Of a stretch of 64,000 bases of DNA, positions 1-64,000 are shown piece after piece (the first letter of the stretch is position 1; every line of letters starts with the position of its first letter). The notes beneath the pieces are model-generated. The model made no database searches, was not told the origin of the DNA, and saw nothing but the letters and a program-made list of their open reading frames with translations. The translations under genes were made by a program, and so were the position numbers. Source of the DNA: Ligustrum vulgare (taxonomy: Eukaryota > Streptophyta > Magnoliopsida > Lamiales > Oleaceae); contig OY743169.1 in NCBI GenBank assembly GCA_963555705.1, positions 4,712,014 through 4,776,013 of the forward strand, written 5' to 3'.

Positions 1-568
1 TTCATATACTTTTCCATATTTATACAAATAATATGCTCTTCATGATTATATATAATGGAGTCTTATCAATCATTCATATACTTTTCCATATTTATACAAA
101 TATTATGCTCTTCATGATTATATATAATGGAGTCTTATCAATCATTCATATACTTTTCCATATTTATACAAATATTATGCTCTTCATGATTATATATAAT
201 GGAGTATATAAATCATTCATATACTTTTCCATATTTATACAAATATTATGCTCTTCATGATTACATATAATGGAACCTCTCATGCTTGCATATATTTTCT
301 TAATTTAAATAATAAAAGTAATTTTTGTACAAATAAATATTGGGATAACATTGAATTAAGTACTTAGACTTAATATACTTTAAATCAAGAGAATGGAGAT
401 ATTTTTAGAAATTCGGAATTTAATTTAAAATCGAACGATCTCGATTATTTCTTGACTTGGCTATACGAATACGTCGTGGCGTTAACTTAATAAAAATGGG
501 TGAAATAGTAGCGACACGATTTTCTATTAAAATAATTATTAATCGCGTAAAAATTCTTGGTCGCTACA
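1..568 (-). repeat. LTR-1 (right-hand 568 bp only)
   Basis: This is the plus-strand right end of an LTR, identical in layout to 6684-7251. It holds four units of the 72-bp minisatellite (1-276) and then a unique part ending in GGTCGCTACA at 568. On the element's own strand this is the LTR start (TGTAGCGACC). The rest of the LTR lies left of the window. Confidence 0.88.
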
Positions 569-570
569 AA

Positions 571-581
571 CTTACCCCCTT
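571..581 (-). other. Polypurine tract, unit 1
   Basis: On the minus strand this reads AAGGGGGTAAG, two bases before the LTR start TGTAGCGACC. It follows the pol tail that encodes FEDEI, the usual layout at the 3' end of plant chromoviruses. The same tract is at 7254-7264 and 13937-13947. Confidence 0.85.
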
Positions 582-803
582 AAAATAATTTCGTCCTCGA
601 AATTAAACTTACTTGATCTTATGATTTCTGAACACTTAATCAGAATCTCTTCTTCTTCTTCTTATGTAGCATCATCGCTACCATATTTAACCCAACCATA
701 TTTAACCCACTGGACTTTGACTAAATGCATCAATTTGTTTTCTTAAGACATGAACTTTTCTATCAATAATAGACATATGTCTACTCATAAATTCTTCTGA
801 ATC
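572..803 (-). pseudogene. Chromovirus pol C-terminal remnant with chromodomain, unit 1
   Basis: Translating the minus strand from about 803 down gives an integrase-tail segment (SIIDRKVHVLRKQI), then after a frameshift a chromodomain-like stretch (HLVKVQWVKYGWVKYG, then SDDAT), a stop where the conserved Trp of the ATWE motif is expected, an acidic EEEEEIL run, and the terminal FNFEDEIILRG followed by a stop next to the polypurine tract. This order is characteristic of chromovirus pol proteins. VKYGW/VKYG is a small internal duplication. Frameshift and stop show that it is dead. It is the only recognisable retroviral coding sequence left in the unit and fixes the element's ancestry. Confidence 0.82.
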
Positions 804-1489
804 AAAATGAAAATTCCCAATCGTATGTGATATTTCATCATATCTTGTAGTACTCATGTAACCTGTCACTTATCATCGTATCATGTAACCTCAAATATTC
901 GTATTAATATCTCTAAAATCTTTACTAACATATCATACCATAATAATTTGTCATTTCTTCTTATCACCAAATATCCCAAAATAATTAAAACGATTACCTG
1001 AATATTTTCTATGTAATATACCCAAACATGTTATTCACATATCAACATAATCATCAGTTTATCTTTCCAATATTTGTAACCCAAAATTTCTGCAAAATTC
1101 AATAAACAAATATCTCCCAAATAATTAAAATTCTTAACTCAAATATCATAACATTTCCCGTAAGGTATTCCTTTCACTTGCACAAACTTATTAATCCTGA
1201 TTCAATACAGTCCTTATTTCACTTTCACGTATCCCCGTATTATTTCTATACCTTGATTATTATATCAAAATATCAGTACCCAAAATCCAAGAAAATATTC
1301 CATATCTCAAATCCCGTCATCATCAAATCTTCCTTTTATCAAGAAAGTAAACGGCGCATAACTCTTGTTCCCTCTTTTCCATTATTCTATTCCGCGCTTT
1401 CTTGCTGGAATCAATATCACGCGGATTCCCTCCGATCCTTAATGCTTTTAAATAGTTCATGCTGGGAAGAGGTTAGATCCATCAAAAAC
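804..1489. other. AT-rich internal region upstream of the NABP-like gene
   Basis: No gene is recognised here. The reading frame of the NABP-like protein stays open from codon 1178 (TTG), but the first methionine in it is at 1442 and the best start is at 1490. A TATA-like string TTTTAAATAG lies at 1447-1456, about 35 bp before the ATG, which is close for a promoter and may be chance. Repeated in units 2 and 3 at +6683 and +13366. Confidence 0.5.
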
Positions 1490-2041
1490 ATGGATATCAT
1501 TCTTACAAACATTCGCAAGTATTATTCCAGTCTTCCAATGAATGATCTGAGGAAAATTTATCGAATAAGACTCGAAAGATTGAGGTTGCTGATGGCTCAT
1601 GGTGTTTCAGAAGATGTTCGCTGGTTGATCGAAGCAAAGGTTCGACTATCTGGTGAATTACCTATGACATTTCCAAAGCACATGCCTGGTTTAGGCAAAA
1701 GCACCTTCGCAAAGAAACGAAGAGCAAAAAGGCTGAATGGTTGCTACAAATGTGCTCGTTGGAACTGTGATACTCGTTGCAAAACAGTAGGATATTCTTC
1801 TACTAATCGGGATGATAAAATCAAATTCATAAAGGGTGGACTGAGTAAGGAGTCTTTGGATGATATTCGACTGACTCTTGAGACGCACCCAAGTGGTTAT
1901 GTGCAACGTGAACTTCTCTCCTTATACGCTCAGTTTAACGAGGACAAAAATCGTTATAGTCTCCAAAATATAATAGCAAAAGATCCTGTTTGCCAGTCTG
2001 TTTTACAAAATGAGGCTTCTGGCAGTTCATCAATGATATAA
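1490..2041 (+). CDS. Zinc-finger protein resembling plant-virus cysteine-rich nucleic-acid-binding protein, unit 1
   Basis: A 183-residue protein on the strand opposite to the retroelement. ATG 1490 is chosen because it has a good context (A at -3, G at +4); a longer open frame runs upstream to 1178 but begins with TTG. The N-terminal 65 residues are predicted mostly helical and charged. A strongly basic stretch (KSTFAKKRRAKRL, residues 70-82) runs directly into four cysteines at 85, 88, 93 and 97 (C-x2-C-x4-C-x3-C), followed by a hydrophobic-basic segment (KFIKGGLSKESL, 112-123). That order matches the viral NABP family of carlaviruses and relatives, which bind nucleic acid and in one case act in the host nucleus. 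The finger spacing is shorter than in the viral family. The C-terminal 60 residues have no match I recognise. Nuclear, nucleic-acid-binding action is inferred. The gene lies 337 bp upstream of LOG on the same strand. Confidence 0.72.
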   Translation: MDIILTNIRKYYSSLPMNDLRKIYRIRLERLRLLMAHGVSEDVRWLIEAKVRLSGELPMTFPKHMPGLGKSTFAKKRRAKRLNGCYKCARWNCDTRCKTVGYSSTNRDDKIKFIKGGLSKESLDDIRLTLETHPSGYVQRELLSLYAQFNEDKNRYSLQNIIAKDPVCQSVLQNEASGSSSMI

Positions 2042-2100
2042 GGTAAATCTCTTGATACACATTTAAAATATTTTGCTGTTTTCTTTCACGCGTTTTGAAA

Positions 2101-2191
2101 ATAAAATATATTTTCCTTTCTCGAGTTTTGATAAAGCTGGAAATAAATATATTTTCCTTTCTCGAGGTTTGATAAAGCTGGAAATAAATCA
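2101..2191. repeat. 41-bp direct duplication between the two cargo genes
   Basis: The string TTTTCCTTTCTCGAG followed by TTTGATAAAGCTGGAAATAAA occurs twice with a 41-bp offset (2111 and 2152), one base apart in sequence. It lies just downstream of the NABP-like stop codon. Present in all three units. Confidence 0.75.
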
Positions 2192-2295
2192 CCGAAAGGT
2201 GATATCTTTGGTAAAACAGTCAAAAGTTGGCCGATTTTGTCAAAAGTAAATCTTTACTTTTTCAGAATCAATCAAAAACAGTAAGTTTTTCCGGC

Positions 2296-2304
2296 TTTAA
2301 ATAG
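2296..2304 (+). promoter_or_regulatory. TATA box of the LOG gene
   Basis: TTTAAATAG lies 75 bp upstream of the LOG start codon and is followed by an AC/CT-rich leader (ATCACATCTTCTTCG), the usual layout of a plant core promoter. This suggests LOG has its own plus-strand promoter, independent of the minus-strand LTR promoter. Same element at 8979-8987 and 15662-15670. Confidence 0.55.
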
Positions 2305-2378
2305 CCAAACATATTTCATAGTTCAGGCATCCCAAAATCACATCTTCTTCGTAAGTTTTCTCTTCTATACTATCAAAG

Positions 2379-3032
2379 ATGGAAGCACCAAAACTTCGAC
2401 AGATCAAAACTATTTGTGTATTTTGTGGATCAAAAGTGGGGAAAGGTTTCAGTTATCTAGAAGCGGCCGTAGATCTTGGAAAGAAACTGGGGGAAAAAGG
2501 TATCACTCTTGTATATGGGGGTGGTAGCAGTGGTCTAATGGGTTGTGTTTCCCAATCTGCTCTTGCAGAGAAATCAAAAGTAATCGGTGTCATACCTGTC
2601 CCTTTGGTAGATGTTGCAGGAAAAACACGAGGGCATGAAGTTCAAACCTTATCCATCCATGAACGCATAACTTGTATGCTATATGGTTCTGATGCCTTTA
2701 TAGCCCTGCCCGGAGGTTTTGGTACCTTAGAAGAAATCTTTAACATTACCTCGTGGGCTCAACTAGATCTCCATACTAAGCCTATTGGGCTTCTGAATGT
2801 TAACAATTTCTTTGATGGCTTGTTAACCTTTCTTGATTATGCTGTGGAACAGGGATTCATCTCTCCATTTTCCAGAAGGCTCCTTATTTCTGCTCCTACT
2901 ATTGATGAACTACTGGATAAGCTGCAGTCATATATCTCAATACAAGATCCAGCAGGGGTTAAGATAGATTGGTCGCAAGGAAGGGGAATCAAGCGAAAAT
3001 GGAGTCCGGTTAATGTAAACTTAACTTTATGA
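2379..3032 (+). CDS. LOG: LOG-type cytokinin riboside 5'-monophosphate phosphoribohydrolase, unit 1
   Basis: 217 residues, the normal length of plant LOG enzymes, which release active cytokinin bases from their riboside 5'-monophosphates in the cytosol or nucleus. Visible signatures: N-terminal ICVFCGS (12-18), the Rossmann-type VYGGGSSGLMG (45-55), and the nucleotide-binding PGGFGTLEE (111-119) followed by WAQL and KPIGLLN. The plant motif usually written QRKAEM is here ERITCM (95-100): the arginine (96) remains but the lysine after it is Ile. The C-terminus continues into a basic tail (GIKRKW). The frame is uninterrupted and has no introns, whereas plant LOG genes normally have several, so this copy probably came through RNA. 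ATG 2379 has a good context. It sits antisense inside an LTR element; own TATA box at 2296. Whether it is expressed or active is unknown. Confidence 0.93.
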   Translation: MEAPKLRQIKTICVFCGSKVGKGFSYLEAAVDLGKKLGEKGITLVYGGGSSGLMGCVSQSALAEKSKVIGVIPVPLVDVAGKTRGHEVQTLSIHERITCMLYGSDAFIALPGGFGTLEEIFNITSWAQLDLHTKPIGLLNVNNFFDGLLTFLDYAVEQGFISPFSRRLLISAPTIDELLDKLQSYISIQDPAGVKIDWSQGRGIKRKWSPVNVNLTL

Positions 3033-3042
3033 ATCTTAGAAT

Positions 3043-3255
3043 AGGTGGGGGTAGAGTACGGAGTATTCTTACTCTCGAGACACCCCTCTAATTTCCTAGG
3101 ATTTCCTTAATGTTTAAATCTTGTGTGTACCTCAAAGGTTCCAGGTGGTAGATTACGGAGTATTCTTACTCTCGAAACACACCTCTTTGAAGGTTTCTTT
3201 ATTTCCTCAAAAGGTCAGAGGTGGTAGGATACGGCTACTCCGGAAACACATCTCT
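3043..3255. repeat. Three imperfect hairpin repeats 3' of LOG
   Basis: Three related blocks at 3043-3088, 3143-3186 and 3218-3255 each read roughly GGTGGTAGxxTACGGAGTA-TTCT-TACTC-TCGAAACACACCTCT. The first two contain the short inverted pair GAGTA/TACTC and all three have an outer pairing of AGGTG/GAGG with CACCT/CTCT-type ends. They start 10 bp after the LOG stop codon and could fold in its 3' UTR. Function unknown. Repeated in units 2 and 3. Confidence 0.6.
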
Positions 3256-4183
3256 CAATTTGAGGAATTTCCCATGTTGCTTTCTTTTGCTTTTGCGTGT
3301 TTCATGTATTTCTTTCCAGTGTGACTCTTGTGTGTTCTCCTTACGAGAAAATAATAATATCTCTGTTATCATCTACTAAATCTCGTTTGTGATGTAAATG
3401 AATTTGCATGTCTAACCTCAATTCTCTTAGTGATTGCATACCATACTATGCTCTTAATTCCAAACGATAAAATTCTAGGCAGAGTTTCCTTTGAAATTTG
3501 GACTTATTCAAACCGTAAGCATACTTCATAACTCACAATAATAAATAATTCCACATTTGATCACAACGATCTAAAAATTGACCACAATTTCATCAAACTT
3601 CAATATCATAAAAAATATTCCAGAAAATCAATTCATAATTCCTCAACATAGAAATTTCAAATCATAGTCGTCAATATCACAATATCACTTCCTTCAATAC
3701 CTTAATTGGCTCAAAAGATTACTCATACTTATATTTATAAGTCATAAATCATATTCCCAAAATTTAATCACAAGGCCAAAGTTCATAATAAATTTCTCTT
3801 CAATATAGAGGCATAATTCACTTACTCAACATAATATCCATTACTTAATTCCCAATAACCAAATCTTTAAATCTCTAACTTCATAATGCTTCTCATAAAA
3901 GTCTCATTAAAATCATATCACTTATAATCTTAACATCTCATAAAACTTCATAAAATTGGCTCGCTATTTCTCATTAAATCTAAATGATAGATAATCTGAA
4001 CATATTTCTAATCATTTCTGTTGACTTCTCATACTTAATGCCATGTCTAAAATCAATTATGCAAAGTCCATTTAAGGTTTATCATTTCTAAACTCGAGGA
4101 CAACAATTATTTTGAAAATCATTCTTAAGTCATATTATTCATATTATGCTCAACACCCGTTCTCTTTCTTTCTTTTCTTTCTG

Positions 4184-4222
<39 letters not shown>

Positions 4223-5312
4223 CAGAATTGAAACTTGAAGAGTGGTACCAATAATCATCCACAGTTTTTCCTTGCTTTTAAGCAAAGGTAGTGATAAAGG
4301 GATAAATTATTGAACCGAAAATTGAAACTTGAAGAGGAAGTACTAATAACCATCCACAGTTTTTCCCTTGTTTTTACACAAAGGTAGTGATAAAGGGATA
4401 AATTATTGTACGAATTCATTATCAATTTTGTTTGTTTAATATATTATTCCATATATTTTGGGCAAAAGTTACAACCCAACTTAATTTCTAATTGAGTCAA
4501 TCTTACTAAGCTTAATATGCACCAAAATTCATATAAATATCCTCTCTGTCTCATGATTCTACATTGAAAAGAATAAAAAAATTGAGTCTTCTATCAATTT
4601 ATATCATACTTGACATGTATATTATGTGTAACACATAAAGATTCATAACATATGAATATTTCATACTTAACATGCTTCAATATAATCATAAATGCCATGT
4701 AATTGCTATTATACATAACATACCTGGTTCGAGGAGTCAATACGTGGAGAGTGACATAGTAGAGTGATGAGTTAAAATATTTCATATAATCTTATTTTCC
4801 TTTAATCAACAATAATTTAATGTGGTTGTATCCAAATCAACATTTTCTTGAATCATAATTCCTAATTAATCACAGTCTTCAAAACAAATCCAATATCGAT
4901 ATAGTAATTATCTCCCCATCAATAATTAATAACTTAACCCAAATAAAATTTATCGTCAAATCTTATTTTTCCTTTAGTCCCCGAACTTCTAGAAATTTAT
5001 CAAAGACATCAATATAAACATCAAATCACTAACTAATTATATTCCATAAAATTTTCAGGACATTACAAACTCCATTGCTTAAAATGAATTTTGTCATTGA
5101 AATTCGCACATCAAATTTCATCATGCTTTTCAAAATCATAACCATACTTGACATGTGAAAATTCAACTTTTTTTTTATAATGAATAGTGATTTCGTTCAC
5201 TGTTCATCATGAATAGCACGTCGTTTTACTGTTCACGTGAATAGTGATTTTTTTTTTTTTTTTTAAAGAAATAAAATTTCAAAAATCTACAGAATCGTTT
5301 TTAAAACTCTTT
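3256..5312. other. Non-coding 3' half of internal region, unit 1
   Basis: AT-rich with no recognisable gene or gag remnant on either strand. It contains a poly-T run (about 4186-4222) whose length differs between units, an imperfect 94-bp tandem duplication (4227-4410), and near the primer-binding site several copies of TTCACTGTTCA / GTGAATAGTGA (5195-5250), a motif seen in the leader of plant chromoviruses. Confidence 0.6.
4227..4410. repeat. 94-bp imperfect tandem duplication
   Basis: ATTGAAACTTGAAGAG... at 4227 recurs at 4321; both copies contain CCATCCACAGTTTTTCC or its near match and AAAGGTAGTGATAAAGGG before ATAAATTATTG. Present in each unit. Confidence 0.75.
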
Positions 5313-5324
5313 GCTCTGATACCA
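5313..5324 (-). other. Primer-binding site for initiator tRNA-Met
   Basis: On the minus strand this is TGGTATCAGAGC, the classic complement of the 3' end of plant tRNA-iMet, four bases after the end of LTR-2. It shows reverse transcription is primed leftward through the internal region. Confidence 0.9.
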
Positions 5325-5838
5325 ACTTTGACGACCCGAATTCTCGACCATTCGAGTGCCACTAAAAGTGACTCATATCATATTATCGAGACTTAAATAG
5401 TAATGTAAAATTATTCAAAAGAATAATTAGAATCCCATAATTTAATTTGTGAATAAAAATAGAACATAATTTTCTTACATAAAGTTCAACATAATTATCT
5501 CATCAATCTTAACCACTTTTGCCACTTCCATGTTGACCGCCTCGAACCTTCAATTATCTGAAAATGGTAAATATCGTGGAGTGAGATTTATAAAATCCCA
5601 GTAAGTATACCAAGCATAAATTTTCTTTTGAAAGCATATGGATCATTTTCATCATAACATAGGATAGGATCGAAATACTCATAAACATAGGGAGACACAA
5701 GAATTTTACCGAACTTAAATGGCAAGAATTCTTATGTGTAGCGCTACTAAACTCCGGTCCCCTTAGCATAATCATAAACATATCATATGGAACCCATAAC
5801 AATCTTGTGAGATTGATTTCATAGCAATGATCCAAACA

Positions 5839-6462
5839 TTTTCATAAAAACATAAGATATACTTACTTGTCATAAAAACATACTTACTTTTCATAAAAAC
5901 ATAAGGTGTATTTACCTTTCATAAAAACATACTTACTTTTCATAAAAACATAAGATATACTTACTTGTCATAAAAACATACTTACTTTTCATAAAAACAT
6001 AAGGTGTATTTACCTTTCATAAAAACATACTTACTTTTCATAAAAACATAAGATATACTTACTTGTCATAAAAACATACTTACTTTTCATAAAAACATAA
6101 GGTGTATTTACCTTTCATAAAAACATACTTACTTTTCATAAAAACATAAGATATACTTACTTGTCATAAAAACATACTTACTTTTCATAAAAACATAAGG
6201 TGTATTTACCTTTCATAAAAACATACTTACTTTTCATAAAAACATAAGATATACTTACTTGTCATAAAAACATACTTACTTTTCATAAAAACATAAGGTG
6301 TATTTACCTTTCATAAAAACATACTTACTTTTCATAAAAACATAAGATATACTTACTTGTCATAAAAACATACTTACTTTTCATAAAAACATAAGGTGTA
6401 TTTACCTTTCATAAAAACATACTTACTTTTCATAAAAACATAAGATATACTTACCTTTTAAA
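5839..6462. repeat. 98-bp minisatellite in LTR-2
   Basis: AGATATACTTACTTG recurs exactly every 98 bp (5855, 5953, 6051, 6149, 6247, 6345, then 6443 with a variant end), giving six full units plus a partial one. Each unit is built of four sub-repeats of TCATAAAAACATA with alternating endings of about 29 and 20 bp. The 93-codon frame at its left edge (5554-5835, minus) is not supported as a gene. Confidence 0.95.
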
Positions 6463-6683
6463 AGATTAAAATGAAGTGTAGTAGTAAATTGACCAAAACT
6501 TTCTTGACCACCTTGAATTTCTCTTACTTGTGGATTTTGTCAAGAGATTGGAAATAAGTGTATATGTGTAGAGTTGTGTGTAAAAGAGATGGGTTTAAAT
6601 AGATGTATAAAGTTGGCATATTGTAAACATAATCATTCAATTCTATTAATTTTAACACATCATTTTCTTAAAGTAAAGCACCA

Positions 6684-6958
6684 TTCATATACTTTTCCAT
6701 ATTTATACAAATAATATGCTCTTCATGATTATATATAATGGAGTCTTATCAATCATTCATATACTTTTCCATATTTATACAAATATTATGCTCTTCATGA
6801 TTATATATAATGGAGTCTTATCAATCATTCATATACTTTTCCATATTTATACAAATATTATGCTCTTCATGATTATATATAATGGAGTATATAAATCATT
6901 CATATACTTTTCCATATTTATACAAATATTATGCTCTTCATGATTACATATAATGGAA
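6684..6958. repeat. 72-bp minisatellite in LTR-2
   Basis: Four units of TTCATATACTTTTCCATATT... with period 72, the last separated by 71. Because 72 is divisible by three, a 24-residue peptide pattern stays open through it; this is a side-effect of the period, not evidence of a gene. The same array is at 1-276 and 13367-13641, with five units at 20149-20494. Confidence 0.95.
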
Positions 6959-7253
6959 CCTCTCATGCTTGCATATATTTTCTTAATTTAAATAATAAAA
7001 GTAATTTTTGTACAAATAAATATTGGGATAACATTGAATTAAGTACTTAGACTTAATATACTTTAAATCAAGAGAATGGAGATATTTTTAGAAATTCGGA
7101 ATTTAATTTAAAATCGAACGATCTCGATTATTTCTTGACTTGGCTATACGAATACGTCGTGGCGTTAACTTAATAAAAATGGGTGAAATAGTAGCGACAC
7201 GATTTTCTATTAAAATAATTATTAATCGCGTAAAAATTCTTGGTCGCTACAAA

Positions 7254-7486
7254 CTTACCCCCTTAAAATAATTTCGTCCTCGAAATTAAACTTACTTGAT
7301 CTTATGATTTCTGAACACTTAATCAGAATCTCTTCTTCTTCTTCTTATGTAGCATCATCGCTACCATATTTAACCCAACCATATTTAACCCACTGGACTT
7401 TGACTAAATGCATCAATTTGTTTTCTTAAGACATGAACTTTTCTATCAATAATAGACATATGTCTACTCATAAATTCTTCTGAATC
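7254..7486 (-). pseudogene. Polypurine tract and chromodomain pol remnant, unit 2
   Basis: Same structure and same inactivating frameshift and stop as at 571-803; polypurine tract at 7254-7264. Confidence 0.82.
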
Positions 7487-8172
7487 AAAATGAAAATTCC
7501 CAATCGTATGTGATATTTCATCATATCTTGTAGTACTCATGTAACCTGTCACTTATCATCGTATCATGTAACCTCAAATATTCGTATTAATATCTCTAAA
7601 ATCTTTACTAACATATCATACCATAATAATTTGTCATTTCTTCTTATCACCAAATATCCCAAAATAATTAAAACGATTACCTGAATATTTTCTATGTAAT
7701 ATACCCAAACATGTTATTCACATATCAACATAATCATCAGTTTATCTTTCCAATATTTGTAACCCAAAATTTCTGCAAAATTCAATAAACAAATATCTCC
7801 CAAATAATTAAAATTCTTAACTCAAATATCATAACATTTCCCGTAAGGTATTCCTTTCACTTGCACAAACTTATTAATCCTGATTCAATACAGTCCTTAT
7901 TTCACTTTCACGTATCCCCGTATTATTTCTATACCTTGATTATTATATCAAAATATCAGTACCCAAAATCCAAGAAAATATTCCATATCTCAAATCCCGT
8001 CATCATCAAATCTTCCTTTTATCAAGAAAGTAAACGGCGCATAACTCTTGTTCCCTCTTTTCCATTATTCTATTCCGCGCTTTCTTGCTGGAATCAATAT
8101 CACGCGGATTCCCTCCGATCCTTAATGCTTTTAAATAGTTCATGCTGGGAAGAGGTTAGATCCATCAAAAAC

Positions 8173-8724
8173 ATGGATATCATTCTTACAAACATTCGCA
8201 AGTATTATTCCAGTCTTCCAATGAATGATCTGAGGAAAATTTATCGAATAAGACTCGAAAGATTGAGGTTGCTGATGGCTCATGGTGTTTCAGAAGATGT
8301 TCGCTGGTTGATCGAAGCAAAGGTTCGACTATCTGGTGAATTACCTATGACATTTCCAAAGCACATGCCTGGTTTAGGCAAAAGCACATTCGCAAAGAAA
8401 CGAAGAGCAAAAAGGCTGAATGGTTGCTACAAATGTGCTCGTTGGAACTGTGATACTCGTTGCAAAACAGTAGGATATTCTTCTACTAATCGGGATGATA
8501 AAATCAAATTCATAAAGGGTGGACTGAGTAAGGAGTCTTTGGATGATATTCGACTGACTCTTGAGACGCACCCAAGTGGTTATGTGCAACGTGAACTTCT
8601 CTCCTTATACGCTCAGTTTAACGAGGACAAAAATCGTTATAGTCTCCAAAATATAATAGCAAAAGATCCTGTTTGCCAGTCTGTTTTACAAAATGAGGCT
8701 TCTGGCAGTTCATCAATGATATAA
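8173..8724 (+). CDS. Viral-NABP-like zinc-finger protein, unit 2
   Basis: 183 residues, protein sequence identical to the unit 1 copy. The only coding difference noticed is silent: the third base of a Thr codon in the basic stretch (8388 A instead of C). Retention of an open frame in all copies fits either a very recent amplification or selection. Confidence 0.72.
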   Translation: MDIILTNIRKYYSSLPMNDLRKIYRIRLERLRLLMAHGVSEDVRWLIEAKVRLSGELPMTFPKHMPGLGKSTFAKKRRAKRLNGCYKCARWNCDTRCKTVGYSSTNRDDKIKFIKGGLSKESLDDIRLTLETHPSGYVQRELLSLYAQFNEDKNRYSLQNIIAKDPVCQSVLQNEASGSSSMI

Positions 8725-9061
8725 GGTAAATCTCTTGATACACATTTAAAATATTTTGCTGTTTTCTTTCACGCGTTTTGAAAATAAAATATATTTTCCT
8801 TTCTCGAGTTTTGATAAAGCTGGAAATAAATATATTTTCCTTTCTCGAGGTTTGATAAAGCTGGAAATAAATCACCGAAAGGTGATATCTTTGGTAAAAC
8901 AGTCAAAAGTTGGCCGATTTTGTCAAAAGTAAATCTTTACTTTTTCAGAATCAATCAAAAACAGTAAGTTTTTCCGGCTTTAAATAGCCAAACATATTTC
9001 ATAGTTCAGGCATCCCAAAATCACATCTTCTTCGTAAGTTTTCTCTTCTATACTATCAAAG

Positions 9062-9715
9062 ATGGAAGCACCAAAACTTCGACAGATCAAAACTATTTGT
9101 GTATTTTGTGGATCAAAAGTGGGGAAAGGTTTCAGTTATCTAGAAGCGGTCGTAGATCTTGGAAAGAAACTGGGGGAAAAAGGTATCACTCTTGTATATG
9201 GGGGTGGTAGCAGTGGTCTAATGGGTTGTGTTTCCCAATCTGCTCTTGCAGAGAAATCAAAAGTAATCGGTGTCATACCTGTCCCTTTGGTAGATGTTGC
9301 AGGAAAAACACGAGGGCATGAAGTTCAAACCTTATCCATCCATGAACGCATAACTTGTATGCTATATGGTTCTGATGCCTTTATAGCCCTGCCCGGAGGT
9401 TTTGGTACCTTAGAAGAAATCTTTAACATTACCTCGTGGGCTCAACTAGATCTCCATACTAAGCCTATTGGGCTTCTGAATGTTAACAATTTCTTTGATG
9501 GCTTGTTAACCTTTCTTGATTATGCTGTGGAACAGGGATTCATCTCTCCATTTTCCAGAAGGCTCCTTATTTCTGCTCCTACTATTGATGAACTACTGGA
9601 TAAGCTGCAGTCATATATCTCAATACAAGATCCAGCAGGGGTTAAGATAGATTGGTCGCAAGGAAGGGGAATCAAGCGAAAATGGAGTCCGGTTAATGTA
9701 AACTTAACTTTATGA
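9062..9715 (+). CDS. LOG: LOG-type cytokinin phosphoribohydrolase, unit 2
   Basis: 217 residues, identical to the unit 1 enzyme except Ala30 to Val (GCC to GTC, base 9150), in the helix after the first strand and away from the nucleotide-binding motifs. No introns; TATA box at 8979-8987. Active-site segments VYGGGSSGLMG and PGGFGTLEE are unchanged, so activity should match unit 1 if either is active. Confidence 0.92.
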   Translation: MEAPKLRQIKTICVFCGSKVGKGFSYLEAVVDLGKKLGEKGITLVYGGGSSGLMGCVSQSALAEKSKVIGVIPVPLVDVAGKTRGHEVQTLSIHERITCMLYGSDAFIALPGGFGTLEEIFNITSWAQLDLHTKPIGLLNVNNFFDGLLTFLDYAVEQGFISPFSRRLLISAPTIDELLDKLQSYISIQDPAGVKIDWSQGRGIKRKWSPVNVNLTL

Positions 9716-9725
9716 ATCTTAGAAT

Positions 9726-10866
9726 AGGTGGGGGTAGAGTACGGAGTATTCTTACTCTCGAGACACCCCTCTAATTTCCTAGGATTTCCTTAATGTTTAA
9801 ATCTTGTGTGTACCTCAAAGGTTCCAGGTGGTAGATTACGGAGTATTCTTACTCTCGAAACACACCTCTTTGAAGGTTTCTTTATTTCCTCAAAAGGTCA
9901 GAGGTGGTAGGATACGGCTACTCCGGAAACACATCTCTCAATTTGAGGAATTTCCCATGTTGCTTTCTTTTGCTTTTGCGTGTTTCATGTATTTCTTTCC
10001 AGTGTGACTCTTGTGTGTTCTCCTTACGAGAAAATAATAATATCTCTGTTATCATCTACTAAATCTCGTTTGTGATGTAAATGAATTTGCATGTCTAACC
10101 TCAATTCTCTTAGTGATTGCATACCATACTATGCTCTTAATTCCAAACGATAAAATTCTAGGCAGAGTTTCCTTTGAAATTTGGACTTATTCAAACCGTA
10201 AGCATACTTCATAACTCACAATAATAAATAATTCCACATTTGATCACAACGATCTAAAAATTGACCACAATTTCATCAAACTTCAATATCATAAAAAATA
10301 TTCCAGAAAATCAATTCATAATTCCTCAACATAGAAATTTCAAATCATAGTCGTCAATATCACAATATCACTTCCTTCAATACCTTAATTGGCTCAAAAG
10401 ATTACTCATACTTATATTTATAAGTCATAAATCATATTCCCAAAATTTAATCACAAGGCCAAAGTTCATAATAAATTTCTCTTCAATATAGAGGCATAAT
10501 TCACTTACTCAACATAATATCCATTACTTAATTCCCAATAACCAAATCTTTAAATCTCTAACTTCATAATGCTTCTCATAAAAGTCTCATTAAAATCATA
10601 TCACTTATAATCTTAACATCTCATAAAACTTCATAAAATTGGCTCGCTATTTCTCATTAAATCTAAATGATAGATAATCTGAACATATTTCTAATCATTT
10701 CTGTTGACTTCTCATACTTAATGCCATGTCTAAAATCAATTATGCAAAGTCCATTTAAGGTTTATCATTTCTAAACTCGAGGACAACAATTATTTTGAAA
10801 ATCATTCTTAAGTCATATTATTCATATTATGCTCAACACCCGTTCTCTTTCTTTCTTTTCTTTCTG

Positions 10867-10901
<35 letters not shown>

Positions 10902-11995
10902 CAGAATTGAAACTTGAAGAGTGGTACCAATAATCATCCACAGTTTTTCCTTGCTTTTAAGCAAAGGTAGTGATAAAGGGATAAATTATTGAACCGAAAA
11001 TTGAAACTTGAAGAGGAAGTACTAATAACCATCCACAGTTTTTCCCTTGTTTTTACACAAAGGTAGTGATAAAGGGATAAATTATTGTACGAATTCATTA
11101 TCAATTTTGTTTGTTTAATATATTATTCCATATATTTTGGGCAAAAGTTACAACCCAACTTAATTTCTAATTGAGTCAATCTTACTAAGCTTAATATGCA
11201 CCAAAATTCATATAAATATCCTCTCTGTCTCATGATTCTACATTGAAAAGAATAAAAAAATTGAGTCTTCTATCAATTTATATCATACTTGACATGTATA
11301 TTATGTGTAACACATAAAGATTCATAACATATGAATATTTCATACTTAACATGCTTCAATATAATCATAAATGCCATGTAATTGCTATTATACATAACAT
11401 ACCTGGTTCGAGGAGTCAATACGTGGAGAGTGACATAGTAGAGTGATGAGTTAAAATATTTCATATAATCTTATTTTCCTTTAATCAACAATAATTTAAT
11501 GTGGTTGTATCCAAATCAACATTTTCTTGAATCATAATTCCTAATTAATCACAGTCTTCAAAACAAATCCAATATCGATATAGTAATTATCTCCCCATCA
11601 ATAATTAATAACTTAACCCAAATAAAATTTATCGTCAAATCTTATTTTTCCTTTAGTCCCCGAACTTCTAGAAATTTATCAAAGACATCAATATAAACAT
11701 CAAATCACTAACTAATTATATTCCATAAAATTTTCAGGACATTACAAACTCCATTGCTTAAAATGAATTTTGTCATTGAAATTCGCACATCAAATTTCAT
11801 CATGCTTTTCAAAATCATAACCATACTTGACATGTGAAAATTCAACTTTTTTTTTATAATGAATAGTGATTTCGTTCACTGTTCATCATGAATAGCACGT
11901 CGTTTTACTGTTCACGTGAATAGTGATTTTTTTTTTTTTTTTTTTTTAAAGAAATAAAATTTCAAAAATCTACAGAATCGTTTTTAAAACTCTTT
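9726..11995. other. Non-coding 3' half of internal region, unit 2
   Basis: Same content as 3043-5312: hairpin repeats, poly-T (about four bases shorter), 94-bp duplication, and GTGAATAGTGA motifs. The T-run after GTGAATAGTGA (11926-11947) is longer than in unit 1 by about four bases, which restores the 6683-bp spacing. Confidence 0.6.
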
Positions 11996-12007
11996 GCTCT
12001 GATACCA
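11996..12007 (-). other. Primer-binding site for initiator tRNA-Met, unit 2
   Basis: TGGTATCAGAGC on the minus strand, four bases inside LTR-3. Confidence 0.9.
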
Positions 12008-12011
12008 ACTT

Positions 12012-13934
12012 TGACGACCCGAATTCTCGACCATTCGAGTGCCACTAAAAGTGACTCATATCATATTATCGAGACTTAAATAGTAATGTAAAATTATTCA
12101 AAAGAATAATTAGAATCCCATAATTTAATTTGTGAATAAAAATAGAACATAATTTTCTTACATAAAGTTCAACATAATTATCTCATCAATCTTAACCACT
12201 TTTGCCACTTCCATGTTGACCGCCTCGAACCTTCAATTATCTGAAAATGGTAAATATCGTGGAGTGAGATTTATAAAATCCCAGTAAGTATACCAAGCAT
12301 AAATTTTCTTTTGAAAGCATATGGATCATTTTCATCATAACATAGGATAGGATCGAAATACTCATAAACATAGGGAGACACAAGAATTTTACCGAACTTA
12401 AATGGCAAGAATTCTTATGTGTAGCGCTACTAAACTCCGGTCCCCTTAGCATAATCATAAACATATCATATGGAACCCATAACAATCTTGTGAGATTGAT
12501 TTCATAGCAATGATCCAAACATTTTCATAAAAACATAAGATATACTTACTTGTCATAAAAACATACTTACTTTTCATAAAAACATAAGGTGTATTTACCT
12601 TTCATAAAAACATACTTACTTTTCATAAAAACATAAGATATACTTACTTGTCATAAAAACATACTTACTTTTCATAAAAACATAAGGTGTATTTACCTTT
12701 CATAAAAACATACTTACTTTTCATAAAAACATAAGATATACTTACTTGTCATAAAAACATACTTACTTTTCATAAAAACATAAGGTGTATTTACCTTTCA
12801 TAAAAACATACTTACTTTTCATAAAAACATAAGATATACTTACTTGTCATAAAAACATACTTACTTTTCATAAAAACATAAGGTGTATTTACCTTTCATA
12901 AAAACATACTTACTTTTCATAAAAACATAAGATATACTTACTTGTCATAAAAACATACTTACTTTTCATAAAAACATAAGGTGTATTTACCTTTCATAAA
13001 AACATACTTACTTTTCATAAAAACATAAGATATACTTACTTGTCATAAAAACATACTTACTTTTCATAAAAACATAAGGTGTATTTACCTTTCATAAAAA
13101 CATACTTACTTTTCATAAAAACATAAGATATACTTACCTTTTAAAAGATTAAAATGAAGTGTAGTAGTAAATTGACCAAAACTTTCTTGACCACCTTGAA
13201 TTTCTCTTACTTGTGGATTTTGTCAAGAGATTGGAAATAAGTGTATATGTGTAGAGTTGTGTGTAAAAGAGATGGGTTTAAATAGATGTATAAAGTTGGC
13301 ATATTGTAAACATAATCATTCAATTCTATTAATTTTAACACATCATTTTCTTAAAGTAAAGCACCATTCATATACTTTTCCATATTTATACAAATAATAT
13401 GCTCTTCATGATTATATATAATGGAGTCTTATCAATCATTCATATACTTTTCCATATTTATACAAATATTATGCTCTTCATGATTATATATAATGGAGTC
13501 TTATCAATCATTCATATACTTTTCCATATTTATACAAATATTATGCTCTTCATGATTATATATAATGGAGTATATAAATCATTCATATACTTTTCCATAT
13601 TTATACAAATATTATGCTCTTCATGATTACATATAATGGAACCTCTCATGCTTGCATATATTTTCTTAATTTAAATAATAAAAGTAATTTTTGTACAAAT
13701 AAATATTGGGATAACATTGAATTAAGTACTTAGACTTAATATACTTTAAATCAAGAGAATGGAGATATTTTTAGAAATTCGGAATTTAATTTAAAATCGA
13801 ACGATCTCGATTATTTCTTGACTTGGCTATACGAATACGTCGTGGCGTTAACTTAATAAAAATGGGTGAAATAGTAGCGACACGATTTTCTATTAAAATA
13901 ATTATTAATCGCGTAAAAATTCTTGGTCGCTACA
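12012..13934 (-). repeat. LTR-3, complete (1923 bp)
   Basis: Same boundaries (TG...CA) and length as LTR-2, with the 98-bp array at 12522-13145 (six units plus partial) and the 72-bp array at 13367-13641 (four units). Shared by units 2 and 3. Confidence 0.9.
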
Positions 13935-13936
13935 AA

Positions 13937-14169
13937 CTTACCCCCTTAAAATAATTTCGTCCTCGAAATTAAACTTACTTGATCTTATGATTTCTGAACA
14001 CTTAATCAGAATCTCTTCTTCTTCTTCTTATGTAGCATCATCGCTACCATATTTAACCCAACCATATTTAACCCACTGGACTTTGACTAAATGCATCAAT
14101 TTGTTTTCTTAAGACATGAACTTTTCTATCAATAATAGACATATGTCTACTCATAAATTCTTCTGAATC
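13937..14169 (-). pseudogene. Polypurine tract and chromodomain pol remnant, unit 3
   Basis: Same structure and lesions as units 1 and 2; polypurine tract at 13937-13947. The shared lesions show pol was already dead before amplification. Confidence 0.82.
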
Positions 14170-14855
14170 AAAATGAAAATTCCCAATCGTATGTGATATT
14201 TCATCATATCTTGTAGTACTCATGTAACCTGTCACTTATCATCGTATCATGTAACCTCAAATATTCGTATTAATATCTCTAAAATCTTTACTAACATATC
14301 ATACCATAATAATTTGTCATTTCTTCTTATCACCAAATATCCCAAAATAATTAAAACGATTACCTGAATATTTTCTATGTAATATACCCAAACATGTTAT
14401 TCACATATCAACATAATCATCAGTTTATCTTTCCAATATTTGTAACCCAAAATTTCTGCAAAATTCAATAAACAAATATCTCCCAAATAATTAAAATTCT
14501 TAACTCAAATATCATAACATTTCCCGTAAGGTATTCCTTTCACTTGCACAAACTTATTAATCCTGATTCAATACAGTCCTTATTTCACTTTCACGTATCC
14601 CCGTATTATTTCTATACCTTGATTATTATATCAAAATATCAGTACCCAAAATCCAAGAAAATATTCCATATCTCAAATCCCGTCATCATCAAATCTTCCT
14701 TTTATCAAGAAAGTAAACGGCGCATAACTCTTGTTCCCTCTTTTCCATTATTCTATTCCGCGCTTTCTTGCTGGAATCAATATCACGCGGATTCCCTCCG
14801 ATCCTTAATGCTTTTAAATAGTTCATGCTGGGAAGAGGTTAGATCCATCAAAAAC

Positions 14856-15407
14856 ATGGATATCATTCTTACAAACATTCGCAAGTATTATTCCAGTCTT
14901 CCAATGAATGATCTGAGGAAAATTTATCGAATAAGACTCGAAAGATTGAGGTTGCTGATGGCTCATGGTGTTTCAGAAGATGTTCGCTGGTTGATCGAAG
15001 CAAAGGTTCGACTATCTGGTGAATTACCTATGACATTTCCAAAGCACATGCCTGGTTTAGGCAAAAGCACCTTCGCAAAGAAACGAAGAGCAAAAAGGCT
15101 GAATGGTTGCTACAAATGTGCTCGTTGGAACTGTGATACTCGTTGCAAAACAGTAGGATATTCTTCTACTAATCGGGATGATAAAATCAAATTCATAAAG
15201 GGTGGACTGAGTAAGGAGTCTTTGGATGATATTCGACTGACTCTTGAGACGCACCCAAGTGGTTATGTGCAACGTGAACTTCTCTCCTTATACGCTCAGT
15301 TTAACGAGGACAAAAATCGTTATAGTCTCCAAAATATAATAGCAAAAGATCCTGTTTGCCAGTCTGTTTTACAAAATGAGGCTTCTGGCAGTTCATCAAT
15401 GATATAA
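14856..15407 (+). CDS. Viral-NABP-like zinc-finger protein, unit 3
   Basis: 183 residues, identical to the unit 1 protein; it also has C at the silent Thr codon where unit 2 has A. Confidence 0.72.
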   Translation: MDIILTNIRKYYSSLPMNDLRKIYRIRLERLRLLMAHGVSEDVRWLIEAKVRLSGELPMTFPKHMPGLGKSTFAKKRRAKRLNGCYKCARWNCDTRCKTVGYSSTNRDDKIKFIKGGLSKESLDDIRLTLETHPSGYVQRELLSLYAQFNEDKNRYSLQNIIAKDPVCQSVLQNEASGSSSMI

Positions 15408-15744
15408 GGTAAATCTCTTGATACACATTTAAAATATTTTGCTGTTTTCTTTCACGCGTTTTGAAAATAAAATATATTTTCCTTTCTCGAGTTTTGATAA
15501 AGCTGGAAATAAATATATTTTCCTTTCTCGAGGTTTGATAAAGCTGGAAATAAATCACCGAAAGGTGATATCTTTGGTAAAACAGTCAAAAGTTGGCCGA
15601 TTTTGTCAAAAGTAAATCTTTACTTTTTCAGAATCAATCAAAAACAGTAAGTTTTTCCGGCTTTAAATAGCCAAACATATTTCATAGTTCAGGCATCCCA
15701 AAATCACATCTTCTTCGTAAGTTTTCTCTTCTATACTATCAAAG

Positions 15745-16398
15745 ATGGAAGCACCAAAACTTCGACAGATCAAAACTATTTGTGTATTTTGTGGATCAAA
15801 AGTGGGGAAAGGTTTCAGTTATCTAGAAGCGGCCGTAGATCTTGGAAAGAAACTGGGGGAAAAAGGTATCACTCTTGTATATGGGGGTGGTAGCAGTGGT
15901 CTAATGGGTTGTGTTTCCCAATCTGCTCTTGCAGAGAAATCAAAAGTAATCGGTGTCATACCTGTCCCTTTGGTAGATGTTGCAGGAAAAACACGAGGGC
16001 ATGAAGTTCAAACCTTATCCATCCATGAACGCATAACTTGTATGCTATATGGTTCTGATGCCTTTATAGCCCTGCCCGGAGGTTTTGGTACCTTAGAAGA
16101 AATCTTTAACATTACCTCGTGGGCTCAACTAGATCTCCATACTAAGCCTATTGGGCTTCTGAATGTTAACAATTTCTTTGATGGCTTGTTAACCTTTCTT
16201 GATTATGCTGTGGAACAGGGATTCATCTCTCCATTTTCCAGAAGGCTCCTTATTTCTGCTCCTACTATTGATGAACTACTGGATAAGCTGCAGTCATATA
16301 TCTCAATACAAGATCCAGCAGGGGTTAAGATAGATTGGTCGCAAGGAAGGGGAATCAAGCGAAAATGGAGTCCGGTTAATGTAAACTTAACTTTATGA
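15745..16398 (+). CDS. LOG: LOG-type cytokinin phosphoribohydrolase, unit 3
   Basis: 217 residues, identical to unit 1 (Ala30 retained). Intronless, TATA box at 15662-15670, antisense in the retroelement. Third intact copy in the window, so if the promoter works, dosage would rise with array length. Confidence 0.93.
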   Translation: MEAPKLRQIKTICVFCGSKVGKGFSYLEAAVDLGKKLGEKGITLVYGGGSSGLMGCVSQSALAEKSKVIGVIPVPLVDVAGKTRGHEVQTLSIHERITCMLYGSDAFIALPGGFGTLEEIFNITSWAQLDLHTKPIGLLNVNNFFDGLLTFLDYAVEQGFISPFSRRLLISAPTIDELLDKLQSYISIQDPAGVKIDWSQGRGIKRKWSPVNVNLTL

Positions 16399-16408
16399 AT
16401 CTTAGAAT

Positions 16409-17541
16409 AGGTGGGGGTAGAGTACGGAGTATTCTTACTCTCGAGACACCCCTCTAATTTCCTAGGATTTCCTTAATGTTTAAATCTTGTGTGTACCTCA
16501 AAGGTTCCAGGTGGTAGATTACGGAGTATTCTTACTCTCGAAACACACCTCTTTGAAGGTTTCTTTATTTCCTCAAAAGGTCAGAGGTGGTAGGATACGG
16601 CTACTCCGGAAACACATCTCTCAATTTGAGGAATTTCCCATGTTGCTTTCTTTTGCTTTTGCGTGTTTCATGTATTTCTTTCCAGTGTGACTCTTGTGTG
16701 TTCTCCTTACGAGAAAATAATAATATCTCTGTTATCATCTACTAAATCTCGTTTGTGATGTAAATGAATTTGCATGTCTAACCTCAATTCTCTTAGTGAT
16801 TGCATACCATACTATGCTCTTAATTCCAAACGATAAAATTCTAGGCAGAGTTTCCTTTGAAATTTGGACTTATTCAAACCGTAAGCATACTTCATAACTC
16901 ACAATAATAAATAATTCCACATTTGATCACAACGATCTAAAAATTGACCACAATTTCATCAAACTTCAATATCATAAAAAATATTCCAGAAAATCAATTC
17001 ATAATTCCTCAACATAGAAATTTCAAATCATAGTCGTCAATATCACAATATCACTTCCTTCAATACCTTAATTGGCTCAAAAGATTACTCATACTTATAT
17101 TTATAAGTCATAAATCATATTCCCAAAATTTAATCACAAGGCCAAAGTTCATAATAAATTTCTCTTCAATATAGAGGCATAATTCACTTACTCAACATAA
17201 TATCCATTACTTAATTCCCAATAACCAAATCTTTAAATCTCTAACTTCATAATGCTTCTCATAAAAGTCTCATTAAAATCATATCACTTATAATCTTAAC
17301 ATCTCATAAAACTTCATAAAATTGGCTCGCTATTTCTCATTAAATCTAAATGATAGATAATCTGAACATATTTCTAATCATTTCTGTTGACTTCTCATAC
17401 TTAATGCCATGTCTAAAATCAATTATGCAAAGTCCATTTAAGGTTTATCATTTCTAAACTCGAGGACAACAATTATTTTGAAAATCATTCTTAAGTCATA
17501 TTATTCATATTATGCTCAACACCCGTTCTCTTTCTTTCTTT

Positions 17542-17583
<42 letters not shown>

Positions 17584-18679
17584 CAGAATTGAAACTTGAA
17601 GAGTGGTACCAATAATCATCCACAGTTTTTCCTTGCTTTTAAGCAAAGGTAGTGATAAAGGGATAAATTATTGAACCGAAAATTGAAACTTGAAGAGGAA
17701 GTACTAATAACCATCCACAGTTTTTCCCTTGTTTTTACACAAAGGTAGTGATAAAGGGATAAATTATTGTACGAATTCATTATCAATTTTGTTTGTTTAA
17801 TATATTATTCCATATATTTTGGGCAAAAGTTACAACCCAACTTAATTTCTAATTGAGTCAATCTTACTAAGCTTAATATGCACCAAAATTCATATAAATA
17901 TCCTCTCTGTCTCATGATTCTACATTGAAAAGAATAAAAAAATTGAGTCTTCTATCAATTTATATCATACTTGACATGTATATTATGTGTAACACATAAA
18001 GATTCATAACATATGAATATTTCATACTTAACATGCTTCAATATAATCATAAATGCCATGTAATTGCTATTATACATAACATACCTGGTTCGAGGAGTCA
18101 ATACGTGGAGAGTGACATAGTAGAGTGATGAGTTAAAATATTTCATATAATCTTATTTTCCTTTAATCAACAATAATTTAATGTGGTTGTATCCAAATCA
18201 ACATTTTCTTGAATCATAATTCCTAATTAATCACAGTCTTCAAAACAAATCCAATATCGATATAGTAATTATCTCCCCATCAATAATTAATAACTTAACC
18301 CAAATAAAATTTATCGTCAAATCTTATTTTTCCTTTAGTCCCCGAACTTCTAGAAATTTATCAAAGACATCAATATAAACATCAAATCACTAACTAATTA
18401 TATTCCATAAAATTTTCAGGACATTACAAACTCCATTGCTTAAAATGAATTTTGTCATTGAAATTCGCACATCAAATTTCATCATGCTTTTCAAAATCAT
18501 AACCATACTTGACATGTGAAAATTCAACTTTTTTTTTATAATGAATAGTGATTTCGTTCACTGTTCATCATGAATAGCACGTCGTTTTACTGTTCACGTG
18601 AATAGTGATTTTTTTTTTTTTTTTTTTTTTTAAAGAAATAAAATTTCAAAAATCTACAGAATCGTTTTTAAAACTCTTT
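16409..18679. other. Non-coding 3' half of internal region, unit 3
   Basis: As units 1 and 2, but the CTTTCTTTTC-poly-T junction has lost the CTGAATT interruption (about 17545-17583) and the second T-run (18610-18631) is longer. These are the main differences seen between internal regions. Confidence 0.6.
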
Positions 18680-18691
18680 GCTCTGATACCA
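18680..18691 (-). other. Primer-binding site for initiator tRNA-Met, unit 3
   Basis: TGGTATCAGAGC on the minus strand, four bases inside LTR-4, the outermost LTR, which is thus the 5' LTR of the array. Confidence 0.9.
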
Positions 18692-19205
18692 ACTTTGACG
18701 ACCCGAATTCTCGACCATTCGAGTGCCACTAAAAGTGACTCATATCATATTATCGAGACTTAAATAGTAATGTAAAATTATTCAAAAGAATAATTAGAAT
18801 CCCATAATTTAATTTGTGAATAAAAATAGAACATAATTTTCTTACATAAAGTTCAACATAATTATCTCATCAATCTTAACCACTTTTGCCACTTCCATGT
18901 TGACCGCCTCGAACCTTCAATTATCTGAAAATGGTAAATATCGTGGAGTGAGATTTATAAAATCCCAGTAAGTATACCAAGCATAAATTTTCTTTTGAAA
19001 GCATATGGATCATTTTCATCATAACATAGGATAGGATCGAAATACTCATAAACATAGGGAGACACAAGAATTTTACCGAACTTAAATGGCAAGAATTCTT
19101 ATGTGTAGCGCTACTAAACTCCGGTCCCCTTAGCATAATCATAAACATATCATATGGAACCCATAACAATCTTGTGAGATTGATTTCATAGCAATGATCC
19201 AAATA

Positions 19206-19924
19206 TTTTCATAAAAACATAAGATATACTTACTTGTCATAAAAACATACTTACTTTTCATAAAAACATAAGGTGTATTTACCTTTCATAAAAACATACT
19301 TACTTTTCATAAAAACATAAGATATACTTACTTGTCATAAAAACATACTTACTTTTCATAAAAACATAAGGTGTATTTACCTTTCATAAAAACATACTTA
19401 CTTTTCATAAAAACATAAGATATACTTACTTGTCATAAAAACATACTTACTTTTCATAAAAACATAAGGTGTATTTACCTTTCATAAAAACATACTTACT
19501 TTTCATAAAAACATAAGATATACTTACTTGTCATAAAAACATACTTACTTTTCATAAAAACATAAGGTGTATTTACCTTTCATAAAAACATACTTACTTT
19601 TCATAAAAACATAAGATATACTTACTTGTCATAAAAACATACTTACTTTTCATAAAAACATAAGGTGTATTTACCTTTCATAAAAACATACTTACTTTTC
19701 ATAAAAACATAAGATATACTTACTTGTCATAAAAACATACTTACTTTTCATAAAAACATAAGGTGTATTTACCTTTCATAAAAACATACTTACTTTTCAT
19801 AAAAACATAAGATATACTTACTTGTCATAAAAACATACTTACTTTTCATAAAAACATAAGGTGTATTTACCTTTCATAAAAACATACTTACTTTTCATAA
19901 AAACATAAGATATACTTACCTTTT
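19206..19924. repeat. 98-bp minisatellite in LTR-4
   Basis: Seven full 98-bp units plus a partial one (AGATAT at 19222 through 19908), one more than in the inner LTRs. Confidence 0.95.
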
Positions 19925-20148
19925 AAAAGATTAAAATGAAGTGTAGTAGTAAATTGACCAAAACTTTCTTGACCACCTTGAATTTCTCTTACTTGTGGAT
20001 TTTGTCAAGAGATTGGAAATAAGTGTATATGTGTAGAGTTGTGTGTAAAAGAGATGGGTTTAAATAGATGTATAAAGTTGGCATATTGTAAACATAATCA
20101 TTCAATTCTATTAATTTTAACACATCATTTTCTTAAAGTAAAGCACCA

Positions 20149-20494
20149 TTCATATACTTTTCCATATTTATACAAATAATATGCTCTTCATGATTATATA
20201 TAATGGAGTCTTATCAATCATTCATATACTTTTCCATATTTATACAAATATTATGCTCTTCATGATTATATATAATGGAGTCTTATCAATCATTCATATA
20301 CTTTTCCATATTTATACAAATATTATGCTCTTCATGATTATATATAATGGAGTCTTATCAATCATTCATATACTTTTCCATATTTATACAAATATTATGC
20401 TCTTCATGATTATATATAATGGAGTATATAAATCATTCATATACTTTTCCATATTTATACAAATATTATGCTCTTCATGATTACATATAATGGA
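20149..20494. repeat. 72-bp minisatellite in LTR-4
   Basis: Five units, one more than in the other three LTRs. A 99-codon open frame through it is a by-product of the period. Confidence 0.95.
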
Positions 20495-20853
20495 ACCTCT
20501 CATGCTTGCATATATTTTCTTAATTTAAATAATAAAAGTAATTTTTGTACAAATAAATATTGGGATAACATTGAATTAAGTACTTAGACTTAATATACTT
20601 TAAATCAAGAGAATGGAGATATTTTTAGAAATTCGGAATTTAATTTAAAATCGAACGATCTCGATTATTTCTTGACTTGGCTATACGAATACGTCGTGGC
20701 GTTAACTTAATAAAAATGGGTGAAATAGTAGCGACACGATTTTCTATTAAAATAATTATTAATCGCGTAAAAATTCTTGGTCGCTACACATATTATCAAA
20801 TAAAAAATATAGTATAAATAATATTTTGTTACAATATATTAACGAATTCGAAT

Positions 20854-20857
20854 TCGA

Positions 20858-20900
<43 letters not shown>
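20854..20900. repeat. (ATT)n microsatellite
   Basis: About 14 uninterrupted ATT units, 65 bp from the end of the LTR array. Confidence 0.95.
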
Positions 20901-20902
<2 letters not shown>

Positions 20903-20904
20903 CA

Positions 20905-21445
20905 TGTTTTTCATTGTCAATGGTCAAAATATTGAATTTTATCTTTTATATTCATGGTTTCTATTATTAACTTTTTCATCTATTGTTTGAATATTCAGAG
21001 TACATGAATACTGGAGATCCTACATTTAAATATTCATTTTGCAAGGCAAATTTTTGGTTCGAGGAGATGGTGAATAATCGTTATAAAACTTGACGATCAT
21101 ATTATATAAGGTCAAATTCTATCTGACAGTAATGCATGACACAAGTTTTTTATTCCAATGATATCGTTGCGTCATTCGAATTTGAGGATACTTATTAGAT
21201 TTTAAAAATAATAATTTTCATTGATGGTGTCATATGCCATGACTATCAATAAGAGCCAGACACAATTATTTTCACATGTATAACTTCTCCCTAAAAAGTT
21301 GATGTTTATACATGAAACTAATAAATGATGAACTTATCTCTTATTTGTGAATGTTATTTATTTTGTTTAATGATTCATTTAATTCGAATATGATTATTTT
21401 TATATAGACGTTTCTTCCCGTGCATCGCACGGGATGATTCATTAG
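20905..21445 (+). mobile_element. Short Helitron derivative (N-terminal finger joined to helicase tail)
   Basis: Translation of 20998-21085 gives EYMNTGDPTFK...FCKANFWFEE, the N-terminal CxxC-FWxEE motif of plant Helitron RepHel proteins (first Cys replaced by Tyr). Directly after it, 21085-21300 matches the extreme C-terminus of the helicase (FFIP, then VSYAMTINKSQ), so almost the whole protein is deleted. The 3' end has the hairpin CCCGTGCATCGCACGGG (21417-21433) and ends at ATTAG (21445) followed by T. It is homologous, in the opposite orientation, to 29199-31385. The 5' end was not located. Confidence 0.75.
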
Positions 21446-22233
21446 TTGTTTTAAAGAACGGAGGCTTTACACCGAAGACACATTTTTGTAAACCCTAGCC
21501 AAACCCCTCACGGGCCTCATCCGTCTTTCTTGCATCCATTCTACCTCTTTCCAAACTTGACCATTGGAGTGCGAAGAACCATCAAAATCCCCTCAGCCAT
21601 CTTTCTTGCACTCATTCAGTCATTCTATCTCATTCGAACATCTGACTTGATTGTCGAAGTGCAAACCATTATCAAAAAATTTCTTGGGCTGTAGTCTTTA
21701 ATTCCTAACAGTTTGTTCCGGTGATGCCCAGATGGATCAAAATGTGACCGCAATTTTATTGACCACTAGTTCGGAGTCTTCGGACAGAGTTTGAGGACAA
21801 CAAAATAAGTTAACTATGGCCACGACGAGTAAGGTGTGGCTAAAATGAACTAACAATTTGGCATAAACTTACACTACCCATGCCAGCCCAGGCTTAATGG
21901 TGTGGCTAAAATGTCAAAACACGAAATAGTAAGAGAAAGATCTTTCATTCCTTATGCTCCTTGGCTATGGAGTATAGAGGTTAGGGAAATCATCTTCGAC
22001 AAAATACAACTTCTTCTACCTACACTTTCTAAATAGCTAATGGCTTCCAATGTCCAAATGCATCTACAATCTATAGCATCTCGTCTTCGTTTTAAATAAA
22101 AGAAGAAACTAGATAATTCAAATGATCAACAAATCGTACACCTCTTTTCTCCACCTCGGACGTACGTGTTTATGAAGATCTTTTAATCCTCCTTTCCACT
22201 AGCGCGTCTCTTTCTTCTCATCTATATTACAAT
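21446..22233. other. Spacer and 3' flank of the HY5-like gene
   Basis: No gene recognised. The stretch nearest 22233 should hold the 3' UTR of the minus-strand bZIP gene. Blocks at about 21530 and 21600 repeat CATC(C)GTCTTTCTTGCA-like strings, a weak internal duplication. Confidence 0.5.
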
Positions 22234-23460
22234 TCACTTCCGCCCCTCCTGTGATCCCGCGGTTGTATTTTTCAGTATCTGCAACCAAAAATAAGCTCGA
22301 TCAGCTTCCTAAACATGAGAATTATGGAAGAACGAACTCACAATGGGTCGACGGGTTGAATTGAAACGTTAGCTACCTGTCTAAGCATTTGATTCTCATT
22401 TAGCATAGTCGAAAGCCTCTCTTCGAGCTCTGCATTCTTAGTTTCCAACTCTTTAACTCGTGCCTCCAAATCGATCAAGTATGCCTTCTTCCTCTCCCTA
22501 GCTTGTTGTGCTGATACTCTGTTCCTCAGCAACCTTTCCCATCAAAAGTCAACAATTAATTTCAACCACATATTTTATGGACATCACAACTTTTTAACCA
22601 CCCAATTCATCGATTTTTATCAAAATCTACTAAAAATCTGATTTTAATCTCTATCAAATTGATTTACGAATTGCATCTTTGGTACGCGATTCAACCGCAT
22701 AGTAAAAAACAAGATTTTGAGATATTGTGATCTGTGAGCAGACAAACTAACTATCCTTAAACATGATCAGTCCATTTCACAACATACTCGTTGATGCAAC
22801 TTAAAAGTGGGCCAATTATTTGCTAATTACAACGTGGCAGGATATGATTGGATAAGTTAGGCCTAACTCCACGTACCGTTTTAACCTCTTGTTTTCTTTG
22901 TCAGCCGGACTTCTACCTCTCCTCTTTTGACTGCCACCTGATTGCTGAACCGGACCGGTGGTGGAAACTACCGGACCACCCGCCTCTCCGCCCATCTCCG
23001 GCACTCTTCTTATTTCATCATCACTCTCCATACCTTCGTTCAGAAATACTACTATTCAGTGATCGATATGAAAAACAGCAAGATCTCTGATCTCTCTACA
23101 CTCATCAATTACGACCCAGACCAGACTGGAAATTCTACGAATTCCTCCAAAACCCAACAATATAAACATAAGTAACTCATCGATTATTCAATTAGTTATC
23201 CTGTTAAGACAAGAGCTACCATTTTTTTCCCCAGAAATTACAGGGCATCTTTTCATGTGCAGTTAGCTGAAGAATTAAAGCACAGTAAAGAAAATACAAA
23301 AAGAACTTTTAATCCCTGTCCAAACGCGAAAACAACAAAAAGAGAAAATAACAGTAAACGAACCTTCTTTGACTTCAGCGTGAAGGGCAGAGCTTGAAGA
23401 TCTCTCGCTACTTGAAGGCAATGAACTGGCTGCAATTGAGCTAGTAGCTTGGTCCTGCAT
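22234..23460 (-). CDS. HY5: HY5-type bZIP transcription factor, four exons
   Basis: Exons on the minus strand: 23364-23460, 22877-23033, 22377-22533, 22234-22278; introns of 330, 343 and 98 bp all have GT-AG ends and the phases join. The product is about 151 residues. HY5 is the nuclear regulator that promotes photomorphogenesis and binds ACGT-core boxes; COP1 marks it for degradation in the dark. Seen here: the HY5-specific N-terminus ([20 protein letters not shown]), the acidic COP1-binding patch [11 protein letters not shown] (in exon 2), a basic region [16 protein letters not shown] and a leucine zipper (exon 3), and the short C-terminus beginning ILKNTT (exon 4). It is shorter than the 168-residue Arabidopsis protein because the glycine/serine-rich linkers are short. 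ATG 23460 is chosen by homology; the codon three upstream is TTG. Confidence 0.94.
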
Positions 23461-23880
23461 TTCCTTCAATTGTACAATCCGAACGTAGAGAGAGAAACCA
23501 AAATACTTTAGAGAGAGAGTTTTGGAATGGGATATTTAGCTGTCAGAAGGAAGAAAAGAGCGGGATTGTGAATGAATGAATGAATAATAACAGTGAAGAA
23601 GAGAGACAAGGACAGATCGACGGAAGGAATAGAACTTATGGTCCTGCGGATGACCGTTCGATTGTGATTTATCGGACGGCTATGGGGTGAGAAGCGTGGA
23701 AGTGTTACAAACCATAACGTGTTGGTTTAATCAAAGGCAGCGAGATGCGAGTCGTGGAGTAATATAAACCGTAGGATTAAATGTGATCTAAAGATCTGGA
23801 GTTTCTGGAGTAGGTGCATGAATGGGGACCATCGGATAGGCAGCCCATTAGTGCTAAAGTTTTCAAACTTTCAAGATTCA
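23461..23880 (-). promoter_or_regulatory. 5' UTR and promoter of the HY5-like gene
   Basis: Directly upstream of the ATG lies a purine-rich leader with GA repeats on the plus strand read as CT-rich on the gene strand. At 23716-23721 the gene strand carries CACGTT, a T/G-box; HY5 is known to bind ACGT elements including its own promoter, so this could be an autoregulatory site. No clear TATA box was fixed. Confidence 0.5.
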
Positions 23881-24167
23881 AAAAAAAATTTTATGTGAGG
23901 TTGTTCGACGAAATGAAGATTAATTAAACTAAACAGAGAGTAAGTAACTCTTGATGAATATTGAAAAAATTGTAAGTTATTGCCTCTTTTTTATGTACAT
24001 TATTTGAAGAAAAAGACACTTTTAAATAGTGATTGATGTGATATATTTTATGATTAGTGTGTGTTTGATTTTAATTAAAATGAATTTTTTTAAATGAATA
24101 GTAATTTTTAGGATAATGAATAGTTAAAATTTATTTGAAAAGTCAAATATTGTAGGCTTAACTTTTA

Positions 24168-24345
24168 GCCCTTGTTTGATTCCACTACAATCTCATAAAA
24201 AATATTATTTTTTTCTACGGTAATCAATCTCAACCATTCAAAAAAGTCAAGCCCATAATTTTTTACTTTTCAAACCACTTTTTAACCATTAGATTTTCAA
24301 AATCCAACTTTTTTTTTTCAAAAACTATGTTTATCAAACAAGGGC
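24168..24345. mobile_element. Tourist-like MITE (178 bp)
   Basis: Perfect 13-bp terminal inverted repeats GCCCTTGTTTGAT (24168-24180) and ATCAAACAAGGGC (24333-24345), flanked by TTA on both sides (24165-24167, 24346-24348). A 3-bp TTA duplication is diagnostic of the PIF/Harbinger superfamily. No coding capacity. Confidence 0.85.
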
Positions 24346-24659
24346 TTAATGAATGGTTGTGATTAAGTACTATAGAAAAATGAGAAAAATTTGATGAAAA
24401 CCAAACAAGCTGTAAAAATGAAAGGAAAGTTTTGAGTTTAGCGTAAAATTTTATTATTAAAATGTATTATTAAATTTTTTTTAAAAATGTATTATTAAAA
24501 TTGAGTACTTCAGGAAAAGAGAAAATTCTAATGAGGATCAGACGGAGGCTAAATAGTCACTTAATTTGATCTCTATTTTATTTTATTTTTTAATTACAAA
24601 TTTTAAACTTCCAAACCAATGTTGCATAGAAATTGGGAAAATAGTCTTATTATTATGGA

Positions 24660-24687
24660 CTAATTGTCTACCCGTGCGATGCACAGA
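24660..24687 (-). mobile_element. Helitron 3' terminus
   Basis: On the minus strand this reads an imperfect hairpin CTGTGCATCGCACGGG, then TAGACAA and terminal TTAG followed by T, the same layout as the Helitron ends at 21445 and 29199. The element body would extend right into the AT-rich DNA; its 5' end was not found. Confidence 0.6.
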
Positions 24688-26620
24688 ATATATAATTTTT
24701 AAATCATAATTTTAAAAATATTTTGATTCAATCATATAAAAAAAAACATAATTTAAATAAAATTTCAATACAAAATGTTATTGAATTTAAAACTTTAAAA
24801 AAGAAAAAACTATTCAAAATAAAAAAGCTACATGTACATTAAGTATACAACTTCACTCAAAATTTGGCACTCGTTTAAATTTTTGATATAATTTTTTTTT
24901 TACTTTTATTTACATTTTCCTCTGGAAATTTGCTCACCTAATCATTTATTTCCCTTTTAATATGTTATAATTTTTTATGAACTATATTTTTTAATGTGTT
25001 GCTTACATATATTTTATTTTTTCTTATTTTTTAAACATGCCAATTTTTTTCAAAAATGATGAAATGATTAAGTCTCCGTTTGGTAATAATGTTTGGTTTA
25101 TAAACTTGTTTATTTATAATTTTGAGGTAAAAAATAGTGGCTAAAAATTGGAGAGAAAATATGTGTAGTTAAAAAGTTGATAGAAAATAATTAATTATTT
25201 TTATAATATGCGTATTGAAGAGCCTACTCATTTATTGACATATTAGGAAGTAAAATTTCAATATTTTTATTTATTTATTTTCAACATATATTAATTCAAT
25301 TTTTTTATTTCTAACATAATAAATTTATATACCATATATTTATTTATTTTAAAATATATTAATCCAAAATTTTCATTTTCAATATAACACATTTACATAA
25401 ATATGATATGACATTTATTTATGTTCAAATATATTAATCCAATTTTTTCTTTTCCTACATAACACATGTTATTGAATTTGAAACTTAAAAAAAAAAAAAC
25501 AAAAAAACAAGAACTAATCAAAATAAAAAAGTTTGGATGTACACTCAGTGTACCGCGCCACTTAAAGTTTGACACTTAATTAAATTTTTAATATAAAATT
25601 TCCTTTGACTTTTACTTACGTTTTTATCTAAAAATTTGCCTACCTTATCATCTATTTTACTTTTAATATGTTATAATTTTTAATTAACTTTTTTTTTTAA
25701 TATGTTGCTTATATATATTTTATTCGAAATCCAATATATTAATTAATATGTTTTATTTTTATTTTTTTTAAACATACCCATTTTTGTCAAAATGATGAAA
25801 TGATTAAATTTTCTACCAATTTATCATTGGTGGTAAAAAGTTAATAATAAATAATTAATTATTTTTGTAATATGTTTACTGTAGAACCTACTCATTTATT
25901 GACATATTAGGAAGTAGAATTTCAATGATTTTATTTATTTATTTTCAAAATATATTGATTCAAAATCTTCATTTCTAAATTAACGAATTTATATAGCATG
26001 GATTTTTTATTTTCAAATATATTAATCCAATTTTTTGATTTTCAATGTAACATATTTACATAGATATAACATTTATTTCAGTTCAAATATATTAATACAA
26101 TTTTTTCATTTCATACATAACACATTTACATAGATATTACATTTATTTATTTTCAAATATATTAATCCAATTTTTTCATTTCCTACACAACACATTTACA
26201 TAAATATCACATTATTTATGTTCAAATATATTAATCTATTTTTTTTTCATTTTTAATGTAATACATTTACACATAGTAAATTTATTACAATCTTACTAAA
26301 TATGTAACAAATAATAATTTTTCCTACAAAAATATTTATCTTTAATTTATTTATTTATAAATTTATAAATAAAAGTAAAAGTGAAGAGAGAAAGTCATTA
26401 AATGTATTTTCCATCCAAAATGATTCTCTCTCCTCACTTTTATTTATATATATATAAAGATAAAGATTTCATTTTACACACTCGTCGTTCAAGTCTACTT
26501 TTTTTACTTTTCCTTTGTTCATTTCAAAAAGAAAACGCTATTTCTTATCCTAATTCTACAATTTTCATATATTGTCCACTATTGACAACATAAGAATTAC
26601 TCATGACCAATGAAAAATTG
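24688..26620. repeat. AT-rich region with an approximately 0.7-kb imperfect tandem duplication
   Basis: No gene. The block starting ATGTTATTGAATTT(A/G)AAACTT at about 24776 recurs at about 25467, and the similarity continues through TTTAATATGTTATAATTTTT and ACATATTAGGAAGTA(A/G)AATTTCAAT (25241 and 25904). From about 26020 to 26260 a shorter module (TTCAAATATATTAAT(C/A)CAATTTTTT) repeats about four times with a period near 70 bp. Probably the body of the Helitron ending at 24660, but no helicase coding is left. Confidence 0.6.
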
Positions 26621-26681
26621 TCTAATGTTTAAAATGTTGAATACTTTGACAATTTTTTATTGATTGTGGACAAATCTTAGT

Positions 26682-26848
26682 CTTCGTTTGATAATACTGT
26701 TTGATTTATAAACTGATTTATTTATGATTTTGAGGTAAAAAGTAGTGATTGAAAATTGAAGAAATAAAATATGTGTGATCAAAATGTGATTTAAGAATTA
26801 TGTAGTCTATAAACCATTTTTTGCTCTTTATCGAACATATGCTTATGT
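26682..26848. mobile_element. MITE-like element, GTTTATAAA family
   Basis: Ends TTCGTTTGATAA and, inverted, GTTCGATAAAGAG; inside are TTTATAAACTGATTTATTTAT and, near the other end, TCTATAAACCA. Related copies, mostly incomplete, occur at about 25075-25193, 27695-27850 and 56352-56460, so this is a dispersed family. Superfamily not determined. Confidence 0.5.
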
Positions 26849-27870
26849 TACTCATGATGAGCAATAGATCAAACCTCCTTAATCCTAACAAAAGTCACTT
26901 CAATGAAAATTTGGGAGGGGGCGCATTTTATTCTACTAATGGCTCTATTCATCTAATCAATTGTACCTAATGTTAATTCCTAGTTGTTCTTTCAACAATT
27001 TTGTCCTTCGAGAAGATTAATCCTACTTGTACTATAACCTTAACAAAGGAGTTCAAAAAAATTAGATGATAGTATTTTATGTGTTGATTTAGGAGTTGAT
27101 GTAATGTGTTGAATAATAAATATACCACGAGTATATTATGTTAACATTCTTGTTAAAATTCATGTACAAATGACATTTCTCTTTCGAAAATAAGTTATGC
27201 TACTTTGTCACTCTCTCTTGTCTGAATGGATGACAAAAATTTTTGTGGGTAATTGATTATAAAGTTGATGTGATGAGTAAATAAATAAATTTTTATCATA
27301 TATGCAAATGTAAAACTTTCGATCAAATTTTCGATTCATATAGCGGGATCCGTCTAGAATAGTTGAGAGCATTCATTTTCTCATTAATGATGTATTCACT
27401 GTTTCGCAACATTAAAAATCAGTTCACACTTCACATCAAAGTCAACATTCACAGATGTTAGTCAAGCATGCTTTGCGAAAATTTTGTGATGATCTTCTTC
27501 GTTTTCTTCAAAGATATGACATTATTTCCCACTTTTACACCATTATTTTATGTAATTTTTCAAATTATTTTTTAATTACAAACATTTTAAATCTTTAATT
27601 TTATATTTACATAAAAAATATCAAAATAAACGAAAAAAAAAAAATGGTGTCTAAGGACCGTCGAACGCACTATAATCGATGTTGTGATTCCTTGGCAACA
27701 TGTGTTTATAAATTGATTTATTTATTATTTTGAAATAAATGTGTGGTTGAAAAGTGGAAAAAAAAATATGTATAATTAAAAAATGACATGAAAAATTGTG
27801 TAATTTATAAACTGATCTAGAAACCAATTTATGTAATTTGCCGAACGGTTTTTAAACATATATCTTGATA
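26849..27870. other. AT-rich spacer
   Basis: No gene supported. The only structure noted is the MITE-related stretch at 27695-27850. Confidence 0.5.
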
Positions 27871-28332
27871 GGAATGGCAAAACGGCTCGTCGGCTCGAGC
27901 CACTCGGACTCAGCTTGGAAAAAGCTCGGGCTAAGCTCGGCTCGTGGCTCGAAATTTCGAACCAAAGCTCGAGCCGAGCTTTTTTTTGAGAGACGGGCTT
28001 TGGCTCGGCTCGGCTCGAGCAAAAAGAAAGCCCGCTAAAAAAGCTCGATGGGAGCTTGAGCAATGAATTTCGACCACGAGCTCGGTCCAACTTGCTATAT
28101 ATACACATTTTCAAACAAATTTTATGAATTTTTGCTATCAAAATTTTAAAAAATTAAAAGCTCGGGACTTGGCTCGGCTCGACTCGACTCGATTCGGAAA
28201 AAACTCGAGTCGAGCCTTATTTTTGGGGACGAGCTTTAGCTCGGCTCGAGCCAAAAAAAGACCGATCCCTAAAAGCTCGAGCCTTGATCTTCGGATCGCG
28301 AGTCGACTCGACTCGGCTCGTCGACATCCCTC
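27871..28332. mobile_element. GCTCGG-rich non-autonomous element
   Basis: A 462-bp GC-rich island in AT-rich DNA, made of degenerate GCTCG(G/A)GCC repeats on both strands. It is bounded by the direct repeat ATCTTGATA (27862-27870 and 28333-28341) and has weak inverted ends (GGAATGGCAA / GACATCCCTC). The target duplication shows that it inserted as a unit. Open frames inside it are low-complexity artefacts. Confidence 0.65.
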
Positions 28333-28611
28333 ATCTTGATAGGAAGGTATTCGGTTAACATGTTTGGAAGGAGGTCAACAATTAATTTGGAAAACTACCT
28401 CTAGTTTTTGAGTTGAAACAAATGACACAATAATTTCTTCACCTTTTATTTAAACTGTAAGGACAATTGACAATGAATTTTATCGAATGGACCACGACTT
28501 TTCCACACGAATTTCCCCTAATAGATAAATAGAGTAAGAAATATGACTACTTCAAATTACAAAAACATATGAAAGATATTAGTTTAATTAACTATTTCTT
28601 GTGATTAGAGG

Positions 28612-29170
28612 TAGCGGTGGGCATTAACTCACCCAACTCGTCAAAATTGTCCAAATCAATCCAACTCGATCGATTTAGGTTGGGTTTTGATGAAAATTGG
28701 GTTGGATTCTAATAAAAAAAAATTGTTCGGATTGGGTTGGGTTGGGTTGGGTTGTGGGTTGGATGAAAAACCCAACTCAACCCAATCAAAATTTTAAAAA
28801 TATAAGACCATTTAAATTTCAAGAATCTTAAGCCCATTTTTAATTTGAATGAAACTCAAATATGATTTGAACATATTTTAGTTTTATTATCAAGTATTCA
28901 ATTTATTATATTTGAGCTTGTTGTATTGTACATAATTTATTTGAGTTAATAGTTGATTTATCGGCATAATTTTTTTATTTTTTAAGATTTTTAATTAATT
29001 GGACCAAAACTCAAACCTCTCAACTCAACCCAACCCGACCGAAACTTGATTGGGTTGGGTTTGAATTCATGTTTGGGTTGGATTGGGTTGATTTTTTATC
29101 AACTCGATCATAGTGAGTTAGATTTGGGTTGGACAAAAAACCGACCCAACCCAACTCACGTCCACCCCTA
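28612..29170. mobile_element. hAT-like non-autonomous element, GGGTTGGG-rich
   Basis: 559 bp with inverted ends TAGCGGTGGGC / GTCCACCCCTA, flanked by the 8-bp near-duplication ATTAGAGG / ATTAGATG. Both ends are rich in CAACCCAA/TTGGGTTGG. An 8-bp target duplication fits hAT elements. No transposase. Confidence 0.65.
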
Positions 29171-29463
29171 ATTAGATGTCTCCTCTAATAGTACACGACT
29201 AGTTAATCACCCGTGCGATGCACGGGAAGAAACGTTTGGATAAAGATAATTCAATATGAAATTAGATAAATCATTTTCATAAAATAAATAAATTTCGCAA
29301 ATAAGAGATAATATCATCATTTATTGATTTCATATGACTAAAAATTCTGGAATACTTCTTTGTACACAACATTATTTGTTGATTTTGTTGTTCTTCCTTT
29401 CTTATCACAAATCAATATCTTTAATCTGAAACGATTTGTCACCCTAGAAATCGCAACATAAAG

Positions 29464-29762
29464 TTATTCATGTATAAGCACCAGCCGTTTAAGAAGAAGT
29501 TTCACGTGCAAGAATGATTGTCCCTGACTCTTATTGATAGTCATGACATATGACACCATCAATAGAAATTGTCTTCTTTGAAATCTAATAAGTATCCTAG
29601 AATCAGAAGGGTTCAACGATAACATTGGAATAAAGAACTTGTGTCTTGCATTGATGCAAGGAAAAATTTGACCTTCTAGAACATGGTCGCCAAGTTTTGT
29701 AACTATCAACCTTATTCCATTACTCAATCCCTGTGTATGATCAATATTTCTCAGAAAGAACT
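29464..29762 (-). pseudogene. Helitron helicase C-terminal fragment
   Basis: Minus-strand reading gives LRNIDHTQGLSNGIRLIVTK, then FFIPMLSLNPSDSRI, RFQRRQFLLMVSYVMTINKSQGQS, the last helicase block of plant RepHel proteins (PIF1-like). It breaks off before the LYVAxSRV motif and is joined upstream directly to N-terminal sequence, marking the deletion point near 29765. Confidence 0.85.
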
Positions 29763-30489
29763 TGTGTCCTCACTTATCTGTTGCAAAGGTCCACCACGTG
29801 GCGCAATAGTGATATCCATGTGTCCAGGTTGTGTGTCAAAATCCACCGACAATCAATTCGGCAATTTCATCGACAATAGAAAAATATATTGGCCATCATT
29901 GGTCGCCCACCAACCAATAAGTATAAGTCTTAAATTTGAAGTGTTTCCTCAATCATCTTTTCTCAAACCGACCTAAATTACCTTAACAATTTGTTGTATT
30001 TGTCTAAAATATCCTTCGAATCAGAAACTATTAAATCATGCAACATAGAATCGCATGATTCACTCCTACTCGGGGACATTAAAAGACATAAATTAAATTT
30101 TAGAATATCACAACAAAATTATCCGTAAACAATATAAATATAAAAGCAATAAATACATAATACGTACCTCACGACCATTTTTCTGCTTTCAACCTCATTC
30201 ACATTGTCAACAATGTAAAGCGAGCAAATTGCAGAGCTGAACCGTCATCAGGCAATAGACTCTCAATCTTATGGCAATTTTGATCGTGTAATCTGAAGAG
30301 GGAAGGCTCTCTACCATCATTTAGCTCATTATTTATTCCCCCATAGAAGTGAATGAAAACATCATATTATATGTTCGAACGTTCTCAATGGAATTTTTAA
30401 TCCTGACTCCCTGTCATATAACAAATCTTTCAAAATTAGATGATGATCTTCCATAAGAGAAATATTCACTTTCTCTTGTATACAACAAA

Positions 30490-31149
30490 GTAGGGGTGAA
30501 CAAATAAACCGCAAAATCGAATTAAACTGCAACAAATGGTTTGGTTTGTAAAAATTCCAAACCACCTTAAACAATTTGGTTTAAGTTTCAATTGTCAAAA
30601 TCGCGATTTCAAACAATCAACCCGCCAAATTTTAAAAAATAAAAATAACGACAAATGTTCAATTTAAAAAAAAAAAAAAAAGCAATATACTTTTTATTGT
30701 CAACAAATCAAAATTGAGGAGACAAAGATTAATTTGTTCAAATCCACAATCATTTGGAAATAATTTTTCCTCCTACAATTCATTATCATCATCCAAGATA
30801 TTTTTTTAGAATAAAATTTTTAATATAAGAGCTAACGATAGTTTACTTCTATATAATTAGTTTGTTTTTCAACATGGATTGATTCACAACAAAGCACTCA
30901 ATTAAAAACTTAATACTATTTTTGAACTAGTTTCAACTCGAAATTTTAGATGAATATGTGTCTTTGAGCTCGCTTTGAAATATACTAATTTATTCATCGG
31001 CAATCCGTGATTTCAAACCGCACCAAATCGCAAAAAATAGTTTGATTTTATATTGTTTAAAAAATGAAATGGTTTAGTTTGGCTTGGAAAGGTTCCAAAC
31101 CGTTTTAAATGGTTTGATTTGAAATATTATTAAAAATCGTGTTCACCCC
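30490..31149. mobile_element. hAT-like non-autonomous element inserted in the Helitron
   Basis: 660 bp with inverted ends GGGGTGAACA (30493-30502) / TGTTCACCCC (31140-31149) and a perfect 8-bp target duplication ACAACAAA (30482-30489, 31150-31157). It interrupts the Helitron N-terminal reading frame, so it is younger than the Helitron. Both halves carry AACCGC/GCGGTTT-type strings. No transposase. Confidence 0.85.
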
Positions 31150-31385
31150 ACAACAAAATGAGAACTTCGAATTACGACATGTTTTATAATGCTTATACAC
31201 TCTCTCCTCGTACCAAAAATTTGCTTTACAAAATAAATATTTAAATGTAGGATCTCAAATGTCCATGTACTCTGAACAATCAAACAATAGATGAAAAAAT
31301 TAATAATATAGATCATGCTATAAAAGATTAGATTTATTGTTTTGACCATTGACAATGAAAAACAACACGTTTAAGAAACGAATTC

Positions 31386-32600
31386 GATAATCATAAAAAA
31401 AGAAAAAAAAAACTAAAATTGTGATTGACAAAGATGCATGAAATTCATGGTATTATAAGTTTTTGCAATTTTTATACAACGTAATTATTTTTGGATGAAA
31501 ATTATAATATATTATTGATCATCTCAATTATTAGTTAAGTAAATTGGGAGACAATTTACTTATTGTTGTAAAAATTTAAGAATCATAAATATTGATTTAA
31601 AAGTATGACTATTTAAAACAAAATTTAATACAAATTGATTAAATATTCGATATAAATATAAATGAAAATTCGATATTAAATTTGTATGACAGAACGAAAT
31701 TATTCATCCATAAGATTGATACCAATAAAATATCACAATTATTGAAAAAATTATTTACGTATTAAATGTAACTTTCCATAAAAATATTAATTAAGTTAAT
31801 AGAACGCAATACAAAGGAGCTCAAATTTTTAGATGTACTAAATAATTAAAAAAAATAAGATTATTTATAAAAAGTTTAATACAATAAGATTTATTTAGTA
31901 TTAGATGCGTGATACAACTTCGATATAATTTAGAACTGAAAATTTTGCATTGAATTTGTATGACTGCACACAAATACTTATTTGCAAAATTCAAAACATT
32001 AAAAGATAAAAAAAAAAAAATTATGAAAAGAGAGGTTTAAACACAAATAATCAAATATAAATAAGTAAAAAAAAAAAAATCTCCATAAAAATATTTAAGT
32101 GGAAGTAGCAGTGTGAACACAAACTGTATTACAAGTCGAATTAAATTAATTACAACTTAATTACATTCTATAATGAATCACAATTTACAATTAATTACAT
32201 TTGTGACTTAATTTCAATTTTGCAATTAATTGCAATTGTATCTAATTAATTAAAATTGTAACTTGTTTTATATTACAAGTCGAATTAAATTCAGTTTTTC
32301 TTTTAAAATTAATTGAATTAGTTACAAATTGTAATCAATTACAATTGTAACTTTATTTCAATATTGGGATTAATTATAATTTTAACTAATGAATTTGTAA
32401 ATCATGACATTTTTTTTTTTTTGTGGCAAAAAATAATTGAATTAGATATATTAACCTTCACACAAGTTGCAATTACAGTTGGAATTAAGGTGAATGTAAT
32501 TTCAACTTACGAATTAGTGGAACATTAGTGTAATTCATTGCACATTATCATTACATTCGCTTAATAAGTCTACCCCACTTCGTAACCTTTTTGAATCGAG
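31386..32600. other. AT-rich spacer with ATTACAA-rich low-complexity block
   Basis: No gene. From about 32115 to 32570 the strings AATTACAA, TTACAATTAATTACA and their complements recur many times on both strands, giving strong self-complementarity. Confidence 0.5.
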
Positions 32601-34965
32601 TTAATAAGTCCATAGGTGATTATTATCCAATTTTACGTATTTTAGATAGGTAAATAAATGAAAAATACGATTTTGGGATATAAATTTTGTCATTTAGAGT
32701 AAAATTTATTAAAGATTCAATTTTATTTGTTAAACTCTAAATTGATTTTATTTGCAAATAATTTCATTTATTTAATTGCAGGTACAATTTGGACAAATTT
32801 TAACCCAAACCCCTAGCTGAATTAACCTGAAAAAGCCCAAAAAGAAGCATGTTTTTTTGGCCCAATTTCCAGTCCAAACTCTCTCACCCAACCAAAAACC
32901 TACCACTCACGCACTCTCTCTCTCTCTCGATTCGGATAACCTCACCTTCAACAGAATTTTTCCACCATTAAAAACCAACAGCCGCTGGGTCTCTCTATCA
33001 TCTTCAACCTTCATCTAGAACCCAGCTTCATCTCCATTCTACAACCCAGCCACCATCCCCAGTGGTCTCTCTCTAACCTCTGTCTGCTCTCTACAGCAAA
33101 GACAGCCGCCAGACTTAGCCTGCACTCAGCCACAACCCAGCAGCCTCACGCAGCCCCCTCTCCTTCTCTCTTCTCTCGCAACCCAACCTAGCTCTGTCTT
33201 CGCTCTCTCTCAGACACAAACCAGCCGCAAGCAACCAAACTCCCTCACCCTAAATCCAAGCAGCCATCACCCCTCTCGCTGCCCTCTTCTCTCACACAAC
33301 CAGCAGCCCTCTGCACTCCAGCAACTTCTCCCTCAACTATCACCTCCTTCACCTTCCTTCTTCCATTCAGCCGCAAGCCACTCTTCCCAGTTCTCTCTTC
33401 CTCACAACCAGCTTCACCCCTCAGCACTCACAGTTCCCAGCCGCACCCTCTCCTCTCACACGCATCTCTGCTCTGTCTCCTCTCGCCAGTCTCCTCTCGC
33501 CAGCAGTAGCACCGCCAGTAGCCTCGATTTTGGGTGTTTGGTTCTATTTTTTTATTATCTTGCTTAGAATTTTCTATTATTGTTTCATTTATTAGTTTAG
33601 TTTATATAAATCCAGCGTCTTGACATTAGTTAGTTGATTTATAATGTTGATGCTGAAATTTCCAGATTATTAACATTAGTTTAGTTTTTAGAAATTTTTA
33701 GTTATTGAATTTTTCAGTTTCAAAGTTGAATTTCGCTTTCTAGAATGGTAATTGTTTATTTGATTTTGATTTTGATTTTGATTTCGGTTAATTTAATTAT
33801 GCTCGGCTAAGTTATATTTGAGGGGAGTTATTCTTAGCTTTAATGGGTGTGCTTTAATTCGTCATGAATGAATTCTTGTTATTGATAAGTGTTTACAAAT
33901 TGTTTAAGTTTTCAAATTATTTTATGTGGATGAATGTTGCTGATGTGGTGTGTATTGGATATGCACACAACATGCTCGACAAAACGCGGTAGAATAAATT
34001 GAGTAATTTTCTCACTAATATTTTTTTATCTTATCGATTTCAAGAAATTCATATTAATCTTATTTGCAAAACCAATTGATAGTGAAAGAATAACTCCACT
34101 CAAATTTCTCGTTCATTGCAATTTAATTATACTCTCTTTTTATTCAGTTAAACACAATTGAACTCATAGTTTAGGTTTCGAATTTAGAAAATATTACGAT
34201 ACCAATAAAATCCCTAGGAAGAATGACCCTAGATTATTGCTAGGCTATAACTTGACCCCTTTATACTTGGAGGGTAGATTTAACATCGAGTCAGTAGGGG
34301 TATTTTGAAACCTGGTACCCTTTAATCTTAAAACAATCGGGGAGATGCCGACCTAAAGCTCGCTACATGGGTCAATTAGAAAGCTTAAGGGAGTGGGGGA
34401 GTCACGAGCAAACATCATGTTAGTTGTTAGAAATCATGCATTTGTACTTGCATAAGGACTTAGATGAATAGTGGGTTTGAATTGCTTGGTATAAACTTGA
34501 ATGTCGAAGCACTCATTAGTGGAAAGTCACTGCATGTCTAGATTGTCGAGATTTTCGGTAAAACACACCCATGCTTTAGTGGAAAAAGAAAGAGTGATTT
34601 GAGAAGTACCCTCTAGAATTGCATCCCGGGAGTGGAAAGAAAATTATTCATTGGGGGATGAATGTCACGAGTGGGAAAGGAAATAATTGACCACTAATGG
34701 TGGGATAGTTTTTGACTTGAAACCTCTTTACTCATCAACATTTTTGAATCTTATTGACGATTGACAGTGGCTATGCACACACACACCGATCGAACATCGG
34801 ATAAGCCAAACTCATTTTTGTAGCATTATTTGGGAACATAATTGTGAATTAATTAGGCAATTTCACACTCATGGAAAATTGCGAGCTATCTAGCATTGTT
34901 GATCATTATATCATTTTTTTTTGTAAATGCACGTGAATATTCTTGCTCGGGACGAGCAAGAGTTT
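32601..34965 (+). other. CT-rich block and probable gypsy 3' non-coding region
   Basis: From 32900 to 33520 the plus strand is very CT- and CAGCC-rich (CTCTCT, CAGCCGC, ACCCAGC), like LTR/leader sequence of Athila-type gypsy elements; no open frame has protein-like content. From 33540 to 34965 there is no gene, ending in GACGAGCAAGAG and the polypurine tract. I read it as the decayed 3' part of the element whose LTR starts at 34981. Confidence 0.4.
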
Positions 34966-34980
34966 AAGTTTGGGGGTATT
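34966..34980 (+). other. Polypurine tract of plus-strand gypsy remnant
   Basis: AGTTTGGGGGTATT directly before the LTR start TGTTGAGTGC. The upstream GACGAGCAAGAGTTTAAGTTTGGGGG string is typical of Ty3/gypsy elements of the Athila/Tat branch. Confidence 0.7.
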
Positions 34981-36438
34981 TGTTGAGTGCATTTTACATG
35001 CATATTTCATATATTTTTAGTAATACTTTTTGAGTAATTTGGACAAATACCTACTTAATTGTGCATATTTTGTGGTTAAATAGGTTTAACTATCAACTTC
35101 ATGGAGAAAGCACAAGAAAGAAGCTAAATGAATGAATACTTGAAGAAATTGAGGAGAAAAGAGTCAAATCTATCAAAGAGTCAAAGTTTGAGGACCAAGC
35201 TGCAACCACACGATCGCGTGGTCATGCGCAAGTCACGTTCGCGAAGTCATGCACAAATCCAACCCGAGACTAAAAAGGGCAACCACGTGATCGCGAGTCA
35301 AACAACCACGCGATCGCGTGGTCAAAATATTGATAGATAATCTGGGCCGACCCGGTGCAACCCGGTTCGGCCCAAAAGCTGTTATACGCGGATCTTAGTG
35401 AATTTTAGGGTTTTTGAGTGGTTTTTGGTGAGTTTTTTGAGATATTCTTGACACTTTTGAACTCAAGAAACCCTAGGCTCTCTCTTTCTCTATTTTTATC
35501 CCATTTTCATCTTGTAATTTCTCTTGATTTTGTATAGTTTAGTTGATGAATATTGATTAAGGGGAGAAATACCAAAGTCATTGTGGAAGAATATTGATAT
35601 TTTGAAGCTTGAATCATTGGTTGAGGGAAGTATTTATTGCTTAATCTTCATATTTCTCTATTTACTTTAATCCATTGTTGAGATAATGTATTCAATTCTT
35701 GGATTTCATTGTTATTTCATCATGGGCTAAACTATTTTGTGTTGGGATGTTGATGAAGCTTGACCTAACTTAGTTGATTTTAATGCTTGTATTAAGAATT
35801 TAAGCTTTTTATTATCTTGTACATTTATTTTTGTATTTACTGACTAGCATTTATTGTGGCCACATTTATGCTTAGGTTTCATGGAATGTGCAATTATTGA
35901 GAAATTGTTGTGTATTCTAGATCAATACAATATTTGCTCTAGGTTCTTGTTTAGGATAGAGATATACCTAAAACCCTAGATGACCAATTGAGCTATTTTC
36001 ACATAGGTTTAATGCAATTGGTGTGTTTTTAATCGACATAAAGATATAGTAGGTTAATGCCACTAATTAGGGTTGATTTCACTCGAGAGAGGTAATTGGC
36101 TAAGCTTGGAAAATCGGGTCTAACATGATTAATGAATTGCATTTCTATTTGCTTGTTGATAATTCAATTAGGTAATGGTCAAGTGGAATCAAGAATACCA
36201 ACACTCCTTTATCATCTATTCATCACCATTTTTCTAGTTATTTATTTATAATTGCAACTTTAATTCTAGTACGAAACTTTCTCAAAACAAACTTTTATTG
36301 TGTGTGTTTATTGTTAAAATTAATTATACTAGAGTGTAGTTGAAATAGACAATCCTTGTGGGATCGATAAACCGGACTCAATTAGTCCACTATCACTTGT
36401 ATGCGACTCGTGCACTTGCGGTGTGTTTGTAGCGAACA
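34981..36438 (+). repeat. Ty3/gypsy 3' LTR
   Basis: 1458 bp from TGTTGAGTGC to TAGCGAACA, preceded by a polypurine tract and not followed by a primer-binding site, so it is a 3' LTR. It includes GGGCCGACCCGG...CGGCCCAA and a CTAGG/GGGTTTTTGAG transcription-start-like zone. No matching 5' LTR is in the window. The right boundary is less sure than the left because no target duplication was found. Confidence 0.6.
35203..35325. repeat. Palindromic CGATCG-centred motifs in the LTR
   Basis: ACCACGCGATCGCGTGGT (35305-35322) is a perfect 18-bp palindrome; a near-perfect form (ACCACACGATCGCGTGGT) starts near 35206 and a partial form (ACCACGTGATCGCG) near 35282. They lie in the LTR, upstream of the likely transcription start. 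Confidence 0.8.
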
Positions 36439-36708
36439 CCGATGGCTCGACTTCGCCCTTCGATGCTTGGTCCGAATCATATCATACTCCCTCTCTTGAA
36501 AAGGATTCGACCTCGAATCCATTTTTGGTCGGCTTTTCAAACTCCTCTTGCTTTCCTGGGCTCGATGATCATTTTTAAGCTTCGTGTGATCTTTTAGACT
36601 TTTGGACTGCTCATTTTTGCCAATGAATTTCTTTCCCGCCTTAAGTTCATGGCTTGATTTATGTCCCTGCAAAACAGATTTAATAGAACTGGTGAGGGAA
36701 TTGTTAGC

Positions 36709-38612
36709 TTAGTTAAGTGCAAGGCAAGAACCCTTGTATACCAACCTTTGTGCAAATAAACTCAATTTGGGGGTGGACTCTCTTTTCTTTTTGGACTCAT
36801 TCTCTCCTTTTTCTGAGGTCGGGGTCTCAACTCTCTTGTTTTCAACTTTCACACCCTCTCCTTTTTCTGAGGTCCTAGCCTCAACACTCTTATTTCTTTT
36901 TTCAAACTCACGCTTGGTTTTTAACTGATCCTCTTGAGCCTCTTTCGGAGATAACGGAATAAGGGTAATTTTCTTCCCACCCTTCACAAATGAATACTGA
37001 TTCTTAAACCCATCGTGCACTACCCTCCTATCATGTTGCCATGGCCTCCCCAACAAAATATGGCCAACATGCATAGGTACCACGTCACAAACCACCTCAT
37101 CCTTATAACCCCCGATGGCAAAATTGACCCTAGCCTGCTTATTTACCTTAATTTCTCCCGACTCGGTTAGCCATTGCAATTTATAAGGGTTCGGATGTTT
37201 TATCAAGCTCAAACCCAATTTCTCAACCAACATTGTACTAACCATATTAGTACAACTTCCCCCGTCAATCACCATACCATAAACCTTTTTACCCACTAAG
37301 CACCTAGTATGAAAGAGATTATTCCTTTGCTCACCAATTTCATCCACCCTGACCCTAGTACTAAGAACACGTCGATTAACAAGTGAATCTTTAACATCAT
37401 AGGTCAGCTCTTCCTCATCACTACTACTAGCCCCAACGTCCACTAACTTAGGCATTCCCTTAAATTCATCATCGGAACTAATTTCACCATTATCACGCAA
37501 GATCATTAGCCTCCTATTTGGACACTGGGATGCTATATGACCCATACCCAAGCACTTAAAACACTTAATATTTCTATCCCGAGTAGTTTGAGAATCAGAA
37601 ATATTTTTACCTTTCGTTGTAGACTCCTCCTTCCCTTTCAGGTTATGTTCATCATGATGTTCCTGCTTCGGTTGTGATGTAGGATAAGATTGTGAGTATC
37701 TTGCTGTCTCCTTTCGCCTTAGCTGTCTTTCCACCTTCATGGCCATATGCACCATATCCTCTAGCTCCACATAATGTTGCAGCTCAATGACATTGGCAAT
37801 ATCTCTATTCAGCCCACTCAGAAACCTAGCCATCATAGCTTCCCGATCCTCCACCACGTTAGCCCGAATCATCACCACCTCCATATCCTTATGATAATCT
37901 TCTACACTCCTCGACCCCTGAGTCATACCCTGCAGCCTCTGGTAAATATCCCTATAATAATGAGTCGGCACAAATCACTTCCTCATTATGGTTTTTAATT
38001 CACCTCAAGTCTCCACCGGCTCCTCAAGGTTCCTCCTCCTATCCGTCACTTGTTGATCCCACCAAATATTGGCATAATATGTGAATTCAATTACGGTTAA
38101 TTTCACCTTCTTTTTTTCTGAATAATTGTGACAATCAAATAGCCGTTATATCTTGGTCTCCCAATCCAAGTACGCCTCTGGATCACTCCTACCCTGGAAC
38201 GATGGTATTTTCACTTTAATTTTCCCAAGGTTGTCATCAACAACATCTCTACCCCCACGATGCCTCCTAGCATCACAACACTCCCTATCATGCCTCCTCT
38301 CATACCTATCTCCTCTATCCCTCCTTCGCATACTTCCCAAAGATATACTTCCACTTTCACTTCCCATGTCTTCATCACCCATACCAACCTCACGCCTATT
38401 ACCTCTCCTAACTCGAGAACCATCATGAGATTGATCACGAGGTCTTTGTTCAAGTTCTGCACCTCAATTCTCCATCTGAGTCATAAACCTCTCAAATTGT
38501 GCCCTCATTGCTGCAATATCATCATTACTCTGTTCATCCTTTCTATTCACACCCTGAGTTGTTTCTTGTCTCCAACAGAAGATGAAGGCGTGGAACCCTC
38601 TCTATCAGACAT
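36709..38612 (-). pseudogene. Gypsy gag-protease with premature stops
   Basis: ATG at 38612 (MSDREGSTPSSS). The frame breaks several times before 37971, then is open for 420 codons to 36709. Seen: a gag core (THYYRDIYQRLQGMTQG), a CCHC knuckle CFKCLGMGHIASQC, and a retropepsin domain with active-site-like VIDGGSCTNMV and flap/ILLGRPW motif. Three stops between 38145 and 37970 fit C-to-T or G-to-A changes (for example Arg CGA to TGA and Trp TGG to TGA), as expected from methylated-cytosine decay. The long open part could still give a truncated capsid-protease protein but this is not shown. Confidence 0.85.
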
Positions 38613-39000
38613 TTTTTGTTTCAAAAAAATAAATTTCTCCTCACTCGTGTTTCACTCTTCTATCTCTTCAAATCTCACCCCAATAACTAATCAAGGGTCG
38701 GAAAAAGGTAAGAAACGAACAATAACAAGGAAATTTGGAAATTGAGAAAATTAGGAATATTTGGGAAATATTTGGAATTTTCGGAATTTTTTTTTAATCT
38801 GCCAGATAATTGGACTACGAGTATGGCAGAAAAAAGGGAACTGGATTGGGACGAAAAACGAACAAAAAAAACACTTTTGGATTTTTAGGACTAACTCTTA
38901 TGGATCAAACTGAAGAAAATTATGACTGACACGAAGAAAGCGAAAAAAATCAAGAAAATCAAAAATTAACAAGAAATGCAAGAATCTGAAATAGATCCAA

Positions 39001-39012
39001 GCTCTGATACCA
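39001..39012 (-). other. Primer-binding site for initiator tRNA-Met
   Basis: TGGTATCAGAGC on the minus strand, two bases from the LTR end at 39015. Confidence 0.88.
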
Positions 39013-39014
39013 GA

Positions 39015-39377
39015 TGATGAGATCCCAATCGGGGAATCTCGTCAAACGCGCAGAAATAACACAATTAAAACTTAGGAAAGATCTAAAACAAATTTGACAC
39101 AAAATAAACATGAACACGAAGAAAAAAATAACGGAATTAAAGATAGATTGACGATAAAACCTTGACTTGACAATCACGATGCAATTAATGACGATGCGGA
39201 TTGAAGAACCAAGATTAGTGAACGCCACAAGGGTTTTCAATTCCTTGATAAATTCGTTGGGTGAACGCCAAAAAGATCGGATTTTTGATAAGTTCAGGAA
39301 AAAAGGGAATAACTCAACCTTTCAATATTGGAGAATCCTCTCTCAATTTAATTCACAAACTCAAACTGTTCTTTACA
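39015..39377 (-). repeat. 5' LTR of the minus-strand gypsy remnant (363 bp)
   Basis: TGATGAGATCCC to TTCTTTACA on the plus strand. It abuts the Tat-like LTR at 39378, which suggests that it inserted into that LTR. No second copy is present in the window. Confidence 0.65.
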
Positions 39378-39929
39378 ATCGAGGTGATTTTGTGCCGAGG
39401 TGATGTTGACTGAGGTGACTATCGACCGAGGTGAAATTGGCGGCGCTGCGATGCGTCAAATCAGCTGCATTATGTGTTAGTAATCATGATTATCTGTAAT
39501 GTGTCAGTGTAATCATTTGTTGTCATGTTGTCAGCAATGTCATTAGTCAGTATCAGTCATATACTGTAGACGTGATATTTTGTAATAATTATGTTTTATC
39601 TTCTCCCCAACTATAAATAAGAGACGTAAATGCTCTTTGCAGGGGATGAAAAAAGAAAAACCTCTCACAACTCTTGTCATTTGATTTTGTTGATTCGACC
39701 TGGCTGTCAGATCAGCATCGAACTGGACGTGAATTTATGCTATTATGACTTAAGTTCGCATTTGATCTGTTACCCTTTTTATTTCATTTGTTAACCACAG
39801 TTTGTCTCAATATTGGTCAGGAAAGATAGGAGTTGTATACTTAGCCAAAATTTTCAAAAAATATATTATTCACTTATAAACTTTAAAAATCCCACTATCT
39901 TTATTTGTTGACAAAAAGAGACGTCAACA
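39378..39929 (+). repeat. 5' LTR of Tat-like element, left-truncated
   Basis: Matches the 3' LTR from ATCGAGGTGATTTTGTGCCGAGG onward and ends at GTCAACA (39929). It retains a TATA box (CTATAAATA, 39611-39619). Its left part was lost where the minus-strand gypsy LTR abuts. Confidence 0.8.
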
Positions 39930-39932
39930 AAT

Positions 39933-39949
39933 TGGCGCTAGAAGGAGGG
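39933..39949 (+). other. Primer-binding site of Tat-like element
   Basis: TGGCGCTAGAAGGAGGG starts four bases after the LTR end. The TGGCGC start is typical of Tat/Athila-branch elements; the exact tRNA was not resolved. Confidence 0.65.
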
Positions 39950-39995
39950 CCCGTATCCTTATTGTTGGCAACCACAATCTTCTTTCCCTGGTGTG

Positions 39996-42900
39996 ATGAG
40001 TCACCGACAAGAATCAGGAAGTCATCACACGCATCATAGTAACGATTTACACGGGGATGTACGCAGATCTGGAATGTCTGCCCTTCCACGACCCCCAATA
40101 GACGCAAACATGCAAGTGGTCCTGGATCGGATTGAATGGATGCAAAGGGATATTGAAGAAATGAGGAGAAATCAAAATTGAGGTCACCGTCAGGAAGAAG
40201 GCGAGGTGCAGTCGCAACTACAAATATCTAACGGACCGTCCCGGCGTGAGGAACAACAAAACGAATACTCGGACTATACTAGGAGTGCAGTTGGTGAAAG
40301 CACACCTAAACTACGAGGTCATAAATAGCACGATTGGAGGGGATAGATAGAGGGGAGTGAATACAATAAAGTGGGGACATATCCTGAAAAAAAAGGGTTG
40401 AAAGAGAAGGAGAGAGTAGAGCTGCCCGGACAAGTGGAGACAAGTATAAGTCCAGGATGAAGAAAGTGAACTTGGAAAACCAGGAAGCTGATAGTTCAAC
40501 CCTCCATTTAAATCAGCCACCAACTCCTCCGTCGAGAAGACCAGATCAAACCGAAGTTGAACAGTTAAAGAAGAGGTTGTCCGACCTAGAAGCGAAATAG
40601 GAAGGGCTAGGGTCGGCAGAACCATCTGCCAAGAGAACGTTGCCTTTCACGGAGGTCATATTGTCACAACCTTTTCTTGGTAAAATGAAGATGCCACATC
40701 TCATCGGGTACAATGGGGAAACTGATCCGGTATCACACTTGGACCTGTTGGGTATTTGACCCAAAATTCAACAAAGGCATGATTATGGCAACTACTTTTG
40801 TTTTGCTCTTTCGGTGGTACAGATGAGTAATCAGAATATGTCTCTTGGTGAAAGGAAAGAGACATGTCACTTTCATGATTAAAGGTAAAAGAAAATGGGC
40901 TACTTTTGACTAATTATGAAAGTTGATATGATTGCCCTATTCTTGAATTGTTGAAACCACGTGGTTGAAGTATTATAAAAGGGAGTGCATATTGCTTTGT
41001 TGAATTATACTGCAAGAGATGCAGTGTCGTGTGCCTTGAAAGAAAAATTCTTGATGGCCATACTATGACCAATGAGAGAAAATTGTGAGCCTAACATATT
41101 GTGAAGTTTCTTGTAACTCTTTGTGGTGTAAATCAAAGGGTAGAAATTATATGTGGTAAAGCTTGTTTATTGTATTTTCTCTGTGGTCTGTGAGATTGGA
41201 TTGGTGAGTGAAAGTCTATATATTTGTAACAATTTAATATATAGTGAAAAGCTTTGGCGAGGGTCCGTGGACGTAGGCAAGTTGCCGAACCACATAAATT
41301 TCTGTGTTCGTATTTATTTTCTTGTTTGCTTATTTTATTTTGAATATCGAAAGATCCTGTGGGAAAATTAAAGTGGGAATCGACGTGTTGAAATTCCCAA
41401 CAAGTGGTATCAGAGCTACAGGTGGTTCAAATAATTTGAAGCAAAAGAAAATATGTCAAGTACGATGTGGAGAAATTTGACTGTAGAATCAATTTTGACA
41501 TATGGGAGTCATGAATGTGTTGATTCTATTTGTATTTCGCAAAGTTTTTGAAAATTCCAGCCCTGGAATCCGGAAAAAGAAGGAATTGTCCAAAAGGTGG
41601 AGCAGACTCGGCAAACTGCTCGAAGGACAATGCGACTCTCCTGGTGGAGGGTGGTGATGATGTACTTTTGTAAGATGGGACTTCCTTATGGCATGAAACC
41701 AGTTGCCATGATAGATGATGTGTTCTTACTGGTGGGTACATGTGTTTGCACACGGGCATTGGTTTGGCGTTAATGCAAGGTGTGTGGTGAATTGATGTCG
41801 ATGGCTGATGAGCTCCCAAGGAAAGCCAAACATGGGAGTTGCACCATAATTTTTCAGCAAGGTTTGTTTCGACATGTGCCGATGAAATTCTCGGAGTTCG
41901 TTGATAATTCTGAGTGATTATACTCATATGGTGGAGTATGGGACTGTCAAAGTGGAAAAATGCTTGCTTGTTACCTATTTTTTTTGGCTTGGAGGAATTT
42001 TGTGTCAAGGTGGAGATTGTTGGGTATTTGACCCAAAATTCTACAAAGGCATGATTATGGCAACTACTTTTGTTTTGCTCTTTCGGTGGTACAGAGGAGT
42101 AATCAGAATATGTCTCTTGGTGAAAGGAAAGAGACATGTCACTTTCATGATTAAAGGTAAAAGAAAATGGGCTACTTTTGACTAATTATGAAAGTTGATA
42201 TGATTGCCCTATTCTTGAATTGTTGAAACCACGTGGTTGAAGTATTATAAAAGGGAGTGCATATTGCTTTGTTGAATTATACTGCAAGAGATGCAGTGTC
42301 ATGTGCCTTGAAAGAAAAATTCTTGATGGCCATACTATGACCAATGAGAGAAAATTGTGAGCCTAACATATTGTGAAGTTTCTTGTAACTCTTTGTGGTG
42401 TAAATCAAAGGGTAGAAATTATATGTGGTAAAGCTTGTTTATTGTATTTTCTCTGTGGTCTGTGAGATTGGATTGGTGAGTGAAAGTCTATATATTTGTA
42501 ACAATTTAATATATAGTGAAAAGCTTTGGCGAGGGTCCGTGGACGTAGGCAAGTTGCCGAACCACGTAAATTTCTGTGTTCGTATTTATTTTCTTGTTTG
42601 CTTATTTTATTTTGAATATCGAAAGATCCTGTGGGAAAATTAAAGTGGGAATCGACGTGTTGAAATTCCCAACAGGACCAATACATGTCCTGAATGGAAC
42701 TTTAAGGAGCAAGCGATGCTATCACATGTAGGGCGTTTCCTTTAACTCTTGGAGATAGAGCTCAACGATGGTTCCGTAACATATCTCAACATTCAATCTC
42801 AAGTTAGTCTCAATTAAGTGATCAGTTCTTGAAACAATTTATGGGTTCAAAGATTCCGACCACCCCCGAAAGAAAGTTTGGTAACTATCCGACAGGAGAA

Positions 42901-43462
42901 AGAGGAGTCGTTGAAGAACTATTTGAGTCGTTTCAATAGACAAATCATGGGAATGGAAAAAATATCTGATGACGCGCCAAGAATATCTGAGGATGAGCCT
43001 CGAACGTACCAAGAATTTCTAAACAGGGCGGAGAAGTTTATCAATGCCGAGGAAGCCTCAGGGCCTAAAGTTACTCACTATGAGTCAATCAGGGGATCAG
43101 ACAAGAAGGAATATAAAGATGAAAAGAAGGAGTTTAAAATGAACACCTTTGGGAAGAAGCGAGATTATAAACCAACGGATAGATTCATTCCTTACAATTC
43201 AGAGCAGAAAGGTGAGCTCACCCCGTTAAACGCATCAGTGGAGGTCATTCTCACAAATGAAAAGGATAAGGGGATCATTCCTCCGGCGAGGCCAATAAAG
43301 CAGAACCCAAGCAATCTGGATCCGTCTCTATATTGCAAATATCATCGGTTTGCAGGGCACACTACTGACGAGTGTCGGAATCTAAAATTTGAAATTGAGA
43401 AACTGATAAAAAGGGGAAGCCTGCAGGAATATGTCGTTGAGCCACAAGATCTGAGGAAGTAA
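39996..43462 (+). pseudogene. Tat-type gag, broken and split by a nested element
   Basis: The 5' part (39996-40745) starts MSHRQESGS, has several stops, and runs to GYNGETDPVSHLDL, where the nested element begins. The 3' part (42675-43462) resumes with the gag core (FPLTLGDRAQRWFRNIS), and ends with a finger CKYHRFAGHTTDEC (about 43336-43377) followed by EIEKLIKRG, a Tat gag hallmark. Multiple stops on both sides show decay independent of the insertion. Gag would have formed the virus-like particle. Confidence 0.82.
40746..42674 (+). mobile_element. Young copia-like non-autonomous LTR element nested in gag
   Basis: Two 657-bp LTRs (40746-41402 and 42018-42674), both TGTTGGGTATTTGACCC to ATTCCCAACA and differing at only a few bases, flanked by the perfect 5-bp target duplication GGACC (40741-40745, 42675-42679). 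The primer-binding site TGGTATCAGAGC is at 41405-41416 and the polypurine tract AAGGTGGAGA sits before the second LTR. The 615-bp interior encodes only a trace of copia gag (KYDVEKFD, then INFDIWE, in a broken frame near 41455-41500). It therefore needs a helper. It is the youngest datable insertion in this element. Confidence 0.93.
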
Positions 43463-43477
43463 TTTGTACAACAGGAA

Positions 43478-46400
43478 ATGTATGTAGTCCATCGTGAAAT
43501 AGATTCCAATGGAGCAAACCGACCTGATGAAATCCGTACAATCATGAGTGGAAACCAAGTTCAGATTGGATCCAAAAGAAAGAGACGGGAGTATGCTAGG
43601 GAGGCGCGAAACAGTTATCAAATCTGCAGGCACGAAATAACTCCAAACGATTCGGAGTCGTTTAGTTTCTGTGAGGAAGATGCAAGAGGCGTACTCCAAC
43701 CGCATTCAGATGATCTGATGATCACAATGCCCGTTTGTGGGATAAAAATCCACAAAACCTTGGTGGATGATGGCAGCGCCGTAAATGTATTATATTGGAG
43801 GACATTTGAAAAAATGGGAATCGACCCACGCAATTTGCAGCCAAGAAGGACAAGGATTCAAGGCTTCATGGGTGACTACATCTGTCCTAGAGGTGAAATA
43901 TCCTTACTGGTGGAATTGGGGATAGGATCCTGTCAGAGGCGTGTCATTGCTGATTTTGTCGCGGTTGATGTCGAGACAAATTACAATGCTATTTTGGGGA
44001 GGCCAATCCTCCACGAGTTGAAAGCAGCAGCGTTTATTTACCATTATTGCTTGAAATTTCCCACACCGAATGGGGTTTCCACCATCAGGGGGAATCAAAG
44101 AACGGCCAGGGAGTGCAATTTGGGTTTTGCTTCCAACAACGTCCAAATAGAGAAAAGTGGAGAAACAATTGCTAGACCAAATGAAGAGGATGAGCCGATA
44201 ACGGAGCTACAAACTCTGGATCCAAGGGGAAATCTGAAGGGCAGTCAATCTGGCCATGTGGAAGAACTAGAGATTGTGAAGGTTGATGAGGAAAAGCCTG
44301 AAGTAGAGTTCAGAATAGGACGCAAACTGATCGAACCAATAAGGTTAAACCTTATTAGTTTTTTGAAAAATAACTCCGATGTATTCGCATGGACTCATTC
44401 TGATATAGAAGGAATCGATCCCAAACGTGCTTACCACCATCTACATGTAAGTCCTGATTTCAAATAGAAAATACAAAAAAGAAGATCTCTCAATCCTGAA
44501 CGATATGAAGCGTTGGGTCGAGAGGTAGTAAAATTGCTTAGTGATGGCTTCATCAGAGAATCATTTTGCAAATCCCGTGTTAGTAAAAAAAAGTAACGGG
44601 ACATGGAGACTATGTATAGACTTTTCAGATTTGAACAAAGCCTGCCCAAAGGATAGTTTCCCTCTCCCGAGAATAGATCAGATGGTGGATGCCACAGCAG
44701 GAAATCAGCTCCTCAGTTTCATGGATACTTATTCGGGATATAACCAAATCCCGATGAACGAAGCGGATGAAGAGCACACTTCGTTCATGACCGATAGAGG
44801 ACTTTATTGCTACAGAATGATGCCATTTGGTCTGAAGAACGCGGAGCGACTTATCAACGGTTGGTAAATGAGATGTTTAAGGATCAAATTGGGAAAACAA
44901 TGGAGGTCTATGTTGACGATATGCTGGTAAAGAGTGCTCTGGCTGAAGATCATATCCGGCATCTGGATGAGATGTTCCAAATATTGAGAGATTATCGAAT
45001 GAAGTTGAGCCCGAAGAAATGCTCCTTTGGAGTTGGATCAGGTAAATTCCTTGGTTCCCTAGTAAACCAAAGAGGGATTGAAGTCAACCCTGACAAAATA
45101 CAAGCACTAATGAAGATCAGAGAGCCGAGAAAGGTGAAGGAGGTCCCGAGTTTAACCGGGAGGATAGCAGCATTGAGTCGTTTTGTGTCACGGGAGACTG
45201 ATAAATGCCGACCTTTCTTTGATGTTATCCGGAAGAATAGAGAGTTCGAATGGACTAAAGAATGTCAGGTAGCCCTCGAAGAACTGAAGAGGCATTTGGC
45301 GTCACCCCCCCATTCTTTCAAAACCTTTGTCGGGAGAGGTGCTATCCTTATATTTAGCCATTTCAGAAATAGCAATGAGTGCAGTTCTTGTGAGAATCGA
45401 GCAGGGTGTGCAACATCCGGTCTACTATGTCAGTCAAGCCCTTCACGATGCTAAACTCAGATACTCTAAAATGGAGAAGTTGGCTTATGCTCTAATTATG
45501 TCAACCCGAAAGCTAAGACCCTACTTTTTGGAACATCGAGTGGAAGTATTGACCAACCATCCTTTGAGGCAAGTATTACAAAAGCCGAAAATGTCCGGAC
45601 GATTGTTGAAGTGGGTTGTGGAGTTGGGGTAGTTCGACCTAGTGTACAGGCCAAGAGTAGCTATTAAAGGGAAAGCTTTGGCCGATTTCATTGTAGAATT
45701 CACCCCCATTACACAGATCTGCTGTTCAGGTGCACGATCTACTTGGAGGTTATATGTCGATGGTTCATCAGCGGGACAAAAGGCAGGAGCTGGAGTTGTT
45801 CGAGTCAGCCTTGATAACAAGTTTTTCTGCAGCTCTTACCGTTTTGGTTTTGAAGCAACTAACAATGATGCAGAATATGAGGCCTTGATGTCATGGCCCA
45901 AGCGATGGGCATTAGTAGTGTGATCATACACACTGACTCTTAGTTGTTGGTGAATCAAATCCGGGGAACATATGGAGCAAAGGGGGAAAGGATGGCGGCC
46001 TATCGCGCGAGAATTTTGGAGGAGCTGAAGAAGTTTGAACATGCCGAGATTATTCAGATCCCCAGGTCAAAAAATAGTCAGGCTGATGCGCTGGCTCACT
46101 TAGCAATGAGTGAAGGAACATCTGAATTAAGGAGCATATCCATTGAAACAGTCTGACAATCAGCACTGCATTTACCAGTACCAGCAGTCTTGCATAATTC
46201 TTCAAAAAAGATGTGGAAAGACGAAATTATCCAATACTTACGTGAAGGGGTGGTTCTGTCGAATCAAGTGGAAGCAAGAAGTTTGATGATCAGGGTTGCA
46301 AGATATACTCTAATGGGGAATGATCTCTACAAGCGAGGATTCTCCTTACCTCTATTGAAATGTCTTTACCTCTATTGAAATGTCTGAATGATGAAGAGGC

Positions 46401-47452
46401 AGAATATGTGATAAGGGAAGTCCATGAAGGTATTTGTGGAAACCACACTGGGGGACATGCTTTGGCCTTTAAAATTATAAGGCAAGGATACTTTTGGCTC
46501 ACTCAAGAAGGATGCGATCAATTTTGTTAAGAGGTGTGATAAATGTCAAAGATTCGCTCCCATGATCAGGAATCCTCCTAAAGAATTAACAACCATCATG
46601 AGTCCGTGGCCATTCGAAAAATGGGGGATTGACTTGATTGGGCCATTGCCAATGGCGAAGGGAGGAAACATGTTTGCTATTGTGGCAGTGGATTACTTCA
46701 CGAAATGGGCTGAGCTAGAACCATTAGCTAAAATTACAAAACAAAGGACTACTGACTTCGTTTGGAAGTCAATCATATGTAGGTTTGGAATCCCACACTC
46801 GATTGTGGCGGACAACGGGAAGCTGTTCGAAAATGAGAGATTCCGATCTTTTTGCGAGGGATTAGGAATCAGAAAGCACTTCTCTACTCCGACCCATCCC
46901 CAGTCTAACGGACAGGTCAAGGTCGTGAACAAAATTATCGAACACAATCTGAAAACCAGTTTGGAGACTCTGAAAGGATCGTGGGAAAAAGAACTACCAG
47001 GAGTACTGTGGTCTTACCGGACAACTCATAGGACGGCCACAAACGAGACCCCGTTTACCTTGGATTTTGGAACAGAAGCTCTGATACCAATTGAGGTGGG
47101 ACTGCCATCATTTCGAGTTACTCATTTTAATGAACAGGGTAACCATGATGCACTCAACGTTGGATTAGATCTCGCAGAAGAGAAGCGACTGCAAGCACAA
47201 GTTAGGAATGCAGTGTACAAGCAAAGAAATGCGAGGTATTACAATTCAAAGGTGAGGACGAGAAAATTCCAAATGGGGGATTTAGTGTTGAGAAAGATGA
47301 TTACAGCACATGAGTCTTTGGGACCCAACTGGGGAGGTCCATATCGGGTCAAGAAGATCGTAAGCAATGGGTCATATGAACTATAATCACTTGATGGAGT
47401 TCAGCTTCAACATCCTTGGAATGCTAAACACTTGAAGAAATATTTCCAATAG
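43478..47452 (+). pseudogene. Tat-type pol: protease, RT, RNase H, integrase, frameshifted
   Basis: Protease has VDDGSAVNVLY (near 43764) and AILGRP. RT runs from about 44340 to 45270 with ANPVLVKKSNGTWR, DFSDLNKACPKDSFPLP, MPFGLKNA and the catalytic YVDD (about 44910). RNase H has YVDGSSAG and NDAEYEAL, but the third acidic block HTDS is followed by a stop in place of Gln (about 45942). Integrase has GIDLIGP and ADNG, but the catalytic Glu in the SNGQVEV motif is Lys (SNGQVKV, about 46918). The C-terminus WNAKHLKKYFQ ends at 47452. Frameshifts occur near 44570, 44840 and 45310, and stops near 44467, 45632 and 47385. Confidence 0.9.
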
Positions 47453-47559
47453 GATAAGATATGAAACTGAATGTAAATATTTTTTATGTCAAGTAAGAGA
47501 TGTAACTAGATGAATGAAAAGTTTAATATTTCAAAGTATGCGAATCGGAATGGATCTTT

Positions 47560-48190
47560 CAAAACAAAGACCTTAGTTAATGATCCATAAGTACCTATAA
47601 GGCAGGATATCATCAACATCACAAGGCAATTCGTCTCAAATGTGAGAAAGACCTCAGTGAGAGGCAAAACAAAGACCTTAGTTGATAATCCATACGTACC
47701 TATAAGGCAGGATATCATCAACATCACAAGGCAATTCGTCTCAAAGGCAAGAAAGACCTCCGTGAGAGGCAAAACAAAGACCTTAGTTGATGATCCATAA
47801 GTACCTATAAGGTAGGATATCATCAACATCACAAGACAATTCGTCTCAAAGGTGAGAAAGACCTCCGTGAGAGGCAAAACAAAGATCTTAGTTGATGATC
47901 CAAAAGTACCTATAAGGCAGGATATCATCAACATCATAAGGCAATTCGTCTCAAAGGCGAGAAAGCCCTCCGTGAGAGGCAAAAAAAAGACCTTAGTTGA
48001 TGATCCATAAGTACCTATAAGGCAGGATATCATCAACATCACAAGACAATTCGTCTCAAAGGCAGAAAGACCTCCATGAGAGGCAAAACAAAGGCCTTAG
48101 CTGATTATCCATAAGTACCTATAAGACAGGATATCGTCAACGTTACAAGGCAATTCGTCTCAAAGACGAAATAGCCCCCCCTTAAGAGGC
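47560..48190. repeat. 105-bp minisatellite after pol
   Basis: About six units beginning AAAACAAAGACCTTAGTTGATGATCC, each containing CCTATAAGGCAGGATATCATCAAC. The period is 105 bp. On the minus strand it is open through five units, giving a 35-residue repeat (MLMISCLIGTYGSS...). Confidence 0.9.
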
Positions 48191-48216
48191 AAAAAGTTGA
48201 CGATCCGTAATTTCCT

Positions 48217-48470
48217 GTGGGAAGAACCGAGGTAAAAATTTACCAACCTCCACTTTACAAACGAGGTGGTTTGGCAAGGAAAATCGAGGTGAAATGTTAC
48301 CGATCTCCACTTTACAAACGAGGTGGTTTGGGAAGGAAAACTGAGGTGAAATGTTACGGACCTCCACTTTACAAACGAGGTGGTTTGGCAAGGAAAATCG
48401 AGGTGAAATGTTACCGACCTCTACTTTACAAATGATGTGGTTTGGCAAGGAAAACCGAGGTGAAATGTTG
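48217..48470. repeat. 57-bp minisatellite
   Basis: About 4.4 units of GAGGTGGTTTGGCAAGGAAA followed by ATCGAGGTGAAATGTTACCG and CCTCCACTTTACAAAC. Its vocabulary (CGAGGTGA, GACCTC) is shared with the 74-bp repeat in the 3' LTR (51925-52100), which suggests a common origin. Confidence 0.88.
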
Positions 48471-48489
48471 AAATGACATTAGACCTCAT

Positions 48490-48880
48490 CCGCAATCAAG
48501 TATTTATTTCATTTAAGTGTTCACTTCGTTTTTAATTCACATTTGTTTGCTATTTGGAGTGAATTAAAGTTTGAAAATCATTTTAAGTGTTCGCTTCATT
48601 TTTAATTCACTTATGTTTGCTATTCGGAGTGAATTAAAGTTTGAAAATCATTTAAGTGTTCACTTCATTTTTACTTCACCTCTTTTTGCTATTCGGAGTG
48701 AATTGAAGTTTGAAAATCATTTTAGTGTTCACTTCGTTTCTAATTCACCTCTGTTTGCTATTCGGAGTGAATTAAAGTTTGAAAATCATTTAAGTGTTCA
48801 CTTCATTTTTAATTCACATTTGTTTGCTATTCGGAGTGAATTGAAGTTTGAAAATTATCTAAGTGTTCATCTCGTTAGTA
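48490..48880. repeat. 69-bp minisatellite
   Basis: About 5.5 units of AAGTGTTCACTTCATTTTTA, then ATTCAC, TTTGCTATTCGGAGTGAATT and AAAGTTTGAAAATCATTT. The plus strand is open through it with a 23-residue repeat. Confidence 0.88.
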
Positions 48881-49045
48881 TATTCACTTTGCTATTATAT
48901 ACACCTCTGTTGGGTTGTTTGAAATAGATTGACGATAGCAACTTTCATCCCCACTTATTTCAGCTCGTTTGAATTTCGAATAAAATTTTTCATTTCAAAA
49001 ACAAATATGAAAATTACATGACAACATCAATCCAAAAATGTATGA

Positions 49046-51310
49046 CTATTCATCAATGTTGATTGCATTGTCTGGCAGGTTGATTTGGGACTCAGTGAGT
49101 GGTGATAGAAGGGATTCTTCTTCAACCTCTTCAGGCATCAGCTCCAAATGTTTCTTATAGACTTGGTCAAGCTTCTCCTTCAAGAAGTTTATGTCCACCT
49201 TGGGTCGTTTAGTTTCCAGCTCTTCCACTATCTCTTTGAATGTGAGATAGTAAGTCTCGTCCACGTCATGTTCATACTCCACTGAGTCCTTGAATTTTTT
49301 GATAGGTTCTTTGTAGGAGCCTTGAACAACGACCTCCACTTTTTCCCTTTTTAGACTAGCCTCTATGTGATTGGCCTTGTCCAATTCCTTTAAGAGTCTC
49401 TCTTTTCCCCCCTAAAGTTGGACCACTTAGTTCTTTAGGGAGGCCACCTCCTCTCTTAAGGGGACCACTTCATCCTTGAACTTGGATAGTTCAAGGTTGG
49501 CCTCCTTTAGCTTGGCCATCTCATCCAGGGCCTCTTTCAGTTTGGCCTCCGCCTCATGTTTGGCTTTCACTTCCATCTCAAACATTTTCTTGGCATCCTC
49601 GGCCAACTTCCTGAACTTTATAGTGTCGGAGATCGCTTTGCTCAATCTGGATTGAGCTCGACAAAGATAATTCAAAGCTTAGCTGACGTGGGCAGTGCTA
49701 GTTGCCAACAGGTCGTCTAATGGCATATCTTCACAATTTTTTTCTTGGCGAGGTGTCCAGGTCTAGGCCGGAACATCCATGGCCATCTTAGTCTGCAAGG
49801 GGACTCGCATTAAGCCCGCAGGAGTCAGATTGGTCGAAGCCACAAATTCCCTATAAATTTTGGGGCGGGATCCCTTTAGAGAGCTCGCCAGTTCAGCTCC
49901 GACGGGGTTCACTCCTAGATATGAACCCTCCGCCTGCAGGGCTGATTGGGAAGATCCTGCTTTGTCCCCAGAACTTTGTGGAGGCGAAATTGGAATTTCT
50001 GGCCTCTCTTTGAAAATCTCGACTCATTTTGATCTTTTTTGAAGAGGCGGTTCAATTTGGTCCTCTTTGGGAGGATATGAGGTTCTAGCTGTTTGTTTTT
50101 GGGCTGCTCTCTTGATAGCCTCTGCTTTGGCATTTGCAAGTTTTTTGGCTTTCATGAACTCCATTTTTCTCTTGCCTTTACGAGTTGATATGGAATAAAA
50201 TGTAGAAATAAATTTTATAAGTATACCCCCTCGGAAGTATAGGGCATTGAATTTGAATTGTGGTGATCGAGCACTTACACTTTGGAGGTGGTGGGTAGTA
50301 ATCGGATGGATCGATGAAAATGAGGGTTGATTCGAACAGGCGTTCCTCGGTTAACAACTCCTTAACCGATCTGTAATGGTTCGGTTGGTCCTTCAAATTA
50401 AGGATTTTTTCTATGACTTTCGAGTCCAACTCTGCCTCTTTCACCTCTGCAAAAAATGAGATGATTAATATTAGAACAATTTAGCTCAAAAATTTCACAA
50501 ATATAAAAACTTACTGAATTTATCCCTATAGTGAACAGGAATAGTAGAGCTGATTCCGTCACTTCGATAGGGGCTCATCCAATTCCCCCCTACGAAGAAC
50601 CACTTTTCTTTCCACCAACAAATCGATTCTGGCAGATCAATCAATAACCTTTTACCCCTAAAGACCGACCTTTGCATGGCATAAAACCACCCTGTTTTCT
50701 TGCATCAGCTCGAAACTGATAAGCAAAGTTGAATTCGTCTACAGTGGGTCAGTGTATCCCATATGATTGTAAAGGGAAATGAACCCAAGGATGTACCTCC
50801 AACCATTGGGATGAATTTGGGATAGGGCAACACCCCAGGAACGGAGGAAGTCAGTTATTATAAATGGAAGGGAAATCTCAGGCCTGCCTCAAGAATTTGA
50901 TAGTAGACTGCAACACAGCCTTTAGGCGGCTGGTCAGCTCGTTCGTAGTTTTCGGGAAGAAAGAAGTGGACATATTCAGGAATTCTGTATTTATTTTTCC
51001 AAGTGTCCAGTTCGTCCTCAGTGGCTTCAGAACGAAAATGTTTGCAGGCAAAATCAGAACTGTAACTAGAACAGGGATCAGGTTGTTGAAAAGTGGCTGT
51101 AGAAGGGTATCGAAAAAAACTTGCCAAAATTGTACGAGAAGGTGGTATTATAGCTAGAGGTTGGGTTTGTGGGATTTCATCATCATCCCCTTCATTTTGG
51201 AAGAGGCACTGAGTTTCCCTACTTTCCTCCCACGATACAGATGGTTCAGCCTCTTTACCTCTATTATCCAACCTCACTCCACTTTCCTCAAAACTGACAC
51301 TATCACTCAT
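49046..51310 (-). pseudogene. Antisense additional ORF, Transposase_28 / putative gypsy-type family
   Basis: ATG at 51310 (MSDSVSFEESG). The first 150 residues include ELDTWKNKYRIPEYVHFFLP and a GCVAVYYQILEAGLRFPFH segment, the signature of the plant 'putative gypsy type transposon' domain found antisense in Tat elements. The frame then shifts and continues as FITDFLRSWGV, HPNGWRYILGFISLYN. After likely introns or frameshifts comes a basic linker (49700-50170) and a long heptad-rich coiled coil (AEAKLKEALDEMAKLKEANLEL, 49675-49427), ending with an acidic C-terminus at 49046. Stops near 50858, 50010, 49770 and 49425 break it. Its role is not known; the coiled coil suggests self-association. 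Confidence 0.75.
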
Positions 51311-51520
51311 CCTTAAACGTGATGGTAACAGGCTGGGTACTTAGAAAAATAAAGTTAATATCAAGAGAAATAGAGCAGAGATGTCAAAATGCCCTTACCT
51401 GATGTAAGTATTAACCTGGTTTGATCCTTTAACGAAGCGAAATACGGGTGATGTAAAGAAGCGATCTGGTCTTTGTAGAGAGAATTTTAAAGATTCAATA
51501 GGTTTCTTATGAGGAGGATA

Positions 51521-51533
51521 CTCCTATTTATAA
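51521..51533 (-). promoter_or_regulatory. TATA box for the antisense ORF
   Basis: TTATAAATAGGAG on the minus strand, about 210 bp upstream of the antisense ATG. The (GA)n tract lies just upstream of it. This supports an independent antisense promoter inside the retroelement. Confidence 0.6.
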
Positions 51534-51534
51534 G

Positions 51535-51537
<3 letters not shown>

Positions 51538-51591
<54 letters not shown>
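51538..51591. repeat. (GA)n microsatellite
   Basis: About 26 uninterrupted GA units. On the plus strand it sits where a polypurine tract is expected, directly before TGTCAC (51592); on the minus strand it is a CT tract upstream of the TATA box. Confidence 0.95.
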
Positions 51592-51593
<2 letters not shown>

Positions 51594-52454
51594 TCACTAA
51601 TTAGTCATAATGACAAGACGCGTTGTCATTAAAGAGGCGGCGACACTTGATCCAAGAACTGACACACCATCCATGTGGAGATACCTGGCAATTGGAAGGG
51701 TGAATTATTAAAAGCAGATGTCAATAGGTAGCCAGCGATATAGAGAGGATTTTGAGATCCGTCCTTAAATCTTTTTTGAACCAATCTTGAGAGGACATTT
51801 GTTGCACATCGAGCTGAGGTGGATAACATGTCCAACATTGAAAGACGTCAACGCAGTCAACTCTTAATTTCCAATTGCATGATCAAAAATTGTATCTGAC
51901 CTGCATGAACGATCGTCTAATAAACCGAGTTGATTTTGTGCCGTGGTGATTTAAGTTACCGACCTCAACTTAAAGAGAGAGGTGATTTGGTAAAACTGAG
52001 GTGATTTTGTGCCAAGGTGATTTAAGTGATCGACCTCAACTTAAAGAGAGAGGTGATTCCTTAAAATCGAGGTGATTTTGTGCCGAGGTGATATTGACCG
52101 AGGTGACTATCGACCGAGGTGAGAATGGCGGCACTGCAGATGTGTCAAATTAGCCGCATTATGTGTCAGTAATCGTGATTATCTGTAATGTGTCAGTGTA
52201 ATCATTTGATTTTGTTGATTCGAACTGGCTGTCAAATCAGCATCAAACTGGACGTGAATTTATGCTATTATGACTTCAATTCGCATTTGATCTGTTACCC
52301 TTTTTATTTCATTTGTTAACCATAGTTTGTCTCAATATTGGTCAGGAAAGATAGGAGCTGTATACTTAGCCAAAATTTTCAATAAATATATTATTCACTT
52401 ATAAACTTTTAAAATCCCACTATCGTTATTTGTTGACAAAAAGAGATGTCAACA
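51592..52454 (+). repeat. 3' LTR of Tat-like element
   Basis: The right end is certain: homology with the 5' LTR runs from 52068 to GTCAACA at 52454. The left end is inferred at TG 51592 after the GA tract. At 51925-52100 it has a 74-bp repeat (GAGGTGATTTTGTGCC...GACCTCAACTTAAAGAGAGAGG). Compared with the 5' LTR it lacks 167 bp between two TCATTTG strings, including the TATA box. Confidence 0.65.
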
Positions 52455-53053
52455 TCACACAAACTACTATTACAAGGAAATGGAGAATGACTTGAAATAT
52501 TTTTTGTTTGTATTTATAAAAAAAAGGAGAAAATAAGGGTTAAATATGCAAGTGGCCACCCAACTTCATTAGTAATGTCATTTTGGTCATCCAGTTCCAT
52601 TTTGTTTCATCTTGGACACCCTATTTGACATAAATTACACAAAAGTGTGGCCATTGGTATAATTAAATATAAAATTGGGTGGCCAAGGTGAAACAAAATG
52701 AAATTGGGTGTCCAAAGTGACAATACTAATGAGTTGGGCGGTCACTTGAGTATTTAACCCGAGAAAATAAATTTAAAAATATACATTTAGAAAATATTGC
52801 AACAAAAATTACATTAACTATTTAATTTAAAAAATAAATAATAAAAAATTAATAAACTAAAAGATTTAATAAGTCTAGGCAAATATAGTGAGGGATCGAT
52901 TGTACATTATAAACGTATAATATGATCGAAATGCAAGTCGTACATAAATTCGTAATTCGTTCAAAATTAAAATGTATAGGTAAAAATGATACAAAGTACA
53001 AACAATTGTCAAATATAATATAAAAAGATCAAATAGAATTATTTAAGTGAAAA
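52455..53053. other. Flank of the Tat-like element containing a MITE
   Basis: No gene. AT-rich sequence at 52490-52530 and 52770-52900 is homologous to 54040-54190, so the Cassandra element and MITE sit inside or beside a duplicated stretch. Confidence 0.5.
52537..52760. mobile_element. MULE-like MITE with approximately 73-bp inverted repeats
   Basis: 224 bp. Left GGGTTAAATATGCAAGTGGC and right (inverted) GGGTTAAATACTCAAGTGAC continue matching for about 73 bp to CATTTTGTTTCA, leaving a short loop. Flanked by the 10-bp duplication GAGAAAATAA. Long inverted repeats with a 9-10 bp duplication fit Mutator-like elements. Confidence 0.88.
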
Positions 53054-53988
53054 TGTAACGACCCGGGTCCCACTTAACGGGCTGTCCCGGTCGTTAGATG
53101 ACGGCGTACTGTCCCCATAGTACCAATACGAGTCTTTTCAGCATGTTTTGTCCTCACTCGCACGCTCCCCGAGAAAACTTCTCAGGAGGTCACCCATTCC
53201 AGAATTTCTCCAAGCGAAGCACGCTTAACTGTGGAGTTTCTAATGATTAACTTCCGAAAAAGAAAGTGCACCTTGTTGGTATGAGTAGTACATATCAATT
53301 CTCTTAAGCTTTCTTAGTTGGGATATTACAATTTTTAACGATCGGGGTCTCACTTAACGGGCTGTCCCGGCCGTTAGATGACGACGTACTATCCCTACTG
53401 TACCAACACGAGTTTTTTCAGCATACTTTGTCCTCACTCGTACGCTTCTCGAGAAAACTTCGTAGGAGGTCACTCATCCCAGAATTGCTCTAAGTCAAGC
53501 ACGCTTGTTGGTATGAGTAGTATCTATCAAATCTCTTAAGTTTTCCTGACCTGGGTGTTACAATCACCCCCCGTTAAACTCGCGACGTCCTCGTCGCTCA
53601 TAAATCATTTGAGGATCTATTGTCAGGCGTTGGGATTCTAGAGGTGGGTCCCGCCCTATGACGTGGCACTTAGTTCCCGATTTCCGGCCGGCGGCTGGCT
53701 CTGATACCATTTGTAACGACCCGGGTCCCACTTAACGGGCTGTCCCGGTCGTTAGATGACGGCGTACTGTCCCCACTGTACCAACATGAGTCTTGTCAGC
53801 ATGCTTTGTCCTCACTCGCACGCTCCCCGAGAAAACTTCCCAAGAAGTCACCCATCCCAGAATTTCTCCAAGTTAAGCACGCTTAACTGTGGAGTTTCTA
53901 ACGATGGACTTCCAGAAAAGAAGGTGCACCTTATTGGTATGAGTAGTACCTATCAAATCTCTTAAGCTTTCCTGGTATGGGTGTTACA
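53054..53988 (-). mobile_element. Cassandra TRIM with three LTRs and 5S-rRNA-like sequence
   Basis: Three LTR copies: A 53054-53330 (277 bp), B 53334-53562 (229 bp), C 53712-53988 (277 bp); short interior 53563-53711. LTRs A and C begin TGTAACGACCCGGGTCCCAC and all end TTACA. Their middle (GGAGGTCACCCATCCCAGAA...AAGCACGCTTAACT) is the reverse complement of the conserved 5S rRNA core with its pol III internal promoter, the hallmark of Cassandra. The interior has a tRNA-iMet primer-binding site (53699-53710, minus) and polypurine tract. The whole A-B-interior-C block is bounded by GAAAA on both sides. B lacks about 48 bp in the 5S-like part. No coding capacity; helper enzymes needed. Confidence 0.9.
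53699..53710 (-). other. Cassandra primer-binding site
   Basis: Minus-strand TGGTATCAGAGC, one base before LTR C (TG at 53712). Confidence 0.85.
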
Positions 53989-54245
53989 GAAAATGTTGTT
54001 AGTTAAAATAAGATAAAGTTTTAACCAATTACATAATAAGTTTGAAAATAATTTTTGTTTGTATTTAAAAAAAAGAATAAATTTAAAAATATAAATCAAG
54101 AAAACTGTTTTAATAAAAATTACATTAACTATTTAATTAAAAAATAAAAAAAATTAATAAACCTAGGTAAATATAATAGTGATTGGAATATAATCTAAAT
54201 GCAAACTTAAATAGTCTAACTTGCATTAATTAACCAAATAGTTAA

Positions 54246-54693
54246 GAGAAATTATATTCACACCACAGTTATTGTTAATGAAACTACATTTTAATTGCAA
54301 TAAATGTCCATATTGTTTTGCTTATTTTGACAATTATTCTCTTATTATTCTTTTATCGTATTCATATATTTAATCATTAATTAATATATCTTATTTATTG
54401 ACAATTTTATTTCAAATATTCTATTACATTGGAAAAAAAATATTTTTTGAACTCTTGCAATTTTTATTTATCTTGCTTATTTAAATAGGTGGATAAAAAA
54501 TTTTCTTCACTCCTAAAAAAATTCTTTAGTCATCATGAGAGCGATAAAATGTGCTAATTATTAGAAGTTGAGGATAAAAATAAAAAAAAAAAGTTAAGAA
54601 GTATAAGTGCAAAAATTAATAAAAATTAGGGATTATTATTGCAATTAAGTTGTGGTGCACTTAACGAAAAATGTGGTGTTAATATAATTACCC
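54246..54693. mobile_element. MULE-like MITE with approximately 60-bp inverted repeats
   Basis: 448 bp; left AAATTATATTCACACCACA...TTTTAATTGCAATAA pairs with inverted right TAATTATATTAACACCACA...CTTAATTGCAATAA over about 60 bp. Perfect 9-bp target duplication AATAGTTAA (54237-54245, 54694-54702). No open frame of note. Confidence 0.85.
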
Positions 54694-54702
54694 AATAGTT
54701 AA

Positions 54703-56460
54703 CCATCTTTTGTTTCACACCATGTGTTCACACTAAAGATATGATGAGGAAATACAACATTATTTGGCATCTTTGCACTGTGATCATCGAAATGCTATCC
54801 TATTGTTCACAATAACGTGTTTTTAGATTGAATCCTTGAGGACGATGTCGAAATTGTTGGTCATTTAACCTATCAATTCGGCTCAATTAGCTCTTCAGAA
54901 TCGACACCAAAATCTTCAAGGTCAACTCCACAACGTACCCAATTTTGTTGCCACAATATTACTCTAACCTACACCTTGGTTGAGGGAGATGAACTCAATA
55001 CCACAAAGAGAAGAAGGAAGTAGAAACTAAGCAATGGAAGATACGATGTGCTCCAAGAACTGCAACCTTTTTCCCTCTCTCTATTGATTCAAACTCAAAG
55101 GCAACAATGAGACTTAGATGGTACGTAAGGAATTGGGTTAGGTCAAACATTTTTGGCCATTTAACTAACCAAAACCCAATACACAAACTAAACTAAGTTG
55201 GCCCAACTTAACCAACCAAAAGGCAAGACACAAGACAACTAAATGAGCCAACACAATTAGATCTCCCAAAGTGAGCTAAAGTAACTATCTAATTAAGTTG
55301 CTTCTAATAATCTCGAGTCATTATCGAGTCGAACTATTCATTATGGTGTGTTGATATAATCCCATAACGTTTTAACATCACCGTCCGAATTTATTGAATA
55401 TTCAGATCCATTTGATTTGTATTTCAATTTTCAATTCATTTTTAGTTTTTTAGCACTGTTATAAAAGGCACACTTATGCATAACTAGACGCGAAGCTTGC
55501 TCTTCACGCTCGTCACACTTCAACCTTCACCCGCGCATTGTTAGGTTTTTTTGTGCCCAGGCGCGCTTAAGTTTAATGTTCGACATCGTCACTTCATCAT
55601 GCTTTACGCTTTTTAGAATACTGATTTTGAGGGTTGTTTTAAGATTATTCAAAATGTGTTTGATTTGTTACTTCGAAAATTTATTTCTCAAAATAGAAAT
55701 CTAGAAAACACGTTTGGATTGAAACCATGAAAATTGACATTTTATTTCATGAAATTTAATTATTCAATAAAAATATAACAATTTTATGTTAAAATAAAGT
55801 TGGTTATCTTACAATATTTTTACTTGCTACGAAGCTAAAATAAAAATAAATGATAAATTGAGTTTAAAATAGATGAAATGAAAATAAAATTTAACTGTGT
55901 GAATTAAGAATATTATTTTTATTTGTGTTTATTTAGGTACTTAAACATTTTTATTTCTTTAAAATCTTTTTAATTTTTATTTTTAGAATTTATATGAATT
56001 TTAGATTTTATTTTTTAATTTTTCTATAGTATCTATCATTTTTTAAAATTCTTTCTTTACTTGAGTTTTATAATTTATAATTTAAAATGAAATCTTGTTC
56101 AACCTCAAATGCTTGTTTGCCATGTTTTATGAGTTTTTAGAATTTTAATTGAATAGACTTAAAATGTCAAAAATACATTTTGAGTTTTATAACAAATCAA
56201 ACACATTTTCAATATTTTGCAAAATTAAAAAGGGCTCGAAAACAGCAAGTCAAACTCACCCTAGGTTCCTTTTTTTTTTTTTTTTTGAAAGTATTGATAT
56301 TTTTCTTTTGGAAATTTTGTATTATAGTAATTTCTAAATTAGTTTTTCATTTTTTTGAGGTAAAATGTGTAATTAAACAGTGGAGATAAAACATGTGTGT
56401 TAAAAAGTGACTTGAAAAAAATTGTGTGTTGATAAATGGATTTATAAATTATAATAATTG
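54703..56460. other. AT-rich spacer
   Basis: No gene recognised. 54830-55290 (GAGGACGATGTCGAAATTG..., many AAC(C)CAA strings) looks like an old LTR fragment but no boundaries could be set. A poly-T run lies at 56271-56286 and a MITE-related stretch at 56352-56460. Confidence 0.4.
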
Positions 56461-57743
56461 TAGGGATGGCAAAAAAATCCTCTCTGACCCGAACCCGACG
56501 AGTATTCGACCCTAATGGGACGAAAAAACCCTAACTCGCGGGTCAGGTGCGGGTGGGGAAAAACTCGCCCCGTCAATGACCCGACCCGCCATAATTAAAA
56601 TAAAACAAAATAGACATGACTTTTTATTTGTTGATGTATGTTCATGAATTTGGACGTTGTTTTTGAATTGTGGAATTTCTGTTTGTGCTTTACTCATGCA
56701 TGTTTAGGAAGTTGGACAATGTACTTGACATGTATTTTAGAACATTTTTGCCTTATAATCAGGTACTTCCTTTGACGGTAGAATGAAATTATTCATAGTA
56801 ACTATTAAGCATGAAGTTTAATGTTCTTAATAAAAAATATAGAGGAATTATCAAGTAAATGTTTTCAATACTTCACAATTGGCTACACACATTACATGAT
56901 AGTAGGGATGACAACGGAGAGGGGAATACCCGAACCCGACGGAGACCAGCCCCGAACGAGGTGGGGAATCCTCGACAAAGACGGGGATAGGACGGGGATG
57001 AGGATGAGGAAGAAAAAGGATTCCCAAACCGGGGACGGGGATGACCATCTTATCCCCATCTCATCCCATCTCCGCCCGTCCCCCGATCTCATCCTCAATT
57101 AACAAGTTGTATTAAAATTTAAAAAGTAAAAAAAAAAATCCTATATTATCTGTACAAAATTCTTATGATGTCAAAATTTCTTGCACAAAAAATTTATTAC
57201 TTATCAAGTCATAAATTTTAAATATTTATTTTGAAAAAGTTACTGATTATTAGTTATTAAGCTTATCGAGTTGTATTTTCTCATCTAATCAAATATTAAA
57301 TAAAGATACAAACAAAGATGAATATATATTCGATTAATGTCCAAATAATGTGTAAAGATTATTAGATTTAGAAAATGTTAGGGTTGTTCCTGCATGTTTC
57401 CTTATATTGTCTGCATAAAATTATTTTTTAAAAAAAAATGATGTAAACGGAGATTTTCTCATCCCCGATTAAATGGGGACGAGCGCGAGGATGAGGATGA
57501 TAAATCATTAATGGGGCAGGGACGGGGAAAAACATCCCCGTCCTGTTGCCTTTCTTATATGATAACCTTTATATTAATATATAAAAAAAGGGGATCACAA
57601 TCGGGACGGGAGAGGCACCCGACCCGCCAAAAACCCGAACCCACCCCGCCCCGTTTGAGGCCGGGCGTGGGGCGGGTATGGGATATCAAACTGGTTCAAG
57701 GGACGGGACGCGAAACGGTCGACCTGTCTCGTTGCCATCTCTA
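56461..57743. mobile_element. hAT-like non-autonomous element, outer
   Basis: Inverted ends TAGGGATGGCAA (56461) and TTGCCATCTCTA (ending 57743), flanked by AATAATTG / AATGATTG (8 bp, one mismatch). GC-rich CCCGACCCG strings occur near both ends. It is interrupted by the element at 56903-57557. Same end type as the element at 27871. Confidence 0.7.
56903..57557. mobile_element. hAT-like non-autonomous element, nested
   Basis: Ends TAGGGATGACAAC and GTTGCCTTTCTTA, flanked by CATGATAG / TATGATAA (two mismatches). Ends are rich in GACGGGGA and CCCCGTC. Open frames in it are low-complexity. Boundaries less certain than for the outer element. Confidence 0.5.
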
Positions 57744-58019
57744 AATGATTGTATTAAAAAACGAATTGTTAATCACACACATTTTTTAAAAATCACTTTT
57801 TAGCTACATGTCTTATCTTGAAATCGTCACCCTGACCTTCTTTGTTTAAATTTTTTTTTTTTAAAAAAAAAACTACTTTTACCAAACAAGAGGCAACTGC
57901 CACACACGCTCCAATTCCGGATTTGCTCGGGCTCTTGATCGACTTGGCTTCACCTCACTCCCGTTCTCTCTCTCTCTCTCTCTCTCTCCCTCATACGGAA
58001 GATTCTGGGGCTGTCTTCA
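57744..58019 (+). promoter_or_regulatory. Promoter/5' UTR of membrane-protein gene with CT repeat
   Basis: The leader before ATG 58020 contains a CT microsatellite (about 57964-57988), common in plant 5' UTRs. The proximal promoter adjoins the hAT-like element that ends at 57743, so the element may affect expression. Confidence 0.45.
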
Positions 58020-61000
58020 ATGGCGAATGGTACAGCCAAAATACAAACGGTGACATCAAAGGGGAAATGGAGCAATCTATCAAAATACGCATGTCGCATA
58101 TACTTTTTCCTTATCATTCTCCAGGTCCCTCTTTTCAGGTCAAACCCCATAAGCATCGAATTTATATCTCTATATATCCAATAAACATAGTCACCTGTTA
58201 AATTATTATTTCCCAGCTTGTAATTCTACACGGGTTTCTGTTGAACCTTAGATTTATCACGTTCTAGCAATTGGCCGTCTTGTTCGGCTGGAGTTTTAAG
58301 CGATCCTTATTTGACCTTTGGAGTTTGATTTACTAATTAGCTCTTAATTTAGGATAAAATATTGCTTATATTGTGTTTTTAGATCTGGGATTCATCGTTT
58401 TTGTTTATATCAAATTCTGCACCTGATTTTAAGTGCTTGATGTAAGTTGATGAATTTTGAATTTTATACTTCGTTGATCAAATTTGCCTCCTGTTGTTGT
58501 TAAGACTCAGAGACTCTAAACTTGAATTTGCACAATTTGAGAGCTCAATGAAAGCATTTGGCTTCTATATAAGCCATTACAACAGAAAGATGAGAAAAAT
58601 CAGCCCACGTTCAAAACCTCTTAAGAACGAGGTAACAAATTTGTTGAAAAAATTAAACCTAATCAACTACACCCTAAGTAACAGGGTTTTATTAACAGAA
58701 AACTAATTGTAGATACAAATCTTAACAGATTTAGTATTTGACTCCAACTGCTCCAACATTTCCTCCCTTAAACTGTGTTGCAGCTACAACCAGTTTACTC
58801 CAAAGGTACAATGCATAGAGTCACAGACCAAGCAATCCTCTCAGCTTCACAAAGGCATTGAATTTCAGAGGTTTGGTCATGACATCTGCAATCTGATCTT
58901 GAGAACTACAATGCTTTAACTCAACTACACCTTCCTTTGAAAGCTCACGAAGAAAGTGATACCTGAAATCTATATGCTTGCTTCTACCATGTAACACAGG
59001 ATTTTTTGAAAGTTTAATTTCCGAACAATTATCACAATAAATCACAGTGCACTTATTTTGACTCCAGCCAAGACATTTAAGTACCCTTTGCATCCACACT
59101 GCTTGACAAGCACACGAAGCAGCTAAAATAAATTCAGCTTCCGTGGTTGAAAGACTGACTACAGGCTGCTTCTTCAAGCTCCATGACACAGCTCCTGAAC
59201 TCATAAGAAACACATATCCCGAGGTGCTTTTCCTATCGTCTGTATCACCAGCGTAGTCACTATCCAAGAAAGCAACAAGTTCACAAGCTTCACCTCCTTT
59301 TCTATAAGAAATCCCCAAATCTGTAGTTCCCCTTAAGTACCTCAGAATTCTTTTCACAGCCTGCATATATAACTCAGTGGGTTTCTCCATATATCTGCTT
59401 GCTAAGCTCACAACATACATTAGATCAAGTCTTGAAACTGTTAAGTACATCAAGCTGCCAATCACTTGCTTGTACTGAGTAGCATCCACTCTTGAACCTC
59501 CTTCATCCTTTATTAGTTTGAAACCAGACACCATGGGATTTGTCACTGCATTGCTTTTCTCCATGCCAAATCTTTGTAACACCTCCTGTGCATACTTTCT
59601 TTGGCTGATGTAGATTCCCTCATCACTTTGCACAACCTCGACACCTAAGAAGTACTTCATTCTTCCCATGTCTGACATGTCAAACTCATGTTTCATTGAC
59701 ACCTTGAATTCTTCAATCATTGTTACATCACTCCCTGTAAATATTAGATCATCTACATAGATACTTACAATCAGTAGCTTCCCATCTTCTTTACACTTAG
59801 TGAACAAAGTGTGCTCACTCAAACATCTATCAAACTCTTCTTTAAGAAAATAGGCTTCAATCCTATTGTACCAAGCCCGTGGGGCTTGTTTTAAGCCATA
59901 CAATGTCTTTCTCAACTTCAACACCTTATGTTCTTCTCCTGCCTTCACATACCCCTGAGGCTGCACAATGTAGACATCCTTTTCCAACTCAGCGTGCAAA
60001 AAATGCACTTTTTACATCTAATTGGAACACGCTCTTGTTGTTGTGAGCAGCTAAGGCCAATATCATTCGAATTGTATCCCAACGCGCAACAGGAGCAAAG
60101 ACTTTTGTATAGTCGATGCCATGCTTTTGTGAATACCCTTTACCAACTAGTCTGGCCTTGTGCTTGTCCCCTTCTCCTCTCTCATTCAACTTAGTTTTAA
60201 ATATCCATTTTACGCCTATGGCTTTTGCTCCTATAGGCAGAGTAGTTAAACCCCAAGTCTCATTCCTTTCTATGGTTTGTATCTCACTGTCCGTCGCTTT
60301 TCTCCACTTAGTTCTTCCCACCGCTTCTTCAAACGTGCTTGGATCTCCAGTTTCAGTGTACATGGCCAAGTAGTGCATCTCTTCTTCTTCAGATAGACCT
60401 TCACCTGTCACATAATCTTCCGCCCACTGTGGTGCCCTTCTATTCCTCCCTTGATGTGGACAAGGGGGGCTTTCTTCAATCGATTCATTTGAGGAAGAGT
60501 TTATTATTCCACCAGCTCCTTCATCTGAAACTTCACCATCTTCTTCATTAGTTTCTTCATCCTCATTAACTATACCATCTTCATTCTGCTCATCTTCACC
60601 CCATTCTAGCACATCATGTGCCTTGTTTTTATCCCAATCCCATCTTTCATCTTTAGCAAAAACTACATCTCTACTGACAACTATCTTCTCTGTCACAGGA
60701 TCGTAGAGTCGATAGGCCTTTGACCCCTCACTCAAACCCAAATGCAGACACTTCATGCTTTTATCATCAAGCTTAGTCCTCTTTTTGTCCGGAATGTGCA
60801 CATAACCAATGCTTCCAAAAACCTTGAAATGCTCCGCTGATGGTTTGTGGCCACTCCATGCTTCTTCTAGAGTTTGATCTTTCATAGCAAAGGTAGGACT
60901 ACGATTCAACACATGCACTGCCCAATTTATCGCTTATGGCCAAAACTCTTTTGGGATCTTCTTTTCCGACAACATACTTCTCACTAAATTAATGATGGTC

Positions 61001-64000
61001 CTGTTCTTTCTTTCGCCACCCTGTTTTATTGTGGGGTGTACGCAGCAGTATGTTGCCTACTTATCCCATTGATGCTACAAAACTTATTGAAACTGTCTGA
61101 ATTGAATTCTCCACCTCTATATGTTCTTAAACTGCATATAGACTCTCCAACCTCCTTCTCAACTAAGCTTTTGAATCTTTGAAACATGGTAAGAGCCTCC
61201 GACTTCTCAGATAAGAACACCTATGTCTTCCTACTAAAATCATCAATAAAAGTAATTAAATACCTCTTCTTGTTGTTTTACTCTGGTGTTACTGGCCCAC
61301 AAACATCTGCATGCACCAAATGTAGTCGTCGAGTAACTCTCCAGTGACTTTGTTTAGGAAAAGATTCCCTATGCTGTTTACCAACCAAGCAACCTTCACA
61401 CAGCTTCGATGGAGCTTTCAACAAATTTGGGCCCTTCACCATCTTCCTGTAGTACAAAGTTCTTAAGCCTTTGAAGCTGAGATGCCCAAATCGGTAGTGC
61501 CACAAGTGTGTTTCATCTTCTAAAGTTGTCTTGAAACAAGCTGACTCTTTGGGTGCATGTACGGCTATCAGTGCAAACATTCTGTTGGCGGTCATTGTAG
61601 TTTGTATGATAAGCCCTCTAGTGGGATGAAACATCTTGCATATATCATGTTGAATGAGTATAGCTAGCCCCTTCTCCTGTAATTGTCATATACTCAATAG
61701 GTTATTTTTCAATTCTGGTATGTAGTACACATGAGTAATAACATGTGTAACCCCTCCAACTTGTAGTCTAACACTTCTTCTACCTATCACAATCATCCTA
61801 AAGTTATTCCCAAGTTTAACAGTCTGCCGTACTCGTCATCCAAACTCAAAAACCACATTTTATTACCAGTCATATGATTACTACAACCGAAATCTAAAAA
61901 CCATAACTCCTCTTTTTTTGCTTGATGAAGATCAACATAGGCCATTAGAAGCATTTCATCCTCATCGTGGAGCTCTGCATAGTTAGCTTCCTTCTTCCAA
62001 TTAGGGCACTCATAATAAAAGTGCCCTGATTTATGGCACTTGTAGCACTCAGTTAGTGCTTTGTTGAATTGTCCTTTGCCTCTCCCTCTCCCTCTAGAAC
62101 TCCGACGGCCTCTACCTCTTTCTCCAAACCAGTCTTCCTCTCTTGCTCCTAGCCTTTCACCACCTGTGACCTTCAAAGCATGGTCCTCACCTTTGTTTTT
62201 CTGAAATTTTTGCTCATGAACAAGCAATGAGCTTTGCAACTCATCTATAGAAAGGTTGTTGATGTCTTTAGACTCTTCTATGGAACAAACAATGTAGTTA
62301 AACTTTTCAGTGACTTTTCGCAAGATCTTTTGAACGATTTTCACGTCTTGCATATCTTCTCCAATATTGCACATGTCATTGGCCACAAGCATCACCCTAG
62401 AGAAGTAATCTGTGACCGACTCTCCAATCCTCATCTCCAAGATTTCAAATTCTTTGTGCAAGGTTTGAAGTTGTGCACGCTGGACTCTGGCATTTCCTTG
62501 ATATTTCTTCTTCATGGAAATCCCAATTTTGCTTGGATGTGTCCTTCTGAATGATGATCTTCAGGATTGATTTGTCAATCGATTGGAAAAGATAGTTCTT
62601 CACTTTCAGGTCCTTTAACTTCTGCTCCTCCAAAGTTTTTCTTTGTGCTGTTGTTAGCACCTCTCCAAAGCAGGCTCAGTATAACTTGTTTCAATGAGAC
62701 TCCAATACTCTTTCGATCTCAAGAGATTCTCCATCAACATACTCCAGTGGTCGTAATCTCCATCGAACTTGGGAATACTAGGTTGAGCAAAATTGCTATT
62801 GCTTCCTTCTGCCGCCATCTCACACTCACTCTTAAACTGCAGTTTCTCACCTCACTCAATCAGGCCCCGATGGTGGGGATCTGATACCACTTGTTAAGAC
62901 TTAGACTTTAAACTTGAATTTGCACAATTTGAGAGTTGAAGCTTGTTATTATCAATGAAAGCATTTGGCTTCTATATAAGCCATTACAACAGAAAGATGA
63001 GAAAAATTAGCCCACGTTCAAAACATCCTAAGGACGAGGTAACAAACTTGTTGAAAAAATTAAACCTAATCAACTACACCCTAAGTAATAGGGTTTTTAT
63101 TAACAGAAAACTAATTGTAAATACCAAATCTTAACAAATTTAGCATTTGACTACAACTTCTCCAACAGTTGTCGTAGTTGGGGTGGAAGTATATTATTTA
63201 AATTTGTTTTTCTTCTTCCAATGTAAAGATCCGTACTAAAGATTGGTTTGTAATTTTTGAAAGCTAAAATTCCCAATTTGCTGGTCAATTAAACGTGTTA
63301 GGATGGTTACCAGACTATCCCTGCAAATACTGAGTGCTTGATTACTGAAGTTAGTTGCTGTTGCCACTGAACTTCTCTCTCCTTGCAAATTGGCTTAATG
63401 AGCTGCTGAATTAACGCTGCTAAATTAACAATTTATTTTCTTTACGGACTAGATGCCAAATATCCAAATATTTTAAAAGGCATTTTGGTGGATGCACTGA
63501 TTAAGAGAAGTAATAGAGCTAGTATTAATGGCAAAACTAGAGGAAGATATAATTTTAAATAATTAACTTTTGTAATTTAACTTTTGGAGATTGCTCTTGG
63601 TACTTGATAGAGTGATCTGGAAAAGAGGATATGAGATTACGGCTATGTTGAGTTGAGTTTTATCTCAAAAGGCACCATTGTTTGATGCAAAAATGCAGTT
63701 GTATCTCCCTTCTTTGACGTTTGTTTCTGTCGCCTGTAAGTGCTACGGTGATTAAACATTTTTTTGCATCATCTTGAGCAAGAGGACATTTTGGAAATAA
63801 AATTTTGTATTCCCTGACGTTTTCTGGTCTGTAATTTAATCACTGATTTCCTATGTTCAACTTATTTATTTTCTCAGGGTTCCCTGTAGATCTGGCATGT
63901 GCACAACTCCATTGCAGGTTACATCTTCCCAGTTGATTGCCAGCGAAATTTTTCCTGTTCCTGTGGTGAAGGGCCTTCTCTATCCAGGAGCCATTGTCAA
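58020..64000 (+). CDS. Conserved plant membrane protein, unknown function, 5' two exons
   Basis: Exon 1 58020-58138, intron 58139-63877 (GT-AG), exon 2 63878 to beyond the window. The split Arg codon (AG + G) joins in frame: MANGTAKIQTVTSKGKWSNL... then CRIYFFLIILQVPLF, then after the junction VPCRSGMCTTPLQVTSSQL and a segment with FPVPVVKGLLYPGAIVN. About 81 residues are visible. Residues 25-39 form a hydrophobic segment after a basic N-terminus, suggesting a signal anchor or first membrane span. The clean splice phase and protein-like exon 2 support a real gene; I do not recognise the family. The intron contains a full copia element; without it the intron would be about 1.06 kb. Confidence 0.75.
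58498..58758 (-). repeat. Copia 3' LTR
   Basis: 261 bp; begins TGTTAAGACTC, ends CTCCAACA, followed by the inverted polypurine tract TTTCCTCCCTTAA. Contains TATATAAG. Confidence 0.9.
58800..62818 (-). pseudogene. Copia gag-pol, inactivated
   Basis: ATG at 62818 (MAAEGSNSNFAQPSIPKFDG). Gag runs to a CCHC knuckle CYKCHKSGHFYYEC (about 62050). Protease active site reads LDFGCSNHM instead of LDSGCSNHM. Integrase has the HHCC region (LWHYRFGHLS, CEGCLVGKQ) and HADVCGP, but the second catalytic Asp of LRTDRGGEF is Tyr (RTYRGGEF, about 61100). RT has KARLVGKGYSQ, LDVKSAF, YGLKQAPRAWY and the catalytic YVDD (about 59760); RNase H has FLDSDYAGD and STTEAEF. The gene ends GLLGL at about 58824. Frameshifts near 62640, 61280, 60930 and 60000 and a stop near 61278 break it. 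Replication in cis is impossible. Confidence 0.9.
62892..63167 (-). repeat. Copia 5' LTR
   Basis: 276 bp, TGTTAAGACTT to CTCCAACA; carries a 17-bp segment (GAAGCTTGTTATTATCA-like, near 62938-62955) that is absent from the other LTR. Confidence 0.9.
63173..63877 (+). other. Remaining 3' part of the first intron
   Basis: AT-rich intronic sequence of the membrane-protein gene with a pyrimidine-rich acceptor (TTATTTATTTTCTCAG). Nothing else recognised. Confidence 0.6.

Follow-up and report, generated by a model that had tools for sequence, protein, structure and literature searches.

A gag-pol-less LTR retroelement of Ligustrum vulgare that conserves an antisense viral-type nucleic-acid-binding protein gene and a LOG gene, and may use them to manage its host

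Results

Organization of the element

The window, by which we mean the whole 64,000-nucleotide stretch of Ligustrum vulgare DNA that was analysed, contains at positions 1-20788 three near-identical, LTR-sharing units of one LTR retroelement that lacks gag-pol. As the preliminary description of this DNA had claimed, each unit carries one intact gene for a nucleic-acid-binding protein of viral type (NABP; Viral_NABP) and one intact LOG gene, both antisense to the element. The primer-binding site (PBS) at 5313-5324 and the polypurine tract (PPT) at about 571-584 assign the element to the minus strand, opposite to the two genes, which lie on the plus strand. The features are listed below.

1..568, minus: LTR part, its left portion beyond the window, 99.8% identical to 20221-20788
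569..5326, minus: internal region of unit 1
about 571..584, minus: polypurine tract of the AAGGGGGTAAG type, adjoining the LTR, by direct sequence reading
1019..3268, plus: low-diversity block and probable cassette extent (copy divergence 0.1-1.4% against 1.4-6.4% on either side, an estimate biased by the picking of copies via NABP)
1445..1455, plus: TATA-like CTTTTAAATAG upstream of NABP, a putative promoter, in 21/21 copies examined
1490..2041, plus: NABP gene of unit 1, 183 aa, viral nucleic-acid-binding-protein type (Pfam PF05515, PF01623)
2295..2304, plus: TATA-like CTTTAAATAG upstream of LOG, a putative promoter, in 21/21 copies examined
2379..3032, plus: LOG gene of unit 1, 217 aa, a single open frame (PF03641, E 1.3e-33)
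3044..3089, plus: structured hairpin repeat 1, 3' of LOG
3141..3186, plus: structured hairpin repeat 2
3217..3255, plus: structured hairpin repeat 3, with a shorter inner stem
5313..5324, minus: primer-binding site TGGTATCAGAGC, by direct sequence reading
5327..7251, minus: LTR between units 1 and 2, containing a 98-bp and a 72-bp tandem array
7252..12009, minus: internal region of unit 2
8173..8724, plus: NABP gene of unit 2
9062..9715, plus: LOG gene of unit 2
12010..13934, minus: LTR between units 2 and 3
13935..18693, minus: internal region of unit 3
14856..15407, plus: NABP gene of unit 3
15745..16398, plus: LOG gene of unit 3
18694..20788, minus: last LTR of the array, with one additional 98-bp and one additional 72-bp repeat copy

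The cassette occupies much of the element interior and consists of a TATA-like box and NABP, a second TATA-like box and LOG, and the three structured hairpins. The internal region of unit 1 had earlier been bounded at 569..5328, which stands except for a right border set 2 bp too far. The two bases before TGACGACC are TG in other copies and TT in all three window LTRs. PBS and PPT are present inside the LTRs in the window, and an exact match to the PBS string occurs in 14 of 20 copies fetched from the genome. We take TGGTATCAGAGC to be of the initiator tRNA-Met type and, judging from the form of PBS and PPT, presume the element to be of Ty3 type.

On the minus strand, the internal region contains 35 stop-free stretches of at least 30 aa, the longest being 94 aa, and a Pfam search of 10 of these 35 returned no retroelement domain. 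No reverse transcriptase was seen in the element. The chromodomain expected of a Ty3/gypsy chromovirus was not confirmed: the 55-aa piece at 705-869, previously read as a dead chromodomain tail, matched no Pfam family at E<=5. With paired LTRs, target-site duplications, PBS and PPT and without gag-pol of its own, the element is a non-autonomous (LARD-like) LTR retrotransposon. A PBS pattern search gave 4 variants; the one examined (L046-L047) has no stop-free stretch >130 aa in 5 kb, and no autonomous partner with matching LTR, PBS and PPT was found in this one of the 4.

Copy number and mobility

The genome contains 1,876 exact matches (930+946) to a 42-bp word from NABP and 0 to its reversed control. 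In all 20 copies fetched by means of NABP the gene pair is flanked by LTR sequence at either end (in L024 and L032 the LTRs are cut at the end of the fetched sequence, and L023 is rearranged on one side), so that the same LTR with the same cargo at other loci, proposed earlier as a check, is found across the genome, contrary to the refuting case in which the two never co-occur elsewhere. The 15 LTR pairs that could be measured differ by 0-5 substitutions each, tandem-repeat number aside. Copies ascertained instead through the noncoding backbone contain both genes in 6/6 cases, with NABP open in all six (one with an altered end) and LOG full length in 4, lacking its 3' part in 1 and frameshifted in 1. 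Because both genes are present in the 20 NABP-ascertained and the 6 backbone-ascertained copies, we dismiss a chance association of LTR and genes. The best-scoring 150 NABP places are all >=99% identical and free of stops, while a separate scoring of 150 NABP places gave 6 with one stop; the best-scoring 150 LOG places contain no stops. Target-site duplications of 5 bp lie at the LTR ends in 17/17 testable copies among the 20 fetched; they bracket the LTRs and not the cargo, contrary to the nested insertion with its own target duplication that had been named as a refuting case, and a later nested insertion is thereby excluded. The family is young and has recently spread to a high copy number, its cassette and LTRs moving as one unit.

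The NABP gene

The window NABP matches PF05515 (E 9.8e-8) and PF01623 (E 7.5e-5) and exceeds the Pfam gathering score of each, with a profile match of 32.7 bits against a cut-off of 23 that spans about a third of the protein. Among family members 21/22 were matched at E<=0.001, and 343 of 400 candidates are homologues at E<=0.01. The protein has a KKRRAKR basic stretch followed by C-x2-C-x4-C-x3-C (C85-C88-C93-C97). It thus resembles the NABP (cysteine-rich protein) of carlaviruses and betaflexiviruses in matching Viral_NABP and Carla_C4 above cut-off and in having a basic stretch before a cysteine cluster, but the spacing of the cluster differs from the carlavirus finger, which is C-x2-C-x12-C-x4-C in the accessible part of PMC8839810.

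The LOG gene and its C-terminal tail

The window LOG resembles Arabidopsis At2g37210 (E 4.7e-58), and the window LOGs have both PF03641 and, as PGGFGTLEE, the PGGxGTxxE signature of LOG phosphoribohydrolases. The signature is present in 107/120 nearest relatives of the window LOG, which were labelled element-type by clade and similarity rather than by location in elements, and in 109/120 host-type relatives of At LOG3. The two sets part at the C-terminus, where LxLxL is found in 92/120 of the former and 0/120 of the latter. The EAR motif is given as LxLxL or DLNx(x)P (PMC9956375, accessible part). The window LOG itself ends in a basic stretch and VNVNLTL, which is EAR-like and departs from the strict motif (LxLxL or DLNxxP) in being VxLxL, with V replacing the first L; the strict C-terminal LxLxL is found in L041, L043 and L044, and in L045 the frame extends beyond the tail. 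In our tree 43 LOGs of element type fall on one side of a branch with support 100/97, against 21 host and 2 bacterial LOGs, and the EAR-type tail is missing in 8 of these 43 rows, the two earliest-branching among them. The L041 LOG keeps the tail as LDLELRL, its signature is PGDFGTLEQ and its HER has become HES, pointing to a tail that can persist after catalysis is lost.

Hairpins downstream of LOG

Three hairpins follow LOG in both the window type and L041. Scored on the same rows from which the structure was derived, they show 20 cells in which both partners of a pair have changed, where shuffles give 7.6 (sd 2.2) and 0/500 are as high; with the partner slid by +3 as a control, 15 such cells were counted and the covariation score was 0.293 against 0.310. 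Further pair types were not above shuffles (140/500 as high), and helix 2 shows no double change in the aligned rows. The hairpins matched no known RNA family, and their folding energies are unremarkable.

Selection and deep relatives

Between the window and the L042 subfamily, dN/dS is 0.25 for NABP and 0.075 for LOG, and the coding parts are better conserved than most of the flanks (most flanking noncoding sequence is 78-89% identical, with one 87-bp piece at 95%). The ratio is well below 1 for both genes between subfamilies and lineages, and both are under purifying selection, as would be expected if the cargo is of importance to the element. Constraint on LOG is weaker within the young family, where 15 nonsynonymous and 13 synonymous codon changes give a per-site ratio of 0.36 and 3 of 21 copies have a broken LOG.

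Lineage L041 shares the gene order, the EAR tail and the hairpins at an identity of 62% for NABP and 51% for LOG; L043 and L044 also have the tail and the hairpins, and in two Orobanche gene models NABP continues into LOG, again in this order. The LOGs of element type form one deep clade that spans several eudicot families. Because of this depth and the recurrence of the pair at 62%/51% identity, the module appears to have been in place for a long time. The preliminary description, which spoke of a captured two-gene module, was right about a mobile pair and understated its age; the LOG clade, the EAR-type tail and the hairpins had escaped it. We regard the anatomy, mobility and selection described above as close to certain.

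Discussion

Proposed function

Our interpretation is that the pair forms a nuclear accessory module, with NABP acting against silencing and LOG as a cytokinin enzyme and/or TOPLESS recruiter, and we give this overall explanation a probability of about 0.55. The minus-strand LTR RNA would be copied in trans by the gag-pol of another element, while transcription of the cassette would run along the plus strand and yield proteins that serve the element in the host nucleus. Carlavirus NABPs are described as silencing suppressors (PMC8839810, accessible part); by analogy, the element NABP may act as a nucleic-acid binder that weakens RNA silencing, the chief defence of the host against elements of this kind. 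The LOG could be a cytokinin-activating enzyme with a basic tail that takes it into the nucleus; its EAR-type end may, in most of its relatives, attract the TOPLESS corepressor. Acting jointly, the two proteins might keep the cell permissive, that is, dividing and less silenced.

These parts do not carry equal weight. That the pair has some accessory role in the nucleus is somewhat better than an even bet, whereas silencing suppression by NABP, which is argued from the viral proteins, is tentative and falls a little short of even odds, and the same caution holds for TOPLESS recruitment by the LOG clade, predicted from its tail. The conservation of NABP and LOG in an element without gag-pol suggests that it uses them to manage its host, and the EAR-type tail and the reported suppressor role of carlavirus NABPs point to nuclear counter-defence at least as much as to cytokinin and cell division. 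A bolder formulation is rather doubtful: that a plant retroelement lineage has kept an effector-like pair since early eudicot history, one member a silencing suppressor of virus type, the other a hormone-activating enzyme made nuclear with a TOPLESS-recruiting tail, on an expendable gag-pol-less LTR chassis, spreading by host manipulation with borrowed copying machinery.

Alternative explanations

The strongest alternative, which we still consider unlikely, dispenses with silencing and TOPLESS and has LOG raise active cytokinin and NABP drive proliferation, giving transmission through dividing or meristem cells. It draws on the signature, which element-type LOGs keep about as often as host LOGs, and on one carlavirus whose NABP is reported to upregulate a transcription factor linked to malformation and cell proliferation (PMC8839810, accessible part); it leaves unexplained the LxLxL tail that host LOGs lack and that L041 keeps although both signature and HER are replaced.

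That the cassette is first of all a source of regulatory RNA, its antisense hairpin transcripts tuning the dsRNA or siRNA of the element with the proteins secondary, appears improbable given the protein-level selection on both frames and hairpins of ordinary folding energy outside known RNA families, even though the hairpins recur in two lineages with outer-stem changes on both sides, the cassette is antisense, and antisense RNA of such elements has been discussed as possibly regulatory (PMC7264820, accessible part).

Purifying selection, the better conservation of coding sequence than of most flanks, the recurrence of the pair in a deeply diverged lineage and its intactness in most copies examined all weigh against a neutral passenger. 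Host LOGs have introns, and the single-frame LOG fits an RNA intermediate; transduction by LTR elements is moreover known. A retro-copied transcript transduced once and useless to the element, as in maize Bs1 (PMC7264820, accessible part), is nevertheless very unlikely.

Finally, an endogenous viral sequence or host genes nested later into an LTR element and not moving with it, to which the description of the matched Pfam families from viruses would lend itself, is hardly credible and is refuted as an account of the family by the LTR-cargo-LTR copies (20/20, and 6/6 ascertained by backbone) and the LTR-end duplications (17/17 testable). The family may still have arisen through an ancient insertion; the backbone match of the relative L046 to window positions 3398-4170 stops there.

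Comparison with known systems

Extra antisense genes in plant LTR elements were described years ago, with no function assigned. Here both genes are of recognisable biochemistry, well over a thousand copies are near-identical and protein selection is measurable, which makes a benefit to the element directly testable as silencing suppression, cytokinin release or corepressor binding. A non-autonomous element has kept accessory genes while core ones were lost, and a shared protein family links plant RNA viruses and retroelements, the NABP of carlaviruses and betaflexiviruses being a viral RNA gene and that of the element a chromosomal retroelement gene. Steinbauerova et al. 2011 reportedly found two Athila-like elements with similarity to LOGL4.

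The preliminary description knew of no element with this pair. This does not hold for LOG, since plant Ty3/gypsy elements with a LOG-type (YgdH) domain have been published (Citrus and Populus consensuses; PMC9289625, accessible part) and likewise carry it as an additional ORF; it does hold for the NABP partner, to which the literature searched, mostly short of full text, gave no pointer. What is added here to the accessible part of PMC9289625 is the pairing of LOG with NABP, together with a description of the LOG clade, its EAR-type tail and the hairpins 3' of the gene. The consensuses of that study were gathered by a reverse transcriptase marker, so that gag-pol-less elements could not be found that way.

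The aORF-3R elements Grande, RIRE2 and Retand likewise have an antisense gene inside an LTR element; Grande has one with its own promoter and a nuclear protein, and some aORF-3R genes are common to several species (PMC7264820, PMC11963269, accessible parts). Their proteins are described as without clear similarity to others in the accessible part of PMC7264820, whereas here two antisense genes of recognisable kind lie in an element without pol, and the aORF-3R position, between pol and the 3' LTR, has no pol to define it. Antisense transcripts could themselves trigger dsRNA silencing, a counterpoint to counter-defence (PMC7264820, accessible part).

The orchid Ty3 element with an AlkB/2-ODD RNA demethylase is also an LTR element with an accessory enzyme of a kind known from flexiviruses, but it is 25 kb long with gag-pol and a different enzyme (PMC9289625, accessible part), whereas ours lacks gag-pol. 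Counteraction of host silencing by a transposon protein, only proposed for our element, has its parallel in the VANDAL elements of plants. These are DNA transposons. They use a dedicated VANC family (PMC10398659, PMC5735166, accessible parts), where the LTR element described here would by analogy use a virus-type protein.

Organization of the tandem array

Three head-to-tail units of ~6,683 bp each, with LTRs in common, make up the first 20.8 kb of the window. On the minus strand each unit runs LTR, primer-binding site (PBS, TGGTATCAGAGC), internal region, polypurine tract (PPT) and LTR, and on the opposite strand it carries a gene for a protein of the viral nucleic-acid-binding type (NABP, 183 aa) and a gene of the cytokinin-activation type (LOG, 217 aa).

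Features of the array (window positions)
569-5326, (-), internal region of unit 1
1490-2041, (+), NABP gene of unit 1
2379-3032, (+), LOG gene of unit 1
3044-3255, three hairpins of unit 1
5839-6454, 12522-13137, 19206-19919, 98-bp tandem array in the LTR, 6-7 copies
1-274, 6682-6957, 13365-13640, 20147-20494, 72-bp tandem array in the LTR, about 4-5 copies
5327-5328, 12010-12011, 18694-18695, PBS-side end of the LTR, TT in all three units

Pairwise comparison of the internal regions gives 0-5 substitutions and 3-11 gap columns, and that of the LTRs 0-1 substitutions. Extra repeat copies add 170 bp to the last LTR; LTR length is also unequal within some single elements. Because the PBS-side LTR end is TT in all three units and TG in other copies, the units probably descend, judging by this sequence mark, from a single TT-ended copy. 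Twelve groups of 2-3 same-strand copies with 6-8 kb spacing, counted by eye among 150 scored NABP places, suggest that LTR-sharing arrays resembling that of the window, the one array read, look common in the genome.

The two genes are open in all three units and have Pfam matches (units 1 and 2) to Viral_NABP (9.8e-8) and Carla_C4 (7.5e-5) for NABP and to Lysine_decarbox (1.3e-33) for LOG, which together with their homologues rejects chance reading frames. The preliminary description, which had two intact plus-strand genes antisense to an element without gag-pol, is borne out on both points: the longest stop-free stretch on the minus strand is 94 aa, and none of the 10 pieces (out of 35) submitted to Pfam matched a retroelement domain. 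The dead chromodomain tail that it also proposed has to be dropped, since the supposed piece was among those ten. An autonomous gag-pol partner was not found, one of 4 PBS variants having been read. Upstream of each gene lies a TATA-like CTTT(T)AAATAG, in 21/21 copies. Features that go beyond the preliminary description are this putative TATA-like box ahead of both genes, the hairpins 3' of LOG and the LOG tail.

Pfam matches and repeats in the remainder of the window
22362-22538, (-), bZIP transcription factor exon (PF00170, 1.2e-11), gene about 22.3-23.5 kb
36712-37971, (-), gag with zinc knuckle; protease match under the Pfam cut-off
40746-41402 and 42018-42674, direct repeat of 657 bp, 99.4% identical
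46562-47383, (+), integrase core (rve)
58824-60008, (-), copia-type RVT_2

The bZIP exon, which we take to be HY5-like, lies ~1.6 kb past the end of the array. The direct repeat, whose copies start about 1.3 kb apart, is possibly another young LTR pair.

A mobile family of recent spread

A 42-bp word of NABP has 930+946 = 1,876 exact copies in the host genome (1.38 Gb) and its reversed control has 0; the best 150 NABP places scored are all at least 99% identical and free of stops. In 20/20 copies, picked from 20 different contigs for near-identical NABP, LTR sequence flanks the cassette of the two genes on both sides, and perfect 5-bp target duplications are present in all 17 testable ones (those of L014 and L023 read by eye). 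Six further copies, read out of 40 listed, were ascertained on the backbone, the noncoding internal sequence outside the two genes; NABP and LOG are present in 6/6, NABP being open in all (one with an altered end) and LOG being full length in 4, without its 3' part in 1 and frameshifted in 1. A later nested insertion of the two genes into one element is rejected by these flanking LTRs, target duplications and backbone-ascertained copies, and the early view of LTR and cargo as one mobile unit stands. The cassette-bearing element is a mobile family and not a single occurrence.

The LTR pairs of single copies show 0-5 mismatches in the 15 measurable copies, a count that excludes tandem-repeat number (different in several copies, with gap columns up to 490), that leaves out L014, L023, L024, L028 and L032 (5/20), where the exact pattern did not recover both LTR ends, and that for L025, where the LTR end is duplicated, uses LTR starts set by hand. 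At an assumed rate of 1.3e-8 substitutions per site per year the measurable copies are younger than about 0.1 million years.

The genome also holds a second high-copy subfamily, comprising L042 (G000:C10:26498593) and, from a separate set of 150 scored places, over 100 that share its match profile. The one copy read, L042, has 93% (NABP) and 99% (LOG) protein identity to the window, and its flanks match mostly at 78-89%, with one 87-bp piece at 95%.

Selection and limits of the cassette

Comparing the window with L042 gives dN/dS values of 0.25 (NABP) and 0.075 (LOG). For the window and L041, a far lineage of the same genome in which synonymous sites have reached saturation, the values are 0.16 (NABP) and 0.23 (LOG). 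In the young family the codon changes of LOG number 15 nonsynonymous versus 13 synonymous (0.36 per site), and 18/21 copies have the gene intact. The corresponding NABP figures, 1 nonsynonymous and 9 synonymous, are ascertained, since the copies were chosen for near-identical NABP, and so in part is the low between-copy diversity of 0.1-1.4% in window 1019-3268, against 1.4-6.4% in both flanks (six loci lacking the exact PBS string were trimmed to 4,900 bp, with an effect on the last bins alone). This ascertainment does not apply to LOG, to the backbone set or to comparisons between families. As read from these substitution patterns, the cassette is conserved at the protein level.

A backbone-sharing fragment, L046, matches window 3398-4170, after which the match ends, and tblastn gave no NABP or LOG within the 5 kb read there. 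Such a pattern is consistent with an edge of the cassette at about 3.3-3.4 kb; L046 is an old fragment whose truncation may have other causes.

Hairpins 3' of LOG

The window, L042 and L041 each have three hairpins after the stop codon of LOG, and 1-2 are found in 800-bp pieces of three further relatives (L043-L045). When the 14 instances, which are related rows (1-3 per locus, with L041, L043, L044 and L045 close kin), are aligned, the core is invariant and the outer stem varies on its two sides: 20 cells carry both-sided changes versus 7.6 (sd 2.2) in shuffles, with 0/500 shuffles as high. When the partner is slid by +3, 15 cells show a both-sided change; further pair types are not above shuffles (140/500 as high), and three of the outer pairs fail to form in 6-7 of the 14 rows. 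Folding of the single hairpins is unremarkable (z -1.33, -1.56 and +0.29; -0.31 for the 271-nt stretch). Covariation is what argues for these putative hairpins, and its controls are mixed. A known RNA family is rejected, Rfam giving 0 matches at E<=1 in window 1-7260.

The LOG tail

The C-terminus of LOG has a basic stretch followed by LxLxL in 92/120 nearest relatives (best 120 of 7,231) and LxLxL in 0/120 host LOGs (best 120 of 7,360), the rows not being independent because many are Reevesia and Populus copies. With V permitted for the first L, the tree subset has the tail in 35/43 versus 0/20 host sequences, with 5 changes on the tree. The window tail reads VNVNLTL; L043 and L044 have a tail of the LxLxL kind, and in L045 the frame continues past it. 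In L041 the LOG relative (1892-2665, in its minus orientation) is 258 aa long, has an insertion ahead of its tail, keeps the tail as LDLELRL and has the catalytic signature altered to PGDFGTLEQ. Since PGGxGTxxE is kept in 107/120 relatives (109/120 host LOGs, both best-120 sets), enzyme activity is expected in most relatives. The EAR motif of LxLxL type recruits TOPLESS. It is treated as a repression motif in PMC9956375, and PMC8126959 has a fungal effector that reportedly hijacks Topless.

Age and relatives of the module

At E<=0.01, 343 of 400 candidates are homologues of NABP, and those named among the best 120 are from plants (Orobanche, Populus, Acer, Xanthoceras); in two Orobanche gene models NABP runs into LOG. 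The L041 lineage is 62% (NABP) and 51% (LOG) identical to the window and keeps the gene order, with the genes 60 bp apart; the 5 kb read there have no match to the window LTR. In a LOG tree (43 of the window's type, 21 host, 2 bacterial) the window type is split from host LOGs with support of 100/97 and 99/95. The tree draws 42 sequences from the best-120 relatives, a few of which may be host gene models, and 20 from the best-120 host LOGs, all near LOG1/3/4, plus LOG8; host LOG2/5/7 types are perhaps under-sampled. From this separation, and within the limits of the host sampling, LOG was probably acquired once, long before these species, the element context being assumed from the clade. Kin of NABP in viral contigs (IMG/VR) are rejected (0 loci), and a hairpin pattern search of viral contigs also gave 0 loci. 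LOG relatives occur in IMG/VR at 2 loci (L001, 47% identical; L002, 29%).

Proposed mechanism and comparison with known elements

The array belongs to an LTR element that lacks gag-pol, has spread recently and carries a cassette conserved at the protein level. We infer that it would be moved in trans by the gag-pol of another element, and that the cassette proteins would act in the nucleus on the element's behalf. PMC8839810 describes carlavirus NABPs as determinants of symptoms and suppressors of silencing; by analogy, NABP as a silencing suppressor would be of potential use to an RNA-copied parasite of plants. For a LOG with a nuclear EAR-type tail, the possible roles are cytokinin release in the nucleus, recruitment of TOPLESS, or the two together. 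The proliferation of host cells suggested in the preliminary description is a live rival to these roles, and PMC8839810 also reports, for the NABP of one virus, a link with cell proliferation and with a transcription factor.

Titles and abstract starts of the open-licence literature gave no NABP partner or EAR tail in retroelements, which is weak evidence of absence, and the terms 'cytokinin', 'LOG' and 'viral' did not occur in a term search of a 2026 review of gene capture (PMC13317346). A LOG domain in LTR elements is already in print. Athila-like elements with similarity to LOGL4 were reportedly described by Steinbauerova in 2011. That work is cited in PMC9289625, which has LTR elements of Citrus and Populus that carry a LOG/YgdH domain. 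Antisense extra genes of LTR elements are reviewed in PMC7264820, and are described for Retand in PMC11963269.
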